From Paenibacillus thiaminolyticus (GTDB lineage: Bacteria; Bacillota; Bacilli; Paenibacillales; Paenibacillaceae), in the NCBI RefSeq assembly GCF_007066085.1, contig NZ_CP041405.1, forward strand, positions 4,047,001 through 4,111,000: 64,000 bases of DNA, read 5' to 3'. Below the pieces are notes generated by a model. It saw nothing but the letters and a program-made list of their open reading frames with translations, did no database searches and was not told the DNA's origin. The translations under genes and the position numbers were made by a program. Position 1 is the first letter of the stretch; every line of letters begins with the position of its first letter. Below, piece by piece: positions 1 to 64,000 of the stretch.

Positions 1-335
1 CGCTTGCCCTTCGCTCCGGCATTCAGCAGGAAGGCGCCCATCGACGCCGCCATGCCGACGCAGATCGTCGATACATCCGGCTTGATATGCTGCATCGTAT
101 CGTAAATGGCCATCCCTGCGGAAATGGATCCGCCGGGGCTGTTGATATACAGATGAATATCCTTGTCCGGATCATCGGCCTGCAGGAACAGCATTTGAGC
201 GATGATCGAATTGGCCACCACATCGTTCACTTGGGAACCGAGAAAAATAATGCGGTCCTTCAGCAATCTGGAATAAATGTCGTACGACCGTTCGCCTCGA
301 TTCGTCTGCTCGACAACTATAGGAACGTAACTCAC
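1..335 (-). CDS. clpP: ATP-dependent Clp protease proteolytic subunit (5' part, runs off the window)
   Basis: Serine peptidase that forms the tetradecameric chamber of the cytosolic ClpCP/ClpXP/ClpEP proteases. The first 111 codons are visible. They start with GTG ([19 protein letters not shown]), seven bases after a GGAGGG ribosome site at 341-346. The oxyanion-loop region [19 protein letters not shown] and the nucleophile context GMAASMGA are present, with the active serine at about residue 98. The catalytic His and Asp lie beyond the window edge. Identity is clear from near-complete agreement with the family consensus. A CtsR operator and sigma-A promoter lie directly upstream. Confidence 0.97.
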
Positions 336-434
336 GATAATCCCTCCTCAGCATCAATAACATTAAATATTAACCAATTCACGGCCTCTTAAACACGATA
401 TGCATTTGCTGCGAATGTCAAGAACCGTATCTTT

Positions 435-474
435 ATCATATCGGATTGTCAGTCAAAAGTCAAAGATGGTCAAA
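435..474 (-). promoter_or_regulatory. clpP promoter overlapped by CtsR heptad operator
   Basis: On the minus strand a TTGACT -35 (458-463) and TATGAT -10 (435-440) are spaced exactly 17 bp. The plus strand reads AGTCAAAGATGGTCAAA at 458-474, an exact match to the CtsR consensus RGTCAAANANRGTCAAA, and a third heptad AGTCAAA lies at 451-457. The operator covers the -35 box, as expected for repression by CtsR that is relieved on heat or protein stress. Confidence 0.93.
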
Positions 475-633
475 CTGTTTTTTTTCGGCTTTTTTTGAGC
501 AACGATTCGGATAGATGCGTGTATCATTTTTTGCAACCCCGGAAGCAAGGCTCAAAAAATGAGCATCAAAAAGTGAACGTTTCCGTGTCATTGAGGCGTG
601 ACCTACAATAGGAGCACAAAGGAGGTGACGCCA

Positions 634-1587
634 ATGTCAGCAGGAGCACCCTCATCTATCCGCGATCCTCGCGCCAGAGGGAGATGGAGCCGCATCGGGA
701 GAACGCTGTGGAACGAAAAGTATTTATGGCTCATGGCTCTGCCCGGCCTGCTGTTCTTCGTCATTTACAAATATTTGCCGATGCTCGGAGTCGTAATCGC
801 TTTCAAGGATTACAATATGATGCTCGGCATCGGGGACAGCAAGTGGGTCGGATTGAAGCATTTCTATCGCATCTTCGAGAATCCGGATATCGGGCGTATT
901 TTTCTGAACACCTTGATTATCAGCTTGTATCAGATTGTATTTGCCTTCACGATTCCGATATTTCTGGCGATTATGATCCATGAGGTAACGCAAAGAGTGT
1001 TCAAGCGGATGCTGCAAACGGTCTTCTACATGCCGCACTTTTTGTCCTGGGTCGTCGTGGCGGGGATCTTCTATCTGATGTTCCAGAGCGATGGCGCCGT
1101 GAACAACATGCTGGCCGATATGGGAATGTCCAAAATCGATATTTTGTCCAATCCCGACAATTTCCGGTCCATGCTGGTGATGCAGGTGATCTGGAAGGAA
1201 TCCGGTTGGGGGACGATCATTTATTTGGCGGCACTGTCCAGCATCGACGTTGAGCTGTATGAGGCGGCGAAGATGGACGGAGCCGGACGGCTGCGCCAAA
1301 TCTGGAACATCACGCTGCCCGGCATCCGCAGCACGATTGTCGTCCTCTTCATCCTGCGGCTTGGCACCGTGCTGGATGTCGGCTTCGAGCAGATTTTCCT
1401 CATGCTGAACCCTTCCGTCCGGGATGTCGGGGAAGTCATCGAGACGTATGTCTACCAAGCGGGGGTCGTCAACGGCAACTTCAGCTTCTCGACCGCGGTC
1501 GGGCTGATGAAAGGCTTGATTGGGCTTATCCTGATCTACGGGGCCAACAAGCTGGCGAAGCGGATGGGGGAGCGCGGCGTATTCTAG
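634..1587 (+). CDS. lplB: CUT1-family ABC sugar transporter permease (LplB type)
   Basis: 317-residue inner-membrane permease of the LplB/YtcP class that imports oligosaccharides. About six hydrophobic segments follow a short basic N-terminus. The cytoplasmic EAA loop, which docks the ATPase, begins at about residue 210 (EAAKMDGAGRLRQIWNITLP). I chose ATG 634 because AAAGGAGGTGACGCC precedes it; an in-frame start at 598 lacks an SD. It is followed by the binding protein (84-bp gap) and the second permease. No ATPase is encoded here, as is usual for this class, which shares an MsmX-type ATPase. The substrate is inferred from the heparinase-like gene nearby. Confidence 0.92.
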   Translation: MSAGAPSSIRDPRARGRWSRIGRTLWNEKYLWLMALPGLLFFVIYKYLPMLGVVIAFKDYNMMLGIGDSKWVGLKHFYRIFENPDIGRIFLNTLIISLYQIVFAFTIPIFLAIMIHEVTQRVFKRMLQTVFYMPHFLSWVVVAGIFYLMFQSDGAVNNMLADMGMSKIDILSNPDNFRSMLVMQVIWKESGWGTIIYLAALSSIDVELYEAAKMDGAGRLRQIWNITLPGIRSTIVVLFILRLGTVLDVGFEQIFLMLNPSVRDVGEVIETYVYQAGVVNGNFSFSTAVGLMKGLIGLILIYGANKLAKRMGERGVF

Positions 1588-1606
1588 CGCGGGCTGCCTC
1601 CATTGT

Positions 1607-1620
1607 TGTAAGTGCTTACA
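1607..1620. promoter_or_regulatory. Catabolite-responsive element (cre) upstream of lplA
   Basis: TGTAAGTGCTTACA is a near-perfect palindrome, one base from the ideal CcpA site TGTAAGCGCTTACA. It lies between lplB and lplA, 52 bp before the lplA start, and suggests carbon catabolite control of the binding protein and downstream permease. Confidence 0.75.
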
Positions 1621-1671
1621 TCATAGAATGCCCATCATGATTCCACAATCAAATCGGGGGAGGATGTAATC

Positions 1672-3213
1672 ATGCAATTCAAGGGGAGAAAAATCGTATC
1701 GCTCCTTCTGGCCTGTTCGATGGCTGTCGGCTTGCTGACGGCTTGCGGCGGCGGAGGGGGGACCAAGGAATCGAATGCTGACGGAGGACAGAGCGCGGGG
1801 GACGAAGGCAAGAAGTACAGCGTCTCGGCCATGAATATCTTGTACGGCGCGGCGCCTCCGACGACGAACAGCTCGGGCATTAAGGCAATCGAGGAGCGGT
1901 ACGGCATCGAATTCAAATATATTCCGGTCGCTGCGGGCGATTATGCGAACAAGATCGGCGTCACGGTCGCTTCGGGGGATATGCCGGATCTGATGCTGCT
2001 GGAGGATACGAACGCCAATTACTTCAGCTGGGCGGGGAACGGCATGTTCCTGCCGATCGAGGATTACATCAAGGATTACCCGAACCTGAGCAAGATTCCG
2101 CAGGAAATCTGGGACATGCTGACGTATGAAGGGCATATTTACGGCGTTCCGCGGCTGCGCGGCATTCCGTTCCAAACGATGGTGATCCGCCAGGACTGGC
2201 TCGACAAGCTGGGCTTGAAGATGCCGGCCACCTACGACGAGCTGTATACCGTGATGAAGGCGTTCGCGGAGAACGATCCGGACGGCAACGGCAAGAAGGA
2301 TACGTACGGATTCGCCTTAGACGGCAACTTCAGCGGGTTCAACGGACTATTCGGTTCGTACCGGTCGCTCCGGTTCGGATGGTTCGAGGATGGTCAGGGC
2401 GGAATTACGCACGGATACTTGATGCCGAACGCGAAGGACGCGGTGGCATTCCTGGCGCGAGGCTACAAGGAGGGGCTCTTTAGCCCCGATTATACAATTA
2501 AGAAGGGCACGCAGACCAGCGAGGACTTCCAGACCGGCAAAGCGGGCATTATCGGCAACTGGACGTATACCGCCTTCACGAAGAGCTGGTTCGACAAAGC
2601 GTACAGCATCAACAAAGATTTCCGCGTCGCCCCGATTCCACCGCTGACGGCCCCGGACGGCTATAAGGGCTACGGCAAGTATCACGGCTTCTACGGGTTC
2701 TTCGTTATGCCGGCCAGTCTGGGCAAGGATGAGGGGAAGGTGAAGAAGCTGCTCTCTATCCTGGACGACCAGATCGGCGACGAAGGCGCCGAGTTCATGA
2801 AATGGGGCGTGGAGAACGACCATTTCAAAGTAGAGAACGGCGAGAAAATGCTGACGGACAAAGGCTTGACCGAAGGCACGGGCAAATATTTGCTGACGAA
2901 CCATGCGGCCGAAGGAGAATGGATCTACAACCCGGACGATACGGACGAACTGAAGAAAATGAAGGACGAGTCATTCAAGGTAGCCATGGAAGGCGAGCCG
3001 TACAGCGATCAGTCGGTCGGCTTGTTCTCGCCGACATACAGTGAAAAAGGGAAGGAGCTTGACCAGTACTTGACGGACCAAGTGAATAAGATCATTCTTG
3101 GCGAGCGTCCGGTGGACGATTACGACAAGGTGATTCAAGAGTGGAAGGACAGAGGCGGCGAGCAGGTCGTCAAGGAATTCAACGAGGCGTACCAGAAGCG
3201 GAAGAACGGCTGA
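1672..3213 (+). CDS. lplA: Extracellular solute-binding lipoprotein (LplA type)
   Basis: 513-residue binding protein of the ABC importer. The signal peptide (basic MQFKGRKIV, then a hydrophobic stretch) ends in the lipobox LTAC, so Cys25 is the predicted lipidated residue. A G/S/N/D-rich linker follows. The body has the usual family 1 solute-binding traits, such as SGDMPDLMLLED and the WxDKLGLKMPATYDELYTVMKAF region. The start is ATG after GGGGGAGGATGTAATC. A cre-like palindrome lies upstream and a compact hairpin overlaps the stop codon. Both would help to set its level apart from that of the permeases. Confidence 0.95.
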   Translation: MQFKGRKIVSLLLACSMAVGLLTACGGGGGTKESNADGGQSAGDEGKKYSVSAMNILYGAAPPTTNSSGIKAIEERYGIEFKYIPVAAGDYANKIGVTVASGDMPDLMLLEDTNANYFSWAGNGMFLPIEDYIKDYPNLSKIPQEIWDMLTYEGHIYGVPRLRGIPFQTMVIRQDWLDKLGLKMPATYDELYTVMKAFAENDPDGNGKKDTYGFALDGNFSGFNGLFGSYRSLRFGWFEDGQGGITHGYLMPNAKDAVAFLARGYKEGLFSPDYTIKKGTQTSEDFQTGKAGIIGNWTYTAFTKSWFDKAYSINKDFRVAPIPPLTAPDGYKGYGKYHGFYGFFVMPASLGKDEGKVKKLLSILDDQIGDEGAEFMKWGVENDHFKVENGEKMLTDKGLTEGTGKYLLTNHAAEGEWIYNPDDTDELKKMKDESFKVAMEGEPYSDQSVGLFSPTYSEKGKELDQYLTDQVNKIILGERPVDDYDKVIQEWKDRGGEQVVKEFNEAYQKRKNG

Positions 3214-3224
3214 TCGTTCAGCCG
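3207..3224 (+). other. Hairpin overlapping the lplA stop codon
   Basis: CGGCTGA (3207-3213), loop TCGT, TCAGCCG (3218-3224); the TGA stop is inside the left arm. There is no T-run, so it is more likely an mRNA 3'-end stabiliser or processing point than a terminator. This fits an operon in which the binding protein is needed in excess over its permeases. Confidence 0.5.
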
Positions 3225-3697
3225 GGGCTGCTGTAGTTGCAAAAGCCGCCATGCGCTGACTGTCGTGCACCGCCGCGGTTGGCGGTTGGGGTGCGCAGCT
3301 GACGTGGGCTTCCGCCGTCCGCGGCTGTCGTGCACGGCCGCGGTAGGCAGCCGGCGTTAGCAGGGCGGCGTGTGCTGCCGGTGTAGGCAGTCTGCGTTAA
3401 TTGGCAGGTGTGTGCCGACGCAGATGGCATCAGGCGTGCGCTGACTGTCGTGTGCTGCCACGTTTGGCAGCTGATGTTCTTGGCCGGCGTGAGCTGTCGC
3501 GGATCGCCTCTGGCGTTCGTTGGCCGGCGCGCTGCCGCGGTTCGCGGCGCGAAGGCCGCAGGCGCGCAGCCTGAGCCGTATGCCCTGAGGCACGTGTCCG
3601 CAGGCGAACGTCCACAACCACAGGCGCGTCGCCACAAGTGCATGACCGCAGTTGCGCGGCTATCAAGCGTACGGCGGCATGAAAGGAGTGAATATCT
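3225..3697 (+). repeat. GC-rich degenerate repeat block between lplA and lplC
   Basis: About 470 bp with no credible gene. It is built of imperfect units that repeat words such as GCGCTGACTGTCGTG (3253-3267 and again 3436-3450), GTGCTGCC and GGCAG, each carrying short inverted arms of the GCCGCGGTxGGC kind. Frames across it are open but low in complexity (Arg/Cys/Ala-rich) and have no start signals. The block could fold into many small hairpins between the binding-protein and permease cistrons. Confidence 0.55.
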
Positions 3698-4573
3698 GTG
3701 TTAATGCGCGCAAGAAGCGGGGATCGGTGGTTCAACTTCATTAATATAACACTGCTCATCGTTTTGGCGGTCATTACGATCCTGCCTATCATTCACGTCT
3801 TCGCGATGTCGTTCGCGACGACAGAGGAGTCCCTGTCCGGCCGGTTCATCCTCTGGCCGTCGACCTGGACGACGGAGGCTTACCGCTACATTTTCGATAC
3901 GGGCGTCTTCTTCCTGTCGTTGAAAAATACGGTGTGGCTGACGGTCGTCGGCACGTTCATCAATGTGATTCTGACGGCGCTGCTGGCTTATGTATGCTCC
4001 CGGCCGCAATTCAGCGCCCGGCGGGTCATCATGTTCCTGGTGCTGTTCACGATGCTGTTCGGGGGCGGCATGATCCCGACCTATCTGATTGTGAAGGGGA
4101 CCGGGCTCATCAACTCGCTGTGGGCGCTTATCCTCCCCGGAGCCATTTCCGCCTTCAATATGCTCGTGATGCGCGATTTCTTCGAATCGCTGCCGGAGAG
4201 CGTTATTGAATCGGCACGCATCGACGGATGCGGGGATTTGCGGATATTGGGACGTATCGTGTTCCCGCTGTCTCTGCCCATCCTGGCGACATTCACCTTG
4301 TTCTATGCAGTGGGCAACTGGAACCAATACTTCTCGGCGATTCTGTACTTGAACGATCCGGATAAATGGCCGCTTCAAATCTTGCTGAGGCAAGTCGTGC
4401 TGATCGGACAGGCGGATATTTTCTCCAACCTCGATCCGAACGTGCCCCTTCCGCCATCGGTCTCGATACAGATGGCCACGGTCGTGCTCGCATCGTTCCC
4501 GATTGTCGTGCTCTATCCGTTCCTGCAGCGCTATTTCGTGCAGGGACTGACGCTCGGCGCGGTGAAGGGCTAG
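3698..4573 (+). CDS. lplC: CUT1-family ABC sugar transporter permease (LplC type)
   Basis: 291-residue second permease, the partner of the LplB-type protein. Six membrane spans are apparent. The EAA loop occurs at about residue 171 as ESARIDGCGDLRILGRIVFP, with Ser replacing the central Ala. The C-terminus QRYFVQGLTLGAVKG is the standard LplC ending. The start is GTG (GTG TTA ATG CGC) with AAAGGAG nine bases upstream. An internal ATG two codons on is possible but less well spaced. It ends shortly before an intrinsic terminator, closing the transporter operon. Confidence 0.94.
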   Translation: MLMRARSGDRWFNFINITLLIVLAVITILPIIHVFAMSFATTEESLSGRFILWPSTWTTEAYRYIFDTGVFFLSLKNTVWLTVVGTFINVILTALLAYVCSRPQFSARRVIMFLVLFTMLFGGGMIPTYLIVKGTGLINSLWALILPGAISAFNMLVMRDFFESLPESVIESARIDGCGDLRILGRIVFPLSLPILATFTLFYAVGNWNQYFSAILYLNDPDKWPLQILLRQVVLIGQADIFSNLDPNVPLPPSVSIQMATVVLASFPIVVLYPFLQRYFVQGLTLGAVKG

Positions 4574-4580
4574 CGCCATT

Positions 4581-4610
4581 GCAGCAGGCATTCCAGGCCT
4601 GCTGCTTTTT
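4581..4610 (+). terminator. Terminator after lplC
   Basis: Stem GCAGCAGGC / GCCTGCTGC with a seven-base loop, followed by TTTTT; it begins eight bases after the lplC stop. Confidence 0.85.
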
Positions 4611-4779
4611 GGCGTGGGTGTGCAGGTGTGTGCTGCACATGGCGGGGCAAGAGCATGGTACGCGAGATAACTTGCATCCCCCGCCAGATGCTCGCTTCAC
4701 CCCGATGATGATCGGGCTCGCATTAGGGCGGTCATTGCGTGGTTGCTTCTCATACCACCTTTCTGCCGCCTGACGCACC

Positions 4780-4960
4780 AATCCTGCATATATGCAGCAT
4801 TTATTATCATTTTAGGGAAATTTCGCCAATATTCCTGCAAATATACAGGATTTTGCTCGCTTATTCCGACTTTGGCCCGTCTAGGGCTAAAATTAATGTA
4901 GTTTTGCAGGACTCACTTTGGCGAAAAGAGGCTCCGTTGAAAATCCTGCACTTTTACAGT
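4780..4960. repeat. Intergenic element with repeated CCTGCA...TGCAGG words
   Basis: Four related short palindromic words (CCTGCATATATGCAG, TCCTGCAAATATACAGGA, TTTTGCAGGACTC, ATCCTGCACTTTTACAG) occur in 180 bp of AT-richer DNA with no gene. The open frame through it (4739-5161) has no ribosome site and no recognisable protein, so I treat it as non-coding. It has the look of a dispersed chromosomal repeat, but only one copy is in this window. Confidence 0.5.
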
Positions 4961-5040
4961 ATTGATGGGGCACTAGGCCGGGAATCGCATCCCAATAGTG
5001 TGGCGTCAGACTGGTCTTGCAGCAATGAGGCGCGTCAGAT

Positions 5041-5100
5041 CGGCAACACTGCTAAGAGTAGCCATCAGACCGGCAACGCTGCTAAGAGTGGCCATCAGAC
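5041..5100. repeat. 30-bp tandem repeat, two units
   Basis: Two head-to-tail units, 5041-5070 and 5071-5100, identical at 28 of 30 positions (core GCTAAGAGTRGCCATCAGAC). A diverged partial unit lies at about 5007-5040 and the start of another at 5101. It lies in non-coding DNA between the transporter operon and the convergent AraC-type gene. Confidence 0.8.
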
Positions 5101-5247
5101 CGGGATCCCGGCAGTGAAGATCAGCCCCTGCACCGGAGGTGCAGTCACCATAATCGGCTGAGTAAGCGGAGGAATCAACAAATGTTGCCCGCGTTAAGGA
5201 TGGCGAGAACGGGGAGCCGTCGCTTCCTCCAGCCACGGCTTACTGCC

Positions 5248-7599
5248 CTATGGTTGTTCCTGTTCGGCCATCTGCTTGCGGTATTGTCCCGGCGTCGTGC
5301 CCGTCGTCTTTTTGAACGTGCGGATGAAGTTCTGCACCGATGTGTAGCGCAGCTTGGCGGCGATATCCTGAATGCGCATATCGGTATGAAGCAGCATGTC
5401 CTTCGCCTTCTCAATGCGGTATGTAATGACGTAGTCCACGAAGTTGCAGCCGGTATGCTTCTTGAACAAGCGGCTGACCTGGAAGGTGTTCAGCCCGATG
5501 GCGTCAGCGCATTGCTGCAGCGAGATGTCCTGATCATAATGCTCATGAATATAGGCGATGACACGCTCAATCCGTTCCGTATGCTTCGGGTGGGTCTGCT
5601 CGTCCAGCAATGTTTTCAGCCGCCCGAACACCTCGGTCAGGAAGAAGGCTTCCACATCGCCGAGCGTCTGCTGGGCGGACAGGGTGCTGAGCAGCATGCG
5701 CTGCAGCTCCGGCGCCAACTCCATGGCGTGATGGTGTTCCATGCAGCGCAGCATCGAGCCGAGCAGTTGGGAGAAGAAGCCGTGCACCGAATCAACGGAG
5801 AAGATGGCGCCTTCCTTCAGTCCCTCCATCAGGTGGGTGAACTCGGCCCGGGCAGGCTCGAGCTTCGCGGCCTTCAGGCTGTCCAAGATTTTGTACGTCG
5901 ATTCCGTGATATCCTCCAGCTGGAAGCTGAGCGCCGGGTCCAGCTCATGGATGAAGATCGCTTGATCCTCATGCAGCACGAACCGGTAACGCGAAGCTTG
6001 CTCGGCTTGCCGGTAGGCATCGGGCAGTCCGCCGAGTCCTTGGAGCGAGTAGGAGACGGAGAGCGTCACCGTCAGCTGCAAATAGGTCTCGATCGCATGG
6101 AGCAGATCGGCGCTCGCCTGCTTCAATTGATCCGGCTCAAGCGGCTCGGAATGGGAGATGAAGAGGGCCAACTGCCCCGGCTTCATCATGAGCGAATACG
6201 CTTGGCCGTAGCGTTCCGCCAGCTCCAGCGCCATGTTCTCGACCGCGAAATAAAGCAGGTACTGATCGTCATGCGGGTACTTCGCATGCAGCTTCCAAGG
6301 ATCGAAGGTCAGCAGCATGATGGCGATGTAGGACGCGCTGCTGCCGTACTGGATGTCTGCCCGCGCCTCATGCTCCTGAATGCTGCCCAGCAAATATTGA
6401 TGCAACGTGTGCTGCTCCATTTTGTCGCGATAGCGGCTCAGGCTGCTCTCGAGCTGCCGGTTCTCGTAGATCATCGACTTGATCGCGTGATGCACCTGCT
6501 CGATCTCATTATCGTTGTCCTGTCCATGCCATTGCTTGGACGAACGGAGCGGCTGGATCGCCTGGGTCAGCTTCCTTACAGGACGGTACAGGCTGGTCGC
6601 TGCGCGCAGCGAGAGCAGGGCAGCGATGGCCACGAAGGTTAATGAAATGCCGAGGGTCAATCCTTGCACCCGGTCCGCGCTGCGGTTCAGCTCGTCTTCC
6701 GCGATGGCGGAAATGTAATACCAGTCCTGATTCCGGGAGGGCAGGACACTTAGCACGGAGTCCACTCCGTTCAAGCGGGTTCGAATCTCGGCGAGCGGCT
6801 CGGCGTTCTTGATCTGCTCCAGGTTGTCGGCGCTTATCATGCGCCCGATCTGGTTCCGATCGGTGTCGAGCATAATCTGGCCCTGACCGTTCACGGCGAA
6901 CAGGGAGAGGGTGGAGTAGCTGTTTTTCGCTGACATCTGATTGCCGAGCGTGTCGGCGTCAAGGTAAGCGATGATGGCGCCGGAGATGGATTTCCGTTCA
7001 GTCGAATCTTCGGCGACGGGCCGGATCAACGTCAAGACGTTCCGGTCAATGCGATGGTTAGCCGGAATGCTGGTGCGAGTATCGATCCAGACGCCTTGCA
7101 GCGAGATATGTCTCGCCCGGTCCAGCGCGAGCGGATCGCGGAACTCTTCCTCAGTCAGCAAATGATTGTCCGAGGTCAGGATGCGTTCGGATTGGAAGGA
7201 ATAGAAATCAAGCTCGACGACATGCTCCATGCCGCTGCGAATATTGACGAGCACATTTTGCAGTTGACGGACAACTTCGGGATGGCGCGGCGACAGCTCT
7301 TTCATGGCGAATTGGGCCAGAATGCCGGGATAGGCGCGCTTGTCGGAATACGTATATTGAAGAAGCAGTTCATCTATCTTCTTGATCTGATCGTTCATTT
7401 TGCTCTGAGCGTGCTGGAGCAGCGTCGTGTTGTATAGGGTGGCCTGCTCCCGGATGGTGGAGGTCAGGACGTTCGAGATCGTCAGCCCGAGCACGAGCAC
7501 GGGGATGGTCGCCAACAGAAGCATGGAGATAAGCATCTTTTGTTTATGGCCGACCGGACGCAGCAGATGGGAGAACTTGTGAGTCTTGGCAGCAAGCAA
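5248..7599 (-). CDS. Membrane-bound AraC-family regulator with extracellular CACHE-type sensor
   Basis: 783-residue one-component regulator of the YesS/YtdP kind. A first membrane span lies at about residues 22-42, followed by an extracellular sensor region of about 250 residues that resembles dCACHE. A second span comes at about 300-325 (GLTLGISLTFVAIAALLSL), then a cytoplasmic linker, and a C-terminal AraC HTH pair (DISLQQCADAIGLNTFQVSRLFK; MRIQDIAAKLRYTSVQNFIRTFKK). The start is TTG with GGAGG nine bases upstream. It is divergent from the heparinase-like gene and next to the LplABC-type importer. It probably senses a polysaccharide fragment outside the cell and activates this locus; the ligand is unknown. 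Confidence 0.92.
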   Translation of the reverse strand: MLAAKTHKFSHLLRPVGHKQKMLISMLLLATIPVLVLGLTISNVLTSTIREQATLYNTTLLQHAQSKMNDQIKKIDELLLQYTYSDKRAYPGILAQFAMKELSPRHPEVVRQLQNVLVNIRSGMEHVVELDFYSFQSERILTSDNHLLTEEEFRDPLALDRARHISLQGVWIDTRTSIPANHRIDRNVLTLIRPVAEDSTERKSISGAIIAYLDADTLGNQMSAKNSYSTLSLFAVNGQGQIMLDTDRNQIGRMISADNLEQIKNAEPLAEIRTRLNGVDSVLSVLPSRNQDWYYISAIAEDELNRSADRVQGLTLGISLTFVAIAALLSLRAATSLYRPVRKLTQAIQPLRSSKQWHGQDNDNEIEQVHHAIKSMIYENRQLESSLSRYRDKMEQHTLHQYLLGSIQEHEARADIQYGSSASYIAIMLLTFDPWKLHAKYPHDDQYLLYFAVENMALELAERYGQAYSLMMKPGQLALFISHSEPLEPDQLKQASADLLHAIETYLQLTVTLSVSYSLQGLGGLPDAYRQAEQASRYRFVLHEDQAIFIHELDPALSFQLEDITESTYKILDSLKAAKLEPARAEFTHLMEGLKEGAIFSVDSVHGFFSQLLGSMLRCMEHHHAMELAPELQRMLLSTLSAQQTLGDVEAFFLTEVFGRLKTLLDEQTHPKHTERIERVIAYIHEHYDQDISLQQCADAIGLNTFQVSRLFKKHTGCNFVDYVITYRIEKAKDMLLHTDMRIQDIAAKLRYTSVQNFIRTFKKTTGTTPGQYRKQMAEQEQP

Positions 7600-7659
7600 G
7601 GGGCGGTGCCTCCTAACATTTTCAAAATGTCGGGGTAAATATGTTCTAGTATAGCATAA

Positions 7660-7674
7660 TTGAAAGCGCTAACG
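7660..7674. promoter_or_regulatory. cre site between the AraC-type gene and the heparinase-like gene
   Basis: TTGAAAGCGCTAACG matches the CcpA consensus WTGNAANCGNWNNCW at all but the last base. It lies 46 bp before the start at 7721 and 60 bp from the divergent start at 7599, so CcpA could act on either gene. Confidence 0.75.
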
Positions 7675-7720
7675 TCTAGATTCGGAAGCAGCATGGCAAA
7701 AGAAAAGGAGGCTATGATTT

Positions 7721-9640
7721 ATGCTGACAGATAAGTATCGTCCGGACGTGATCAGATCGGCGCTAGCTCCAATCCCTGTCTATGAACCGGTACCGGCCGC
7801 TGCGCGGCGGGACGCTTGGGTGGCGTTGGACGATGGAGTCCGGTCGTTCTGGATTCGCGAGGCAGAGGCTTGTCTCGGCATGGAGTGGCCAGCGCTGCCA
7901 GCCACCTTGTATATGGATTATGTCCGGACGGGGAACCGGACCCGGTACCAGGAGCCCTATTTCGCGCGCCGCAAGGCATTGGCCCGTCTCGTACTGGCCG
8001 AATGCATGGAATATGAGGGGCGCTTCCTGGATGATATCGTGAACGGTATCTGGGCGATGTGCGAGGAGAGTACCTGGTGCTGGCCGGCTCATCTCAACGG
8101 GGTCAGCCGCGTGAAGAGCAAATCGCTTCCCGATATCGATCGGCCGGTCATCGATCTCGGCGCCGGAGAGACGGCAGCCATGCTGGCTTGGTCGTACTAT
8201 GTGCTCCGAGATGCGCTGGATGACCATTGTCCCCCGCTGGGCAAGCGCCTTCGCCGGGAACTGCAGACGCGCATCCTCGATTCGTACGAGCGGGAGGACG
8301 GCTACTGGTGGATGTCGTTCCAGCCGGATCTCCTCATCAACAACTGGAATCCATGGTGCAATGCCAACTGCCTGTCCGTGCTGCTGCTCGCCGAGGAGAA
8401 GGCGGAGCGCCGTGCTGCGCTCGTCCACAAGGCGCTTCGCAGCCTCGACCGGTTCATCGCTTCCTATGAAGAGGATGGCGGGTGTGATGAAGGGCCTGCT
8501 TATTGGGTGCGGGCCGCCGCTTCGCTGTATGATGCCCTGCAGCTCCTGCATGGCGCCACGGACGGTGCGATTGATGTATTCCATGAGCCGAAAATCCGGA
8601 ATATGGCCGCTTATATTCTCCATATGCATATCGGCGGGGATGCGTATGTCAACTTCGCCGATTCGGCGGCGAGAATCACCGTGCCTGCCGGCCTGATCGC
8701 CCGCTTCGGCCAGGCGGTCGGAGATGCCCGGCTGGAGGCCTTCGGGCGGCATGTCTACCGCCGGCAGGGAGGGCATCGCTATTGGGAGGGCGAGGAGATT
8801 CCAAGCCTGCAGCGGATGCTCTTCGACCTGTTCGCGCTTCCGGATATGGAAGGGCCTGCGGCGGAGCCTCCGGCGCTGCCGCTCGACCGCTGGATGCCGG
8901 GCGTGGAAGTGATGGTGGCGCGGGAGCGGGGCGACGGCCGCGGCTGGTTCCTGGCCGCGAAGGGCGGCCATAACGACGAGAGCCACAACCATAATGACAT
9001 CGGCAGCTTCATCGTCTATGCCGATCAATGCCCGTTGTGGATCGACGCTGGCGTCGGCACCTACACGGCGAAGACGTTCAGCCCGGAACGGTATTCGATC
9101 TGGACGATGCAGTCCGGATATCACAACGTCCCGACGGTGAACGGGGCAGAGCAAGCGCCTGGGCGCACTTTCCGGTCGGGTGAAGTCCGTCATGAAGCGG
9201 AAGACGGCCTATCGCGCCTGACGGTTGACATTGCCCCGGCCTATCCTGCCGCGTCCGGCATTTGCCAATGGACACGTACCTTCACGCTGCTGCGGGAGAA
9301 GCCAGGGGGGAGCGGGCAAGGCGAGGGTGGATCCGCTTCCCGCATCATTGTAGAAGAGACGGTGCAGCTGGAGGCGCCGAGCAGCGACGTGGCGCTGAAC
9401 TGGATGTGCGTCTATGAGCCGCGCTTCGAGTCCGGCCGGATAGTTTTGGTCGACGAAGCCGGGGCCCCGAAGGCCTGCATGTCGTATGACGAGACGCTGT
9501 GGAATACCCGGGTGGAGCTGATCGAGCTGGAGGACGAGCGGCTATGTGGCGCATGGGGCGGCACGATCTATCGGGTACGCCTGACGGCAAAGCGGCCGAT
9601 TCATGAGGACAGCTGGCGGTTTGTGTTCGATAGGCAGTAG
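7721..9640 (+). CDS. Heparinase II/III-like polysaccharide lyase or hydrolase
   Basis: 639 residues, without an obvious signal peptide, so it probably acts on imported oligosaccharides. An alpha/alpha-toroid-like N-terminal half (WWMSFQPDLLINNWNPWCN, DEGPAYW) is followed by the Hepar_II_III beta-domain signature from about residue 417 (HNDESHNHNDIGSF), which holds the catalytic His/Asn cluster, and then WIDAGVGTYTAKTFSPERYSIWTMQSGYHN. AAAGGAGG precedes the ATG. Together with the importer and the membrane AraC sensor it forms a uronic-acid polysaccharide utilisation locus. The exact substrate cannot be read from sequence. Confidence 0.88.
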   Translation: MLTDKYRPDVIRSALAPIPVYEPVPAAARRDAWVALDDGVRSFWIREAEACLGMEWPALPATLYMDYVRTGNRTRYQEPYFARRKALARLVLAECMEYEGRFLDDIVNGIWAMCEESTWCWPAHLNGVSRVKSKSLPDIDRPVIDLGAGETAAMLAWSYYVLRDALDDHCPPLGKRLRRELQTRILDSYEREDGYWWMSFQPDLLINNWNPWCNANCLSVLLLAEEKAERRAALVHKALRSLDRFIASYEEDGGCDEGPAYWVRAAASLYDALQLLHGATDGAIDVFHEPKIRNMAAYILHMHIGGDAYVNFADSAARITVPAGLIARFGQAVGDARLEAFGRHVYRRQGGHRYWEGEEIPSLQRMLFDLFALPDMEGPAAEPPALPLDRWMPGVEVMVARERGDGRGWFLAAKGGHNDESHNHNDIGSFIVYADQCPLWIDAGVGTYTAKTFSPERYSIWTMQSGYHNVPTVNGAEQAPGRTFRSGEVRHEAEDGLSRLTVDIAPAYPAASGICQWTRTFTLLREKPGGSGQGEGGSASRIIVEETVQLEAPSSDVALNWMCVYEPRFESGRIVLVDEAGAPKACMSYDETLWNTRVELIELEDERLCGAWGGTIYRVRLTAKRPIHEDSWRFVFDRQ

Positions 9641-9711
9641 GCCGGAGAAACGGGGCTGCATGCAAGAGAAGCCGGATCCAGTGAAGGAATTCGGCCCGGA
9701 GATCTAAAAAA

Positions 9712-9740
9712 AGACGGCCGCTTGGCCGTCTCTCTTTTTA
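9712..9740. terminator. Bidirectional terminator
   Basis: AGACGGCC (9712-9719), loop GCTT, GGCCGTCT (9724-9731), with an A-run before and CTCTTTTT after. It closes the heparinase-like gene on the plus strand and may stop minus-strand transcription leaving the tRNA. Confidence 0.85.
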
Positions 9741-9869
9741 CAGCAAAAACGAAAAAACATCCGTCCCCGGCTCCCTATGCGGAAGGAGCGGTTCGAGATG
9801 TTCTGAATGTCTGTAGGCTATTCGTTAAAATATGTCGCTTCATATCAAAGGCATCATCAAGATGCTTAT

Positions 9870-9944
9870 TGGCGCGCCCGCAAGGAATCGAACCTTGATC
9901 TCAGGCTCCGGAGGCCTACGTCATATCCATTGGACCACGGGCGC
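9870..9944 (-). tRNA. tRNA-Arg (anticodon CCG)
   Basis: The minus strand folds as a complete cloverleaf of 75 nt with encoded CCA. The acceptor pairs GCGCCCG with CGGGCGC, the discriminator is G, and the T-loop reads GGTTCGATTCC. The anticodon loop is CTCCGGA, giving CCG, which reads the Arg codon CGG. The remaining DNA from 9641 to 10057 holds only the terminator at 9712. Confidence 0.95.
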
Positions 9945-10057
9945 ACAATCAGAAGACGCAAAATTTATTATAGTGGATAGGCCACCGGAATGCAAGAGTA
10001 AAATAAATGAAATGAATAAGACCCGATAAAGACGGGCAGCGAACACCAGAACTACGC

Positions 10058-10372
10058 TCAGGTTGTCAGGCGGAGTCCGATAATACCGACGACGATCAAC
10101 GCCAGGAAAAAGAATTGCTTCCGGGTATAGTGCTCCTTGAACCAGAACAAGCTGACGAGCGTAATCCCGACGGCACCGACACCGGCCCAGACCGCATACG
10201 CGACCCCGGCAGGGATGACGCTCATCGCGTGGGTCAGCAAATAAATGGAGGCGACGAGCCCGAGCGTGATAATGACAAGCGGCGTCTTCTTCTTGAAGCC
10301 ATAAGCATACTTCATGGCGACGACCGAAATGATCTCCTCCAGACCGGACAAGATTAAATAAAACCAGGCCAT
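10058..10372 (-). CDS. Small multidrug resistance (SMR) transporter subunit, YkkD-like
   Basis: 104 residues with four membrane helices. The essential Glu is in helix 1 (LILSGLEEIISVVAMKYA), and the helix 3 motif GVAYAVWAGVGAVG is typical of the family. Its start overlaps the stop of the upstream SMR gene (TAATG), so the two subunits are co-translated and probably assemble as a heterodimer like YkkCD or EbrAB. Known substrates of such pairs are guanidinium compounds or quaternary ammonium drugs; which applies here is not shown by the sequence. Confidence 0.92.
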   Translation of the reverse strand: MAWFYLILSGLEEIISVVAMKYAYGFKKKTPLVIITLGLVASIYLLTHAMSVIPAGVAYAVWAGVGAVGITLVSLFWFKEHYTRKQFFFLALIVVGIIGLRLTT

Positions 10373-10716
10373 TAGGACTCACTCCCTTCACGGTTCCCGC
10401 ACTCCTCGCGGTTCGGGGTCGACAGCTTCATGCCGATAATGCCGGTCAGCAGCACGAGCAGGAACGTTATTTGCAACCCGTTGAACGCTTCACCCAGATA
10501 GATGCTGGCCACATAGGTGCCGATCGTGCCGATGCCGACGAACACGGTATATGCGATAGCGACGTTCAGCCTCCGATAGGATTGGATAAGCAATAGGTAG
10601 CTGACTGTAATGAGTATGATAACGCCGATCCATTCCCATGTCGTTGATGCGTACTTCAGGCCGGAAGCCCACACAATCTCCATTAAGGCGGCGACAAGCA
10701 CAAGCAGCCAAGCCAT
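10372..10716 (-). CDS. SMR transporter subunit, YkkC/SugE-like
   Basis: 114 residues and four helices. The helix 1 motif MEIVWASGLKYA (conserved Glu13) resembles the SugE/Gdx guanidinium exporters, and IAYTVFVGIGTIGTYVAS is the helix 3 signature. The start at 10716 is chosen because AGGAGGTTTTATT precedes it; the longer frame to 10836 has no SD. It is the first gene of the pair and overlaps its partner by one base. A polar tail (STPNREECGNREGSES) extends past helix 4. Confidence 0.92.
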   Translation of the reverse strand: MAWLLVLVAALMEIVWASGLKYASTTWEWIGVIILITVSYLLLIQSYRRLNVAIAYTVFVGIGTIGTYVASIYLGEAFNGLQITFLLVLLTGIIGMKLSTPNREECGNREGSES

Positions 10717-10900
10717 AATAAAACCTCCTCTTGTCTTACAATGCCAATGCAGCAGGACATTCATGCGTGAGAATGGTGTGCTGCACGGAACGCGTGATGA
10801 TGTAACATAATTCTTCTTCCCGGCGGCGCGGTTCATCCAGCCAGCGAATCAAGGATGTGCTTTGCACGCCAGACGAAGTAATGATTGGCCGGAAAACAGG

Positions 10901-10915
10901 ATGACTGACTGTCAT
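10901..10915. promoter_or_regulatory. Inverted repeat upstream of the SMR pair
   Basis: ATGAC-TGACT-GTCAT is a perfect inverted repeat 185 bp before the SMR start, a plausible TetR-type operator. No regulator gene is adjacent. The rest of 10717-11112 shows no gene and none of the conserved blocks of a guanidine-I riboswitch. Confidence 0.35.
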
Positions 10916-11112
10916 TCATTTTACACCACCATTGATTTTTCGTAAAGGCCATTCCCGAATCTATGCGGTTTCCCGGCCGAAGCCGGACTCTTACCTTGTC
11001 CAAAAAGAGCTATATATGGGTAAGGATACGATAGCGGAGATATAATCAGCCGTCTGCTGGGCAATACAATGAATAAGTTATTCTTTCCTTGCCCATTATA
11101 GAGGCGGGATAC

Positions 11113-11183
11113 TTGCAAGTTGCTCGATTATTCGCTAGAATAATGGTGGGACACAAATCGTTGCGATGGGACGTTTTTGGTCC
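11113..11183 (+). promoter_or_regulatory. cggR-gapA promoter with CggR operator
   Basis: The -35 TTGCAA (11113-11118) and -10 TAGAAT (11136-11141) are separated by 17 bp. Just downstream lie direct repeats TGGGAC at 11147 and 11167, and TGGTCC at 11178-11183. This layout resembles the B. subtilis CggR operator (CGGGAC-n6-TGTCC twice), with a 20-bp rather than 21-bp period. CggR bound here would block elongation from the promoter until fructose-1,6-bisphosphate rises. Confidence 0.85.
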
Positions 11184-11215
11184 AATGGTTGGTTACGGAG
11201 CAGGAGTGGAGAGAA

Positions 11216-12271
11216 ATGCGTGATTGGTTACAATTACAGAAGCGACTGCTGCCCGAACTCATCGAACTGTTGAAGAAGCGTTACACCATCCTGCATCAGA
11301 TCATGTTGTCCGACTGTATTGGCAGGAGGACGCTCGCGACGTCATTGCAGATGACCGAGCGCGTGCTGCGGGCGGAGACGGACCTGCTGAAGGCGCAGGG
11401 CCTGATCGAGATCGACAGCATGGGCATGCGCATCAGCGAGGAAGGCAGGCAGCTTGTCCGCCAGTTGGAGCCCTTGATGGGCGAACTGCTCGGCATGCGC
11501 CATCTGGAGGAGAGCATCCGTCAGGCCTTCGGACTGACTCAGGTCATCGTCGTGCCTGGCGATTCGGATGTGTCGCCTGCCGTGAAGGATGAATTGGGCA
11601 CGGCAGTATGCAGCGCTCTCAGCAGCGTCATGGGCAAGGAAGATGTTGTCGCGGTGACCGGCGGCTCCACATTGGCTGCGGTGGCAGATCAATTGACGAG
11701 CGCCACACCATGGAAGGGCAACTGGTTCGTACCGGCCCGAGGGGGATTGGGAGAGAGTCTGGAATACCAGGCGAATACGATTGCCTCGACGATGGCTAAG
11801 CGCGTAGGAGCTCAATACCGACTGCTTCATGTACCCGATCAATTGAGCGAAGAAGCGTACCAATCGTTGAAGCAAGAGCCCAATATTCAGGAGATTCTGC
11901 GGGTTATCCGGCAAGCGCGCATCGTCGTGCACGGCATCGGAGACGCCCAAGTGATGGCTGCGCGCCGGAAGGTAGACGAAGCCACACGGGAAGAATTGAA
12001 GCGCAAGAGAGCTGTCGCCGAAGCGCTAGGGTATTACTTCGACCGGGATGGCCGCGTCGTACATACGATGTTGTCTCTGGGCTTGCGCCTGGAGGACATT
12101 ACGCGTACCGAAGTGGTAATCGCCGTCGCAGGCGGGAAGAGCAAGGGCGAAGCCATTGCAGCCGTGCTGCGCCACGGGCATGAAGACATTCTGGTCATTG
12201 ATGAAGCGGCAGCGGTTGAAGTATTGAAGCATAGTGGTCTCGATGTGCCTACGGGCCGTCTTGAGCAATAA
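11216..12271 (+). CDS. cggR: Central glycolytic genes regulator (SorC family)
   Basis: 351-residue repressor. The N-terminal winged helix (RYTILHQIMLSDCIGRRTLATSLQMTERVLRAE) is followed by a SorC-type phosphosugar-binding domain (VAVTGGSTLAAVADQL; VVHGIGDAQVMAARR; VAVAGGKSKGEAIAAVLR). Bound fructose-1,6-bisphosphate is the known inducer in B. subtilis. I use ATG 11216 because AGGAGTGGAGAGAA precedes it and because it aligns with known CggR N-termini; an in-frame TTG at 11177 would lie inside the operator. It precedes gapA by 34 bp. Confidence 0.95.
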   Translation: MRDWLQLQKRLLPELIELLKKRYTILHQIMLSDCIGRRTLATSLQMTERVLRAETDLLKAQGLIEIDSMGMRISEEGRQLVRQLEPLMGELLGMRHLEESIRQAFGLTQVIVVPGDSDVSPAVKDELGTAVCSALSSVMGKEDVVAVTGGSTLAAVADQLTSATPWKGNWFVPARGGLGESLEYQANTIASTMAKRVGAQYRLLHVPDQLSEEAYQSLKQEPNIQEILRVIRQARIVVHGIGDAQVMAARRKVDEATREELKRKRAVAEALGYYFDRDGRVVHTMLSLGLRLEDITRTEVVIAVAGGKSKGEAIAAVLRHGHEDILVIDEAAAVEVLKHSGLDVPTGRLEQ

Positions 12272-12287
12272 AAATCAATCTACTTAG

Positions 12288-13310
<1,023 letters not shown>

Positions 13311-13779
13311 TCGCATAGCATTGACAATCAAAGAGGAGTAACCGCAAAGGGCTCCTCTTTGATCCATGCATACGTGCGCGTACGGCATATCGAGAACCTG
13401 ACCGAATAGATACAAGTACGAATAGAGAAGCCGGGCATGAACGTACTGATCCGGCGCCGAACGATAGATAGAGACGCTCCTGCCGGGTCCAACCGTGGAC
13501 TGGGAGCAGGGCGGCAGGGCTGGAGAGAGCCCGTGAACGATTCCGTAAGGAATACGAACCGAACCGTACAAGATATAAAATAGATAGAGCCCGATTAGAC
13601 TTAGAAAGAGCGGCAACAAAAGATATAGAGAACAAATACAGAACGAATAGAGAGCGAATACAGAGCGAAGCTGCCGCGGCAGCACCGCATACCGGACAGA
13701 GAACAGAACCGTATGGAGCCGATGAACGCAAGCTTCTCGAAGAGAGGCCCGTTCATGCGAGTGATAGGAGGAACGCGAG
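13311..13779 (+). other. Long gapA-pgk intergenic region with stem-loop and purine-rich stretch
   Basis: 469 bp without a gene. A 12-bp perfect stem, ATCAAAGAGGAG pairing with CTCCTCTTTGAT, starts at about 13327. It lacks a T-run, so processing or attenuation is more likely than full termination. From about 13400 the plus strand is rich in GA/GAA words (AATAGAGA, GAACAGAA, GATAGAGC). A perfect palindrome GCTGCCGCGGCAGC lies at 13670-13683 and a TGAACG...CGTTCA hairpin just before the pgk ribosome site. Confidence 0.6.
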
Positions 13780-14961
13780 ATGAACAAGAAAAGCGTGCGT
13801 GACATCGACGTAAAAGGCAAGCGCGTATTTGTGCGGGTAGACTTCAACGTGCCGTTGGAAGACGGCAAGATTACCGATGATACCCGGATTCGCGAGACAT
13901 TGCCTACGATTCAGTATTTGGCCGAGCAAGGCGCCAAGATTATTTTGGCGAGCCACCTGGGACGTCCGAAAGGCGAGGTGGTCGAGTCGATGCGCCTGAC
14001 GCCTGCGGCGAACCGCCTGAGCGAGCTGCTCGGCAAGCCGGTCAAGAAGCTGGACGAATCGATCGGCGAGCAAGTGCAAGCGGAGATCAACCGCATGAAC
14101 GACGGCGACATTGTCGTATTGGAGAACGTCCGCTTCCACAAAGGCGAAGAGAAGAACGATCCGGAACTGGCGAAGGCGTTCGCAGCGCTTGCGGACGTGT
14201 ATGTGAACGACGCTTTCGGTGCAGCGCACCGGGCGCATGCTTCGACCGAAGGCATCGCGCATCATCTGCCAGCCGTATCCGGTCTGCTGATGGAGAAGGA
14301 ATTGTCGGTGTTGGGCAAAGCGTTGTCCAATCCGGAACGTCCGTTCACTTCGATTATCGGCGGCTCCAAAGTCAAAGACAAAATCGACGTCATCAACAAA
14401 ATGCTGGAAATCTCGGACAACGTCATTATCGGCGGAGGTCTGGCTTACACATTCTTCAAGGCGCAAGGCTACGAGATTGGCCAATCGCTGTGCGACAACG
14501 AGAAGCTGGATGTCGCGCTTGGCTTCATCGAGAAGGCGAAGCAGCTCGGCAAGAATTTCTACCTGCCGGTCGATATCGTCGTATCGGATGATTTCAGCGC
14601 CGATGCCAACACGAAGATCGTCGCTATCGACGAGATCCCGGCGGATTGGGAAGGTATCGACATCGGACCGAAGACGCGTGAGATCTATGCGGATGTCATC
14701 AAGAACTCCAAGTTGATCGTATGGAACGGACCAATGGGCGTGTTCGAGATTGAACCGTTCTCTCACGGAACGCGCGCGGTCGCTCAGGCTTGCGCAGAGA
14801 CCGAAGGATATACGGTCATCGGCGGCGGCGACTCCGCGGCAGCGGTAGAGAAGTTCCATCTGAAAGACAAGATGGATCATATCTCGACTGGCGGCGGCGC
14901 GTCCCTCGAATTCATGGAAGGCAAGCAGTTGCCTGGCGTAGTGGCATTGAACGATAAGTAA
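13780..14961 (+). CDS. pgk: Phosphoglycerate kinase
   Basis: 393 residues. It transfers the acyl phosphate of 1,3-bisphosphoglycerate to ADP in lower glycolysis. The N-terminal substrate motif [33 protein letters not shown], and the C-terminal nucleotide site [17 protein letters not shown] with [12 protein letters not shown] are all present, so both Rossmann-like domains are complete. The start is ATG after AGGAGGAACGCGAG. It is first in a tight pgk-tpiA-gpmI-eno run transcribed with cggR-gapA or from an internal promoter in the upstream gap. Confidence 0.98.
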
Positions 14962-15015
14962 GGAAGTGAAGCGGCAGCGGCGATCCCGCCGCTTCTGCTG
15001 TGCAGAAGGAGTTGA

Positions 15016-15774
<759 letters not shown>

Positions 15775-15775
15775 G

Positions 15776-17317
15776 ATGTCTGCACCTAGACCTGTAGCTC
15801 TGATTATTATGGACGGCTTCGGACTGCGCAACGTGACGGAAGGCAATGCAGTCGCGCAGGCGAAGAAGCCGAATTACGATCGTTATATGAATACGTACCC
15901 GCATACGACCCTAACCGCCTGCGGTGAAGCGGTCGGTCTGCCGGAAGGCCAGATGGGCAACTCCGAAGTGGGCCATCTGAACATCGGTGCAGGCCGTATC
16001 GTCTATCAAGATCTGACCCGGATTACGAAATCGATTCGCGAAGGGGAGTTCTTCGAGAACGAGACGCTGCTCGGGGCCGTCAATCATGCGAAAGCGAACG
16101 ATACCGCGCTTCATCTGTACGGCCTGCTGTCGGACGGCGGCGTGCACAGTCATATCAACCATACGCTCGCTATGCTGGAAATGGCTGCGAAGGCCGGCTT
16201 GACGAAGGTCTATGTTCATGCCTTCCTCGATGGCCGCGACGTCGCGCCGGACAGTGCGATCGGTTATATCGAGCGCCTGCAGGCCAAAATCGACGAGCTT
16301 GGCGTCGGCCGCATCGCAACGGTGCAAGGCCGTTACTATGCGATGGACCGCGACAAGCGCTGGGAGCGGACGGAGAAGTCGTACCGTGCGATGGTATACG
16401 GCGACGGGCCGAGATACCGCGATCCGCTGCAAGCGGTGAAGGAATCGTACGAGCAGTCGGTATTTGACGAATTCGTCATGCCGACGGTTATCGTCGACGA
16501 GAACAATGAACCGGTCGGCCTCGTGCGCGACAACGACGCGGTCGTGTTCTCGAACTTCCGTCCGGACCGGGCGATTCAATTGTCTCAGGTGTTCACGAAC
16601 GAGGATTTCCGCGGCTTCGACCGGGGAGACCAATGCCCGAAAAACCTGTACTTCGTCTGCTTGACGTTGTTCGCGGAGACCGTCGGGGGATTCGTGGCGT
16701 ACAAGCCGAAGGAGCTTGATAACACGCTTGGCGAAGTGCTTGTCCAGCAGGGCAAGAAGCAGCTTCGCATCGCCGAGACGGAGAAGTATCCGCACGTGAC
16801 GTTCTTCTTCAGCGGCGGCCGCGACGTCGAGCTTCCGGGCGAGAAGCGCGTTCTGATCGCTTCGCCTAAGGTCGCGACCTACGACCTGAAGCCGGAAATG
16901 AGCGCGTATGAGGTGGCGGAAGCGGCTGTGCGCGAGATTGAATCGGATGTGCATGACACGATCATTCTCAACTTCGCCAACCCGGACATGGTCGGGCACA
17001 GCGGCAAGCTGGAGCCAACGATCAAGGCGGTCGAGGCGACGGATGAATGCATGGGCCGCGTCGTCGAAGCGGTACTGGCTAAGGGCGGTGTCTGCCTCAT
17101 TACGGCGGATCACGGCAATGCCGATATGGTGTTCGACGAAGAAGGCCGTCCATTCACGGCGCATACGACGAATCCGGTGCCGTTCATCGTCACCGCGAAG
17201 GACGTCGAGCTGCGCGAAGGCGGCATCCTGGCCGACATCGCGCCGACGATTCTCGATCTGATGCAGCTGCCGAAGCCGGAAGAAATGACTGGGACTTCGT
17301 TAATTGACAAGAAATAA
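15776..17317 (+). CDS. gpmI: 2,3-bisphosphoglycerate-independent phosphoglycerate mutase
   Basis: 513 residues, a Mn-dependent alkaline-phosphatase-fold enzyme that converts 3-phosphoglycerate to 2-phosphoglycerate. LIIMDGFGL holds the first metal Asp, [10 protein letters not shown] the phosphoserine nucleophile (Ser63), and [12 protein letters not shown] and [15 protein letters not shown] the remaining metal ligands. The length matches the family. The SD lies inside the 3' end of tpiA. In Bacillus this enzyme is pH-sensitive through its Mn sites and is essential for sporulation; that is family knowledge, not seen here. Confidence 0.98.
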
Positions 17318-17358
17318 TCAATACAGCTATTGTGAAAGCTAAGAAGATGAATGAATGA

Positions 17359-18663
<1,305 letters not shown>

Positions 18664-18695
18664 GACGAGCCGAAACAAACGGTACGTCTAAGCGA

Positions 18696-18724
18696 GCCGG
18701 ACTCCTGAGGGGTCCGGTTTTTTA
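18696..18724 (+). terminator. Terminator of the glycolytic operon
   Basis: CCGGAC and GTCCGG arms around TCCTGAGGG, followed by TTTTTT, 33 bp after the eno stop. Confidence 0.9.
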
Positions 18725-18850
18725 TTGTGAATTAAGGGGTAAAGCCGCCCGAAATGATAGGGTGCTGCTCTTGATTCTGCTCTAAAGTTGTCCTAAAAAA
18801 CGAAAGTTCAGGCATAAGCTGGACCTGGGTCTAGTTTTTCCATTTGCCTC

Positions 18851-18880
18851 TTGCGGTGAGGGTTGCGGTCTGGATATAAT
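18851..18880 (+). promoter_or_regulatory. Promoter of the padR operon
   Basis: -35 TTGCGG (18851-18856) and -10 TATAAT (18875-18880) with an 18-bp spacer. AT-rich DNA with TTCA/TGAA repeats at 18895-18915 lies between this and the padR start and could hold the PadR operator. Confidence 0.6.
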
Positions 18881-18972
18881 GTATATCAGCTACTATTCAA
18901 TGAACAATACTGAATGTTGATTATAACATAGAGTAGTGCCAGAGTATTGCGATATAAGGCAGGTGGACGATA

Positions 18973-19362
18973 TTGAAGGAAATTATTCAGTTCAAAAAAG
19001 GCGTGCTCGGCTTGTGCGTGATGGTGCTGATCAATCAGCGCGATCGGTACGGCTTCGAGCTCGCGCAGCAAATATCGAAGCATGTAGAGGTAGCGGAAGG
19101 GGCGCTCTACCCCGTACTTCGCCGCATGGTCGCGGATGGGCACTGCACGACCTACCTGCAGGAGTCCACGGAAGGACCGCCGCGCAAATATTATAAGCTG
19201 ACCCCTGCCGGCAAGGCGTACATGATGGAGCTGGTCAGCGAATGGGAGAAGTTCGTCGACGGCGTGCAAAGGCTATTGGACACGGCTGCCGATGGAGACC
19301 AGGAGCCGGATAACGAAGACAACGGCGAGGCCGTTCGCGCAGAGGCGGAAGGGAATGTTTGA
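18973..19362 (+). CDS. PadR-family transcriptional regulator
   Basis: 129 residues. The winged-helix region VLGLCVMVLINQRDRYGFELAQQISKHVEVAEGALYPVLRRM is the PadR signature and ESTEGPPRKYYKLTPAGKAYM the wing; an acidic C-terminal tail follows. TTG is the best start (AGGTGG six bases before). It heads an operon with a HAAS-domain membrane protein and a DUF4097 protein. In Firmicutes this three-gene set is a recurring unit in which PadR represses its own operon, often in response to envelope stress or membrane-active drugs. Confidence 0.93.
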   Translation: MKEIIQFKKGVLGLCVMVLINQRDRYGFELAQQISKHVEVAEGALYPVLRRMVADGHCTTYLQESTEGPPRKYYKLTPAGKAYMMELVSEWEKFVDGVQRLLDTAADGDQEPDNEDNGEAVRAEAEGNV

Positions 19363-19413
19363 TTGTTTCGGTCTAAGAAGGTAGAACATTTTTGATTGCA
19401 GGGGTGAGAAAGA

Positions 19414-20157
19414 GTGCATAAAGAGTATTTTTTATTAAAGCTGAAGTATGGATTGATGTCGCTCCCGGCTGAAGATAGAGATGAGATTTTAGCGGAATAC
19501 AGCGCCCATTTCGCATTCGGCGAGCAGCAAGGGCGGACGGAAGAAGAGATTGCGAGGGAACTCGGCGATCCGGAAGAACTGGCGGTCGAGCTGCTGGGTG
19601 CCCGGGATGAGGAGGACTCTGGAGGGAACGAAGGCTTGGCAGACCAGCCTGCGGGCTTCTACCGGCCTGATATGCACTGGGGTCCGGACATGCAGGGGGC
19701 AGGCTACGGCCCGCATGGCGGGCAGCATGATGTGCCGCATGGAACACCGCACGGAACGTCACACGGGACACCGCACGGAACGCCGCATGGAACACCGCCT
19801 ATGCCGCCGCCGATGTATGATATGCCTTACAGGGACGGGTATGGCCCTCCACCGAGAAGCGCGATCAGCATTATCGGCGCTATCTTCTCTTGTTTTTTCG
19901 CGGTTCCGCTGCTTATCGCCGGATGGGGATTATGCGTTAGCCTGGCTTGCGCTGCATTCGTTCTGTTGATTGCTCCGCTGCTGTATTTGTTGAAGCTGGC
20001 CTTCGGGGGAACCTTCTACGGAGCGGAAATGTCCATCATGTTCATCATGTTCGGCATCGGGATTTTCATGATTCAGGGCATTGGTATGTTGTTCCGCGCC
20101 TATGGCCGCCTGAATCGAATTTATTTCCAATGGGTTGCAGGAAGGGAGAGAAGATAG
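19414..20157 (+). CDS. HAAS signalling-domain (DUF1700) membrane protein with His-rich repeats
   Basis: 247 residues. The N-terminal HAAS domain (YFLLKLKYGLMSLPAEDRDEILAEYSAHFAFG...EEEIARELGDPEELAVELLG) is characteristic. A low-complexity linker of repeated PHGT units (about residues 100-130) and a proline-rich segment follow, then three or four membrane helices from about residue 150. GTG is the start, with GGGGTGAG upstream. It lies between padR and the DUF4097 gene, to which it is directly joined (TAG-ATG). Probably a membrane sensor or adaptor; the His repeats could bind metal, but that is inference. Confidence 0.85.
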   Translation: MHKEYFLLKLKYGLMSLPAEDRDEILAEYSAHFAFGEQQGRTEEEIARELGDPEELAVELLGARDEEDSGGNEGLADQPAGFYRPDMHWGPDMQGAGYGPHGGQHDVPHGTPHGTSHGTPHGTPHGTPPMPPPMYDMPYRDGYGPPPRSAISIIGAIFSCFFAVPLLIAGWGLCVSLACAAFVLLIAPLLYLLKLAFGGTFYGAEMSIMFIMFGIGIFMIQGIGMLFRAYGRLNRIYFQWVAGRERR

Positions 20158-21012
20158 ATGAATAAGTTCATTATGAACATGGTCGGAATAGGCTGCATTG
20201 CCGCCGGAGTATTAGGTTTATTTGCATTCGGGACCGAGACGTTAACTACTTCCCAACTCCCGCATTATGAATATACGATCGAAGCCGGAACGGATTTGAG
20301 GCGGATCGAGCTGGAAGGCGACCGCGGCGATATTCAGGTCAATTGGATGTTCGACGGGGGGAACACCATCGAGATCAACGGGCAGGCTCCGGATAAGGTG
20401 ATATCCAACCTGAGCGAGGCGAAGGTGAGCAATGGAACGCTGGTGCTCGACTATCGAACCAGAGAACCGGAGCGATGGATTAATTTCGGCATCAACACGC
20501 AAAGTCAGAAGCATGAAATCACGATTCATGCGACGGAGACCCAGGTACTGGAGCGTCTGAAGGCTAATGTGGCCATGGGAACATTTACAATCTCCGGCGG
20601 CAGGGTAGATGAACTGGAGGCGAACAGCAATCTCGGGGGAGTCATTGTGAAGCAGCTGCAGGGGAAACGAGTGAAGCTCTCCTCGGACGCCGGCTCGGTG
20701 CTGGCGGAGGACGTGGATGCGGTGATCGATGCCAGTTCCTCTCTCGGCCAGGTCAAGCTGCTGCGTACGACCCAATCCGTCACGGCCAAGGCAGATGCCG
20801 GCAGTATCGTCATCGATCAGAAGGAACCGCATCCGATAACGGCCAGCAGCAATCTTGGCAGCATCAAAATATCGGTATCGCCTCAATTCGACGGCGTGTA
20901 TGATCTGCGCACGAATCTGGGAGATATCGACGCGCCGGATTCGAAAATGAAAAGCGATATGGTGATTCGGGCCAGAGCGGATCTTGGGGAGATTACCATT
21001 GTCGAAAAATAG
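20158..21012 (+). CDS. DUF4097 (LiaG/YvlB-like) envelope protein
   Basis: 284 residues. A single N-terminal membrane segment (MVGIGCIAAGVLGLFAFG) precedes an extracytoplasmic right-handed beta-helix-like domain. Short strands with G/D/N turns repeat (NSNLGGVIVKQLQGKRVKLSSDAGSV, SSSLGQVKLL, ADAGSIVI, SSNLGSIKI, NLGDIDAP, ADLGEITI), typical of DUF4097. It starts at the base after the preceding stop. It is the third gene of the padR operon and is probably part of a cell-envelope stress response. Confidence 0.87.
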   Translation: MNKFIMNMVGIGCIAAGVLGLFAFGTETLTTSQLPHYEYTIEAGTDLRRIELEGDRGDIQVNWMFDGGNTIEINGQAPDKVISNLSEAKVSNGTLVLDYRTREPERWINFGINTQSQKHEITIHATETQVLERLKANVAMGTFTISGGRVDELEANSNLGGVIVKQLQGKRVKLSSDAGSVLAEDVDAVIDASSSLGQVKLLRTTQSVTAKADAGSIVIDQKEPHPITASSNLGSIKISVSPQFDGVYDLRTNLGDIDAPDSKMKSDMVIRARADLGEITIVEK

Positions 21013-21156
21013 CTTGTGATCTCGGGAGATGTGATTATAATCGGTTATAAGCGAATGTTCAAGGCGTCGGCGGCCGGCTGCGGTTAAAAGACGATTTTTT
21101 GAACAACCACTATAATGAATTCATTTTAACTTTGCGGCATGAAAAGGGGCAATACG

Positions 21157-21981
21157 ATGAAACCGATTCAGAAAGTACTCACATTGGCAGGCTCTGATTC
21201 CAGCGGGGGCGCAGGCATTCAAGCCGATTTGAAGACGTTCCAGGAACGCGGTGTATACGGCATGACCGCGCTTACGACGATTGTGACGATGGACCCGGAC
21301 GACTCTTGGGCGCACCGCGTCTTCCCGATCGAGCTGTCGACAATAGAAGAACAGTTGAAGACGATCCTGAGCGTAGGCATTCAAGGCATGAAGACGGGAA
21401 TGCTGGGTTCGATTGATATCATTGAATTGGCTGCGCGGACGATGGAGAAGCATCACATTCCGAATGTGGTCGTAGACCCGGTCATGGTCTGCAAAGGAGC
21501 GGATGAAGCTCTGCATCCGGAGACGAATGACGCGCTGCGTGACATTCTTGTTCCGAAGGCGACTGTCGTTACGCCGAATCTGTTCGAAGCCTCGCAATTG
21601 GCAGGCATGGCTCCGATCCGTTCGCTGGACGAGATGAAGCAGGCGGCGGCTCTGATCCATGAGAAAGGCGCCAAGTATGTGCTCGTGAAGGGCGGCTCCA
21701 AAATTGGCCTGCCGACCTCGGTCGATGTGCTCTATGATGGAGCGGACTTCGAGCTGCTGGAGGCGGAAGTCATCGACACCACCTTCACGCACGGCGCAGG
21801 CTGCACGTATTCGGCCGCGATTGCCGCCGAGCTGGCGAAGGGCCATTCGGTGCGCGACAGTGTCCATACGGCGAAGCGGTTCATTACGGAAGCGATCCGC
21901 CATTCGTTCCGCCTGAACCAGTATGTCGGACCGGTTCGGCATAATGCGCTGCGCCAGGTCCAGCACGGCGAGCAGGAGTAA
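21157..21981 (+). CDS. pdxK: Pyridoxine/pyridoxal/pyridoxamine kinase (ThiD-like ribokinase fold)
   Basis: 274 residues. It phosphorylates vitamin B6 vitamers with ATP. ALAGSDSSGGAGIQADLKTFQE-type N-terminus, DPVMVCKG, TPNLFEASQLAG and the anion-hole motif THGAGCTYSAAIAAELAKG are intact. YGMTALTTIVTMDPDDSW matches the B. subtilis PdxK (YwdB) subgroup better than ThiD of thiamin synthesis, and there are no thi genes around. I prefer ATG 21157, where AAGGGG precedes at good spacing; ATG 21139 overlaps that site. Confidence 0.88.
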   Translation: MKPIQKVLTLAGSDSSGGAGIQADLKTFQERGVYGMTALTTIVTMDPDDSWAHRVFPIELSTIEEQLKTILSVGIQGMKTGMLGSIDIIELAARTMEKHHIPNVVVDPVMVCKGADEALHPETNDALRDILVPKATVVTPNLFEASQLAGMAPIRSLDEMKQAAALIHEKGAKYVLVKGGSKIGLPTSVDVLYDGADFELLEAEVIDTTFTHGAGCTYSAAIAAELAKGHSVRDSVHTAKRFITEAIRHSFRLNQYVGPVRHNALRQVQHGEQE

Positions 21982-22065
21982 GGGAAGTGGGACTGCGGAC
22001 ATCCGGAAACGGGCCAGCCTTCGGGAAGGCTCGTTCAACTTTTTAGCGGCAGCCGGGCGAGGTCC

Positions 22066-22094
22066 TTGCCTAATGGATAGTCCTGTGCTACAAT
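22066..22094 (+). promoter_or_regulatory. secG promoter
   Basis: -35 TTGCCT (22066-22071), 17-bp spacer, -10 TACAAT (22089-22094), giving a leader of about 55 nt before the secG GTG. Confidence 0.7.
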
Positions 22095-22157
22095 AATATT
22101 GCTGTTTTCATGCAGCTGAACGTTTTCGAAGGTGTTATCGCATTGGAGGTGGAAGTT

Positions 22158-22394
22158 GTGGAAATTTTCTTGAAAATATTGCTCGTCATCTTTTCAATCG
22201 GATTAATTGGCATAGTCCTGCTGCAAAAAGGGAAAAGTGCCGGCCTGTCAGGCGCCATCTCCGGCGGTGCGGAACATCTCTTCGGAAAGCAAAAGGCGCG
22301 TGGTTTGGAGCTGTTCATGCAGCGTGCAACCATCGTAACGGCTGCAGGCTTTATGATTGTATCGATGATTGTGGCTTATTTGGGAACGAAATAA
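22158..22394 (+). CDS. secG: Preprotein translocase subunit SecG
   Basis: 78-residue membrane protein with two helices flanking the conserved loop VLLQKGKSAGLSGAISGGAEHLFGKQKARG. It joins SecY and SecE in the protein-conducting channel. I use GTG 22158 after GGAGGTGG. The longer frame from TTG 22110 adds 16 residues without an SD. The order secG-rnr-smpB-ssrA is conserved in Firmicutes; here several genes sit between rnr and smpB. Confidence 0.95.
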   Translation: MEIFLKILLVIFSIGLIGIVLLQKGKSAGLSGAISGGAEHLFGKQKARGLELFMQRATIVTAAGFMIVSMIVAYLGTK

Positions 22395-22404
22395 GGAAAT
22401 GAGC

Positions 22405-22432
22405 AAGCGGGGACAGACGTCTCCGCTTTTTT
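22405..22432 (+). terminator. Terminator after secG
   Basis: AGCGGGGAC / GTCTCCGCT stem (one G-T pair) with loop AGAC, then TTTTTT. Apart from this hairpin, 22395-22730 shows no gene I can support; a weak open frame at 22465-22734 lacks an SD and any recognisable protein. Confidence 0.88.
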
Positions 22433-22730
22433 GCTGTTTGTATGCCGGTCTGTGAGGGGACGGCTTGAACGGGGTTGCGTTAGGCAGGTGGCGAACGGAC
22501 GGCTCAGGTCCGGAACGGCAAAAACTGCATGGCACAATTTCCGCCTCTCCGGGAAGACTGGGTACTAAGCCTTCTTCTGTAACCAGAGGAGCGGCGTTTG
22601 AATCTGCTGAGAACAACCGAATGGAAGGAATGCCGCGACCGCTGATGTTTTCGCATTTATTACGTGTATACGGGGGTATATATTGGTATACTGTTACAAG
22701 CAAGGTCAGGGCGAGGTGTGAGGTGAGGAC

Positions 22731-25010
22731 ATGATAACGGAACAACAGTTGTTGGATTTTATGCGCGAAACCGCTTATAAGCCGATGACCTATCAAGAGC
22801 TGGAGCAGCATTTCGATATTCAGGATGCTGCCAATTTCAAAGTATTTCTTGCAATGCTAACCCGACTGGAGGAAGAAGGCCAGATTCTTCGTACCCGGTC
22901 GGATTGTTATGGCGTTCCCGAGCGAATGAACCTGCTGCGCGGACGGTTGCAGGCGCATGCGAAGGGGTTTGGATTTCTGATACCGGATGAAACGGGACAT
23001 CCCGATGTATACATTCATGCCAACGATATGAAGACGGCGATGCACGGCGATATCGTGCTCGTCCGCATCACCAGCAAGGGAACGGACGGAACTCGGATGG
23101 AAGGCGCGGTCGTCCGCGTCGTCAAGCGTGCGGTGGAACAGATTGTGGGCATTTTTGAAAATCATGAATCGTACGGCTTCGTTATTCCGGATGACAAGCG
23201 CATTAACCGGGATATTTTCGTCGCGCGCGAGCATATGCATGGCGCGGTTACGGGGCAGAAGGTGGTCGTCCGCATCATCGTCTATCCGGAAGGGCGTGCG
23301 GCGGCGCAGGGCGAAGTCATCGAGGTGCTCGGGCATAAGGATGATCCCGGCGTCGATATTTTGTCGATTATCCGCAAGCATCAGCTTCCGGAGGCTTTCC
23401 CGGCCGAGGTGATGGCCGAAGCGGAGGCGGTGCCGGATGCGATTAGCGAAGAGGAGATCGTCAGCCAGGGGCGCCGGGATCTGCGCGGCCGGACGATCGT
23501 GACGATCGATGGGGAGGATGCGAAGGATCTCGACGATGCGGTCCATGTGGTGAAGCTGCCGAACGGCCACTATGAGCTCGGGGTTCACATTGCCGATGTC
23601 GGCTATTATGTGCCGGAAGGCTCGGAGCTGGACCGGGAAGCGTATGCGCGCGGCTGCAGTGTGTACTTGGTGGATCGGGTCATCCCGATGCTGCCGCACC
23701 GGTTGTCGAACGGCATCTGCTCGCTTCATCCGCAAGTCGATCGGCTGACGCTGTCCTGCGTCATGGAGTTCGATGAGAAGATGAGGCCGGTCCGCCATGA
23801 TATCTTCCCAAGCGTGATCCGGACGGTGGAGCGGATGACGTATACGAATGTGCGCAAAATCGTCGAAGGCGAGGATCCGGAGGTCATTGCGCGCTATGCG
23901 GAGTTGGAGGACTTCTTCCTGCTCATGAAGGAGCTGGCTCTGAAGCTGCGCAAACGGCGCATGCAGCGCGGAGCGATTGATTTCGACTTCGAGGAGTCGA
24001 AGGTAATCGTGGATGAGCAGGGCAAGCCTGTCGATATCGTGAAGCGGGAGCGCTCGATCGCGGAGCAGATTATCGAGGAATTCATGCTGGCGGCGAACGA
24101 GACGGTGGCGGAGCATTTCCATTGGCTGCGCGTGCCGTTCCTGTACCGGATTCACGAGGAGCCGAACGCGGAGAAGCTGTTCCACTTCATGGCGTTCGCG
24201 GCCAACTTCGGCTATGTCGTGCGCGGCAAGGGCAATTCGGTTCATCCGCGCTCGTTGCAGACGCTGCTGGAGGAGATTGAAGGCACGCGCGAGCAGACGG
24301 TGATCAGCACGATGATGCTGCGGTCCATGAAGCAGGCGAAGTATGATGCCGAGAGCACCGGCCACTTCGGACTGGCAGCCGAGTTCTATTCGCACTTCAC
24401 ATCGCCGATCCGTCGTTACCCGGATCTCGTCATTCACCGCGTCATCCGTGAGGTGATCCAGAACGGCGGGACGCTGTCCGAGAAGCGGCAGGAGTATTTG
24501 CAGACGCGCATGCCTGACATTGCGCTGCAATCGTCGGCGCGCGAGCGGGTGGCGGTGGATGCCGAACGGGATACGGAGGCGCTCAAGAAGGCCGAGTTCA
24601 TGCTCGACAAAATTGGCGAGGAATTCGACGGCATCATTAGCAGCGTGACGAGCTTCGGCATGTTCGTCGAGTTGGACAACACGGTGGAAGGGCTTATCCG
24701 GCTGAGCGATCTGACGGATGATTATTACCATTTCCACGAGCAGCATATGCTGCTGGTCGGGGAGCGCACGTCGAACATTTTCCGTATTGGCGACGAGGTG
24801 CGGATCCGGGTAGGCCGGGTCAATCTGGAGGACTACACGATTGATTTTGAACTCGTGAGCAGCTCGCCGCGGTATAGCGACCGGGATGTTCGCGAGTTCG
24901 GGCTGGACCTGCGCAAGCGCAGCCGCGGGGGCAAAGGCGCCGAGCGCAGCGGCGACGCGGCGCGGGCCGGGGCGGCGAGCGCGGCGGGAACCGCGCTGCC
25001 CGGGCGATGA
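22731..25010 (+). CDS. rnr: Ribonuclease R, catalytic part; basic C-terminal tail lost to a frame change
   Basis: 759-residue 3'-5' exoribonuclease. An N-terminal helical region and two cold-shock domains (LQAHAKGFGFLIPDE; IFENHESYGFVIPDD) precede the RNB catalytic domain. The metal ligands of the RNB domain are in TIDGEDAKDLDDAVHV, and HFTSPIRRYPDLVIHR is its C-terminal signature. An S1 domain (EFDGIISSVTSFGMFVELDNTVEGLIRL) follows. The frame then enters a GC-rich Arg/Gly/Ala tail and stops. The next 120 bases read through in the +1 frame, and the original frame resumes at about 25140 as a typical Paenibacillus RNase R tail, so the intact protein would be about 960 residues. It works with tmRNA in degrading non-stop mRNA. 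Confidence 0.95.
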   Translation: MITEQQLLDFMRETAYKPMTYQELEQHFDIQDAANFKVFLAMLTRLEEEGQILRTRSDCYGVPERMNLLRGRLQAHAKGFGFLIPDETGHPDVYIHANDMKTAMHGDIVLVRITSKGTDGTRMEGAVVRVVKRAVEQIVGIFENHESYGFVIPDDKRINRDIFVAREHMHGAVTGQKVVVRIIVYPEGRAAAQGEVIEVLGHKDDPGVDILSIIRKHQLPEAFPAEVMAEAEAVPDAISEEEIVSQGRRDLRGRTIVTIDGEDAKDLDDAVHVVKLPNGHYELGVHIADVGYYVPEGSELDREAYARGCSVYLVDRVIPMLPHRLSNGICSLHPQVDRLTLSCVMEFDEKMRPVRHDIFPSVIRTVERMTYTNVRKIVEGEDPEVIARYAELEDFFLLMKELALKLRKRRMQRGAIDFDFEESKVIVDEQGKPVDIVKRERSIAEQIIEEFMLAANETVAEHFHWLRVPFLYRIHEEPNAEKLFHFMAFAANFGYVVRGKGNSVHPRSLQTLLEEIEGTREQTVISTMMLRSMKQAKYDAESTGHFGLAAEFYSHFTSPIRRYPDLVIHRVIREVIQNGGTLSEKRQEYLQTRMPDIALQSSARERVAVDAERDTEALKKAEFMLDKIGEEFDGIISSVTSFGMFVELDNTVEGLIRLSDLTDDYYHFHEQHMLLVGERTSNIFRIGDEVRIRVGRVNLEDYTIDFELVSSSPRYSDRDVREFGLDLRKRSRGGKGAERSGDAARAGAASAAGTALPGR

Positions 25011-25631
25011 GCGCGGCGGCGGCAATGGGCGCCGCGGGCGGCAGGGCGGCCCGGCGCGCGCGGAGGCTGCGCCGCAGTCAGGGCGCGGCGGCGGGCTAAC
25101 GCCGGAGCGCAGCCGGCGGGTTCGCCGGGAGCTGACGCGAGCGTGGAGGAATTGGCCGAGTCGTTCGAGGGCGACTGGTACAATCAGGCCGAGTTCCGCG
25201 AGCGGCAGGGCCGACGAGGCCGCGGCCGGCGCGGGAACGAGCCGCAGGTGAACCCGTATGAGCGCAGTTCCGGCAAGCGGGCGCGCGGCAAGGGCGGCAT
25301 TCGCCTCGGCGAGGACAGAAGCGGCAAGGCGGTGAAGGCCGGTTCGCCTGCGGATGGCGAGAACTGGGTCGAAGAGCTGATCGAGCATGCCGAAGCGGAA
25401 GCGAAGGAGACACAGCGGCACTTCGACTTCGGCTCCGGACGCGGCGGATACGGCCGGCGCAGCAGCGATGCGCCGAGCGGCGGCGGGAAGAAGGGCCGCA
25501 AGAGCACGTCCGAGAGCGGCATTTTCATCGGCGAGCCTGCCGCCCGGGCGCGGAAGCAAGCGGGTCAGACCGCGCGCAAGAAGCGGAAGGCAAGCAGCCA
25601 GACGGCGAAGTTCGTGCGCAAGAAGCGGTAA
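25011..25631 (+). pseudogene. rnr: Detached C-terminal tail of RNase R
   Basis: The frame at 25000-25130 (+1) reads GGGNGRRGRQGGPARAEAAP and GGGLTPERSRRVRRELT. The original frame then resumes with EELAESFEGDWYNQAEFRERQ, a basic stretch, and ends TARKKRKASSQTAKFVRKKR. All of this is the normal low-complexity basic tail of the enzyme. Two offsetting indels, one near 24950-25010 and one near 25130-25143, would restore a single gene. The region is extremely GC-rich, so sequencing error is as likely as true decay. The GTG at 25143 has no ribosome site. Confidence 0.75.
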
Positions 25632-25720
25632 GGCATGTAACGGCCGGGCGGCCCTTCGGGGCCGCTCCTTCGGCCGAGCATCCAAATTCCCCTTCTGCTG
25701 AAAGACTTTTCTAAATTCAT

Positions 25721-25749
25721 TTGCTATTTATAATCGAATATGTTATACT
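25721..25749 (+). promoter_or_regulatory. Promoter of the cold-shock gene
   Basis: -35 TTGCTA (25721-25726), 17-bp spacer, -10 TATACT (25744-25749). Transcription would begin near 25756, giving a leader of about 136 nt. Confidence 0.8.
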
Positions 25750-25776
25750 GACCTTGTTGTTAAATTTGAACCGCTA

Positions 25777-25839
25777 TTCACATATTGAAAAGGGTATCAT
25801 TTTACACAATGGAACTTTTTTCAATATGTGAATTTTTTT
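25777..25839 (+). promoter_or_regulatory. Terminator-like hairpin in the csp leader
   Basis: TTCACATATTGAAAA (25777-25791) pairs perfectly with TTTTCAATATGTGAA (25818-25832) across a 26-base loop and is followed at once by TTTTTTT. It lies inside the predicted 5' UTR, between promoter and gene. A 15-bp AT-rich stem with a U-run can act as an attenuator or temperature-responsive switch. Confidence 0.7.
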
Positions 25840-25891
25840 ATATCTGATGTAAAAAATGGATCATATTCATTTAATTTTTGGAGGTTTATCC

Positions 25892-26092
25892 ATGCAAACA
25901 GGTACAGTAAAATGGTTTAACGCAGAAAAAGGCTTCGGCTTCATCGAAGTCGAAGGCGGCAGTGACGTATTCGTACACTTCAGCGCAATCAATGGTGACG
26001 GCTTCAAGTCCTTGGACGAAGGCCAACGCGTACAATTCGATGTGGTACAAGGCAACCGCGGACCACAAGCGGAAAACGTAACCAAGCTGTAA
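25892..26092 (+). CDS. Cold-shock protein, CspA/CspB family
   Basis: 66-residue single-domain nucleic-acid-binding protein. RNP1 is KGFGFIEV and RNP2 DVFVHFSAI; both are intact, and [23 protein letters not shown] is the standard C-terminus. It binds single-stranded RNA/DNA and acts as an RNA chaperone and antiterminator. The start at ATG 25892 follows TTGGAGGTTTATCC. A long structured leader and a downstream YdjO-type gene support cold induction. Confidence 0.96.
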
Positions 26093-26107
26093 GTAAAAGC
26101 CAAGCCG

Positions 26108-26146
26108 GACTGCTCTGAACGTACGTGAGGGGCAGTTCTTTCTTTT
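26108..26146 (+). terminator. Imperfect terminator between csp and ydjO
   Basis: GGACTGCTC ... GAGGGGCAGTTC followed by TTTCTTTT. The stem is interrupted, so some transcripts probably continue into the downstream gene. Confidence 0.5.
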
Positions 26147-26176
26147 GGTCCGATTATCAAAAGGAGGGGTATCAAG

Positions 26177-26398
26177 ATGAATTATCGCAAGAAGCCAGTA
26201 GAGGAAATTCCAGTGGAGAACACGGCAATCTGGTCGTGCACGAATGAGGACTGCAACGGCTGGATGCGGGACAATTTTGCCTTCGATCTGGAGCCGACTT
26301 GTCCGATGTGCTCCTCTGCCATGGCACGTGATATGAAAATGCTGCCTTTGCTTGTCAATACGAACGGCGATTCCAAGTCGAAGAAATCAGACGAGTAG
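26177..26398 (+). CDS. ydjO: Cold-inducible YdjO-family zinc-ribbon protein
   Basis: 73 residues with two Cys pairs, WSCTNEDCNGW and PTCPMCSSAM, that can form a small zinc knuckle. NGWMRDNFA is the YdjO family signature. YdjO of B. subtilis is cold-induced, and its position 85 bp after the cold-shock gene agrees. It has a strong SD (AAAAGGAGGGG). The biochemical role is unknown. Confidence 0.88.
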   Translation: MNYRKKPVEEIPVENTAIWSCTNEDCNGWMRDNFAFDLEPTCPMCSSAMARDMKMLPLLVNTNGDSKSKKSDE

Positions 26399-26764
26399 CC
26401 GCGCTATCCTCCTCTGTCATATCAAGAAGCTGACTGACGGTGGGCTTCTTGTACAGCAGGGGATGGTTCCTTGGTTGATGAATCGGAAATAGATGCAGTT
26501 GCTGGTTATATGTTGAGGGCCTTCCGCTTATGCGGTCGGCCCTTGCTGCGTTATCTTGAGGTACTCTTGATTCGCCCCAGGCCCCTCAAATGCGCCAGTG
26601 TGGCTTGAATTGTCTGTTCGCCAGAGCCATGAGATGGTTAGGTATTGGACATTCTATTCTTATGGGTACCCACCTTCCCGAGTTATGAAAACGGTTAATC
26701 GGCATACATATGGTATAATGTACATATTGTTATTGTTGGGAGAGGAAGGGCAAGGTGATAGCAG
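26399..26764 (+). other. Intergenic region with hairpins and mgtC promoter
   Basis: 366 bp without a gene. Inverted repeats AAGAAGC/GCTTCTT (from about 26425) and AGGGCC-CCGC/GCGG-GGCCCT (about 26516-26544) lack T-runs. An extended -10, TGGTATAAT, lies at 26711-26719 and probably starts the mgtC transcript. Confidence 0.5.
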
Positions 26765-27580
26765 ATGACTCCTGCGGATATTTCTCTGGTTCATGTTGTG
26801 CTCCGTATGGTGCTGGCCGTCGTGCTGGGCGGCTTCATCGGTCTGGAGCGGGAGAAGCGAAGTCAGGCCGCCGGCCTGCGCACGCATATGCTGGTTAGTC
26901 TCGGGTCGGCGCTTGTCATGCTGATCTCAGTGTACGGATTTCCCGTTCTCGATGGGCAGGGCAAGGCGCAGGTCGATGTGGCCCGGATTGCGGCTCAGGT
27001 GGTCAGCGGTGTAGGGTTCCTCGGGGCGGGTACGATTATTCGGAACGGCACAAGCGTCAAAGGGCTAACGACGGCCGCTTCGCTGTGGGTCTCGGCTGCG
27101 ATCGGGCTGGCGTGCGGTTCGGGCTTCATTACGGCCGCGCTGCTCGGCTGCGGGTTATCGCTGGTCGCCTTGTGGGTGTTGAATCAGTATGATATCAAAA
27201 ACCGGGTCGCCCACCGCCTTCATCTGTTGGAGATTATCGCTGACGAACGGGAAGGCTGGCTGACCGCGATGACGAAGGAAGTCGAGGAGCAGGGCATGTC
27301 GGTGCGCAGCTTCCGCATGCATGCCGTGTCCGCTGCACGGAGCAAGAGCTGGACCCGATGGCTGCAGCCGGAGCGGGAAGAAGCAAGTGATTCTGAAGAG
27401 CCTGATGAGGCGGAAGGACGAGATGAGGATGAGCAAGACCCTGCGGATGAGGAGGCCGGTTCCGGCCGCTTTGTGCGCATCGAGCTGAAGGTATTGGCCG
27501 AGGACATGAAATCGATTGCCGCGTGCTCGGAGCTGCTTCTCGCGAAGGAAGGCGTCCGGGATGTGCGGCTTGTGTCCTAA
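26765..27580 (+). CDS. MgtC/SapB-family membrane protein
   Basis: 271 residues. The N-terminal half has four or five helices with the family motifs LGGFIGLEREKRSQAAGLRTHMLVSLGSAL, GVGFLGAGTIIR and VKGLTTAASLWVSAAIGLACGSG. The C-terminal half is an ACT-like cytosolic domain interrupted by a strongly acidic segment (about residues 208-236, mostly E, D and S). MgtC proteins support growth at low magnesium and modulate ATP synthase in pathogens; in soil Firmicutes the role is less clear. The ATG is preceded by AAGGTGATAGCAG. Confidence 0.93.
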   Translation: MTPADISLVHVVLRMVLAVVLGGFIGLEREKRSQAAGLRTHMLVSLGSALVMLISVYGFPVLDGQGKAQVDVARIAAQVVSGVGFLGAGTIIRNGTSVKGLTTAASLWVSAAIGLACGSGFITAALLGCGLSLVALWVLNQYDIKNRVAHRLHLLEIIADEREGWLTAMTKEVEEQGMSVRSFRMHAVSAARSKSWTRWLQPEREEASDSEEPDEAEGRDEDEQDPADEEAGSGRFVRIELKVLAEDMKSIAACSELLLAKEGVRDVRLVS

Positions 27581-27651
27581 GGGGATTGTTTCAGTTTACA
27601 TGGGGCCATTATTTGTTCTACGTGTGTGGGAATTCGGGAATGGTGACGGTA

Positions 27652-27671
27652 TCGGCTTGAGTCGGATGGGG
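27652..27671 (+). repeat. 20-bp direct repeat, left copy
   Basis: TCGGCTTGAGTCGGATGGGG, identical to 31812-31831. The right copy supplies the -35 (TTGAGT) of the smpB promoter. The two copies bracket the AT-richer two-component block. Confidence 0.85.
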
Positions 27672-27686
27672 CTTTTCGTATTATTA

Positions 27687-27719
27687 GGTCAGCCAGAATC
27701 TTCTGGCTGGCCTATTTTT
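27687..27719 (+). terminator. Terminator after mgtC
   Basis: GGTCAGCCAGAA (27687-27698), TC, TTCTGGCTGGCC (27701-27712), then TATTTTT. The remainder of 27720-27974 shows no gene I can support. Confidence 0.9.
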
Positions 27720-27975
27720 GGAGGCATCTTATGATGGCGGTAGCCGGAAGAAAGATGGGGCTTTTAGGGGCGTAGACCTACTTGGCAGGCCGGGAGGTGA
27801 GACGTCTGCTCGTCAATCCACTTCTTTCTAAACGCACGAAGAGCTCGCAGCTTCGAAAGGTGAAAAGAGATGGGCCGATGCTTGGCATGTAGCTGACATG
27901 TTTTCTCATTCTTTCTCGGCATATTGCAAAAACATGGCTATTCCGGATTTTCATTTATCAATGCTGGAAACTGTC

Positions 27976-28008
27976 TTTAACTTATTTTTAACCTCCGGAT
28001 GTTATTCT
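27976..28008 (+). promoter_or_regulatory. Response-regulator box and -10 of the two-component operon
   Basis: Direct repeats TTTAAC at 27976 and 27987 (11-nt period) take the place of a -35; TATTCT (28003-28008) is the -10, nine bases after the second repeat unit TTTAACC. The same arrangement recurs before the gene at 29975. An OmpR-type activator bound to tandem half-sites is the obvious reading. Confidence 0.7.
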
Positions 28009-28061
28009 AAACAGTATAGAACAATTCTTAATCCATAAAAACATGTGCAAGGAGAAAGGTC

Positions 28062-28715
28062 ATGAAGCTTCTAATTGTGGAGGATGAGGTAAACATTTTA
28101 AAGGCTCTAAAAAAAGGATTCACGAAGCTTGGCTATGCGGTTGATACGGCGGAGGACGGAGAACAAGCGCTTGCATTGTTTTATTCGAATATGTATGATC
28201 TCGTAGTGCTTGATCTAAACTTGCCAAGGATGGATGGAATTGAAGTCCTCGCCGAAATCAGAAGAGAAGACAAAACGATTCATATCATCATTTTATCGGC
28301 GCGCGGTGAAGTGAAGGATAAAATTGTCGGGCTCGATGTAGGCGCAAACGATTATCTTTCCAAACCGTTTCATTTTGCTGAGCTTGAAGCAAGGATAAGG
28401 GCGTTGCTTCGGAGAAAATTCGAGACAACCGACACCGTTATCGTGTGCAGCGATGTAAAGATTGATACGGCCACCAAAAAAGTGTTTGTAAAAGAAAATG
28501 CGGTTAATCTGTCCAGAAAAGAATACGCCATATTGGAATATCTGATGATGAACAAAGGCCGCATCGTCAGCAATGAAGAATTAATTGAGCATATTTGGGA
28601 AAGTCAGGCTGACACTTTTACAAATGCATTTAAGGTGCATATCCACGGTCTTCGAAAAAAACTGCCTGTGACCTTGATAAGGAATCTAAGAGGAGAAGGG
28701 TATTATGTGGAATAA
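28062..28715 (+). CDS. OmpR-family response regulator
   Basis: 217 residues. The receiver domain has the acidic pair EDE near the N-terminus, phospho-acceptor Asp51 (LVVLDLNLPRMDG), a Ser at the Thr/Ser position (IILSARGE) and Lys in LSKPFHFAEL. The C-terminal winged helix is of the OmpR/PhoB type (LSRKEYAILEYLMMNKGRIVSNEELIEHIW). AAGGAGAAAGGTC precedes the ATG. It overlaps the kinase gene by 11 bases. Base composition is visibly more AT-rich than that of the glycolytic genes, which suggests acquisition. Confidence 0.95.
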   Translation: MKLLIVEDEVNILKALKKGFTKLGYAVDTAEDGEQALALFYSNMYDLVVLDLNLPRMDGIEVLAEIRREDKTIHIIILSARGEVKDKIVGLDVGANDYLSKPFHFAELEARIRALLRRKFETTDTVIVCSDVKIDTATKKVFVKENAVNLSRKEYAILEYLMMNKGRIVSNEELIEHIWESQADTFTNAFKVHIHGLRKKLPVTLIRNLRGEGYYVE

Positions 28716-29811
28716 AATTAATTTGAGATGCAGGCTAACCCTTCTAACTGCATTAATTTTGGGGGCCGTATGCGTTTGCTTGACTTATTTCTCAATCTTT
28801 AATGCCGGACTGGCCTTTTCAACTCCCTCCAATAATTCGCCGCGACTTCACTTTCCGCAGCAAGTTGATGAAGTGAAACCGGTTCCTTCACAAGGCAGCG
28901 ACAATGTCTATTTTATCTACGAGAAGAACAAACGGAAATTCACCAATATAAGCATCCTGTATATGTGTGTGTTTATCGTGATAGGTACGGGATTGACCTA
29001 TCTGATCGCAGGAAAAGTGTTAAAGCCGGTAACCGATCTGAGCAGGAACATTAGAGACATTGATGAAAATAATTTAACAACCAGAATTACGGCCAACCAT
29101 AATGGCGACGAAGTTGCGAAGCTTACATCATCTTTCAATCATTTGCTTACACGACTTGAAAACGCCTTTGAGAGTCAAAGGAGATTCGCTCAGCATGCGG
29201 CACATGAGTTTAAAACACCGCTTGCTTCGATTATGGCCAATATTGAGGTTTTGCAGCTTGATAAAGACCCGAGCAAGGAAGAATACAAGGAAGTTATTGA
29301 AATTACAAAGGAAAGTACCGAAAAATTGATACAGCTTGTTTCGGAATTGCTCCAGCTTCATGTCTCTGTATGTGAAGAAAGCATGGTAAAAACCGACGCC
29401 TACGAGATGTTTGAAGCGATCTTTCACGAACTAGATCCCTCAATCAAACAAAAAAACATCCGAACATCAAATGATTGCCAATGTCTGATTTTAGGCATAC
29501 CGGACTTGCTGTATCATGCGTTTTATAATCTCGTGGAGAATGCAGTCAAATACAACAAAGATGGGGGACAAATTAGGATTTCTTCCGATAAAAACAAAAT
29601 CGTCATATCGGATACGGGGATCGGCATACCCGCTTCCTACATTCAGCATATTTTTGAACCTTTTTATTGCGTGGAGCCTTCCCGCTCGAGAAAACTCGGT
29701 GGCAGCGGTCTGGGATTATCGGTCGTTAAGGCTATAATCGAAAAGCATGATGGAAATATTCATATTGAAAGCAACATTGGGGCCGGAACCACGATAACTG
29801 TAGAAATATAA
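28705..29811 (+). CDS. Sensor histidine kinase
   Basis: 368 residues. Two membrane helices (about 12-32 and 90-110) bracket a short extracytoplasmic loop of about 55 residues, so sensing may be intramembrane or by a small ligand site. HAMP (GKVLKPVTDLSRNIRDIDENNLTTRI), HisKA with phospho-accepting His167 (QHAAHEFKTPLASI), and HATPase with the N box (YNLVENAVKYN), G1 (SDTGIGIP) and G2 (GGSGLGLSVV) follow. It is the partner of the regulator upstream. Confidence 0.95.
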   Translation: MWNKINLRCRLTLLTALILGAVCVCLTYFSIFNAGLAFSTPSNNSPRLHFPQQVDEVKPVPSQGSDNVYFIYEKNKRKFTNISILYMCVFIVIGTGLTYLIAGKVLKPVTDLSRNIRDIDENNLTTRITANHNGDEVAKLTSSFNHLLTRLENAFESQRRFAQHAAHEFKTPLASIMANIEVLQLDKDPSKEEYKEVIEITKESTEKLIQLVSELLQLHVSVCEESMVKTDAYEMFEAIFHELDPSIKQKNIRTSNDCQCLILGIPDLLYHAFYNLVENAVKYNKDGGQIRISSDKNKIVISDTGIGIPASYIQHIFEPFYCVEPSRSRKLGGSGLGLSVVKAIIEKHDGNIHIESNIGAGTTITVEI

Positions 29812-29825
29812 TGGTTTTCCGAAAA

Positions 29826-29859
29826 AACATCTTGCCGTTTTCGGGGCAAGATGTTTTTT
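29826..29859 (+). terminator. Terminator of the two-component operon
   Basis: AACATCTTGCC (29826-29836) pairs with GGCAAGATGTT (29845-29855), followed by TTTT. Confidence 0.9.
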
Positions 29860-29860
29860 G

Positions 29861-29894
29861 CTTAACCGATACTTAACCATGAGTGCGTTATGAT
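29861..29894 (+). promoter_or_regulatory. Second response-regulator box and -10
   Basis: CTTAACC at 29861 and 29872 (11-nt period), then TATGAT (29889-29894) ten bases later. Core TTAAC half-sites and spacing match the box at 27976, so the same regulator probably activates the gene at 29975. Confidence 0.7.
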
Positions 29895-29974
29895 GATCTT
29901 GAAGCACCCCATATTTCGCAAAACGAGGAGGACCGCCATTGTATATTTTGCAAAAGGAACTAGGAGGAAGGTTA

Positions 29975-31582
29975 ATGGGCTTTCTATCGAAAAAGAATGT
30001 ACGATTCAACACGAGAAGACTTTTTGTGTCTGCTGTTATTGCACTATTGCTTGCAACGCCCATAACGGCAAAATCAGCGTATGCTTACAATGCAAGCCCA
30101 AATAACGAGTATCGTTTGTCCGTAAATAACATGGGTATCGAATCTGATGTGAACTCAATGATCATCCATAATCAACAATATATACCGTTGAGAGCTTTTT
30201 TTGAGAGCTTGGGGGCAGCCGTAGAATGGGATCAACAGAGCAGCTCCATCACAATAAAAAACGATAAAGCGGTAATCAGCACGAAGATAAACAGTACGTC
30301 ATTTACGATGAACGATGTTGAAAAAGAGCTTGCATCGGCGCCTTTTCTTAAAGGCAATACGGCACTAATGCCAGTAAGCCTTATATCCGAACTATATACA
30401 GCCGACACGACGATCGACGAGAAGGATAAAAGGATCTCGATCGTCATTGAGCCGGAACCTGTAGATGCGACGGAAGCGATATTACATGCTTTTGAAAACT
30501 ACCAGCTTGTTGCTCTGGGAGACGTCCATGGCCTCGATCAAGAACGGGATTTCATTATATCGCTTGTAACAAATCCGAAATTCACCGAAATGGTGCAGAC
30601 CATTATTATCGAAACCGGGAATGCAAGGTACCAAGACTTGGTTGATCGATATATCAATGGCGCGGATGTCGATATGGAGGAGCTTAGAAAAGTATGGCGC
30701 GATCTTTCCGTTTCTGGGATGGGCCCCACGGATACGATGTCCAATGAGAAATTGTTCGAGGCCGTAAGGGCTGTTAACCAAAAGCTGCCCGCTTCAAAAA
30801 AACTCCGTATTGTTCTTGGAGATCCGCCCATTGATTGGAACCAAGTAAACACGAAAGAGGATTTGGATAAATGGCTATCGCAGCGGGACACCCATATGGC
30901 TGGGGTCGTAGAAGAGGAAATTTATAGAAACAATGCAAAGGGACTCGTCATTATTGGCAGCGGCCACTTGAGTCGCAATAAACCGGGCGGAGCTGGACAG
31001 GTCGTCCCTGAACCTCCCCAAGAAGGCGAGCAAGCGCAATTTTTCAAAGAAGTGCCGGATGACAAGAGTACGAATGCTCCCATTGCCGACAAGAAACAAC
31101 CGATCCAAATCAATTCCAAATCTAAATCCATGTTGCAGCTTATCGACGAAAAACATCCAGGCACAACGTATGTCATCGCCGTTCATACAGGATTTGGAGC
31201 TAAGAATGATGAATTGGAGTCGAAACTTGAATCATGGGCAATCCCCTCCATTGCAGCCATAAAAGGAACATGGATAGGGGCGTTGGACAGCAGCTACGAC
31301 TCGTTGGGGAGTGTCGTGTTTGGACCGGGGATGGGCGGTAAATCTGCGATTCCATTATCGGGCAAGATGAAGGAAGCGGACATAGAGGGCTACTTATATC
31401 TAGGGGAGATTCATTCCTTTACAATCACCCAGCCTTCGCCTGATATTTATAAAGATGATGCGTATTTTAACGAGTTGAATCGCAGGCATCTATTGACGAA
31501 AGGAACCCCGTTAGATCGTGAAAATTTATTGAAAGAAAAATCATCGAATTTCCTTGAGAACTATCGTACGAATCAGCCTTGA
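29975..31582 (+). CDS. Exported protein: copper-amine-oxidase N-like domain plus Tiki/EreA/ChaN-like hydrolase domain
   Basis: 535 residues. A signal peptide (RRLFVSAVIALLLATPITAKSAYA) precedes a copper-amine-oxidase-N-like fold (about 59-95, MIIHNQQYIPLRAFFESLGAAVEWD), a module found on many Paenibacillus surface proteins. From about residue 165 there is a domain with LVALGDVHGLDQERDF (Asp183, His185), IIETGNARYQDLVDRYINGADV, LRIVLGDPPIDW and VIIGSGHLSR (His331). These spaced acidic/His motifs recall the Tiki/ChaN/erythromycin-esterase superfamily, so a hydrolase is likely; the substrate is unknown. ATG 29975 is chosen for AGGAGGAAGGTTA. Control by the neighbouring two-component system is inferred from the shared box. 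Confidence 0.75.
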   Translation: MGFLSKKNVRFNTRRLFVSAVIALLLATPITAKSAYAYNASPNNEYRLSVNNMGIESDVNSMIIHNQQYIPLRAFFESLGAAVEWDQQSSSITIKNDKAVISTKINSTSFTMNDVEKELASAPFLKGNTALMPVSLISELYTADTTIDEKDKRISIVIEPEPVDATEAILHAFENYQLVALGDVHGLDQERDFIISLVTNPKFTEMVQTIIIETGNARYQDLVDRYINGADVDMEELRKVWRDLSVSGMGPTDTMSNEKLFEAVRAVNQKLPASKKLRIVLGDPPIDWNQVNTKEDLDKWLSQRDTHMAGVVEEEIYRNNAKGLVIIGSGHLSRNKPGGAGQVVPEPPQEGEQAQFFKEVPDDKSTNAPIADKKQPIQINSKSKSMLQLIDEKHPGTTYVIAVHTGFGAKNDELESKLESWAIPSIAAIKGTWIGALDSSYDSLGSVVFGPGMGGKSAIPLSGKMKEADIEGYLYLGEIHSFTITQPSPDIYKDDAYFNELNRRHLLTKGTPLDRENLLKEKSSNFLENYRTNQP

Positions 31583-31811
31583 AAGCTGTGCGGTTCCTTC
31601 TCAACTCATTTAAAAAGTTACCGACAAGATAATGGTTCACTCACGTAATTTGTTACCCAGTGGAGGCTGTTACACAGCGTCTACTGGGTGCGCGTCGCCC
31701 CGGCGCGTTCATCCCAAGCATAAGGGACATCGGGACTTCTGCGTGGAGTTGGGCAAGCACGATGTAAGTCAACCGATGCTTCTTGAGTAAGATTTTAACT
31801 GAGTGATTACG

Positions 31812-31845
31812 TCGGCTTGAGTCGGATGGGGTTTTTTTGATACAA
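31812..31845 (+). promoter_or_regulatory. smpB promoter, including the right 20-bp repeat copy
   Basis: -35 TTGAGT lies inside the repeat at 31812-31831; an 18-bp spacer leads to -10 TACAAT at about 31840-31845. The repeat copy at 27652 keeps the -35 but has no good -10. Confidence 0.65.
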
Positions 31846-31962
31846 TATAAGTCTAGTCCGATTGCTGTCTTGCCGGTATCTCGCCTACCTCACGGAATGG
31901 CTGCGACCGAGCGGGAATCAGGATTGGCACTTATTACTGTCGTGCGTTGGAGGTCGTCGATC

Positions 31963-32436
31963 ATGGGGAAAAAGACCGATGGCAAGGTATTGGCTCAAAA
32001 TAAAAAGGCGTCCCATGATTATTTCATTGAGGACACCTATGAGGCCGGCATGGTGCTTACGGGAACGGAGATCAAGTCGCTGCGGATGGGCAAGGCGAAC
32101 ATCGGGGATGCGTTCGCTACGATTCGGAACGGCGAAGTGTTCGTGCACAACATGCACATCAGCCCGTTCGAGCAGGGCAACCGGTTCAATCCGGTGGATC
32201 CGACCCGGGCGCGCAAGCTGCTGCTTCATAAGGAGCAGATCAGCAAGCTGATCGGCTTGTCGAAGCAGGAAGGCTATACGCTGGTGCCGCTCAAGATCTA
32301 CGTGCGCAACGGCTATGCGAAGCTGCTGATTGGCCTGGGACGCGGGAAGAAGAATTACGACAAGCGCGAAGCGGCCGCCAAGCGCGATGCGCAGCGCGAG
32401 ATTCAGCGGGCCCTGCGGGAGAAGCAGAAGTATTAA
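31963..32436 (+). CDS. smpB: SsrA-binding protein SmpB
   Basis: 157 residues. This partner of tmRNA in trans-translation has an OB-fold with [45 protein letters not shown] and the basic C-terminal tail [27 protein letters not shown], which mimics an mRNA in the decoding centre. ATG 31963 is chosen because TTGGAGG precedes it and because of homology; an upstream in-frame extension to 31837 overlaps the promoter. It is followed by ssrA, as in other Firmicutes. Confidence 0.96.
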
Positions 32437-32653
32437 GCGGTGTCGGCGCTGTGGACACTATCCAGTCTTCTCCCTCCTTGGCAAGAAGTGAATACACATT
32501 GTGGCCAGATTTATGGTATACTAAATACATCGGCCGTATCGGCTTCAGGTGGAGCTGGCCGGACGATGGAATGCAATGCACCGATGTCTCGACATCTTAA
32601 TCCGAGACGGACTACCCCTTGGGGTGGAGCCTAATCTGCTTCGCTTCGACTAT

Positions 32654-33020
32654 GGGGGCGTTCTTGGATTCGACGGGGATAGTTCGAGCATGGGTAGCGG
32701 GTAGTGGGGACGCGTCCGCTTCATCAACGCTAACGCCAAATTTAAACGGCAAACAACAAACTTCTTACGCTTTAGCAGCTTAATAACCTGCTAGCGTGCT
32801 TCTACCCTGCATCGCCCATGTGCCGGGATAGGGGCTCAACTTCAGTGGGATACGCCGCGTAGTCTCCGCCTGGGGCTAACGGAAGAAGACAATCAGGCTG
32901 ACCTGTGAGAAAGCCGGTTACAGGGCGCTCCCGCAGGTGACATCAAAACTGTGACTACACCCGTAGAAGCCTGTGTGGCGTTATCTTCGGACAGGGGTTC
33001 GAATCCCCTCGCCTCCACCA
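32654..33020 (+). ncRNA. ssrA: Transfer-messenger RNA (tmRNA)
   Basis: 367 nt. The 5' GGGGGCG pairs with CGCCTCC next to the encoded CCA end, and GGTTCGAATCC is the T-loop. The resume codon GGC at 32748 opens a tag reading frame GKQQTSYALAA followed by TAA TAA; the ALAA end is the usual degradation signal. An extended -10 (TGGTATACT, -10 hexamer at 32517-32522) upstream is a likely promoter of a precursor. The 3' end is the attachment site of a genomic island (see 33021-39617), yet the gene is intact. Confidence 0.98.
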
Positions 33021-33026
33021 TGAAAA
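32985..33026 (+). repeat. Island attachment repeat, left copy (ssrA 3' end)
   Basis: A 42-bp stretch covering the T-arm, acceptor and CCA of tmRNA plus six bases beyond. It is identical to 39576-39617, and the two terminators that follow are also related (CCCGACC). Confidence 0.95.
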
Positions 33027-33053
33027 ACCCGACCGCGTGAGGTCGGGTTTTTG
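33026..33053 (+). terminator. ssrA terminator
   Basis: AACCCGACC (33026-33034), loop GCGTGA, GGTCGGGTT (33041-33049), TTTTG. Confidence 0.92.
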
Positions 33054-33201
33054 TTTGAACAAAAAAGCTATCCCGCCCGTATGACTGCCACTATGATGGG
33101 AAATAAATACTTGCAAAATGCAAATTATATAATTATAATTCAAATTATTATAAGTGAATTATTCGCATGTTTTTATGTTATATAGTACTTTTATTAGTCT
33201 G

Positions 33202-33224
33202 TTATAAGTTAGACTAACTTATAA
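33202..33224. promoter_or_regulatory. Perfect 23-bp palindrome, probable MarR operator
   Basis: Arms TTATAAGTTAG (33202-33212) and CTAACTTATAA (33214-33224) around a single A, 50 bp upstream of the MarR gene. The size and symmetry fit a MarR dimer; autoregulation is inferred. Confidence 0.75.
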
Positions 33225-33274
33225 AATGATTGTAATTTGCAAATTTATATTGAAAATAATGGAGACTAAACAAG

Positions 33275-33712
33275 ATGCACAACTTGCGTGATATGTTTCA
33301 ACTTATGACGAGAAGATTCGGGTTACTAAATAAAGTCTGCTGTAGTGCAGGTGGATTTGATATTTCACCTATTCAGAGCCATATTTTGTATGAGATTGAT
33401 AAACAGCATAATCCTTCTATGCAGATGGTTGCTGAGGCTTTGGGAACAGATATTACGACATTTAGCCGCCAAATCCAAACTTTGATTAAGATGGGGTTGG
33501 TGCGAAAAGAAGCAGACGTAAGCGATAGACGTGTATATATTTTATCTCTAACAACAGAAGGTGGCTTCGTTGCGGGATATATCGATCAACAAATGAATGC
33601 ATATTTATCTGAAGTTTTCTCCCATATGAATGAATTTGAGCGTCAAACCGTGATTCGCTCCATTCAATTGTTAAATGAATGTATGGCCAAGTCTAAAACA
33701 TGCTGTTCGTAA
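33275..33712 (+). CDS. MarR-family regulator with vicinal cysteines, in arsenic island
   Basis: 145 residues. The winged-helix core is MQMVAEALGTDITTFSRQIQTLIKMGLVRKEADVSDRRVYILSLT. Paired cysteines occur near the N-terminus (NKVCCSAG) and at the very C-terminus (SKTCCS), which is unusual for MarR and suits trivalent arsenic binding. ATG follows ATGGAGACTAAACAAG. The next intact gene is arsM, so this protein probably controls methylation of inorganic or organic arsenic. The ligand is inferred from the cysteines and context. Confidence 0.85.
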   Translation: MHNLRDMFQLMTRRFGLLNKVCCSAGGFDISPIQSHILYEIDKQHNPSMQMVAEALGTDITTFSRQIQTLIKMGLVRKEADVSDRRVYILSLTTEGGFVAGYIDQQMNAYLSEVFSHMNEFERQTVIRSIQLLNECMAKSKTCCS

Positions 33713-33878
33713 TAAGATTTGTTTTCATAAGATTGTCCTATTTACTTTTGAAGATAATCAACAGGGGCAAAAGTTGTATCAGAAGTCTGGTTATCGAACT
33801 GTCGGCGTCATGGAAAAGCAAGGAATCATGGGTGGAGATTATAAGGATGTCATGATAATGGAGAAAATCCTAAGCTAA
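33713..33878 (+). pseudogene. C-terminal fragment of a GNAT acetyltransferase (possibly ArsN-like)
   Basis: Only about 50 C-terminal residues remain: FHKIVLFTFEDNQQGQKLYQKSGYRTVGVMEKQG followed by DVMIMEKIL, the closing strands of a GNAT domain. The upstream part, with the acetyl-CoA loop, is missing, and the frame simply runs back into the MarR gene. In arsenic clusters, GNAT genes of the phosphinothricin/arsinothricin acetyltransferase (ArsN) type lie in this position; that identity is a guess from context. Confidence 0.6.
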
Positions 33879-33901
33879 AACTCTATTGTGGAGGGGACAT
33901 A

Positions 33902-34720
33902 ATGGAATCACAACAAAAGGATCAAGTTCGCCAGGCGGTACGCAGCCACTATAAAAAAGTTGTAGTTCAGGAGCAAGAACAAACAAGTTGCTGCGCTCCT
34001 AAAACAAGCAGCTCCTGTTGCGGTGGAAATGAAGTACATGACCAAGCGTCAGCTCAGATGGGTTATTCCAGTGATGAATTATCGTCTGTTCCTGCAGGAG
34101 CAAACTTAGGGCTGGGCTGTGGCAATCCTCAAGGTATCGCCTCACTGAAATCAGGTGAAGTTGTATTGGATCTTGGTAGCGGCGCTGGATTCGACTGCTT
34201 CCTGGCATCGAAGCAGGTAGGGGATGAGGGGCAAGTTATAGGCGTAGACATGACTCCAGAGATGGTGAGCAAGGCACGGAAACTGGCATCGCAAGGAAAC
34301 ATAAATAATACGGAATTTAGATTAGGAGAAATTGAGCATTTGCCGATTGCTGATCAAAGTGTGGATGTAATCATTTCAAACTGTGTCATCAATCTATCCC
34401 CAGATAAACAGCAAGTATTCCATGAATCGTATCGGGTGTTGAAAGACGGCGGTCGATTGGCCATATCCGACATTGTGACGACGGCCACACTGCCAGAAGA
34501 GATCCTTCAAAATATGGATGCATACTCCTGCTGTATATCAGGTGCATCTTCGGCTGAAGAGATTCAGAAGATGCTTATTGCTAGCGGCTTTACGGATATT
34601 CGCATTGAGCCAAAGGATGAATCCCGAACTTTTATCAAAGACTGGGTACCAGGATCCAGTGTAGAGGATTATATTGTGTCTGCGACCATACAAGCTGACA
34701 AACCTCAAACTTGTAACTAA
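33902..34720 (+). CDS. arsM: Arsenite S-adenosylmethionine methyltransferase
   Basis: 272 residues. It methylates As(III) using SAM and thiols. The SAM motif VVLDLGSGAGFDCFLA, IGVDMTPEMV and the arsenic-binding cysteines in ISNCVINLSPDK and DAYSCCISGA are present. The N-terminus carries extra Cys pairs (TSCCAPKTSSSCCGG) typical of bacterial ArsM. AGGGGACATA stands before the ATG. It is convergent with arsA. Confidence 0.95.
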   Translation: MESQQKDQVRQAVRSHYKKVVVQEQEQTSCCAPKTSSSCCGGNEVHDQASAQMGYSSDELSSVPAGANLGLGCGNPQGIASLKSGEVVLDLGSGAGFDCFLASKQVGDEGQVIGVDMTPEMVSKARKLASQGNINNTEFRLGEIEHLPIADQSVDVIISNCVINLSPDKQQVFHESYRVLKDGGRLAISDIVTTATLPEEILQNMDAYSCCISGASSAEEIQKMLIASGFTDIRIEPKDESRTFIKDWVPGSSVEDYIVSATIQADKPQTCN

Positions 34721-34753
34721 ATAACGGTAGACTTCCGAAGTATCACTACAAAA

Positions 34754-34785
34754 AAAGATGCGCCTTATCATGAAGGAGCATCTTT
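34754..34785. terminator. Bidirectional terminator between arsM and arsA
   Basis: AAAGATGC (34754-34761) pairs with GCATCTTT (34778-34785), with an inner CCTT/AAGG extension; A-run before, TTC ATT after. Confidence 0.75.
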
Positions 34786-34871
34786 TCATTTGGTCTATGA
34801 ATAGTTTCGTTGCAGAGCTGTCATTTGCTCAGGCTTGATGGCAACTCTCCTTATCCATCTTCACGTGAATT

Positions 34872-36620
34872 TTATACAAGCCGAAGGAGAGCTTCTCCTC
34901 TAGGCGCTTCCTCTTGCCAAGACACAAGGGTCATTTCCTTAGAAACTAATTTTACTCTTTGGATCCATTCCGTTTCATTTCTTTCCCGTTGACGAAGGAT
35001 GGGATCGTGTGTAGGAATGCCCTGCCAGCTCTGATTCACCACCCACCAGGAAGGAGTAATCGACGCTCTTAACAAATCTTGCTGCAGACGTTCTGCCTCC
35101 AGCACGGGAGTTGCATCTGGAAGTGTCACGATAACAACGGAGGTCTCCTCTCCATTCCGTAAACGGGGAAGCAACAGACGTACCTCCTCCGGAATATCGC
35201 CGCTTGAGCGATTGGCCTCTCGATGGTAGGCTTCAGCAGCATCCAGAAGCATCAATGTATGACCTGTAGGGGCTGTATCCAGAACGACGAATCCATCGTT
35301 TATCTGATCTATGGTACGGGCAAAAGCACGGAATACGGCGATTTCCTCTGTGCATGGGGAATTCAAGTCTTCCTGCAGCAGCTCAAGCTCATCAGGAGAC
35401 AGATGCTGATTTTCAGCCATGATTCCATCCACATAAGCTTGGGTTTCAGCCTTGGGATCAATGCGGCTAACTGTTACGCGATCGATTGTAAAATCATCAC
35501 CAAGGGTAAATGTCAGATGCGCTGCTGGGTCTGTAGTCGACAAATGAACTTGGTGTCCCATACGGGCTAATCCAACAGCGAGAGCTGCGGCAACCGTTGT
35601 TTTGCCCACGCCGCCTTTCCCCATAGTCAGTATGACACCCGATTTCTTATTTTCCCATTGCTTTAACAGAGGTGACAGCCCTACCGCCTCTATAGGAAAA
35701 GGGTTATTAACTGGAACTGATAGCTCAGCCGTTTCAGTGTCCATGAGTAGATGACGAAGATGATCAATTCCTGTCATGGTCATTGGTTTCAAGTAAACCT
35801 CATAATGAGGCAAGGATCGAAGCGCGTGTGACATCCCTTCCAGGGCTTCGTGTTGTAGAGATGCATAACGGGCAGCATAAGGATCTTCTCCATCTGTCTT
35901 CAATACTCCATTAATAATAAGATGCTGATTCAAGAGCCCCAGTTCCTTTAACTCTCCTGAAGCACGATCAGCTTCATCCAATGAAGCTTGATCCGGACGA
36001 GCAACTAGATACAGGGCGGTTCGCTCTGCGCTTGACAGTTCTAAGACCGCGTGGGAGTATAGCTCCTTCTTAGCTTGGAGACCAGAAAGTGGGCCAAGGC
36101 AGGAAGCTCCGTGACGGCTTGTGTCTATATGATGATCCCAGGCCTTCGGTAGTTGAAGGAGACGAAGCGTATGTCCTGTTGGAGCGGTGTCAAAAATAAT
36201 ATGGTCAAACTTCCGATTCTCATCCGTGTCGGCAAGCAATCTCGTAAACTCATCGAAGGCTGCAATCTCAACCGTACAGGCCCCAGATAACTGCTCCTCG
36301 ATCTGTGCAACTGCAGAGTCAGGCAATATACCACGGTAAGGGGCAACGACTTGCTCACGATAAGCCTTAGCTGCTAGTTCCGGGTCAATATTGATTCCAA
36401 ACAAATGAGGAACTGCCGGAATGGATGTGGGTTGTTGACCAAGTGTCGTTTCCAGAACATCATCCAAGTTGGATGCAGGGTCCGTGCTGACTAGGAGAAC
36501 GTTACGACCTCCACTTGCAAGTGTAATTGCGGTAGCAGCCGCAACCGACGTTTTGCCGACGCCACCTTTCCCTGTAAAGAATAGAAATCGTTGTTGTATG
36601 GAAAGCGGAGCGTATTTCAT
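34872..36620 (-). CDS. arsA: Arsenical pump-driving ATPase ArsA
   Basis: 582 residues in two homologous halves, each with a deviant Walker A (FTGKGGVGKTSVAAATA near residue 18 and TMGKGGVGKTTVAAALA near 330) and a DTAPTGHTLRLLQLP / DTAPTGHTLMLLDAA signature. CTVEIAAFDEF and CTEEIAVFRAFA carry the metal-site cysteines. It energises arsenite export. The start at 36620 follows AAAGGAGGACAAATCTA. It is downstream of arsD on the same transcript. Pairing with Acr3 rather than ArsB is unusual but known. Confidence 0.96.
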   Translation of the reverse strand: MKYAPLSIQQRFLFFTGKGGVGKTSVAAATAITLASGGRNVLLVSTDPASNLDDVLETTLGQQPTSIPAVPHLFGINIDPELAAKAYREQVVAPYRGILPDSAVAQIEEQLSGACTVEIAAFDEFTRLLADTDENRKFDHIIFDTAPTGHTLRLLQLPKAWDHHIDTSRHGASCLGPLSGLQAKKELYSHAVLELSSAERTALYLVARPDQASLDEADRASGELKELGLLNQHLIINGVLKTDGEDPYAARYASLQHEALEGMSHALRSLPHYEVYLKPMTMTGIDHLRHLLMDTETAELSVPVNNPFPIEAVGLSPLLKQWENKKSGVILTMGKGGVGKTTVAAALAVGLARMGHQVHLSTTDPAAHLTFTLGDDFTIDRVTVSRIDPKAETQAYVDGIMAENQHLSPDELELLQEDLNSPCTEEIAVFRAFARTIDQINDGFVVLDTAPTGHTLMLLDAAEAYHREANRSSGDIPEEVRLLLPRLRNGEETSVVIVTLPDATPVLEAERLQQDLLRASITPSWWVVNQSWQGIPTHDPILRQRERNETEWIQRVKLVSKEMTLVSWQEEAPRGEALLRLV

Positions 36621-36646
36621 TAGATTTGTCCTCCTTTTGATGTGAA

Positions 36647-37039
36647 TCAACAACAGCCGCTACCGGGTTCGCAGCAATCCTTAGATCCAGTTTTGATTGT
36701 AAAGTTTAATGGCTTCTTTCCGATTGAATGGATTTTGGAAGAGCCCCACTCTTCAAGCTCTTGATTGGTAGGATAACACTGCTTCTTTCGTATTTCTCCA
36801 TTAACGAGAGTAACGGGAAGAATTTCCGGACCATGCTGCTGCAGGAGTGAGGAAATCGTTGTATTGGAAACGAAATGGTCTACATCTTGAGACAGGTTAT
36901 AACGATGGATATCAATATTTTGTTTTTTCAATTGTTCAATCGCATTAGCGACCTGAATAAGTGCAGGGTCAACACTCGGTCCACAGACTCCCGTTGAACA
37001 GCATAAGGCAGGGTCAAAGATTTCAATTTTGACGCTCAT
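36647..37039 (-). CDS. arsD: Arsenic metallochaperone ArsD
   Basis: 130 residues. It carries As(III) to ArsA. The N-terminal site DPALCCSTGVCGPSVDP (Cys13, Cys14, Cys19) is intact, and the C-terminus has further Cys pairs (KDCCEPGSGCC). Thioredoxin-like features (NTTISSLLQQHGPEILPVTLVNGEI) match the family. It precedes arsA by 26 bp and is divergent from arsR. Confidence 0.94.
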   Translation of the reverse strand: MSVKIEIFDPALCCSTGVCGPSVDPALIQVANAIEQLKKQNIDIHRYNLSQDVDHFVSNTTISSLLQQHGPEILPVTLVNGEIRKKQCYPTNQELEEWGSSKIHSIGKKPLNFTIKTGSKDCCEPGSGCC

Positions 37040-37082
37040 AATGGTTACCTCCAGTTTATATAATAAAGTGAACTATAAATTA

Positions 37083-37155
37083 ACCATATAAGCATTTAAT
37101 TATAAAGTCAATAACTACATAATCACTTGATTATATTATTGTTTGCTTATATAAT
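37083..37155. promoter_or_regulatory. Divergent arsD/arsR promoters with ArsR operator
   Basis: Minus strand: -35 TTGACT (37106-37111), 17 bp, -10 TATGGT (37083-37088) for arsDA. Plus strand: -35 TTGATT (37127-37132), 17 bp, -10 TATAAT (37150-37155) for arsR-acr3-arsC. The palindrome ATAATCACTTGATTAT at 37119-37134 covers the arsR -35 and resembles known ArsR sites. Confidence 0.88.
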
Positions 37156-37175
37156 GATGACGAACCAAAGGGGGA

Positions 37176-37505
37176 ATGATGATTATGGTGACAATCGACA
37201 TGATGGCAGATCAATTTAAATTATTGGGCGATAAGACACGTTTAAATATTATTTCTATTTTATTGCGCCAAGAGGCCTGTGTATGTCATCTGGTCGAGAT
37301 CTTAAAGACGACGCAGCCGAATATTAGCCAGCACTTGAGGAAGCTAAAAGATGGGGGGATCGTGAGAGAGGAGCGCAGAGGGCAATGGATCTACTACTCA
37401 CTTGCTATCGAGGATAAGCCTTATATTCAAGAAGCCCTAGCTCATTTGCCAGCGTTAGGAGAAGAGGCAGTAGCTATTCTTGGTGGCTTGCCGTGTAAAG
37501 ATTGA
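37176..37505 (+). CDS. arsR: ArsR-family arsenic-responsive repressor
   Basis: 109 residues. A winged helix ([30 protein letters not shown]...[28 protein letters not shown]) holds the classic As(III) site CVC at the start of the recognition region. AAAGGGGGA lies just upstream of four closely spaced starts (37176, 37179, 37185 and GTG 37188); 37185 has the best spacing, but the choice does not affect the domain. It heads arsR-acr3-arsC and is divergent from arsDA. Confidence 0.94.
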
Positions 37506-37524
37506 TAAGGAGAGGAGATTGGAC

Positions 37525-38577
37525 GTGAGTCAGACAAATAACCGATTATCTTTTCTGGATCGATACTTAACATTATGGATCTTTGCTGCAATGGTCATTG
37601 GTATCCTGTTGGGGAGCTTATCTCCAATCATATCCAAAACATTGACCGAGATGCAGGTCGGTACGACTTCAATTCCGATTGCGATCGGGTTGATCATCAT
37701 GATGTATCCGCCACTTGCGAAAGTTCGTTATGAGAAGCTTGGCCGTGTATTTAAGGATTGGAAAGTACTGCTCGTATCTTTATTTCAGAACTGGGTGATT
37801 GGCCCGATTCTCATGTTTGTCCTTGCCATCCTGTTCCTAAGCGATCTTCCGGAATACATGATAGGTCTTATTATGATTGGTCTGGCTCGTTGTATCGCGA
37901 TGGTGCTTGTATGGAGCGATCTTGCGAAGGGTGATCCAGATTATACGGCAGGTCTTGTGGCATTCAACTCGATCTTCCAGATCCTGTTTTATTCTGTGTT
38001 TGCTTACATCTTCATTACGGTTTTGCCTGAATGGTTCGGCATTCAGGGTGTGGAAGTAAACATTACAATGGGACAGATTGCAGAGAGTGTGCTCATTTAC
38101 TTAGGGATTCCTTTTGTTGCAGGCTTCCTGACGCGATTTATTCTTATTCGGGCCAAAGGGGAACCGTGGTATGTTCAGAAGTTTATCCCGAAGATTAGCC
38201 CGTTAACCTTAGTGGCATTGCTCTTCACGATTATTCTGATGTTTTCGTTGAAGGCCGATATGATTGTAAGTCTTCCTTGGGATGTTGTTCGTATTGCAAT
38301 CCCGCTGATTATTTATTTTGTCCTTATGTTCATTGTTTCTTTCTTTTTATCGAAGAAAACAGGGGCTAGTTACCAAGTATGCACCTCACTTTCATTTACG
38401 GCAGCGAGTAATAATTTTGAGCTTGCGATCGCAGTAGCCATCGGTGTGTTCGGAATTCACTCAGGGGCAGCGTTTGCTGCTGTGATTGGCCCTCTCGTTG
38501 AGGTGCCAGTATTAATTGGGTTAGTATCCGTCGCACGATGGATAGAGAGAAAATATTTTCTGAAACAGGAGTCGTGA
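37525..38577 (+). CDS. acr3: Arsenite efflux permease Acr3
   Basis: 350 residues with ten membrane helices. It exports As(III). [19 protein letters not shown] contains the conserved Cys (residue 123), and [20 protein letters not shown] with [16 protein letters not shown] closes the fold. The GTG start follows AAGGAGAGGAGATTGGAC; a longer frame from 37480 overlaps arsR. It can be driven by proton motive force alone or coupled to ArsA. Confidence 0.95.
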
Positions 38578-38581
38578 AAAA

Positions 38582-39001
38582 ATGACGAAACCACTTGTTT
38601 ATTTCCTATGTACAGGTAACTCTTGCCGAAGCCAGATGGCTGATGCATGGTTGAAACACCTTGGCGGAGAACGTTATGAAGTATTGAGTGCAGGACTTGA
38701 AGCTCATGGATTAAATCCAAGAGCCGTTCAAGTCATGCAGGAATCAGGGATTGATATCACGGGGCATACTTCCGATGTTATTGATCCGGAGATATTGAAT
38801 CGCGCTACGTATGTGATCACGTTATGCGGACATGCGGATGAACATTGCCCCATGATCTCAAATCCGAATGTGATTAAATGGCATTGGGGATTTGATGATC
38901 CAGCCCAGGCTACAGGCACAGAAGATGAGATTATGAAGCAATTCCGATCCGTTCGTGATGAAATACAAGATCGTATAGAGCAATTCTTGAAAGAAAAATA
39001 A
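38582..39001 (+). CDS. arsC: Thioredoxin-coupled arsenate reductase
   Basis: 139 residues, low-molecular-weight phosphatase fold. The P-loop [12 protein letters not shown] has nucleophile Cys10; Cys82 and Cys89 (CGHADEHC) complete the disulfide relay of the B. subtilis/pI258 class. It reduces As(V) to As(III) for export by Acr3. It starts four bases after the acr3 stop, so the two are translationally coupled. Confidence 0.96.
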
Positions 39002-39008
39002 TGATAAT

Positions 39009-39031
39009 AAAAGGGGGGATCCCCCTTTTTT
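39009..39031 (+). terminator. Terminator after arsC
   Basis: AAAAGGGGG, short loop, CCCCCTTTTTT. Confidence 0.88.
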
Positions 39032-39250
39032 GTTTGTATATTTAATCCTCTGGAACCACTGATTGCGGGGGAACAGCAACATCTCCGATGCCAGATGGAC
39101 TATTTTCATTTGAATGCACTTCGATCGAAGTTTATTTGAACAGAATCAATAGATAGCGGATATTTCCAGTTAACGTATATATTTATCCGTTAATCAGATT
39201 GATTATGGCTGTAATTGATTCCTTTGCCGATTCTGTCGAAGCATTAAAGA

Positions 39251-39538
39251 GGTACAGTGAGTAGCGCACCATTTAATGCTGACGTCGTAAGGGAAATAGG
39301 CATGGTTCCTGAAAAACAGGATATCGTGGATATAATGGGAGGCGTAGGTGGTGTAGAATATGTTTACACAAAATACGTTGACGCGATTAAGATTGGACAA
39401 GTTGTTGTTAACAATTATAAAATTGAAATAGAAAGCATGGATTATGGGATGGAAATACACGGTATAATAGGTTCTGACCTCTTAAAGGAAGTAGGGGCTA
39501 AGATAGATACCAAAGCTATGAAAATAACGGTGGGGTAG
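39251..39538 (+). pseudogene. Decayed retropepsin-like aspartyl protease gene
   Basis: About 94 codons match the C-terminal two-thirds of a bacterial retropepsin-like protein (SSAPFNADVVREIGMV...GVGGVEYVYTKYVDAIKIGQVVVNNYKIEIESMDYGMEIHGIIGSDLLKEVGAKIDTKAMKI). The catalytic DTG-type motif is replaced by G-T-V at the 5' edge and the N-terminal strands are absent; the GTG at 39257 has no SD. A more damaged copy is at 45280-45450. A separate frame ending MAVIDSFADSVEALKRYSE runs into its 5' edge. Confidence 0.65.
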
Positions 39539-39575
39539 CCACCCGGTAATAGGTAGACGTCTCCTTCAACAGTAA

Positions 39576-39617
39576 CTTCGGACAGGGGTTCGAATCCCCT
39601 CGCCTCCACCATGAAAA
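39576..39617 (+). repeat. Island attachment repeat, right copy
   Basis: Perfect 42-bp copy of 32985-33026. It is followed by a diverged copy of the ssrA terminator (GCCCGACC...GGTTCGGGC, TTTT) at 39618-39643. Confidence 0.95.
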
Positions 39618-39661
39618 GCCCGACCTCATACGGTTCGGGCTTTTGTTATGTCTGAAATTTT

Positions 39662-40129
39662 CTATCTTAACACACCACGCTTGTTCATTGATCTGCAATA
39701 GATGAAAAGTCCAAATGTCGTAATTAGTATTCCTATATCAAAGAGGGATATCCAAGGGCCAAGTGTATTCCAACGATCCATAAATGCAAATGTAATAAAC
39801 TCTTGGCACAAGATAGAAACGGAAGATATGAGCGATACCTGCACGGCCAAGCGGGAGCGGATTAAAAGCAAAATTGGTGCAATCAATCCGGAAAAAACAT
39901 TGATTGTCCAGAATATTAAAGGTAACATAGGATAATTCGTGAAATATACGAATACAGCCTCTCCGTAATTTTTAGCACTGTAATAGGCTTCATTATGTCC
40001 CCGCATCATAAAGTAATCGTAAATCCCGTTTGTATAAAGGAAAATAAAGAATAATCCAATGAACCAAAGATGCCACGGTGTCCTAATCCGTTGTACAGAA
40101 GTCTCAATTTTTGCATTTCTCATTTCCAT
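39662..40129 (-). CDS. Hypothetical membrane protein, four helices
   Basis: 155 residues with four predicted spans (WFIGLFFIFLYTNGIYDYF; MLPLIFWTINVFSGLIAPILLLI; VQVSLISSVSILCQEFITFAF; ISLFDIGILITTFGLFIYC). I do not recognise the family. It is divergent from a TetR gene, with a palindrome between them, and is the probable target of that regulator. ATG follows AAAAAGGAGGCACCT on the minus strand. It lies in the second ssrA-associated segment. Confidence 0.75.
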   Translation of the reverse strand: MEMRNAKIETSVQRIRTPWHLWFIGLFFIFLYTNGIYDYFMMRGHNEAYYSAKNYGEAVFVYFTNYPMLPLIFWTINVFSGLIAPILLLIRSRLAVQVSLISSVSILCQEFITFAFMDRWNTLGPWISLFDIGILITTFGLFIYCRSMNKRGVLR

Positions 40130-40157
40130 AGGTGCCTCCTTTTTTCAGGCTGCAGCC

Positions 40158-40175
40158 ATTGTGAATGTTCACAAT
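40158..40175. promoter_or_regulatory. Palindromic operator between membrane protein and TetR
   Basis: ATTGTGAA-TG-TTCACAAT, an inverted repeat of eight-base arms. AATTTGTGA recurs twice (about 40252 and 40274) nearer the tetR start, so the regulator may bind several half-sites. Confidence 0.65.
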
Positions 40176-40296
40176 TGATTAATCAAGTATAGTATAGAGC
40201 TGCGAATACTTTAATACAATACTTTCCAGATAAGTGCTACATTCACTTCTAATTTGTGACAGAATCTACAGGCAAATTTGTGATAGGAGGACAAAT

Positions 40297-40833
40297 ATGA
40301 GAAAAGGTCAAACGCATCCTTCATCAATTCTTTCAAAAAATATGCTTGCACAAGGGCTGGTTGAACTTTTGCGAGAAAAAGATTATACAGATATTACGAT
40401 TACAAAGTTATGTGACCGCGCACAAATTGCAAGAAGGACGTTTTATCGCAACTTTGAAACAATTGAGGATGTTCTAGCCTATTATATTAGCGGTATTATG
40501 GATCAGTTTGGGAAATCACTACAAGATCACGCCTGTCATGATTTCAAAGCTGTTGTCGTTGCATATTTTAACTTCTGGGAAAAACATACTTGGTTCTTGC
40601 TATTATTGAGTAAAAATAATCTAATACATATTGTTTTCACTCAGTATATTCAATGTCTACATCAGTTTCCGAATATCTTTTGGCAAAACGATCGTGTTCA
40701 TCTTGATGAAAGTAACTTTGCCTTTGGACTAGCATATACGTCCGGAGGCTTATGGAGCATGCTAACTTATTGGATTTCTTCCGGATGTGAGCAGACTCCC
40801 AATGAACTTGCAGACATTATCTGTAATGGCTAA
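40297..40833 (+). CDS. TetR/AcrR-family regulator
   Basis: 178 residues. The N-terminal HTH (ILSKNMLAQGLVELLREKDYTDITITKLCDRAQIARRTFYRNFETIEDVLAYYI) is clear; the C-terminal ligand domain is of the short type seen in YxaF/DhaS-like regulators. ATG 40297 follows GATAGGAGGACAAAT; the longer frame from 40234 overlaps the operator half-sites. It is divergent from the membrane protein at 39662, which it probably represses. Confidence 0.9.
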   Translation: MRKGQTHPSSILSKNMLAQGLVELLREKDYTDITITKLCDRAQIARRTFYRNFETIEDVLAYYISGIMDQFGKSLQDHACHDFKAVVVAYFNFWEKHTWFLLLLSKNNLIHIVFTQYIQCLHQFPNIFWQNDRVHLDESNFAFGLAYTSGGLWSMLTYWISSGCEQTPNELADIICNG

Positions 40834-40864
40834 AGACAACTAATAAGGCTAACCCGAAGGGAAT

Positions 40865-40947
40865 CCGCTAACGGGGAGTCTCTAGGGTGACACATCAAAA
40901 CCGTGACTACATCTGAGGGCGACTCCCCCTCGCATCCACCATGAAAT
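40865..40947 (+). pseudogene. Remnant of the ssrA 3' portion
   Basis: GCTAACGG, GTGACACATCAAAACCGTGACTACAT-like text and CCCCTCGCATCCACCATGAAA follow each other in the same order as at 32875-33024, with gaps and substitutions. This marks the right edge of an older insertion into ssrA. Confidence 0.75.
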
Positions 40948-40992
40948 TGGCATGTTTTATATGACTTTTCTTTGACGAGAGGCAGAACTCTC

Positions 40993-41037
40993 TTGACATC
41001 ACAACATAGCATGGTACTATTAATCGACAGGCAGTCG
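40993..41037 (+). promoter_or_regulatory. Promoter and inverted repeat of the tetR-ABC operon
   Basis: -35 TTGACA (40993-40998), 16 bp, extended -10 TGGTACTAT (hexamer 41015-41020). CGAC-AGGCA-GTCG (41025-41037) directly downstream is a likely TetR operator. Confidence 0.72.
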
Positions 41038-41063
41038 GTCGTTTGTAATTAGGAGGTACAAAA

Positions 41064-41711
41064 ATGAGAGTTGTAAAAAAAGCGGATGAACGCAGGAACG
41101 AAATACTTGACGCGGCGGATGAGCTTTTCGGCCAGAAGGGCTTTGACGGCACAAGTACTAACGATATTCTCGAAAGGGTCGGAATTGCGCGGGGAACCTT
41201 GTATCATCACTTCAAGTCGAAGGAGGATATTATGGATGCGCTGATTGAGCGGTATAGTGTCCGTCTTTTAGGTGCGGCGCAGGAAAGTGCCGCAGACAAG
41301 AGCATACCCGTTGTCGAGCGCATTATCCGCGTTGTTATGGCACTGAACATAAGCAGCGGAAGCAGCAGCAAGGAAATTATGGAGCACATTCATAAGCCGC
41401 AGAACGCGCTTATGCATCAGAAAATTCAAAGGGTCATCATCAACGGCGTTACACCGATACTGACGGGAATCATCCGCGAGGGCATTGAGCAGGGGCTCTT
41501 CAGCACGCCGTTCCCGTATGAATGCATGGAAATGGTTGTGACCTATGCGAATACCGTTTTTGATGATGATATGGTTCAAATGACGAACGAAGAGCGCGCT
41601 TCACGCATGCAGGCGTTTGTGTTCAACGCAGAAAGGCTGCTCGGTGCCCAAAGCGGAAGTCTTATGAACGTGATGCACGGGAAAGGCATCGGCCATGGCA
41701 CTCGTAACTGA
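41064..41711 (+). CDS. TetR/AcrR-family regulator of the adjacent ABC exporter
   Basis: 215 residues. The HTH is RRNEILDAADELFGQKGFDGTSTNDILERVGIARGTLYHHFKSKEDIMDALI. The remaining residues form a helical ligand domain. AGGAGG precedes the ATG. It is followed by the FtsX-like permease and ATPase on the same strand, the usual order for a drug- or peptide-responsive exporter. Codon use differs from the core genes and looks clostridial. Confidence 0.93.
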   Translation: MRVVKKADERRNEILDAADELFGQKGFDGTSTNDILERVGIARGTLYHHFKSKEDIMDALIERYSVRLLGAAQESAADKSIPVVERIIRVVMALNISSGSSSKEIMEHIHKPQNALMHQKIQRVIINGVTPILTGIIREGIEQGLFSTPFPYECMEMVVTYANTVFDDDMVQMTNEERASRMQAFVFNAERLLGAQSGSLMNVMHGKGIGHGTRN

Positions 41712-41745
41712 AACCGGTTAAAAAGCTTGAAAACAGAGGTGGCTT

Positions 41746-44064
41746 ATGTATTCCAGGATAATCCGCAATGACATTTTAAAGAGCAAAGCAATTACGCTGA
41801 CAACCATGTTATTTGTCGCTGCTTCGGCTATGCTTGTTTCGCTAGCGGCGATACTCGTCGTCAATCTTTCGGGTGCACTGGATACGCTTATGACACAAGC
41901 GAAAACTCCGCATTTTATGCAGATGCATTCGGGTGAACTTGATACTGTACGGCTTAAGGCTTTTGCGGAGCAAAATCACAATGTCGAGGAATTTCAGACG
42001 CTTGAATTTCTCAACATGGACGGCTCCCGGATAATATTTGAAAACCGTTCGCTTGCGAATAGTGTTCAGGACAATGGGCTTAGCATCCAGAGCGAGAAGT
42101 TCGATTATCTCCTTGATCTTGACGGAAACGTTATAAACGTATCTGACGGGGAGGTTTATGTTCCAATCAGCTACATAAAGGACGACATCGCAAAGGTTGG
42201 CGACAAGGCTATCATAGGCGGGAAGGAATTTACGGTTGCGGGTTTGCTTCGAGATTCACAGATGAATTCTACGTTAGCCTCTTCCAAAAGAATTTTGATC
42301 AGTAAAAATGATTTTGAGGATCTAAGGAATCTTGGAAGTATCGAGTATCTGATTGAGTTTAGATTAAAGGATTTGTCCAAGCTCAGCGAACTCGAAACGG
42401 CTTATGCTTCCGCGGGACTTGAAGCGAACGGACCAACGATTACATATCCGCTTTTCAAAACGATTAACGCACTTTCCGACGGGATGATGATAGGGGTTAT
42501 CCTTCTCGTAAGCGTGCTTGTCGTTGCCATCGCATTTATGTGCATACGCTTTACGCTCCTCGCGAAAATCGAGGACGATTACCGCGAAATTGGCGTTATG
42601 AAGGCAATCGGGCTGTGGATCTCCGATATAAAGAAGATTTATCTTGCGAAGTACGCGGCGATTGCCGCAGCAGGCTGTATTCTCGGTTTTGCACTTTCGT
42701 TGGTGTTCAAAGGCATGCTTCTTGAAAATATCCAGCTTTATATGGGGGAAAGCGAAAATGCTTCTTTTGCCTTGTTGTTCGGAATCATTGGCATATTGTT
42801 CGTGTTCCTTGCAATTACAGCCTATGTAAACGGAGTGCTGAGACGCTTTCGGAAAATATCCGCCGCGGAGGCAATACGCTTTGGTACTTTACAAGAAAGA
42901 ACCGCGGGCGCAAAACGTTTTCTCCTAAGCGGAAACAGGCTGTTTAACACGAATATTTTTCTCGGTATCAAAGATGTTCTCGCAAGGAAAAGACTTTACG
43001 CCACAATGCTTGCCGTGCTTGTAATCTCGGCATTTATCATTATTGTTCCGCAAAACCTGTACAACACGATATCCTCGGAAGGCTTCATCAAATATATGGG
43101 GATAGGTAACAGCGATATACGGATAGATATTCAGCAGACCGACAATATTTCTGAAAAAGCCGCTGAAATTATAAAAACGATGAGCAGCGACCGTGCCATT
43201 TCAAAGTATGCCGTGCTCGCGACCAAAACATTCAAAGTAAAGACGGAGGGCGGCTCGGAGGAAAGGTTAAAAATCGAGCTCGGCGATCATTCCATCTTCC
43301 CTGTAGAATATGCCGAGGGCAGAGCACCCGCCGCAGAAGACGAAATTGCGCTGTCGGCCATGAACGCCAGTGAGCTGGGCACAAAGGTCGGCGAAATCAT
43401 TACACTGGTGATTGAGGGGAAGGAAAAAAATCTCACGGTAAGCGGGATTTATTCCGACATTACCAACGGAGGCAAGACCGCAAAGGCCGTCTTCACCGAC
43501 AATTCGGCGAACATTATGTGGTACGTGATCTGTGCGCAACTTTCCGATCGATCTCTTATCGACAGCAAGGTTTCGGAATATGCGGACAGGTTTGATTATG
43601 CAAAGGTATCGGATATTGATGAATATATGGTACAGACATACGGCTCGACAATAAGCTCCGTCGGACAGGCCTCCAATGCTGCCATTGCCGTCGCGCTGGT
43701 TATAACGGTATTGGTTACTTTGTTGTTTATGAAAATGCTTGTCGCAAAAGACAGATATTCTATTGCCGTCATGAAAGCGTTCGGTTTTACAAACTCGGAT
43801 ATTCAGGTGCAGTATGTTTCGCGTTCGGTATTCGTTCTGATTGTCGGAATTGTTCTCGGCACGATCCTGGCTAACACGCTCGGAGAGAAGCTTACGGGTG
43901 CGGTGATCTCCTCCTTTGGAGCGTCGGCGTTTCATTTTACGGTCAATCCGCTTGCTGCGTATCTGTTCAGTCCGCTGCTGATGATAGGCTCGGTACTTAT
44001 CGCAACCATCATTGGGACATCGGGCGCGGGAAAAATCAAAATTTCCGAAAATATAAAGGAGTAG
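41746..44064 (+). CDS. FtsX-like (MacB/BceB-type) ABC transporter permease
   Basis: 772 residues. An N-terminal helix and extracytoplasmic domain precede a first FtsX core (helices about 245-385, with CIRFTLLAKIEDDYREIGVMKAIGLWISDIKKIYLAKY). A second N-helix and periplasmic-type domain, and a second FtsX core (VALVITVLVTLLFMKMLVAKDRYSIAVMKAFGFTNSDIQVQYVSRSVF) follow. This two-core layout fits exporters of antimicrobial peptides or lipids. It is immediately followed by its ATPase. Confidence 0.92.
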   Translation: MYSRIIRNDILKSKAITLTTMLFVAASAMLVSLAAILVVNLSGALDTLMTQAKTPHFMQMHSGELDTVRLKAFAEQNHNVEEFQTLEFLNMDGSRIIFENRSLANSVQDNGLSIQSEKFDYLLDLDGNVINVSDGEVYVPISYIKDDIAKVGDKAIIGGKEFTVAGLLRDSQMNSTLASSKRILISKNDFEDLRNLGSIEYLIEFRLKDLSKLSELETAYASAGLEANGPTITYPLFKTINALSDGMMIGVILLVSVLVVAIAFMCIRFTLLAKIEDDYREIGVMKAIGLWISDIKKIYLAKYAAIAAAGCILGFALSLVFKGMLLENIQLYMGESENASFALLFGIIGILFVFLAITAYVNGVLRRFRKISAAEAIRFGTLQERTAGAKRFLLSGNRLFNTNIFLGIKDVLARKRLYATMLAVLVISAFIIIVPQNLYNTISSEGFIKYMGIGNSDIRIDIQQTDNISEKAAEIIKTMSSDRAISKYAVLATKTFKVKTEGGSEERLKIELGDHSIFPVEYAEGRAPAAEDEIALSAMNASELGTKVGEIITLVIEGKEKNLTVSGIYSDITNGGKTAKAVFTDNSANIMWYVICAQLSDRSLIDSKVSEYADRFDYAKVSDIDEYMVQTYGSTISSVGQASNAAIAVALVITVLVTLLFMKMLVAKDRYSIAVMKAFGFTNSDIQVQYVSRSVFVLIVGIVLGTILANTLGEKLTGAVISSFGASAFHFTVNPLAAYLFSPLLMIGSVLIATIIGTSGAGKIKISENIKE

Positions 44065-44067
44065 ACA

Positions 44068-44826
44068 ATGAAGAGGATGATTATCGGTGATCGTATCGTA
44101 AAATCTTTTGGCGAGGGCGATGAAAAGCGCAATGTTCTCGACGGAGTATCCGTTGAAATAAACGAGGGCGAGTTCGTGGCGGTGATGGGGCCTTCGGGCT
44201 CGGGAAAATCAACGCTGATGTTTGCACTGAGCGGGACGGATAGCGTTAATGGCGGAAAAGTCGTTGTTGACGGCAGGGATATATCGGAGATCGGGGAGAA
44301 TGAGCTTTCCGATATACGGAGAACAAAAATGGGATTTGTGTTCCAACAGCCGACGATGCTGAAAAATTTGAATATCCTCGATAACATCATTCTTCCGTCC
44401 ATGCGGGGCAACAGAAAACACGCCGCAAAAATTACGGAAAAAGCAAGAGCGCTTATGAAAAGGGTAGGCATTGCGGAGCTTGAAAAGCGTGACATTACAC
44501 AGGTGTCGGGAGGTCAGCTTCAACGTGCGGGAATATGCCGCGCACTTATGAACAGCCCGAGAATTATCTTCGGCGACGAGCCTACGGGTGCGCTCAACTC
44601 CCAATCCGCGCAGGAGATTATGGACCTCTTTTCCGAAATCAACGCGGAGGGTACCGCGGTTATGCTTGTCACTCACGACGTGAAGGTTGCGGCGCGGACG
44701 GAGCGTATTATGTTTATGCGCGACGGGACAATCGTGAGCGATCTGCAGCTTCCGAAGTTTGACGGAACGAATATGGATGGCCGGATCGAGAAAGTAACGG
44801 TGAAAATGAGGGAAATCGGAATATGA
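44068..44826 (+). CDS. ABC transporter ATP-binding protein (MacB/LolD type)
   Basis: 252 residues. Walker A is GPSGSGKS, the Q-loop GFVFQQPTMLKNLNILDN, the signature VSGGQLQRAGICRAL, Walker B IIFGDEPTGALNSQS, and the H-loop LVTHD. It starts three bases after the permease stop. Together with that permease it forms an export or extraction system controlled by the TetR upstream. Confidence 0.95.
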   Translation: MKRMIIGDRIVKSFGEGDEKRNVLDGVSVEINEGEFVAVMGPSGSGKSTLMFALSGTDSVNGGKVVVDGRDISEIGENELSDIRRTKMGFVFQQPTMLKNLNILDNIILPSMRGNRKHAAKITEKARALMKRVGIAELEKRDITQVSGGQLQRAGICRALMNSPRIIFGDEPTGALNSQSAQEIMDLFSEINAEGTAVMLVTHDVKVAARTERIMFMRDGTIVSDLQLPKFDGTNMDGRIEKVTVKMREIGI

Positions 44827-44838
44827 TTTGTTGTTTTG

Positions 44839-44867
44839 AAAAGACGCCGAGCAGGTGTCTTTTTGCT
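44839..44867 (+). terminator. Terminator after the ABC operon
   Basis: AAAAGACGCC (44839-44848), loop GAGCA, GGTGTCTTTT (44854-44863), T. Confidence 0.85.
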
Positions 44868-44894
44868 TAGTTTGAGCATGTTTTGCAGCGGATT

Positions 44895-45203
44895 ATGGCA
44901 TTCTCCAAACAGCAAATGAAGGAACTGTTGTCGGTGTATGAACTGACATTCGAATATGAACAAGATGAAGACGGCAGATATGCGGGGTCTATTGAGCAAA
45001 TTAGGGATATTGTTGCAGACGGCGAAACCATCGATGAGCTCAAGCTGGAGTTAGCTCGTCAATTAATCGAATACGCGATTGATTACGAGAATAACTATTT
45101 CCGCTATTACAATACGTCTAACCGTCATAAACATGCTCCCTATATCTTGCGAGTACTTCTCGAAGACGACCTTGAATCGGTGGCAGGAATGTTTCATGCC
45201 TAG
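44895..45203 (+). CDS. Small protein, possibly HicB-like antitoxin
   Basis: 102 residues, ATG start with only a weak SD. LTFEYEQDEDGRYAGSIEQIRDIVADGETIDELKLELARQLIEYAIDY recalls the HicB/partial-RNase-H antitoxin fold (strands with D-E-D-G-R-Y-A-G-S, then a helix). No HicA toxin is adjacent, so it would be an orphan. It ends directly against an ssrA-end remnant. Moderate certainty that it is expressed, low certainty for function. Confidence 0.5.
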   Translation: MAFSKQQMKELLSVYELTFEYEQDEDGRYAGSIEQIRDIVADGETIDELKLELARQLIEYAIDYENNYFRYYNTSNRHKHAPYILRVLLEDDLESVAGMFHA

Positions 45204-45206
45204 TTG

Positions 45207-45246
45207 GCTTCCACCAAACCCGACCATGTGAGGCCGGGTTTTTGCT
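45207..45246 (+). pseudogene. Third remnant of the ssrA end and terminator
   Basis: CTTCCACCAAACCCGACC, GTGAGG and CGGGTTTTT correspond to the ssrA CCA end and terminator. The following TTCTGAAATT also occurs after the copy at 39576, which supports a shared origin. Confidence 0.6.
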
Positions 45247-45279
45247 ATATTCTGAAATTGTAGACCAACTCAGTATTTT

Positions 45280-45450
45280 GAATAACGAAGTCGTTGATTG
45301 AAAGGGATAAGCGGAGGCGTTGTAGAATATATGTACACTAAGTACGTTGACGCGATTACGAGTGGACAAGTTGTGGTTAACCACTATCAAGTTGAAATAG
45401 GAAGCATGGATTATGGATGGAAAATACACGGTATAATAGGTTTTGACAGA
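45280..45450 (+). pseudogene. Second, more decayed retropepsin-like copy
   Basis: GTTGTAGAATATATGTACAC, AAGTACGTTGACGCGATTA, GGAAGCATGGATTATGG and ATACACGGTATAATAGGTT line up with 39350-39475 with indels and stops. No open frame is left. Confidence 0.7.
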
Positions 45451-45502
45451 ATATAATTGTTACAGCACATGAAGAAAGACACCATTTGAGGTCTCTTTTC
45501 TT

Positions 45503-45907
45503 CTATTTATGCAAGACAACACAGTGCTCTTCCACGATAGCAACCAAGTCTTCAAATGGGTACTTGTGGTTCACCATATCTACTGTCAGATTTTCCGCTA
45601 GTTGGGGATCCATTTTGAAGTGCAAATGATTGTGGCGTAAAAAGATGACGAGAGCCGTGAAAGCCGTGCGTTTATTCGCATTGTGAAAAGGATGGTTCTG
45701 ACCAAGTGACTGAAATAAAGCGACGGTTTTCTCAAAGATGGAGGGATACGCGTCAGCCCCAAAAGCAGAAGACTCTGCTCGGAAAACAGCGAATTCAAGT
45801 AAAGCGGGATCCTTGACGCCTATCTGCTCGCTTGGGCTGTATCGTTGTATCATGGCGACGTTGATGGCAATCACTTCTTTAACGGATAAATATTTAACTT
45901 GGTTCAT
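45503..45907 (-). CDS. doc: Doc-type toxin (Fic fold), death-on-curing family
   Basis: 134 residues. The Fic/Doc motif is present as HPFHNANKRTAF, followed by ALVIFLRHNHLHF, typical of Doc toxins, which phosphorylate EF-Tu. Its ATG overlaps the antitoxin stop by four bases (ATGA). It lies in the ssrA-associated region, where a toxin-antitoxin pair could stabilise the segment. Confidence 0.92.
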   Translation of the reverse strand: MNQVKYLSVKEVIAINVAMIQRYSPSEQIGVKDPALLEFAVFRAESSAFGADAYPSIFEKTVALFQSLGQNHPFHNANKRTAFTALVIFLRHNHLHFKMDPQLAENLTVDMVNHKYPFEDLVAIVEEHCVVLHK

Positions 45908-46167
45908 CTATCTTTTAAATTTCGCAATGTCTGATCATACTCGTTGATTACGTCTGCGAGGGATTGCATAAATTCATCGCTTATTCCTTCAGGCAAGGTA
46001 ACTTTATTGGCTTTTTTGATCGTAATCTCTCCACTGGATTGATTCACATCAATACTAACCGTATCGCCTTGCTCCAACCCAATTTGTTTTAAAGCATCTG
46101 TCATTGTGATACCTAAGCTATTGCCGAATTTCGTCACTTTTCGTTCCATTTCAACCACCCTATTCAT
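45904..46167 (-). CDS. AbrB/MazE-type antitoxin, partner of Doc
   Basis: 87 residues. The SpoVT/AbrB swapped-hairpin domain reads KVTKFGNSLGITMTDALKQIGLEQGDTVSIDV; the acidic C-terminal tail would wrap the toxin. The start at 46167 has AGGGAGGGAG upstream; an internal ATG (46149) is an alternative. Phd is the usual Doc partner, so an AbrB-type antitoxin is a recombined pairing that is nonetheless known in Firmicutes. Confidence 0.9.
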   Translation of the reverse strand: MNRVVEMERKVTKFGNSLGITMTDALKQIGLEQGDTVSIDVNQSSGEITIKKANKVTLPEGISDEFMQSLADVINEYDQTLRNLKDR

Positions 46168-46290
46168 TAAACTCCCTCCCTATCATCTTATTCAACTGTT
46201 TTAACAATTATACGATTTCGAATTCGAAATTCAATCTAAATGATGATTTGATAATTCTTTGCAAGCTAGTTAGCTATTAGCAGAGAGTCA

Positions 46291-46320
46291 TCCGCTTCAT
46301 CAATGCCAAAGCCAATTAAA
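46291..46320 (+). pseudogene. Small ssrA internal remnant
   Basis: TCCGCTTCATCAA is shared exactly with 32715-32727 of tmRNA, just before its tag frame, and is followed by GCCAAA-like text in both. Too short to be certain; its position agrees with the other remnants. Confidence 0.5.
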
Positions 46321-46464
46321 TGACTCCTAGTTATGGCCCAGCCAGTGACTCGTTCACCGAAGCTAAGCATGTTTGTCTTTTCTATTTCATAAGTAATCCA
46401 CATGAATCTGTGGATTAATGAAGCGGGATACATTTAGAAGATGTAGATACCTTAAATTGCAACG

Positions 46465-46909
46465 TTGAAGATACGACATCCTCATAACTGGCGTGGTAGC
46501 TGGCCCCTTCCTCCACAAACGCAGACCCGTATCCTTAATATCATTAAAGGCCGGCTGTATTCCGACGGAAAGACGATGAATCCGACTTATGAGCCGTATC
46601 CTACCAAGCAGGAAGCTCTCGTTTTATTTCAATTCCAGGAAAAAGAACTGGTTGTGTACGATAAGGCGAAATGGCATTACGAAGGCGAGTTTCCGCAGGA
46701 ACTGGATATCTCTCAAGCTTAGGTCCCGACCGGCATGTTCGTGGCTTAATATTCATAACGATATTTATACGGCTGTTGATTTCTCGGAAATATTGGCAGC
46801 GGGCTTGCCGACGATCTATCATGTAGACGATACTATCGAGAATTATCGCATCGTCGAACCGATTATTTCGGAACGGCACCGCGACTGGAAGCGTCGGAAT
46901 CATTCCTGA
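46465..46909 (+). pseudogene. Decayed gene (possibly DUF7832-like)
   Basis: Frame 1 reads TKQEALVLFQFQEKELVVYDKAKWHYEGEFPQELDISQA, a TAG, VPTGMFVA, then TAA. A shift to the next frame gives NDIYTAVDFSEILAAGLPTIYHVDDTIENYRIVEPIISE. The pieces together (AKWHYEGEFP...THTGMF-like) recall DUF7832-type proteins that often accompany polymorphic toxins. One nonsense change and one frameshift at least. Confidence 0.55.
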
Positions 46910-47163
46910 ACTCTTTAGATGGTTTTGAAAAGGGGTTGCATACCCTGCCAATCGCTTGTAAGGTACCGTCAATTGCATCCTCTGTGATGCCTTTGATGGC
47001 TCTTTTGCGTTCAAGGAATGCTGCCCTTGTACGTTTGCCGATTCCGAACAACCACAGTGTCATACCCAATTTCGCCATTCGGCAATTTGCTCCAAATGAA
47101 ACCTCGTTCCCCATTTTCCTGTATTATAAGATAAGATGGAATCTTTTCGAGGGGGAGCGCAGC
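46910..47163. other. Intergenic stretch with a coding-like minus-strand remnant
   Basis: On the minus strand 46910-47114 reads LGMTLWLFGIGKRTRAAFLERKRAIKGITEDAIDGTLQAIG, which looks like protein, but there is no ribosome site or intact gene. It may be the end of a lost gene at the island edge. The plus strand carries the ydjF leader. Confidence 0.4.
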
Positions 47164-47847
47164 ATGGGAATCTTGTCGAGGTTCAAGGATATTATGGCAA
47201 GCAATGTGAATGCTTTGTTGGATAGGGCGGAAGACCCGGAGAAGACGATTGATCAATATATGCGGAGCTTGCACCAGGACCTGGGCAAGGTGAAGGCGGA
47301 GGCGGCTTCGATGCTGGCCGATGAGGGAAGGGCCCGCAGGGCGTTGGATGAATGCAATGCGGAGATCCGCAAGCTGCAGCGTTACGCGGAGAAGTCCGTG
47401 GAAGCCGGCAAGGAAGAGGAAGCGCGCAAGTTCCTCGAGAGGAAGGCAGCGCTGGCAGGGAAACAAAGTGAATTGCAAACGGCTTATGAATTGGCTTCGG
47501 CCAACGCCGCAAAGATGAAGCAAATGCAGGATAAGCTGGTAGCGGATATCGGCCGGCTGGAAGCGCGGCATTCGGAGCTGAAAGGGAAGCTGGCGGCTAT
47601 CAAAATGAATTCCGGCGGTTCTTCCTTGGGTGATGTCAATTCCTCGTTCGATGCCCTGGAAGTGAAGGCGAATCGCGCCCTCGATGAAGCGATGGCCTTG
47701 GCCGAGCTTCGAGCAGGATCGAAGGAAGACGATCTGGATGACCTGATTGCGCAATTGGAGGAGGATATGCGCAATAATGCGAAACCACCCACCAATGCGG
47801 AAGATGAATTGGCTGCACTCAAAGAGAAATTGAACAAGAAGGAATAG
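47164..47847 (+). CDS. ydjF: PspA/IM30-family membrane-stress protein
   Basis: 227 residues, almost entirely coiled coil after an amphipathic N-terminal helix (MGILSRFKDIMASNVNALLDRAEDPEKTIDQYMR). PspA proteins form ESCRT-III-like scaffolds that protect a leaky membrane. GAGGGGGAGCGCAGC precedes the ATG. The gene order with the next three matches B. subtilis ydjFGHI, where PspA works with the SPFH protein YdjI. Confidence 0.94.
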   Translation: MGILSRFKDIMASNVNALLDRAEDPEKTIDQYMRSLHQDLGKVKAEAASMLADEGRARRALDECNAEIRKLQRYAEKSVEAGKEEEARKFLERKAALAGKQSELQTAYELASANAAKMKQMQDKLVADIGRLEARHSELKGKLAAIKMNSGGSSLGDVNSSFDALEVKANRALDEAMALAELRAGSKEDDLDDLIAQLEEDMRNNAKPPTNAEDELAALKEKLNKKE

Positions 47848-47875
47848 TGGCTTCTTTGTAGATAGGGGTGAGCAG

Positions 47876-48913
47876 ATGCCGGTTATCGAATATAAATGTC
47901 CGAACTGCGGCAGCGGGATGGAGTTCAATGCAGATACAGGAATGTTATCCTGCCGCAGCTGCGGAAGGGAAGACAATATCGAGCGAATTCCCGATCCTTT
48001 GATGAAGCAAGTGTTTTCGGAAGAAGATGAGACCAGAGAATATCATTGCAATAGTTGCGGAGCTGTCATTATCACTGAGGCGGAGACGAGCGCAACGAAC
48101 TGCAATTTCTGCGGATCGGCCGTCGTGCTCGGCGATCGGCTGACCGGGGAACTGGCCCCGGCGAAGATTATTCCTTTTTCCATCAGTAAGGAACAAGCAA
48201 TGAAGGCTTTCCGCAAATGGTGCCGAGGCGGCCTGGTGACGCCAAGCGGGTTTATGACAGCGGATCGAATCAAAGGAATCACCGGGTTGTATGTGCCGTT
48301 TTGGCTCTATGATTTGCATAATGAAGTCGAAGCGCACGCCCGTGCTACGAGAGTGAGCACGTACAGATCGGGAGACTACGAGTATACCAAAACAGATTAT
48401 TATGACGTATACCGAGAAATCCATCTCGATTACGTAAGGGTACCGATTGACGCTTCGAAGAAAATGAATGATGAACTGATGGATAAATTGGAGCCTTTTC
48501 CTTATGGTAAGCTGGAACGCTTCAAAACGCCGTATCTGGCCGGTTACATTGCCGAAAAGTACAGCTATAACGAGGAACAGCTATACCCCCGGGTGAAACA
48601 TAAGGTAGAAGACTATATCCGCTCGTATATAAAGTCAACGGTGTCGGGATATACGACCGTGAACTATACCGATGTCAACATTGATACCGAACTGGAGCGT
48701 GCCGATTATGTCCTGCTCCCGGTATGGATGGTGAACTATGATTACAATAAAAAGGAGTATACGTTTGCCATGAATGGCCAGACGGGCAAGGTGGTCGGCA
48801 AGCCTCCGATCAGCAAGGGGAAAGTGGCTGCATGGTTTGCGGGGATTTCGGCCGCCTCCTTCCTTGTCATGCACGCGGTGTCCTCCTGGGTTTTGGGAGG
48901 TGGATTGTGGTGA
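47876..48913 (+). CDS. ydjG: YdjG-like zinc-ribbon membrane protein
   Basis: 345 residues. Two zinc ribbons lie at the N-terminus (YKCPNCGSGMEF...LSCRSCG; YHCNSCGAVI...TNCNFCG), followed by a large soluble region (IKGITGLYVPFWLYDLHNEVEAHARATR) and a single C-terminal membrane helix (VAAWFAGISAASFLVMHAVSSWVL). In B. subtilis it is the membrane partner in the PspA/YdjI system. It overlaps ydjH by the GTGA junction. Confidence 0.9.
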   Translation: MPVIEYKCPNCGSGMEFNADTGMLSCRSCGREDNIERIPDPLMKQVFSEEDETREYHCNSCGAVIITEAETSATNCNFCGSAVVLGDRLTGELAPAKIIPFSISKEQAMKAFRKWCRGGLVTPSGFMTADRIKGITGLYVPFWLYDLHNEVEAHARATRVSTYRSGDYEYTKTDYYDVYREIHLDYVRVPIDASKKMNDELMDKLEPFPYGKLERFKTPYLAGYIAEKYSYNEEQLYPRVKHKVEDYIRSYIKSTVSGYTTVNYTDVNIDTELERADYVLLPVWMVNYDYNKKEYTFAMNGQTGKVVGKPPISKGKVAAWFAGISAASFLVMHAVSSWVLGGGLW

Positions 48914-49707
48914 GAAGGAAGAGAGCGATCCTCGCCTTCCTGTTCTTCTTCCTCATGATGGTGGTTATTCCGATGGACATCATTGCGGGCGAAGCGGCTG
49001 CAACGAAGGAAAAGCAGTTGATTTTCGATACAGCGGAGCTGCTCACTTCGCACGAGGTTGAAGAGCTGAACGCGTTGGCGAATCAATACGGTGCCGAGCG
49101 GGAAACGGACTTTATCATTGTTACGGTCAACGGCCCGGAAGCTTATGACGTGAAGGCAATGACGCAGGATTTCTACGATAATTATGGGCCCGGCTACGAT
49201 AAGGCGCATGGAAATGCCGCTATTTTGATGGTGGACATGAGTCATCGGGAAGTGTACTTGGCCGGATTTTATAAAGCGGAGACCTATCTGGATGATGCCA
49301 GAATGGACAAAATACGAAGCAAGATATCCTCGTATATGTCAGACGGCGAGTATAAGCTCGCCTTTCAAAAATATATTCAATTGGCGCATAAATATATGGG
49401 ATTCCGTCCAGGGGTGAACCCGGACAATCTCTTGTTCAATACGTGGGTGCAATTGGGCATCGCGCTGGTCCTCGGAGGGGGCATCGTTACGTTGATGGTC
49501 CTTCGTTCGGGCGGCCGGGTAACGGTCACTTCCCGGACATACGAGAATGCGAGCACTTCGGGCGTGGTTGCTCACGAGGACAGATATCTTCATACCAATA
49601 CCACAAGACGGAAAATCGAACGAAGCAGCAGCAGCGGCTCAAGCGGCGGAGGCGGAGGGACCACGTCAGGCGGCCACTCGCATAGCGGCAGCAGAGGATC
49701 ATTTTAG
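48910..49707 (+). CDS. ydjH: TPM-domain protein, YdjH-like
   Basis: 265 residues. Signal anchor (RRKRAILAFLFFFLMMVVIPMDIIAG), TPM phosphatase-like domain (IFDTAELLTSHEVEELNALANQYGAERETDFIIVTVNGPEAYDVKAMTQDFYDNYGPG...NAAILMVDMSHREVYLAG), one membrane helix (VQLGIALVLGGGIVTLMVL) and a Gly/Ser/His-rich tail. GTG 48907 and GTG 48910 are equally spaced from GGGAGG; the latter overlaps the ydjG stop. Third gene of the operon. Confidence 0.9.
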   Translation: MRRKRAILAFLFFFLMMVVIPMDIIAGEAAATKEKQLIFDTAELLTSHEVEELNALANQYGAERETDFIIVTVNGPEAYDVKAMTQDFYDNYGPGYDKAHGNAAILMVDMSHREVYLAGFYKAETYLDDARMDKIRSKISSYMSDGEYKLAFQKYIQLAHKYMGFRPGVNPDNLLFNTWVQLGIALVLGGGIVTLMVLRSGGRVTVTSRTYENASTSGVVAHEDRYLHTNTTRRKIERSSSSGSSGGGGGTTSGGHSHSGSRGSF

Positions 49708-49733
49708 AGAATTAGCGAAGGGACGGGATGAGG

Positions 49734-50717
49734 ATGGGATTCTTCAGAAACCAATTTGCGAATGTAGTCGAGTGGGAAGAATTTCGAGATGATATGATTT
49801 TTTGGAAATGGAGCAACCGGGAGATTAAAAAAGGCTCCAAGTTAATTATCCGCGCCGGACAAGACGCGATTTTCGTTAATAATGGCAAGATCGAGGGGAT
49901 TTTCAAGGATGAAGGGGAGTATAGCATTGATTCGGATATCATCCCTTTCCTGTCCACGTTAAAAGGGTTCAAATTCGGCTTCAACAGCGGGATGAGGGTG
50001 GAAGTCCTGTTCGTCAACACGAAGGAGTTCACTGTCCGCTGGGGAACGCAGAACCCGGTTCTGATCCCGTCTCCGCAGCTTCCGGGCGGCATGCCTATTC
50101 GCGCCAACGGCACGTTTAATTTCAAAGTGAACGACTACGTGACGCTGATCGATAAGGTGGCCGGGATGAAGGACAGTTACTTGGTCGAGGATGTGAAAAT
50201 CCGGATTACTTCCGTGCTGGACCAACTGTTAATGAAGTGGATCAGCCGAGAAGGGAAGGACATGTTCAACCTGCAGGCGAATGCTTCCGATATTGCCGCA
50301 GGGATACAAGAGGACCTGGACATGCAAGTGATGGACACCGGCCTGACGATCACCGGCTTTCAAGTGATGAGCTTCAATTACCCGCAAGAAATTCAAGATA
50401 TGATTACGAAGACGGCTTCCCATGAGATGATCGGCAATCTGCAGAAGTACCAGCAGGTGACGATGACGGACGGCATTGCCTCCGGCAAAGTAAAAGGCGG
50501 CGGCGCCGCTTCGGACATGGCAGGCATGATGATGGGGATGAACATCGCCAATGAAATGATGAAAAATATGAATCAAAATCAGAAGCCTGCGGCCGACACC
50601 ACGCCTGCCGCTTCCTCTCCAGCGGAAGGCAATCCAAAGCCAAACTTCTGTCCGAACTGCGGCACCAAAAACGAAGGAGCTAACTTCTGTCCGAATTGCG
50701 GTCACAAGCTGAACTGA
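49734..50717 (+). CDS. ydjI: SPFH-domain protein, YdjI-like
   Basis: 327 residues. The SPFH-like region (EWEEFRDDMIFWKWSNREIKKGSKLIIRAGQDAIFVNNGKIEGIF...FKVNDYVTLIDKVAG) is followed by a coiled segment, a Met/Asn-rich stretch and a C-terminal double zinc ribbon (FCPNCGTKN; FCPNCGHKL). YdjI recruits PspA to the membrane in B. subtilis. ATG 49734 is chosen by homology (MGFFRNQFANVVEW); ATG 49728 is two codons upstream. Confidence 0.92.
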   Translation: MGFFRNQFANVVEWEEFRDDMIFWKWSNREIKKGSKLIIRAGQDAIFVNNGKIEGIFKDEGEYSIDSDIIPFLSTLKGFKFGFNSGMRVEVLFVNTKEFTVRWGTQNPVLIPSPQLPGGMPIRANGTFNFKVNDYVTLIDKVAGMKDSYLVEDVKIRITSVLDQLLMKWISREGKDMFNLQANASDIAAGIQEDLDMQVMDTGLTITGFQVMSFNYPQEIQDMITKTASHEMIGNLQKYQQVTMTDGIASGKVKGGGAASDMAGMMMGMNIANEMMKNMNQNQKPAADTTPAASSPAEGNPKPNFCPNCGTKNEGANFCPNCGHKLN

Positions 50718-50736
50718 CCCGGATAGCCGCCATCCC

Positions 50737-50765
50737 AAGCCGACCGTGCAAGGTCGGCTTTTTTA
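50737..50765 (+). terminator. Terminator of the ydjFGHI operon
   Basis: AAGCCGACC (50737-50745), loop GTGCAA, GGTCGGCTT (50752-50760), TTTTT. Confidence 0.92.
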
Positions 50766-51001
50766 GGCTTGGTGATATGAATGAGACTATAGCTCATCCG
50801 CAATGCCTAACAAGGCGATGCCGGCGATGACCAGAGTCTCCCCAAGCTAAATCGGTTAATATTGCAAACAAAAACCACATGATCCGCTCTTCTTGTTATA
50901 TATTTCACATATAGTATAAGCTTTCTCATTATAAAGACTTCGCCATGAATGTCAGAGCAAGAGATTGCAATTCAGGTCAAATATAGAGTAAGCATGCTTG
51001 C

Positions 51002-51406
51002 TATGATGACAGGGAAAGCCGCGCGGCCCTAGAGCTTCCCGATACGGAGGAGCGAATTTTGGATATCGCGGTGAAGTATGGTTTTTCATCGCAGGAATCG
51101 TTTACGCGGGCCTTTGTGAAGGCTTTTCAAGTTATTCCCTCGGTTTATCGCAAAAGTCCGGGACCGATTCCATTAGCCATTCGCGCCGAAGTGTTCTCCC
51201 CTTATCATTATGTGATGAAGGAGCGAGGCAGAATGAGAGAGGTACAGGTGCAGGAAGCGGAGATCAAGGTGGAGCAAGCGGCATGGAGCTTCGATCCTGC
51301 GAGCATGGGCTATGAATGGGATGAAGAGACGAAGCAGGACTATCAGCGTCATTTCCCGGAGGGATACGGCTATGCCGTGCTGCGTTCGGTGAAGAAACGC
51401 AACTAA
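51002..51406 (+). pseudogene. AraC-family regulator, 5'-truncated
   Basis: The frame opens in the middle of the first HTH (RAALELPDTEERILDIAVKYGFSSQESFTRAFVKAFQVIPSVYRK) and continues into an effector-domain start. The N-terminal half of the HTH pair and any start codon with SD are missing; TTG/ATG at 51059 has none. It is a remnant; 50766-51001 shows nothing else. Confidence 0.75.
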
Positions 51407-51416
51407 ATCGCAGCGA

Positions 51417-51445
51417 AAACCGGCAGAACAGGACTGCCGGTTTTG
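51417..51445. terminator. Bidirectional terminator
   Basis: AAAACCGGCAG and CTGCCGGTTTT arms around AACAGGA; it ends the minus-strand ABC operon and the AraC remnant. Confidence 0.88.
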
Positions 51446-51453
51446 GTGACTAT

Positions 51454-52320
51454 TCACTCGAAATATCGAAGGTACACATCCTCCAAATTCGGCTTTACCG
51501 TTCGGGATTCCATATGCTCCAAGGGTTCATCGTGAACGATTCTCGCCCAGATGCCGCTTGAATCGCTCGTAATCTGGCTAACTTTGAAGCGGTACTGCAC
51601 CTCGGCAAGCTCAGACTCCGTGACGCGCGCCTCATGGACTTTGCCTTCCATGCCGGCCAGGATGCGAGCAGGCTCGTCTTTGACAAGAAGCTTGCCTTCC
51701 TTCATCAGAAGAATTTGCTTCGAGATGAACTCGATATCGGACACGACATGGGTTGCGATAAGCACAATTTTATTCATGGCGATGGTCGATATGAAGTTGC
51801 GGATGCGAATGCGCTCTTTCGGATCAAGCCCTGCGGTCGGCTCATCCAGGATCAACAGCTTCGGGTCATTCAATAGCGATTGTGCGATCAGAATACGCTG
51901 CTTCATTCCGCCAGAGTATGCGCCAAGCTTCGTATCCGCATCCTTGCGCAGATTCACGATGTCCAGCAGATCATCGATTCTTTCTCTAGCCTGCGGCGCC
52001 TTGATCCCTTTGAGAGCGGCGATGTACCATAGAAATCTCCGGCCCGTGAAATGATGATATAGTCCTTGCTGCTGAGGCATATATCCCAAAATATTCCGAT
52101 ACTCCTTGCCGAGACGAGAGATGATCTGATCGTTATATCGAATCTCTCCTTCATCCTGCTTCAACTGATTCGTAATCAGATTCATGAGCGTAGACTTGCC
52201 AGCGCCATTCGGACCCAATATGCCGTATATTCCAGGGGAGAACTCGGCCCTGAAGCGATCTAGCGCCGTTTTGCGCCCTTTGTTATAGCGCTTCGTTACA
52301 CGATCAATAGTCAGTTCCAC
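51454..52320 (-). CDS. ABC transporter ATP-binding protein 2 of the ECF-linked cluster
   Basis: 288 residues. Walker A GPNGAGKS, Q-loop LGYMPQQQGLYHHFTG, signature YSGGMKQRILIAQSLL, Walker B LLILDEPTAGLDPKER and H-loop IATHVVSDIE are intact; a C-terminal domain of about 70 residues follows. GTG start with GGGGGAC upstream. Its N-terminus (MELTIDRVTKRY) is very like that of the ATPase at 57764, so the two transporters are paralogues. It is two bases downstream of its permease. Confidence 0.94.
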   Translation of the reverse strand: MELTIDRVTKRYNKGRKTALDRFRAEFSPGIYGILGPNGAGKSTLMNLITNQLKQDEGEIRYNDQIISRLGKEYRNILGYMPQQQGLYHHFTGRRFLWYIAALKGIKAPQARERIDDLLDIVNLRKDADTKLGAYSGGMKQRILIAQSLLNDPKLLILDEPTAGLDPKERIRIRNFISTIAMNKIVLIATHVVSDIEFISKQILLMKEGKLLVKDEPARILAGMEGKVHEARVTESELAEVQYRFKVSQITSDSSGIWARIVHDEPLEHMESRTVKPNLEDVYLRYFE

Positions 52321-52322
52321 GG

Positions 52323-54731
52323 TCAGTCCCCCTTCTGAATGAAGCTATTGAATGTCCGCCATGCGCCAATGCCGCATCCGATGCCAAGAAGAAGCAGCGT
52401 TCCATAATACATGCTCATGTTCAGCGCATATTGTGATGTTGGAAAGGCGTGATACAGTTGAAAAAGAAGATTGAAGGATATGCTGCCGATTGGTTTCCAT
52501 CCCATATACTGCAGACCAAGCGGGATGACCACGATAGCGGTTGAAATTAGCAGCAGGATCGCTTGTCTGCGGACAAGCACCGCCAGGAATAGCACGACAT
52601 GAACGAGCAGCAGCACGCCTCCGATCTGGAACACACCCATCAGGAGAACATACTGCAGGATGCTCAACGATCCCTCTACATGCCCGAGCACTTCGATGCT
52701 CTGAACCGGAGCCTGCCAATCGATGTCAGGGTAATGCCTTAGCATATTATGGAACTTCGGGATCTGAAGCAGGAGGAGCAGGAAGACGCTGTACAAATAG
52801 GCAACGGCATGCTTGGAGAGGAACAGGTTCCCCCTGCCATGATGGGTGCTCCGTAGTATAGCCATCATGCCATACCTGTAATCAAGGGCGAACAGCGGGC
52901 TGAGTCCGGCCAGCAATAAGACGGCATACAACAGGCCATCCCGCAGATCCGATTGCTGCCGGTTGAACAGCGCATCGGAAGATGTCACATTCACGAAGCT
53001 GCCCGTAATTCCACGGTCTTCCTGCAGCCTTAACAAGTAATCCCTCTGCTCCTCAATGTACTGAAATGCTTTCGCCTGCTTGGCGAACTCCTCCAGCTTC
53101 ACCTTTTCTGTATTATAGACCGTAAAATCAATGCTGCCGGTCGTATATTGTTCATACCAATAAGCGAACTGCCGCGGCAGATCATCGTATTTTGCCCTTT
53201 CTTCCTGCAGGAAGTTCAGTTTATCTTCATTGATTGTACCGCTGATCTGATCCAAATAGCGGTTATAGACGATGGAATCGAAATCGAACCTTCGCTCATC
53301 CCAATCGATCTGCTGATATACGATAACTCCTGCGAGCAGCAGCAGGAGAATACTTTTCCCGGAGATGAACAATTTAAATCCTTCATGCATCAATAGGGAA
53401 TTGATGCGCCGCAGCTTGAACCATGCCGCATGCAATCTTCCCCGCCAGCGATTCCAAGGAAGCCGCGACCCGATGCCGGCATCGGACACATAAAGCCACG
53501 CGCAGAGTAGGGGCAGCAGCATCATCACAGCCCCACCGAGCCAATACGTCAATGTCGTCTTCTTTACCGGGTAACCGAACACATTCAGGTTCCGATAATC
53601 CGCAAGAAGCTGGAAGGAATCGTAGAATGCAACCACGTTCATATATTTGAACATATTCAGGTAAGAATTCGGATGGATCACGGAATAGCATAGAAAGCTG
53701 ATGCCTAACAATGCCGCTGTCGCCAGGTAGACTCCTCCGGCCCGGCGAAATAATAAGAACAAGGCGGCAAGCATCCAGGCAAATAACAGGTTCGCAGCTA
53801 CCTTCAGTAACAGATAGAGGACAAGGAACTGCCCCACTGGTAACGCCTCGACTGCTCCCTGAAATGACGGCATGGATTGAATATAACGGTGAAGGTCCCC
53901 AAAGCCATAGAGATGTTCGCTTATCACCAAAATCGATCCCTGGTATAAGAGGGTCAGCAGTACGGTCAGCAGGCTCAGCACAACCCATTTCGCTCGCCAC
54001 AGGTCAAGCAGACCGTTGCGCGTCGAACGGATGAGGCGGGTCAGCCCTTCTTCCTTCTCAACCTGGAACAAAATGATGCATAGCAGGAACAAGAGCGCGG
54101 CAAGGCACATATCCGTGGACTGCAGCCGCGTGCCTGAGGTGAGCCCCTCTTCCAGTCCCAACTGCAGCGGCAAGCCGCGGAGCGGATCGAAGTCATGCAC
54201 CGTTTTCCCAATATTACGGTAGGAGTAAGTTCCCTCCCGATAGAAGATGGAGACCGACAGCATCTCTTCTGCTCGAGTGCCCATTTCTTCCATCGTCCGC
54301 AGATACTGGTCCATATGCTCGTATTGCTTTTTGATTCGTTCGATGAGATATAATTCTCGGCCAATCAGCTCCGGGTTGCCTGCATAAGGGCTTTGCCTAT
54401 ACTGCTTATACTCCTGAGGATGGGCCTGCTTGGCTTCATGGATGGCTTGCCCCCAGATCTCTTCGGCAATGGTTCCTTCTTGGGCAAATGTGCTGTATAA
54501 AGCCAATAAATCCGCTTGTCTGGCGGCTACTGCCAGCCCCTCATCGGTTGGCAAGCTTCGATATTGTTGCTCCAGGCGTTCATACTCATCTCTGTGCTGA
54601 ATCAGAGCTATTTGCTCGCGGAACTGGGTATTATAGTAGAACAGTCCATTGCCGATCAGTAGCAGGACGGCCAGAAGGGCAAAGACTCGTCTATGCCATA
54701 CCTTCAACAGCTCATATCCGATTAATGTCAT
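52323..54731 (-). CDS. Large duplicated ABC permease (two fused half-units)
   Basis: 802 residues. Each half starts with an N-terminal helix, then a Glu/Arg/Tyr-rich extracytoplasmic domain of about 150 residues and a five-helix ABC-2-like core. The first half begins MTLIGYELLKVWHRRVFALLAVLLL, and the second, near residue 440, LLMHEGFKLFISGKSILLLLLAG. The 375-residue permease at 56640 corresponds to one half. Fusion of two permease halves matches the large bacteriocin-associated membrane proteins in size and layout. AAGGAG precedes the ATG. Confidence 0.85.
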   Translation of the reverse strand: MTLIGYELLKVWHRRVFALLAVLLLIGNGLFYYNTQFREQIALIQHRDEYERLEQQYRSLPTDEGLAVAARQADLLALYSTFAQEGTIAEEIWGQAIHEAKQAHPQEYKQYRQSPYAGNPELIGRELYLIERIKKQYEHMDQYLRTMEEMGTRAEEMLSVSIFYREGTYSYRNIGKTVHDFDPLRGLPLQLGLEEGLTSGTRLQSTDMCLAALLFLLCIILFQVEKEEGLTRLIRSTRNGLLDLWRAKWVVLSLLTVLLTLLYQGSILVISEHLYGFGDLHRYIQSMPSFQGAVEALPVGQFLVLYLLLKVAANLLFAWMLAALFLLFRRAGGVYLATAALLGISFLCYSVIHPNSYLNMFKYMNVVAFYDSFQLLADYRNLNVFGYPVKKTTLTYWLGGAVMMLLPLLCAWLYVSDAGIGSRLPWNRWRGRLHAAWFKLRRINSLLMHEGFKLFISGKSILLLLLAGVIVYQQIDWDERRFDFDSIVYNRYLDQISGTINEDKLNFLQEERAKYDDLPRQFAYWYEQYTTGSIDFTVYNTEKVKLEEFAKQAKAFQYIEEQRDYLLRLQEDRGITGSFVNVTSSDALFNRQQSDLRDGLLYAVLLLAGLSPLFALDYRYGMMAILRSTHHGRGNLFLSKHAVAYLYSVFLLLLLQIPKFHNMLRHYPDIDWQAPVQSIEVLGHVEGSLSILQYVLLMGVFQIGGVLLLVHVVLFLAVLVRRQAILLLISTAIVVIPLGLQYMGWKPIGSISFNLLFQLYHAFPTSQYALNMSMYYGTLLLLGIGCGIGAWRTFNSFIQKGD

Positions 54732-54765
54732 GAGGAACTCCTTGCATCAATGGCATTCTCAAGGT

Positions 54766-55968
54766 TTAACGGAGCTTTGTCTCCAACAAAGGTTTTAACT
54801 TAGCTTGTCCTGACTCAATCTCTCGTTTGTCCAAATACAAGATGGAACTCTTATCTGACAGCTCGTTATAGGCAAACATATAGCGATCGTCACCTGGGAC
54901 CATTTCAATATGTTTGGAAAAAGGAGATAGATCAACTTGATGAATCAGAGCGTTATCTTTGAAAATGGATAGCTGAACCGGGACGTCTGGAGCATACTCA
55001 TGGACATAGCCGCCTATCGGCTGAATATATGTATATAACGAGTCTCTGTAAATATAAGAAATAATAGGTGGGTGATCTACCTTTACTTCTTCGATATGAT
55101 TCCCTTCCAGGTCGGACGAGTATTTCTTGTGCGTCCGCTTGTCCAACGGATCGCCATAGAAATAAGAGAAGTAAAGCCTATTATTAGCGATGTTGCGTAA
55201 GCTGGATAACCCGCCATCTCCGCGATCCCACAATGTTGTCACTTGGCCGCTTTGAAGATCGTATCGTTGGGTTTCATAGCCTTTCTCGTTAAATACGAGC
55301 CAGTATAATTGCGTTCCATATGGAATGATATCGGTTATCTCATTCACTTGATCAGATGCGTGATAAATCAATTCGGGATCTTGCTTCAAATTATCAAGGC
55401 TCGCTTTGAAGACGTTCACTTCCAGGTCACTCTCTCTGTTCCCGTCTGTAGTCGAATAATAGAGATAGCCTCGATGAATGGCCAGCGATCTCGGTGCGGC
55501 TTCAAATGTTTTGATGACTTTTCGATTTTTTCCGTCCGGATCTAGCCTGACGAGCGTCCAAGTATTATCGAACCTCGAGCGTTTGCTTTCTCGATCCAAG
55601 TAGCTTTCTAATACATACAGATGTGTATCATAATATTGTAAAAACTGAGGCGGATTGGATGATGAAAATGGAACGAACGCGAAGCAGTTTTCTGTAGTCG
55701 GAATATCCATGCATTGATTGTCAGGACGATTATCCAGAAGAATGGGCTTTGTGCTCTCTTTGTCCATATAATAAATAAGTTGTTGATGAAGGAAGTAATA
55801 TCCCTTATCTGATCGGGTTATCTTCAAACCATACCCTTGTTTATGGTACATAAAGGGATAGTCCCAATCCAAGTGATATTCATTGTCGTCTGGAAACGTC
55901 TTACTGGAACACCCTGATGCAAGGATCAGGCATAGTAGCAGGGTAAAGGAAATGTATTTCTTCATCAC
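54766..55968 (-). CDS. Lipoprotein with predicted beta-propeller (DUF5050-like)
   Basis: 400 residues. Lipobox ASGC (Cys20) follows a short signal. The mature part repeats strands such as KGYYFLHQQLIYYMD, THLYVLESYL, RGYLYYSTTDG, TQLYWLVFNE, NRLYFSYFYGD and DSLYTYI, which is the pattern of a DUF5050/WD40-like propeller. It is surface-anchored and lies between the secreted protein and the large permease, so it may bind the exported molecule or shield the producer. AAAGGATACCGTG precedes the ATG. Confidence 0.82.
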   Translation of the reverse strand: MMKKYISFTLLLCLILASGCSSKTFPDDNEYHLDWDYPFMYHKQGYGLKITRSDKGYYFLHQQLIYYMDKESTKPILLDNRPDNQCMDIPTTENCFAFVPFSSSNPPQFLQYYDTHLYVLESYLDRESKRSRFDNTWTLVRLDPDGKNRKVIKTFEAAPRSLAIHRGYLYYSTTDGNRESDLEVNVFKASLDNLKQDPELIYHASDQVNEITDIIPYGTQLYWLVFNEKGYETQRYDLQSGQVTTLWDRGDGGLSSLRNIANNRLYFSYFYGDPLDKRTHKKYSSDLEGNHIEEVKVDHPPIISYIYRDSLYTYIQPIGGYVHEYAPDVPVQLSIFKDNALIHQVDLSPFSKHIEMVPGDDRYMFAYNELSDKSSILYLDKREIESGQAKLKPLLETKLR

Positions 55969-56016
55969 GGTATCCTTTCTCTAGATATTGCAGTTATGAG
56001 ACGATAAAGAGATAAT

Positions 56017-56053
56017 GCCTTGGGGAAAGTGATCCGTTCCCCTCCCCCAAGGC
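56017..56053 (-). other. Stem-loop between the small secreted protein and the lipoprotein
   Basis: GCCTTGGGG (56017-56025) pairs perfectly with CCCCAAGGC (56045-56053). No U-run follows on the minus strand, so it is probably an mRNA 3' stabiliser or leaky stop that favours the upstream gene. Confidence 0.6.
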
Positions 56054-56076
56054 TAAATCGTTAATGTAGAATATTA

Positions 56077-56475
56077 CTAGTAGTTAACCGACGTAGTATC
56101 TTCCCATGTAGCAGAACCTACTTCCGCCTTATGCTCTGCAGATGCGGATACTGACAATGCAGGCACGTATTGTGCTTTGGCGGTAGCCGAGACTCCGGGC
56201 TGTTTCTCATAAGCCGAAGCTGTTGAAGAGCGAGTCACGGTTGCATCTCCATGCTTGTAGTAGTAAGTTACTTTAACATGAGAGTAGCAATTGCTGCCTC
56301 CACATGAAGTTTGTCCTGAGGCGCTGTCGCTGTAAATTGTTACCCTGCCAGAAGTATCATTATTTCCGGCTTTACCAGTCGTATAGGACTTGGCATAAAC
56401 CCCGCTAGCAAATAACATCGACGCTGCCAGCACAGTAGTTACAAGAGTTAAACACTTTCTGCGGTTAAGCTTCAA
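56077..56475 (-). CDS. Small secreted protein, possible antimicrobial or signalling product
   Basis: 132 residues. A signal peptide (KLNRRKCLTLVTTVLAASMLFASGVYA) is followed by a mature part of about 104 residues rich in Ser, Thr, Ala and Tyr. It has one Cys pair (TSCGGSNCYS), then strands VKVTYYYKHGDATVTRSS and a repeated SATAKA/SVSASAEH pattern, ending TSVNY. The length, signal and strand-rich make-up recall lactococcin-972-type bacteriocins, but the match is not convincing. TTG 56475 is chosen because AGGAG lies eight bases before; GTG 56484 overlaps that SD. It has its own promoter and sits between two ABC transporters. Confidence 0.72.
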   Translation of the reverse strand: MKLNRRKCLTLVTTVLAASMLFASGVYAKSYTTGKAGNNDTSGRVTIYSDSASGQTSCGGSNCYSHVKVTYYYKHGDATVTRSSTASAYEKQPGVSATAKAQYVPALSVSASAEHKAEVGSATWEDTTSVNY

Positions 56476-56550
56476 GAGAATCACTCCTAATCAGTTATTA
56501 GGTGATTTGCAAGTGATTTTCCCATGGTGTTCCTACCAGTATTCGGCCGA

Positions 56551-56565
56551 ATTAGTAGTACTAAT
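56551..56565. promoter_or_regulatory. Perfect palindrome between promoter and small secreted protein gene
   Basis: ATTAGTA-G-TACTAAT, 15 bp, about 75 bp before the TTG start and directly downstream of the promoter at 56580-56608. A repressor site or RNA hairpin. Confidence 0.65.
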
Positions 56566-56579
56566 ACCACCCGATACAT

Positions 56580-56608
56580 ATATTACCACATGATTGGTTT
56601 ATATGTAA
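56580..56608 (-). promoter_or_regulatory. Promoter of the small secreted protein gene
   Basis: Minus strand -35 TTACAT (56603-56608), 17-bp spacer, -10 TAATAT (56580-56585). A sigma-A-like promoter inside the cluster lets the secreted protein be made independently of the ECF sigma operon. Confidence 0.65.
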
Positions 56609-56639
56609 TATATAAATTTAAGCGCTTTTCCTAGACCTC

Positions 56640-57767
56640 CTAAGTCACCTGGTGCCGCTGGAACACACGCCGGGTTACCCAGACAAGAACTCCAGTGACG
56701 GCGATGACGCAGCTTACCGTAGCCACGGGATAGAGGACAGGGAAATGGAATATATTGGCCGTTTCGAATTCAGTAAATAACCTTGTAACTCGGATGAATT
56801 GGCTGTAGCTGAATGTGGTCAGCCACTCGATAATGGCAAATCGAATGTTGAACACATCATACAGCACGTAAGGGACGCCGAGTATTCCGCCCGCAATGAA
56901 TAGCGTCAGGAACGATGATTTACACAAGGAAGACACGAACATGACCGCAAGCGCGAATGCAATGCATCCGATGATATGCACTACGAACTGAATGACGTAG
57001 TACTGTCCGGCCGTCCATGAATATGGCGAGCTCCGGAACGAGTGAGAGTCCATATATCTGCTTATGCTATAGAGCGGAGTGTCGGCTCCATCCAGATTAC
57101 CGAACAGCAGCGCAATCACACCGAGATTGAATAGTTGGAAGGCGGCGCTGCATATGAACGCATAGAGAATAGCGGCACAGCATTTGGCGGAGATGAGCTG
57201 CCCCTTCCCGTACCGGCTGCTTAAGAGAAGGCTGTCCATTCCGGTTGCATATTCCTCGGAGTATAGCGGAGCCAGGCCGATAAGAATCATCACCCCCATG
57301 AAGGCAACGCCGAATTGATCCATGATATAGAATATATTGGCCCAAGGCTTGTTGTAATAGACTTGTCCTGTAGGAGGCCCCTTGTGCGTCAGGAGCTGTT
57401 CGTGCAGAGCATGCTGCTTGTATTCGTAACTGCCGGGAGCGCTAAGACGAAGCTTGTCCCGAATCTCCGCAAGCTGCTTCGTATAATGCTCTTGTAACGT
57501 GGGCACATCCCAAATATCCTGCAGCAAGCCGTTGTCAACGAGAGGCAATCTTCTGTCTTCATGTTCTCTAAAAATCAGCTCTACCTTGGCTATATCTTGT
57601 TCCGTTATGACCCGTTCATACGGTTTATATTTGTGGGAGGCGTCTTTGTAATAATCAATATCGTACACGATAAAAAGGCCATAGACGAGCAGCAGGAGCA
57701 GGCTGACGACAAGCACGCTTTTACGCGAAAAAATTTTGATTAATTCATACTTCAACAAATGTCTCAT
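56640..57767 (-). CDS. ABC transporter permease 1 of the ECF-linked cluster
   Basis: 375 residues: N-terminal helix (KSVLVVSLLLLLVYGLFIV), extracytoplasmic helical domain of about 115 residues, then five helices (FMGVMILIGLAPLYSEEYATGMDSLLLSSRYGKGQLISAK carries the ABC-2 coupling region). Its ATG overlaps the ATPase stop (ATGA). It is equivalent to one half of the 802-residue permease. Confidence 0.88.
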   Translation of the reverse strand: MRHLLKYELIKIFSRKSVLVVSLLLLLVYGLFIVYDIDYYKDASHKYKPYERVITEQDIAKVELIFREHEDRRLPLVDNGLLQDIWDVPTLQEHYTKQLAEIRDKLRLSAPGSYEYKQHALHEQLLTHKGPPTGQVYYNKPWANIFYIMDQFGVAFMGVMILIGLAPLYSEEYATGMDSLLLSSRYGKGQLISAKCCAAILYAFICSAAFQLFNLGVIALLFGNLDGADTPLYSISRYMDSHSFRSSPYSWTAGQYYVIQFVVHIIGCIAFALAVMFVSSLCKSSFLTLFIAGGILGVPYVLYDVFNIRFAIIEWLTTFSYSQFIRVTRLFTEFETANIFHFPVLYPVATVSCVIAVTGVLVWVTRRVFQRHQVT

Positions 57768-58636
57768 GCTTCAAACTCCTCGTTAAAATAGTGCAAATAC
57801 AAATCTTCCAGCCCCGGCGATTCCGGCTGCGCCGAGGAGAAAGGCTGGTCCTTTGCCAGAATTCGCACCTCAATACCGTCCGGCTGGCGAAGGAGGTTCC
57901 CGATTTTGTAGCGCAGCTTCAACTGAGGCAGCTGGCTCTCATCGATCTTCGCCTTCCAGACCCTGCCTGTGAGTTGTCCCAGCAGCGAAGCGAGCCGATC
58001 CTGTTTCAGCAGCTGCCCTTCCTTCATGAGCAGAACTTCCTTGGCGGCATATTCGATATCCGACACGATATGGGTCGACAAAATGACGATGCGGTCTCCC
58101 GACAGCTCGGACAAAATATTACGGAAGCGAATCCGCTCCTTCGGATCGAGTCCGGCGGTAGGCTCGTCCAGAATTAGCACCTTCGGGTCATTCAGCAGCG
58201 CCTGAGCGATGCCGAGCCGCTGCCGCATTCCGCCGGAGAAGGATTTGATCTTTCGCTTGGCCTGATCCGCCAAGCCGACCAACTGCAGCATCTCATCGAC
58301 CTTGCCGACGTCATAACCTCGATCCATTCCTTTCAACGAAGCGATATACATCAGAAATTTCCGGGCCGTAAACTCCTTGTAGTATCCGCATTGCTGCGGC
58401 AGATAGCCCAGTATGTCGCGATAGGCTTCTCCCAGCGTACGAATATCGTGATTGTTCAAGCGAATGCTCCCAGAGGTCGGGCGCAGGATATCGGCGAGCA
58501 TGCGAAGCAGCGTTGTCTTGCCCGCTCCATTGGGGCCCAGTAATCCGTATACGCCAGGGCTCAGTTCTGCCGTAAAATGCCGCACCGCCTGCTTGTCCTT
58601 GTATTGCTTCGATATGTTGTCAATCGTTAGCTCCAT
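57764..58636 (-). CDS. ABC transporter ATP-binding protein 1 of the ECF-linked cluster
   Basis: 290 residues. Walker A GPNGAGKT, Q-loop LGYLPQQCGYYKEF, signature FSGGMRQRLGIAQALL, Walker B VLILDEPTAGLDPKER, H-loop LSTHIVSDIE. It overlaps the 3' end of the membrane protein upstream by 17 bases and its permease by four. The order sigma-membrane protein-ATPase-permease is similar to the sigY-yxlCDEFG operon of B. subtilis. Confidence 0.94.
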   Translation of the reverse strand: MELTIDNISKQYKDKQAVRHFTAELSPGVYGLLGPNGAGKTTLLRMLADILRPTSGSIRLNNHDIRTLGEAYRDILGYLPQQCGYYKEFTARKFLMYIASLKGMDRGYDVGKVDEMLQLVGLADQAKRKIKSFSGGMRQRLGIAQALLNDPKVLILDEPTAGLDPKERIRFRNILSELSGDRIVILSTHIVSDIEYAAKEVLLMKEGQLLKQDRLASLLGQLTGRVWKAKIDESQLPQLKLRYKIGNLLRQPDGIEVRILAKDQPFSSAQPESPGLEDLYLHYFNEEFEA

Positions 58637-59447
58637 AATTCAGACTTCCCTCCACGATAAATGAATGGCGCCGGACAAGGTGCATGCCCTCCCGAATGAG
58701 GAGCAGGAGCGCTCCGGCATTGATGATAACGGTGATGCCGATGTTGATTCCCATCAAGTACGGCATGACATTCGAATTCGTCAGCACGATCATGCCCAGC
58801 GCCATCCAGACAGCGGTCAGAACCATGATGGCAGATGTGCCGCGGATGCGCATGGCGATCCATAGGGAAATGGAGGCGACGATGATGAACGGCGTGAACC
58901 AGCTCCATGTCAGACTCCACAACGAAAAGTCATCCCGTACCAAATAAAGCAGGCCGGACAAGCATGTGTTCCATACTAGGCTGTGCAGCAAAATGAACAG
59001 CAACCGCGACAGCATAATCTCTTGAACGGATATTTTGCAGGCCAGCTCGACTTCGAGCACTCCCTGCTCTCGGCCCTTGAATACTTCTATCAATCCGATA
59101 ATAAACGGAAGCGGCGCTAATAGGATGACTGCAGCATAGGAAGACTGAGCAGCCGCAATCGTGAACCACAGCCCTGCTCCGAATAGAATAAGGCAGCCGA
59201 GCCAGTACAAGCGGCTGAACATTGCGATGTCTGCTCCCGCCCGGCGCATCAATTCGCCCCATCGCCGCTTCGCAGGCGGTACTGCTGCCGGTTTTACGGG
59301 GACATGTTTTCTTAATGCTTCGATTGTCCGCTCTACCTCATTGTCGGTCGGGAGCTCTACCCGATAGGGCTTCAGCAGGTTGCGGATAGCTTCGTAATCG
59401 GCGTCATGCAGCTGTTCCGTTGGCTTACCCTTGCTTCCTGTGGTCAC
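58620..59447 (-). CDS. Membrane protein, candidate anti-sigma factor
   Basis: 275 residues. A cytoplasmic N-terminal region of about 80 residues (QLHDADYEAIRNLLKPYRVELPTDNEVERTIEALRKHVP) is followed by six hydrophobic helices (starting FSRLYWLGCLILFGAGLWF). It has no zinc-finger Cys/His. Position directly after an ECF sigma gene, with overlapping frames, is the usual place for an anti-sigma, which would hold the sigma at the membrane. GTG 59447 follows GGAGGTGAGGGCA and is preferred over GTG 59456. Confidence 0.65.
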   Translation of the reverse strand: MTTGSKGKPTEQLHDADYEAIRNLLKPYRVELPTDNEVERTIEALRKHVPVKPAAVPPAKRRWGELMRRAGADIAMFSRLYWLGCLILFGAGLWFTIAAAQSSYAAVILLAPLPFIIGLIEVFKGREQGVLEVELACKISVQEIMLSRLLFILLHSLVWNTCLSGLLYLVRDDFSLWSLTWSWFTPFIIVASISLWIAMRIRGTSAIMVLTAVWMALGMIVLTNSNVMPYLMGINIGITVIINAGALLLLIREGMHLVRRHSFIVEGSLNYGAND

Positions 59448-59994
59448 TGCCCTCACCTCCGGCCAGCAGTATTTGTTTGAGCTTGGATATTCCCGCTTTG
59501 ATACGATATTTGATCGTAGACTCGCTCGTGTCCGTCATCACCGCAATCTCTCGAATCTTCATATCATGATAGAAGTTCAGTATAATCGCGTCCCGCTGCT
59601 TCTCCGGCAAGGAGAGTACGGCCTGCTTCGCTTGCTCCTGCTGATAGTGGCAATGGAACAGATCCCATACATTGCTGTTCTCATCCGGCATGTCCACTTC
59701 CAATTCCGTATGCGCATGCCGATGCCGGTACTGCTTGCTGCGGTAATAGTCATAGCAGTGATTGACGGCGATTTTCAACAGCCAATGCCGGAACCTCCCC
59801 TTGTCACGGTAGTTGCCGAGCGATTGCATCATCTTGATAAATACTTCCTGGGTCAGATCGTAAGCGGTATGCCGATTCCCGATTTTTCGATACAGATAGG
59901 AGTAGACGTCCGAATAATGGCGCTTCACAAGCACTTCCATCGCAGCTTGACTCCCGCCTCGAATCTCTTCAATTAATTCCTCATCGGTAAGCAC
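59425..59994 (-). CDS. ECF-type RNA polymerase sigma factor
   Basis: 189 residues. Region 2 (VLVKRHYSDVYSYLYRKIGNRHTAYDLTQEVFIKMMQSLGNYRDKGRFRHWLLKIAVNHCYDYYR) and region 4 (VLSLPEKQRDAIILNFYHDMKIREIAVMTDTSESTIKYRIKAGISKLKQIL) are intact, with a short acidic linker that contains DEN. It is probably the first gene of the operon. GTG 59994 has the better spaced SD (GGAGGGGGTGA); GTG 60003 is very near it. I could not find a convincing ECF-type promoter upstream. Confidence 0.92.
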   Translation of the reverse strand: MLTDEELIEEIRGGSQAAMEVLVKRHYSDVYSYLYRKIGNRHTAYDLTQEVFIKMMQSLGNYRDKGRFRHWLLKIAVNHCYDYYRSKQYRHRHAHTELEVDMPDENSNVWDLFHCHYQQEQAKQAVLSLPEKQRDAIILNFYHDMKIREIAVMTDTSESTIKYRIKAGISKLKQILLAGGEGSDHRKQG

Positions 59995-60104
59995 GGTGCT
60001 CACCCCCTCCTCTAACTGTAACGAAAAAAGTCGAAAAAAAGACGAAGGGCTTGCGATTATTTTTGTAAATGAGTTGAAAAACGAAAGAATGGACCGGGCT
60101 CCAT

Positions 60105-60911
60105 TTAAACATCGCCCGGCACCTGAAACACAAGCAGAGGCATACGCCTGGCATGCCTCTCTCTCAATCTATGACACTCTAGCCACATGTCCAAAGTGGA
60201 TAAGTCGGAGCGCTGCACTCGAATGGCGTATTGCAGAATCGGAGAGGTTAAGGCGCGGAGCTCCCCATCCTTGGCCTCTGGTTCGATGCCGCGCGGATGA
60301 TCGTTCTCAAGGTACCGGGGATGGCACATGATCTCGGTTGTTCCCTCGTGCAAATGATGAATATGGTGCAGGAGCCGGGTCAGGCCGTCATCGGCATCAT
60401 AAGTAGCCATGATGAGACGATCGGTACGCAAGGGCCGCCTGATCGGGTCGTTGGACCAAGGATGCAGCCGCATCGGGATGTTCCTCTGCTGGGCGAATGA
60501 CTTCATAACGGCATATACTTGGGGAACTTCAAGATGTGTATGATGATGGGAATCCAGGTGGGTAGGCATAATTCCGGCGGTGACCAGCTTGTTGAACTGA
60601 TGATTCAGCTCAACTTCAATCTCCGCCTCTCTCCAGACATGTCGCTGTCCCGAGAAGCTGCCGTCCCCTCCCGCAAGGGATGGAACGCACTCAGGGGGAG
60701 CGATGGCGGTTCCGCAGGTTAAGTTGAAATGCAGGCCCACCCCTAAGGACGGAGTACGCAGCGCCCACCCGACAGCCTGCTGGAATGCCGGCATATTTGC
60801 CATGAGTGAGCTGCTGGTCACGGTTCCGAAGGAATGGGCTTCCATAATTCCTGTGTTGACAGGCTCGGAGTATCCTTAATCATCGGCATTCATAACCAGA
60901 TATTTAGCCAA
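60105..60911 (-). pseudogene. YdjC/ChbG-family carbohydrate deacetylase with nonsense codon in the metal motif
   Basis: From TTG 60911 (GGGGAG upstream) the frame reads MAKYLVMNADD, then TAA at 60876-60878, then GYSEPVNTGIMEAHSFGTVTSSSLMANMP and the rest of a complete YdjC domain (VGLHFNLT; PTHLDSHHHTHLEVP; TTEIMCHPRYL). The stop replaces the Phe of the NADDFG metal motif. Translation from the internal ATG at 60845 would lose the metal-binding Asp pair. YdjC/ChbG proteins remove acetyl groups from chito-oligosaccharides. Another member begins near the window end. Confidence 0.82.
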
Positions 60912-61065
60912 GCTTGGCTCCCCTTCATACACGAGATGAACATGTCTTGTTGTACGTGGGGGCTCATCTAAGAGTGCGCAGCTCACGCTACGAATCCATG
61001 ACTGCGAAGAACTGTTGGCTCATGTGCCGATATTGGCCTTCCCTGTCAGGGCGTTTCCTCCATGG

Positions 61066-61269
61066 CTACAGCGTATGCTTTCGCTCCAAGCGGCGAAGAA
61101 GCTTTCTCGTGATTAGGTACGAGACGACAACAGAGATCACCAAGGAAAGCGAGGATCTAGACTGAGGTGCCTCGATTGAGCCAAGGATCGGGGTAATGAA
61201 CGCTTGGGTAAGGATGAGAACGACGATAAAGCTGAGAGTGGCATGCACAATCTTTTTCGACCGGTTCAC
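61066..61269 (-). CDS. Small two-helix membrane protein
   Basis: 67 residues. GTG 61269 has GGAGGTATAACC upstream. Helices IVHATLSFIVVLILTQAFI and SRSSLSLVISVVVSYLI are followed by a basic end (TRKLLRRLERKHTL). An upstream extension to 61398 would start inside a terminator, so I exclude it. Family unknown. Confidence 0.65.
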   Translation of the reverse strand: MNRSKKIVHATLSFIVVLILTQAFITPILGSIEAPQSRSSLSLVISVVVSYLITRKLLRRLERKHTL

Positions 61270-61385
61270 GGTTATACCTCCTGCTATTTGAGTGAGATGT
61301 TTCTTGAAATGAACGATAATCATAATTATCGGAAAATATGAGAAAATGGTGAAGAGCAGGGAGGCGGGCAGGAAAATTATCGAAC

Positions 61386-61425
61386 AAAAAACCGCCATTT
61401 CTCAAAAACGAGGAAATGGCGGCTC
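61386..61425 (-). terminator. Terminator of the amidohydrolase gene
   Basis: On the minus strand GCCGCCATTTC pairs with GAAATGGCGG across CTCGTTTTTGA, followed by TTTTTTG. Confidence 0.9.
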
Positions 61426-61446
61426 CAAGGATAACCGTGTCCAAGA

Positions 61447-62814
61447 TTAACGGACTTTCGTGACCGGATAAGGGTGCGGAAGCTCGATGCCCGCGCGTTC
61501 GACGATCGCCCGAGCCGTGTCCTGCACGCGATCGAGAATCGCGTCCTCATCCAGGGTGACAATGCGGCGATCCTTCATAATCCATTGTCCGTTGCACATC
61601 GACGATTCGACGTTGCTGGAATGCATCGCGTAGACGAGGGTCGATACGGGATCATGCACCGGCAGCACGCCTGCGCTGCGCGGATTAATGATGATAAGGT
61701 CGGCCTTTTTGCCTGCCTCCAGCGATCCGATCTCATCATCCCACCCGAGACAGCGCGCTCCGTTGACCGTCGCCATCTCCAGCACCTGCACGGCCGGCAG
61801 CTTCGTCGGGGTCAGTGTGCGGCCTTTGTGAATAAGCGCGGTGAGGAGCATTTCATCGATCATGTCCATCCGGTTGTTGCATGGGGCGCCGTCCGTAGCG
61901 ATGGATACGGTAATGCCGCGTTCCAGCATCTCCGGAATTCGGGCGAATCCGAGCACGCGCATTGCGGCCGCCGGGTTGTGCGATACCTTCACATCGTGCA
62001 GACGGAACAGATCGATCTCCCGATCCGTCATCCATACGGTGTGAACCGCCAGCATATTCGGGCCGAGCACGCCGAGATGAGCCAGATGCTCTACCGTCGT
62101 TCGGCCGCGCTGCTCCTCCACGAAGCGGATCTCCTCCGGAATCTCCGCCACGTGCATATGGATGCCCACACCATGGCGATCGGCCAATTCCTTCGTGCGC
62201 ACAATCAGCTCGTCCGAGCAGTTGAAGATCGTGCGCAGGCCGAACCAGACGCGCAGGCGCCCGTCTGCCTTGCCGTGCCAGCGCTCGAACAGTTCTTCCT
62301 GCACGGCGAGCGAGTGCTCCGTCGACTCCTGCCATGGCTCCGGCAGCCCTTCCGGCATATCCATCGTCGCGCGGCAGAGCACGGCCCGAACGCCTGCCTC
62401 CTGCACCGCACGGGCGATGCCGTTCACTTCCTTGCCGCCCGCCTCCGCGAACGTGGTCACGCCCGAGCGGATGAGCTCCAGGCTGCAAGCCAGCGCGGAC
62501 AGATACGCTTCTTCCTCGGTCATGCAGCTCTCATAAGGGAAGACGCGCTTGTACAGCCAGGTGAGCAGATCGACGTCGTCGGCAATGCCGCGGCCGAGCT
62601 GCTGCATCGTATGCACATGCGTATTGATAAGCCCCGGCATGACCGTCTTCCCGTTCAGCTCTACCACTTCCGCATCCGCCCGCACCTCGGACGGATCGAC
62701 TGCGCCTATCGCCTTGATGCGATCGTTCTCAATCAGCACATCGCCGTTCTGGAAGACGCGGCGCTCTCCATCCATCGTCAATATCCAGCCGTTCTTCAAC
62801 CATACTTGTCTCAC
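61447..62814 (-). CDS. Amidohydrolase of the ATZ/TRZ-SsnA/MtaD type
   Basis: 455 residues, metal-dependent TIM barrel. Metal ligands PGLINTHVHTMQ and HMHVAE, and the active-site Asp in SIATDGAPCNNRMDM, are present; the composite beta-domain ends GSLEAGKKADLIIIN. Family members deaminate S-adenosylhomocysteine/methylthioadenosine, guanine, chlorohydrolyse triazines or related compounds; SHNPAAAMRVLGFARIPEML differs from the standard MtaD motif, so the substrate is open. GTG 62814 has AGAGGGATTATCCG before it. Confidence 0.85.
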   Translation of the reverse strand: MRQVWLKNGWILTMDGERRVFQNGDVLIENDRIKAIGAVDPSEVRADAEVVELNGKTVMPGLINTHVHTMQQLGRGIADDVDLLTWLYKRVFPYESCMTEEEAYLSALACSLELIRSGVTTFAEAGGKEVNGIARAVQEAGVRAVLCRATMDMPEGLPEPWQESTEHSLAVQEELFERWHGKADGRLRVWFGLRTIFNCSDELIVRTKELADRHGVGIHMHVAEIPEEIRFVEEQRGRTTVEHLAHLGVLGPNMLAVHTVWMTDREIDLFRLHDVKVSHNPAAAMRVLGFARIPEMLERGITVSIATDGAPCNNRMDMIDEMLLTALIHKGRTLTPTKLPAVQVLEMATVNGARCLGWDDEIGSLEAGKKADLIIINPRSAGVLPVHDPVSTLVYAMHSSNVESSMCNGQWIMKDRRIVTLDEDAILDRVQDTARAIVERAGIELPHPYPVTKVR

Positions 62815-63097
62815 CGGATAATCCCTCTCTTCGCTTCTGCAGATGTTTATCGTCATTGTCGAGCAATTCACTTCATTCCTTGTTTACGATACCAGTCTAA
62901 CCGACTCGATGTCAATTAAATCACGAACATTGAATAAATTTAACAGAGTTAACGTTCGCTTTTTTGGAAATCAGAAGCGGTGCACAGCTTGTCGCATTTT
63001 TACAATCCTTGCTCAACGGAAGAAGCTATAATCGAAGCAATATCGCGGCACGATATGAAGAGGGAGCCTTCTCCCTGAGAGCAGAGGAGTGAGTGAA

Positions 63098-63550
63098 TTG
63101 GAAGATTTGAAATACGAGTTCTATATTGGCGCCCCTGTCGACACGGTCTGGAATACATTAATGTCACCGGAAGGGACGCGCCAAATCTTTTTTGGCAGCG
63201 AACTTCGGTCTACGTTCCAGGTCGGGGATACGTACGAATACGTAGGACCGGGTAATGATGGCGATGAGACGGTCCACGTGTATGGCACCGTGCTGCAGTA
63301 TGAGCCGAACAAGGTGTTCAGCGGAACGGAGCATCCGGGCCCGTCCTATAACAGCAACCACGCCGAACTGGAGACGAGAATCACCTTCACGCTGGAGACG
63401 GTTGGCCAGTGCACGAAGCTTACGCTTGTTAACGATCAATGGCCGGAGAACCATCCTTCCTATCAGAATGCCAAAGCCCATTGGTGGATGATTCTATCCA
63501 ACGTCAAGACGTTGGCCGAGACGGGCAGAACGCTGGATCTCGGGTGGTAG
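63098..63550 (+). CDS. SRPBCC/AHSA1-domain protein
   Basis: 150 residues with the START-like fold: YEFYIGAPVDTVWNTLMSPEGTRQIFFGSELRSTFQVGDTYEY, TLETVGQCTKLTLVNDQW, and a C-terminal helix WWMILSNVKTLAETG. Such proteins are Aha1-like or bind hydrophobic ligands. TTG 63098 has GAGGAG eight bases upstream; GTG 63089 overlaps that SD. It stands alone. Confidence 0.88.
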   Translation: MEDLKYEFYIGAPVDTVWNTLMSPEGTRQIFFGSELRSTFQVGDTYEYVGPGNDGDETVHVYGTVLQYEPNKVFSGTEHPGPSYNSNHAELETRITFTLETVGQCTKLTLVNDQWPENHPSYQNAKAHWWMILSNVKTLAETGRTLDLGW

Positions 63551-63593
63551 TCACTGATACTGCATATAACATAAGAAAGAGCCTTACACCAGA

Positions 63594-63623
63594 AAAGAGC
63601 ACCTGCATATCGCGGTGCTCTTT
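63594..63623. terminator. Bidirectional terminator
   Basis: AAAGAGCACC (63594-63603) and GGTGCTCTTT (63614-63623); on the minus strand the stem is followed by TC. Confidence 0.7.
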
Positions 63624-63712
63624 GGCATGGTTACAGTCCTCATGATAAATAGAGACAAGAGAGGAGTCTGTGCCACAACGAGATGATTTGTCTCCTGCTT
63701 TTCCGCCGTTCT

Positions 63713-64000
63713 TCATCTGGCTCCGTTCCTGGATTCAGGGAGAAGCAGGGCGAGCAGGCGCAGCGCTCCTCTAAGCCTGACCGGTCTCCGCGTCTTCCGC
63801 ACGTAACGGTAATCGGTCAGTTCCACCCCTGCATCACGCCTCGCATAGGCAAAATCATCGTCCAACATCAGCCGGTACTCCCATACTCGCTTTTCCCAAG
63901 AAGGAATCCGCGCTGCCATGGAACTGTCTTCCACTGCCGGGTGAATATACGTCTCGACGATGCCTTCCGGCAGATCGTACAGCTTGCCGATCAGCATCCG
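63713..64000 (-). CDS. YdjC/ChbG-family deacetylase, 3' part (runs off the window)
   Basis: About 95 C-terminal residues: LPEGIVETYIHPAVEDSSMAARIPSWEKRVWEYRLMLDDDFAYARRDAGVELTDYRYVR, then a basic tail. The IHP and YRLMLDDDF segments match the C-terminal part of the YdjC/ChbG family. The start and catalytic N-terminus are outside the window, so I cannot tell whether it is intact. It is a second family member, 2.8 kb from the pseudogene at 60105. Confidence 0.8.
   Translation of the reverse strand, partial: RMLIGKLYDLPEGIVETYIHPAVEDSSMAARIPSWEKRVWEYRLMLDDDFAYARRDAGVELTDYRYVRKTRRPVRLRGALRLLALLLPESRNGAR

Follow-up and report, generated by a model that had tools for sequence, protein, structure and literature searches.

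A recurring Paenibacillus operon for a secreted protein, a lipoprotein and a duplicated ABC transporter, putatively bacteriocin-like, adjoins a separable ECF sigma circuit

The eight open reading frames between positions 51454 and 60003 of the window (the whole 64-kb stretch of Paenibacillus thiaminolyticus DNA that was analyzed) form two separable modules, that is, adjacent operons and not a single unit. Module A comprises an ECF sigma factor, a membrane protein and an ABC transporter pair, and module B a small secreted protein, a lipoprotein, a duplicated permease and an ATPase (Table 1). All eight are present on the minus strand, overlapping or separated by short gaps, as an earlier sequence-only reading of this DNA had it, and the widest gaps flank the gene for the secreted protein (164 nt before it and 108 nt after it). 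Judged from gene order in related genomes, module B is a recurring operon, and its layout resembles that of a bacteriocin gene with its immunity genes, the antimicrobial role being putative. We tentatively propose, at a likelihood that falls just short of even, that it encodes a new Sec-secreted, bacteriocin-like protein together with a NisI/LanFEG-like self-protection set, both antagonism and immunity being predicted functions.

Table 1. Features of the two modules, with positions counted in the window
Feature	Module	Positions	Strand	Basis
Promoter-like motif before sigma gene		60019..60043	-	[AG]TC[CT]TTTT-N-CGT[TC]
ECF sigma factor, 192 aa	A	59425..60003	-	PF04542 (E 9.6e-19), PF08281 (E 6.1e-13); TIGR02937, 101.6 bits (cut-off 42.9)
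Membrane protein, 275 aa	A	58620..59447	-	~73 residues, then ~6 TM segments (hydropathy)
ABC ATPase, 290 aa	A	57764..58636	-	PF00005 (E 3.8e-32)
ABC-2-like permease, 375 aa	A	56640..57767	-	hhalign to halves of the 802-aa permease
Possible promoter of secreted-protein gene		56580..56608	-	TTACAT-N17-TAATAT with extended -10 TGG, by eye
Secreted protein, 132 aa	B	56077..56475	-	Sec-type signal peptide, ~residues 1-28; mature part ~104 aa
GC-rich hairpin, possible attenuator or processing site		56017..56053	-	Folding; directly after secreted-protein gene
Lipoprotein, 400 aa	B	54766..55968	-	LASGC lipobox, from sequence
Duplicated ABC-2-like permease, 802 aa	B	52323..54731	-	Homologous halves (hhalign)
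ABC ATPase, 288 aa	B	51454..52320	-	PF00005 (E 1.6e-30)

The secreted protein has 132 residues when read from a TTG codon at 56475, for which an AGGAGTG ribosome site was assigned by eye; the alternative GTG start at 56484 would make it 135 residues long. A positively charged N terminus is followed by a hydrophobic segment (residues 8-26), and by hydropathy alone the protein has a Sec-type signal peptide. It is rich in serine, threonine and alanine and is probably β-rich. Searches with eight members of the family gave no significant match in Pfam, NCBIfam or the PDB, in keeping with the sequence-only reading, in which no family had been recognized. The best sub-threshold E-values among these members (0.01, 0.14 and 0.088, respectively) are taken as chance; a C2-domain match in two of the eight (best E 0.01) and gelsolin-nanobody PDB matches of the family profile (E ~0.09) were rejected as such. 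Among 5.8 billion proteins, homologues number five by single sequence and 13 at E ≤ 1 by profile. The one possible disulfide noted earlier may form in this strain, but the cysteine pair is present in 5 of 10 aligned members and was rejected as a defining feature of the family. In six pairs of close relatives dN/dS lies between 0.11 and 0.21, which indicates constraint, or purifying selection; diversifying selection was not found by this measure. From the dN/dS table the rows for the module A ATPase against G008 and G009 were dropped as cross-matches to the other ATPase. Allele P0004 is identical to ours at 27 of 28 positions of the signal peptide and at 69 of 103 of the mature part, and allele P0005 at 24 of 27 and 65 of 104; the permeases that carry the same locus-tag prefixes (P0008 and P0007) are 94% and 91% identical to ours.

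Folding predicts a hairpin in the gap after the secreted-protein gene at every one of 13 loci (z from -2.9 to -5.2); of 55 other gaps on the same strand, 11 likewise reach z ≤ -2.9. The terminator scan did not call the hairpin in the window, the hairpin having no run of T. The lipoprotein has an LASGC lipobox, and C86 and C95 are invariant in 10 aligned relatives. No Pfam family matches this lipoprotein at E ≤ 1, and one of five relatives scanned matches PF17974 at E 0.0024, under the cut-off of that model; on the impression given by its sequence it may be a β-propeller. The 802-aa permease is a tandem duplication: hhalign aligns one half with the other (E 1.3e-8) and either half with the 375-aa permease (E ~1e-11). 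Hydropathy places in it TM1, a large extracellular domain and a TM bundle twice in succession. Of 394 Paenibacillaceae genomes, 15 have a whole-length relative, which in one of them lies in two frames; one relative (P0020) carries PF12679, and TIGR03732 (MutE/EpiE) matches our permease weakly (E 0.047, far below its cut-off). The module B ATPase is 54-76% identical across divergent module B loci. It is ~50% identical to the module A ATPase, both having PF00005, and the description of the two ABC pairs as paralogous is therefore correct.

The search for the secreted protein in the 394 genomes gave 30 rows, of which 15, with E from 7.5e-5 to 0.01, were dropped; a 513-aa lipoprotein-like protein, a 140-aa secreted protein and a 170-aa ORF are among the dropped rows. 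All 11 strong matches (E < 1e-40) adjoin the permease, and other Paenibacillus lineages, whose secreted proteins are only ~30-40% identical, have the same succession of secreted protein, lipoprotein, permease and ATPase. The sequence-only reading had named as fatal to its proposal a known non-toxic family whose homologues lie apart from such transporters; since no known family matches and the homologues do adjoin such transporters, this is not what was found. Five loci (G527, G619, G655, G668 and G040) have an intact transporter, while the secreted protein is missing, is cut short or survives as a remnant resembling a signal peptide, the remnant of G527 being recognized by eye and not significantly detected by the profile. 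In G655 and G668 the permease is only 27% identical to ours, the gene order differs and no lipoprotein matches ours, so that the secreted gene may have been missing from these loci from the start; both genomes hold weak secreted-protein relatives elsewhere. The permease of G002 is in two frames beside an intact secreted protein, and the first 24 ATPase residues of G571 do not align; thus the transporter may be incomplete at two of the 12 loci that have the secreted protein. In G017 a secreted protein with weak similarity to ours (E 9.6e-8) adjoins a lipoprotein and a MacB/FtsX-type transporter. The genome studied here also encodes a related system, B′, with a small secreted-type protein, lipoproteins, an ATPase and two permeases, and B′ systems in several genomes adjoin BlaI- and BlaR1-like genes (named from reading their sequences).

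Among known systems, the lactococcin 972 loci (lcn972, streptococcin B, mediterrocin) share with module B a small secreted protein with a Sec-type signal peptide as the first gene, after which come a large permease (709 aa in the plasmid locus L105) and an ATPase. We liken the five loci with an intact transporter to those of streptococcin B, a lactococcin-972-type system of which some pneumococcal strains without a functional peptide reportedly keep the remaining genes (PMC11796350). Homology to lactococcin 972 at the level of sequence, prompted by a visual motif match and put forward for checking by the sequence-only reading, was rejected by family models and by profile-profile comparison with shuffled controls. 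Lactococcin 972 proteins match TIGR01653, which as a positive control finds a plasmid lactococcin 972 protein, whereas none of our eight members has TIGR01653 or PF09683 among its listed families at E ≤ 10 (HMMER filters drop most matches above ~0.1), and PF09683 has no match in G000 at E ≤ 0.001. In hhalign comparison of 10 family members with seven lactococcin 972 sequences (six of them plasmid-borne) the signal peptides alone align, and the mature-part score of 10.5 falls within those of 60 column-shuffled controls (median 8.9, maximum 12.4). The transporter of module B is also of another ABC class: the L105 permease and ATPase pass TIGR01654 and TIGR03608 (positive control) and ours pass neither, TIGR01654 not being listed for either permease and the ATPases reaching 101 and 106.8 bits on TIGR03608 (cut-off 254.85). 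Module B further has a lipoprotein, and none is annotated in the four lactococcin 972 loci examined that have a bacteriocin, a permease and an ATPase, for which the plasmid gene tables are incomplete.

In lantibiotic immunity, LanI and LanFEG constitute a lipoprotein and an ABC-2-type transporter encoded beside the secreted antimicrobial, a combination that module B shares. On TIGR03740 our ATPases score 140.1 and 173.6 bits, below the LanFEG cut-off of 309.75, and, in contrast to lantibiotic loci, the eight genes include no lanthionine enzymes and the substrate is of Sec type with ~104 mature residues. NosDFY and the ABCA-type (type V) transporters have the nearest solved ATPases and likewise a large extracellular domain between TM1 and TM2 of each permease half, but our system has other partner proteins, including a lipoprotein without a Pfam family. 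The lethal Slf/DfsB factor of P. dendritiformis, a secreted protein from the same species group, is a cationic, helical peptide according to the title of the paper describing it (PMC4773401); ours, being Ser/Thr/Ala-rich and without a Pfam match, is set apart from it by description.

The sigma factor of module A is a short protein with sigma-70 region 2 and region 4 domains, both Pfam models scoring above cut-off, which places it among the ECF sigma factors. The 275-aa membrane protein, a putative anti-sigma factor or sensor, has no significant Pfam or NCBIfam family, with homologues in 20 of 197 Paenibacillaceae genomes; the 375-aa permease has no Pfam or NCBIfam match, and the nearest solved chains of the ATPase are ABCA3, ABCA1, ABCA7 and ABCA4, then NosF. 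The resemblance to the Bacillus subtilis sigY-yxlCDEFG operon remarked on earlier holds for general gene content (an ECF sigma factor, then membrane protein(s), an ABC ATPase and a permease) and may extend to autoregulation, but the sigma factor scores 103.5 bits on the NCBIfam SigY model NF007216 (cut-off 194), and module A has one 275-aa membrane protein where the yxl operon has yxlC/D/E. At each of the 13 loci examined the promoter-like motif precedes the sigma gene by 37-44 nt, and the window has no other occurrence of it; ~0.016 occurrences would be expected in 13 × 150 nt, for a pattern picked after viewing the very sequences in which it was counted. It is probably the sigma gene's own promoter, which would imply autoregulation. 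As the strict form of the motif has three matches genome-wide against four for a reversed control, no wider sigma regulon is visible.

The sequence-only reading had proposed a self-contained unit with its own regulator, and the eight genes would then be one regulon in which the sigma factor directly switches on the secreted protein and the immunity genes. Both G000 and G007 have the modules contiguous on the same strand, and the scan called no terminator between them; we nevertheless regard a single regulon as very improbable. The motif that precedes the sigma gene throughout is found before the secreted-protein gene at none of 12 loci, and sigma control of that gene was rejected on this ground and on the lack of a wider regulon genome-wide. 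The modules are more often apart than together in the genomes surveyed: module A is found without module B, 11 of the 13 genomes with a strong match to its membrane protein (E < 1e-25), all except G000 and G007, having no permease match, and G008 and G009 have lost the sigma module, of which a 76-bp remnant is left, and have kept module B. The possible promoter of the secreted-protein gene, which the sigma-70 scan did not call, is conserved as a block in four close relatives, two of them without module A. Module A would instead be a separate envelope-stress circuit, in which the ECF sigma factor may transcribe the operon that encodes it, the membrane protein being the likely anti-sigma factor and the ABC transporter the output; it could raise module B solely through read-through or indirectly, in the genomes holding both.

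For module B itself the main rival, which we consider unlikely, is an assembly or maturation machine, in which the lipoprotein and a type V-like ABC transporter would act mechanically on a secreted envelope or surface component, and not a weapon, much as NosDFY acts on its client and the Gld ABC transporter acts in gliding. The ABCA and NosF relatives of the module A ATPase, GldA as the best NCBIfam model for both ATPases (below cut-off), the repeated permease layout and the purifying selection on the secreted protein are consistent with it, yet such a machine should not outlive its sole client, as the transporters without an intact secreted protein adjacent appear to do, and the strong allelic divergence is confined to the mature part. 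Retention of the transporter without the secreted protein would equally suit a device for general resistance to, or sensing of, foreign envelope-active peptides, formed by the lipoprotein and the ABC transporter with the secreted protein as sensor, decoy or bait, and the BlaI- and BlaR1-like neighbors of B′ would fit induction by envelope damage. This we hold to be improbable: no regulator gene is seen attached to module B at the mapped loci without module A, and the lantibiotic-immunity models are matched below cut-off only. The bacteriocin-like reading draws on the constant association of strong matches with the permease and the gene order kept across lineages, on the five loci with retained transporters, on alleles that share a signal peptide and diverge in the mature part while the permeases with matching locus-tag prefixes stay closely similar, and on the ubiquitous hairpin and the G017 relative beside a lipoprotein and transporter. 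Against it stand the lack of a toxin family or of any sequence relationship to a known bacteriocin, the constraint seen in dN/dS, and the interrupted transporter gene of G002, possibly also of G571, while the losses in G655, G668 and G527 may be doubtful.

Under the bacteriocin-like reading the module B protein would leave the cell through Sec, as its signal peptide suggests, and act outside the producer, most likely as an envelope-acting antagonist. The lipoprotein would bind it on the surface of the producer's membrane, from which the duplicated ABC-2-like transporter would clear it, in the way that NisI and LanFEG protect lantibiotic producers by binding and by removal from the membrane; the hairpin may keep the effector transcript more abundant than the immunity transcript. 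A bolder extension, which we think possible but on balance doubtful, is that the protein founds a new Sec-exported, β-rich antagonistic family in the Paenibacillaceae, carried on a modular cassette of effector, hairpin, lipoprotein and ABC transporter, in which the transporter was swapped between at least two ABC classes (duplicated ABC-2-like, and MacB/FtsX in G017) and of which B′ would be a distant branch. Recognition of the neighboring ECF sigma operon as a separable circuit halts the spread of a wrong production-and-regulation annotation. If the bacteriocin-like reading is true, module B would represent an uncharacterized type of bacterial antagonist, secreted and paired with a self-protection set of lipoprotein and ABC transporter, from a genus for which sibling killing is already known.

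All eight genes of the minus-strand cluster that the sequence-only reading had proposed, with two paralogous exporters among them, are found in place (the window covers 4047001-4111000 of the 6.61-Mb genome, a single contig). They form module A, comprising an ECF sigma factor, a 275-aa membrane protein, an ABC ATPase and a 375-aa permease, followed by module B, comprising a secreted 132-aa protein, a hairpin, a lipoprotein, an 802-aa permease and a second ATPase. The two ATPases are ~50% identical and are paralogues, and the 802-aa permease is itself a duplication, with halves that match each other at E = 1.3e-8 and each match the 375-aa permease at ~1e-11. The YdjC-like gene upstream of the sigma gene (PF04794, E = 1.2e-41) looks broken, because of an in-frame stop near its N terminus.

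Coordinates of the cluster and of other features observed
Feature	Sequence (genome)	Position
Eight-gene cluster, minus strand	window (G000)	51454-60003
YdjC-like gene	window (G000)	60105-60845 and bases just upstream
Sigma/membrane-protein/ABC operon, enlarged	L052 (G058)	9479-16703
Other small secreted-type protein	L087	11461-11856
Other small secreted-type protein	L089	3847-4245
Weak relative of the secreted protein, at the head of an operon for a lipoprotein and a MacB/FtsX-type ABC system	L140 (G017)	7740-13433
Weak relatives of the secreted protein, two tandem copies	L141 (G655)	6723-7777
Weak relative of the secreted protein	L142 (G668)	7922-8320
B' locus	L046 (G000:C1:5506000-5523000)	1946-10653
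Other B' loci	L047, L099, L101, L104	

Gene maps around relatives of the 802-aa permease reveal module B lacking a neighboring module A in G008, G009, G002, G406, G553, G571, G612, G615 (the P. humicus locus), G623 and P. athensensis; neighborhood maps likewise place module A alone in G005, G017 and G023. G058, which belongs to a different family within the order, has a version of module A with additional ABC genes, amounting to three permeases and two ATPases. Of 197 Paenibacillaceae genomes, 20 encode a relative of the module A membrane protein; the match is at E < 1e-25 in 13, and only two of these 13, the present genome and G007, also have a match to the 802-aa permease (for the remaining 11, coverage by the 394-genome permease search is inferred, its 347 non-matching genomes being unlisted). 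In G008 and G009 a 76-bp piece from the end of the gene for the 375-aa permease survives just upstream of the secreted-protein gene, so these two genomes have most likely lost module A by deletion while retaining module B. Module B is fragmented in G016, where module A was not found.

The motif [AG]TC[CT]TTTT-N-CGT[TC] lies 37-44 nt upstream of the sigma start at 13 of 13 loci, with ~0.016 occurrences expected by chance for a motif defined on these same sequences, and is absent upstream of the secreted-protein gene (12/12 loci). Its strict form has three matches in the whole genome, one being the site upstream of sigma, versus four in the reversed control. This distribution suggests that the sigma factor probably drives its own operon; the motif search of the 12 loci and the whole genome makes no direct link to module B visible.

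Each of the 13 loci folded, including G040 with its remnant, has a predicted hairpin between the secreted-protein and lipoprotein genes, with z from -2.9 to -5.2; the set contains four closely related loci and the closely related pair G553 and G571. Among 55 further same-strand gaps in the loci retrieved, 11 also reach z -2.9. The terminator scan of the window does not call it, as it lacks a run of T. The 130-nt segments folded for P. humicus and G553 take in a little lipoprotein coding sequence, since the true start lies upstream of the first-called one; the hairpin precedes this sequence.

The secreted protein consists of a Sec-like signal peptide followed by ~104 mature residues. In line with the sequence-only reading, which recognized no family for it, none scores over the cut-off in Pfam or NCBIfam, and there is no significant PDB match. 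Among 5.8 billion proteins a single-sequence search recovered five relatives, four of them named and assigned to Paenibacillus thiaminolyticus or P. dendritiformis, and a ten-sequence profile at least 13 at E <= 1 among the best 8000 candidates scored; the named relatives are Paenibacillus hypothetical proteins. Ten aligned sequences show invariant Y73, A99, H115 and W124 and nearly invariant G76, A111 and T128. With dN/dS of 0.11-0.21 across six pairs among four close genomes, this is a real, constrained protein. In two strain alleles the signal peptide is conserved (27/28 and 24/27) and the mature part strongly divergent (69/103 and 65/104). Two related genomes encode another small secreted-type protein (131-132 aa) downstream of module B.

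Of 394 Paenibacillaceae genomes searched with the permease profile, 15 contain whole-length relatives (in two frames in G002), G016 contains fragments, and eleven more have lower-scoring matches to just part of the C-terminal half. In these 394 genomes, 30 rows at E <= 0.01 come from the secreted-protein profile: 11 strong (E < 1e-40), four at 9.6e-8 to 8.5e-6 and 15 weaker. The neighborhood survey that the sequence-only reading had proposed for the permease shows it adjoining the secreted protein at all 11 strong matches; module B is a recurring operon. Four of the 15 whole-length permeases lack an intact secreted protein beside them: G527 has a signal-peptide-like stretch followed immediately by a stop, without significant score against the secreted-protein profile, and no adjoining relative was found in G619, G655 or G668. 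A fifth such case lies outside Paenibacillaceae, in G040, where a truncated remnant (E = 5.7e-12) adjoins intact transporter genes. In the opposite direction, the secreted protein is intact in G002, with its split permease, and in G571, where the first 24 ATPase residues are unaligned.

Chiefly because transporter genes occur without the secreted gene, and never a strong secreted match without the permease, and also given the gene order and hairpin, the best single reading, held tentatively, is that module B encodes a bacteriocin-like effector together with a lipoprotein and an ABC transporter that protect the producer from it. The main rival, a NosDFY-type assembly machine, we consider less likely. 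Within NCBIfam both ATPases tend towards the GldA/DrrA models, and in PDB that of module A tends towards ABCA and NosF.

Weak relatives of the secreted protein have other settings. In G017 one (E = 9.6e-8) heads an operon that continues with a lipoprotein, two MacB/FtsX-type permeases (of which one scores above and the other below the cut-off for PF02687) and an ATPase and closes with a solute-binding protein (PF01547); a DUF3502 protein follows the loci in G655 and G668. G000 and other genomes also carry a second system, B', in which lipoproteins, two permeases and an ATPase accompany a different secreted protein of 127-137 aa whose C terminus bears a GTHGVQGG-like motif. The mature secreted parts of B' and module B align at an hhalign score of 22.1 (E = 0.0028), compared with at most 18.2 in 60 column-shuffled controls, which is suggestive, not proof, of kinship. 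Some B' loci contain BlaI- and BlaR1-like genes, named by eye; the small ORF has no normal signal-peptide start in G000 and has one in G007 and G010.

TMcins (PMC12328743) and Slf/DfsB (PMC4773401) are set apart from the secreted-protein system by their description in the available portions of those reports. No published account of the module B operon was found in the literature searched, which mostly did not cover subscription journals. Lactococcin-972-type loci, in the available text of two papers (PMC12345188, PMC11796350), combine a Sec-type bacteriocin with a large (DUF1430-type) permease and an ABC protein. Among plasmid loci with annotated family members, the three proteins of one exceed the cut-offs of TIGR01653, TIGR01654 and TIGR03608; the cluster proteins pass none of these, including TIGR01653 for the 132-residue protein, for which the sequence-only reading had suggested this search, and the secreted protein does not pass a profile-profile test either, so that membership is rejected. 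While not a member by sequence, the system may nevertheless work like those of the lactococcin-972 type.
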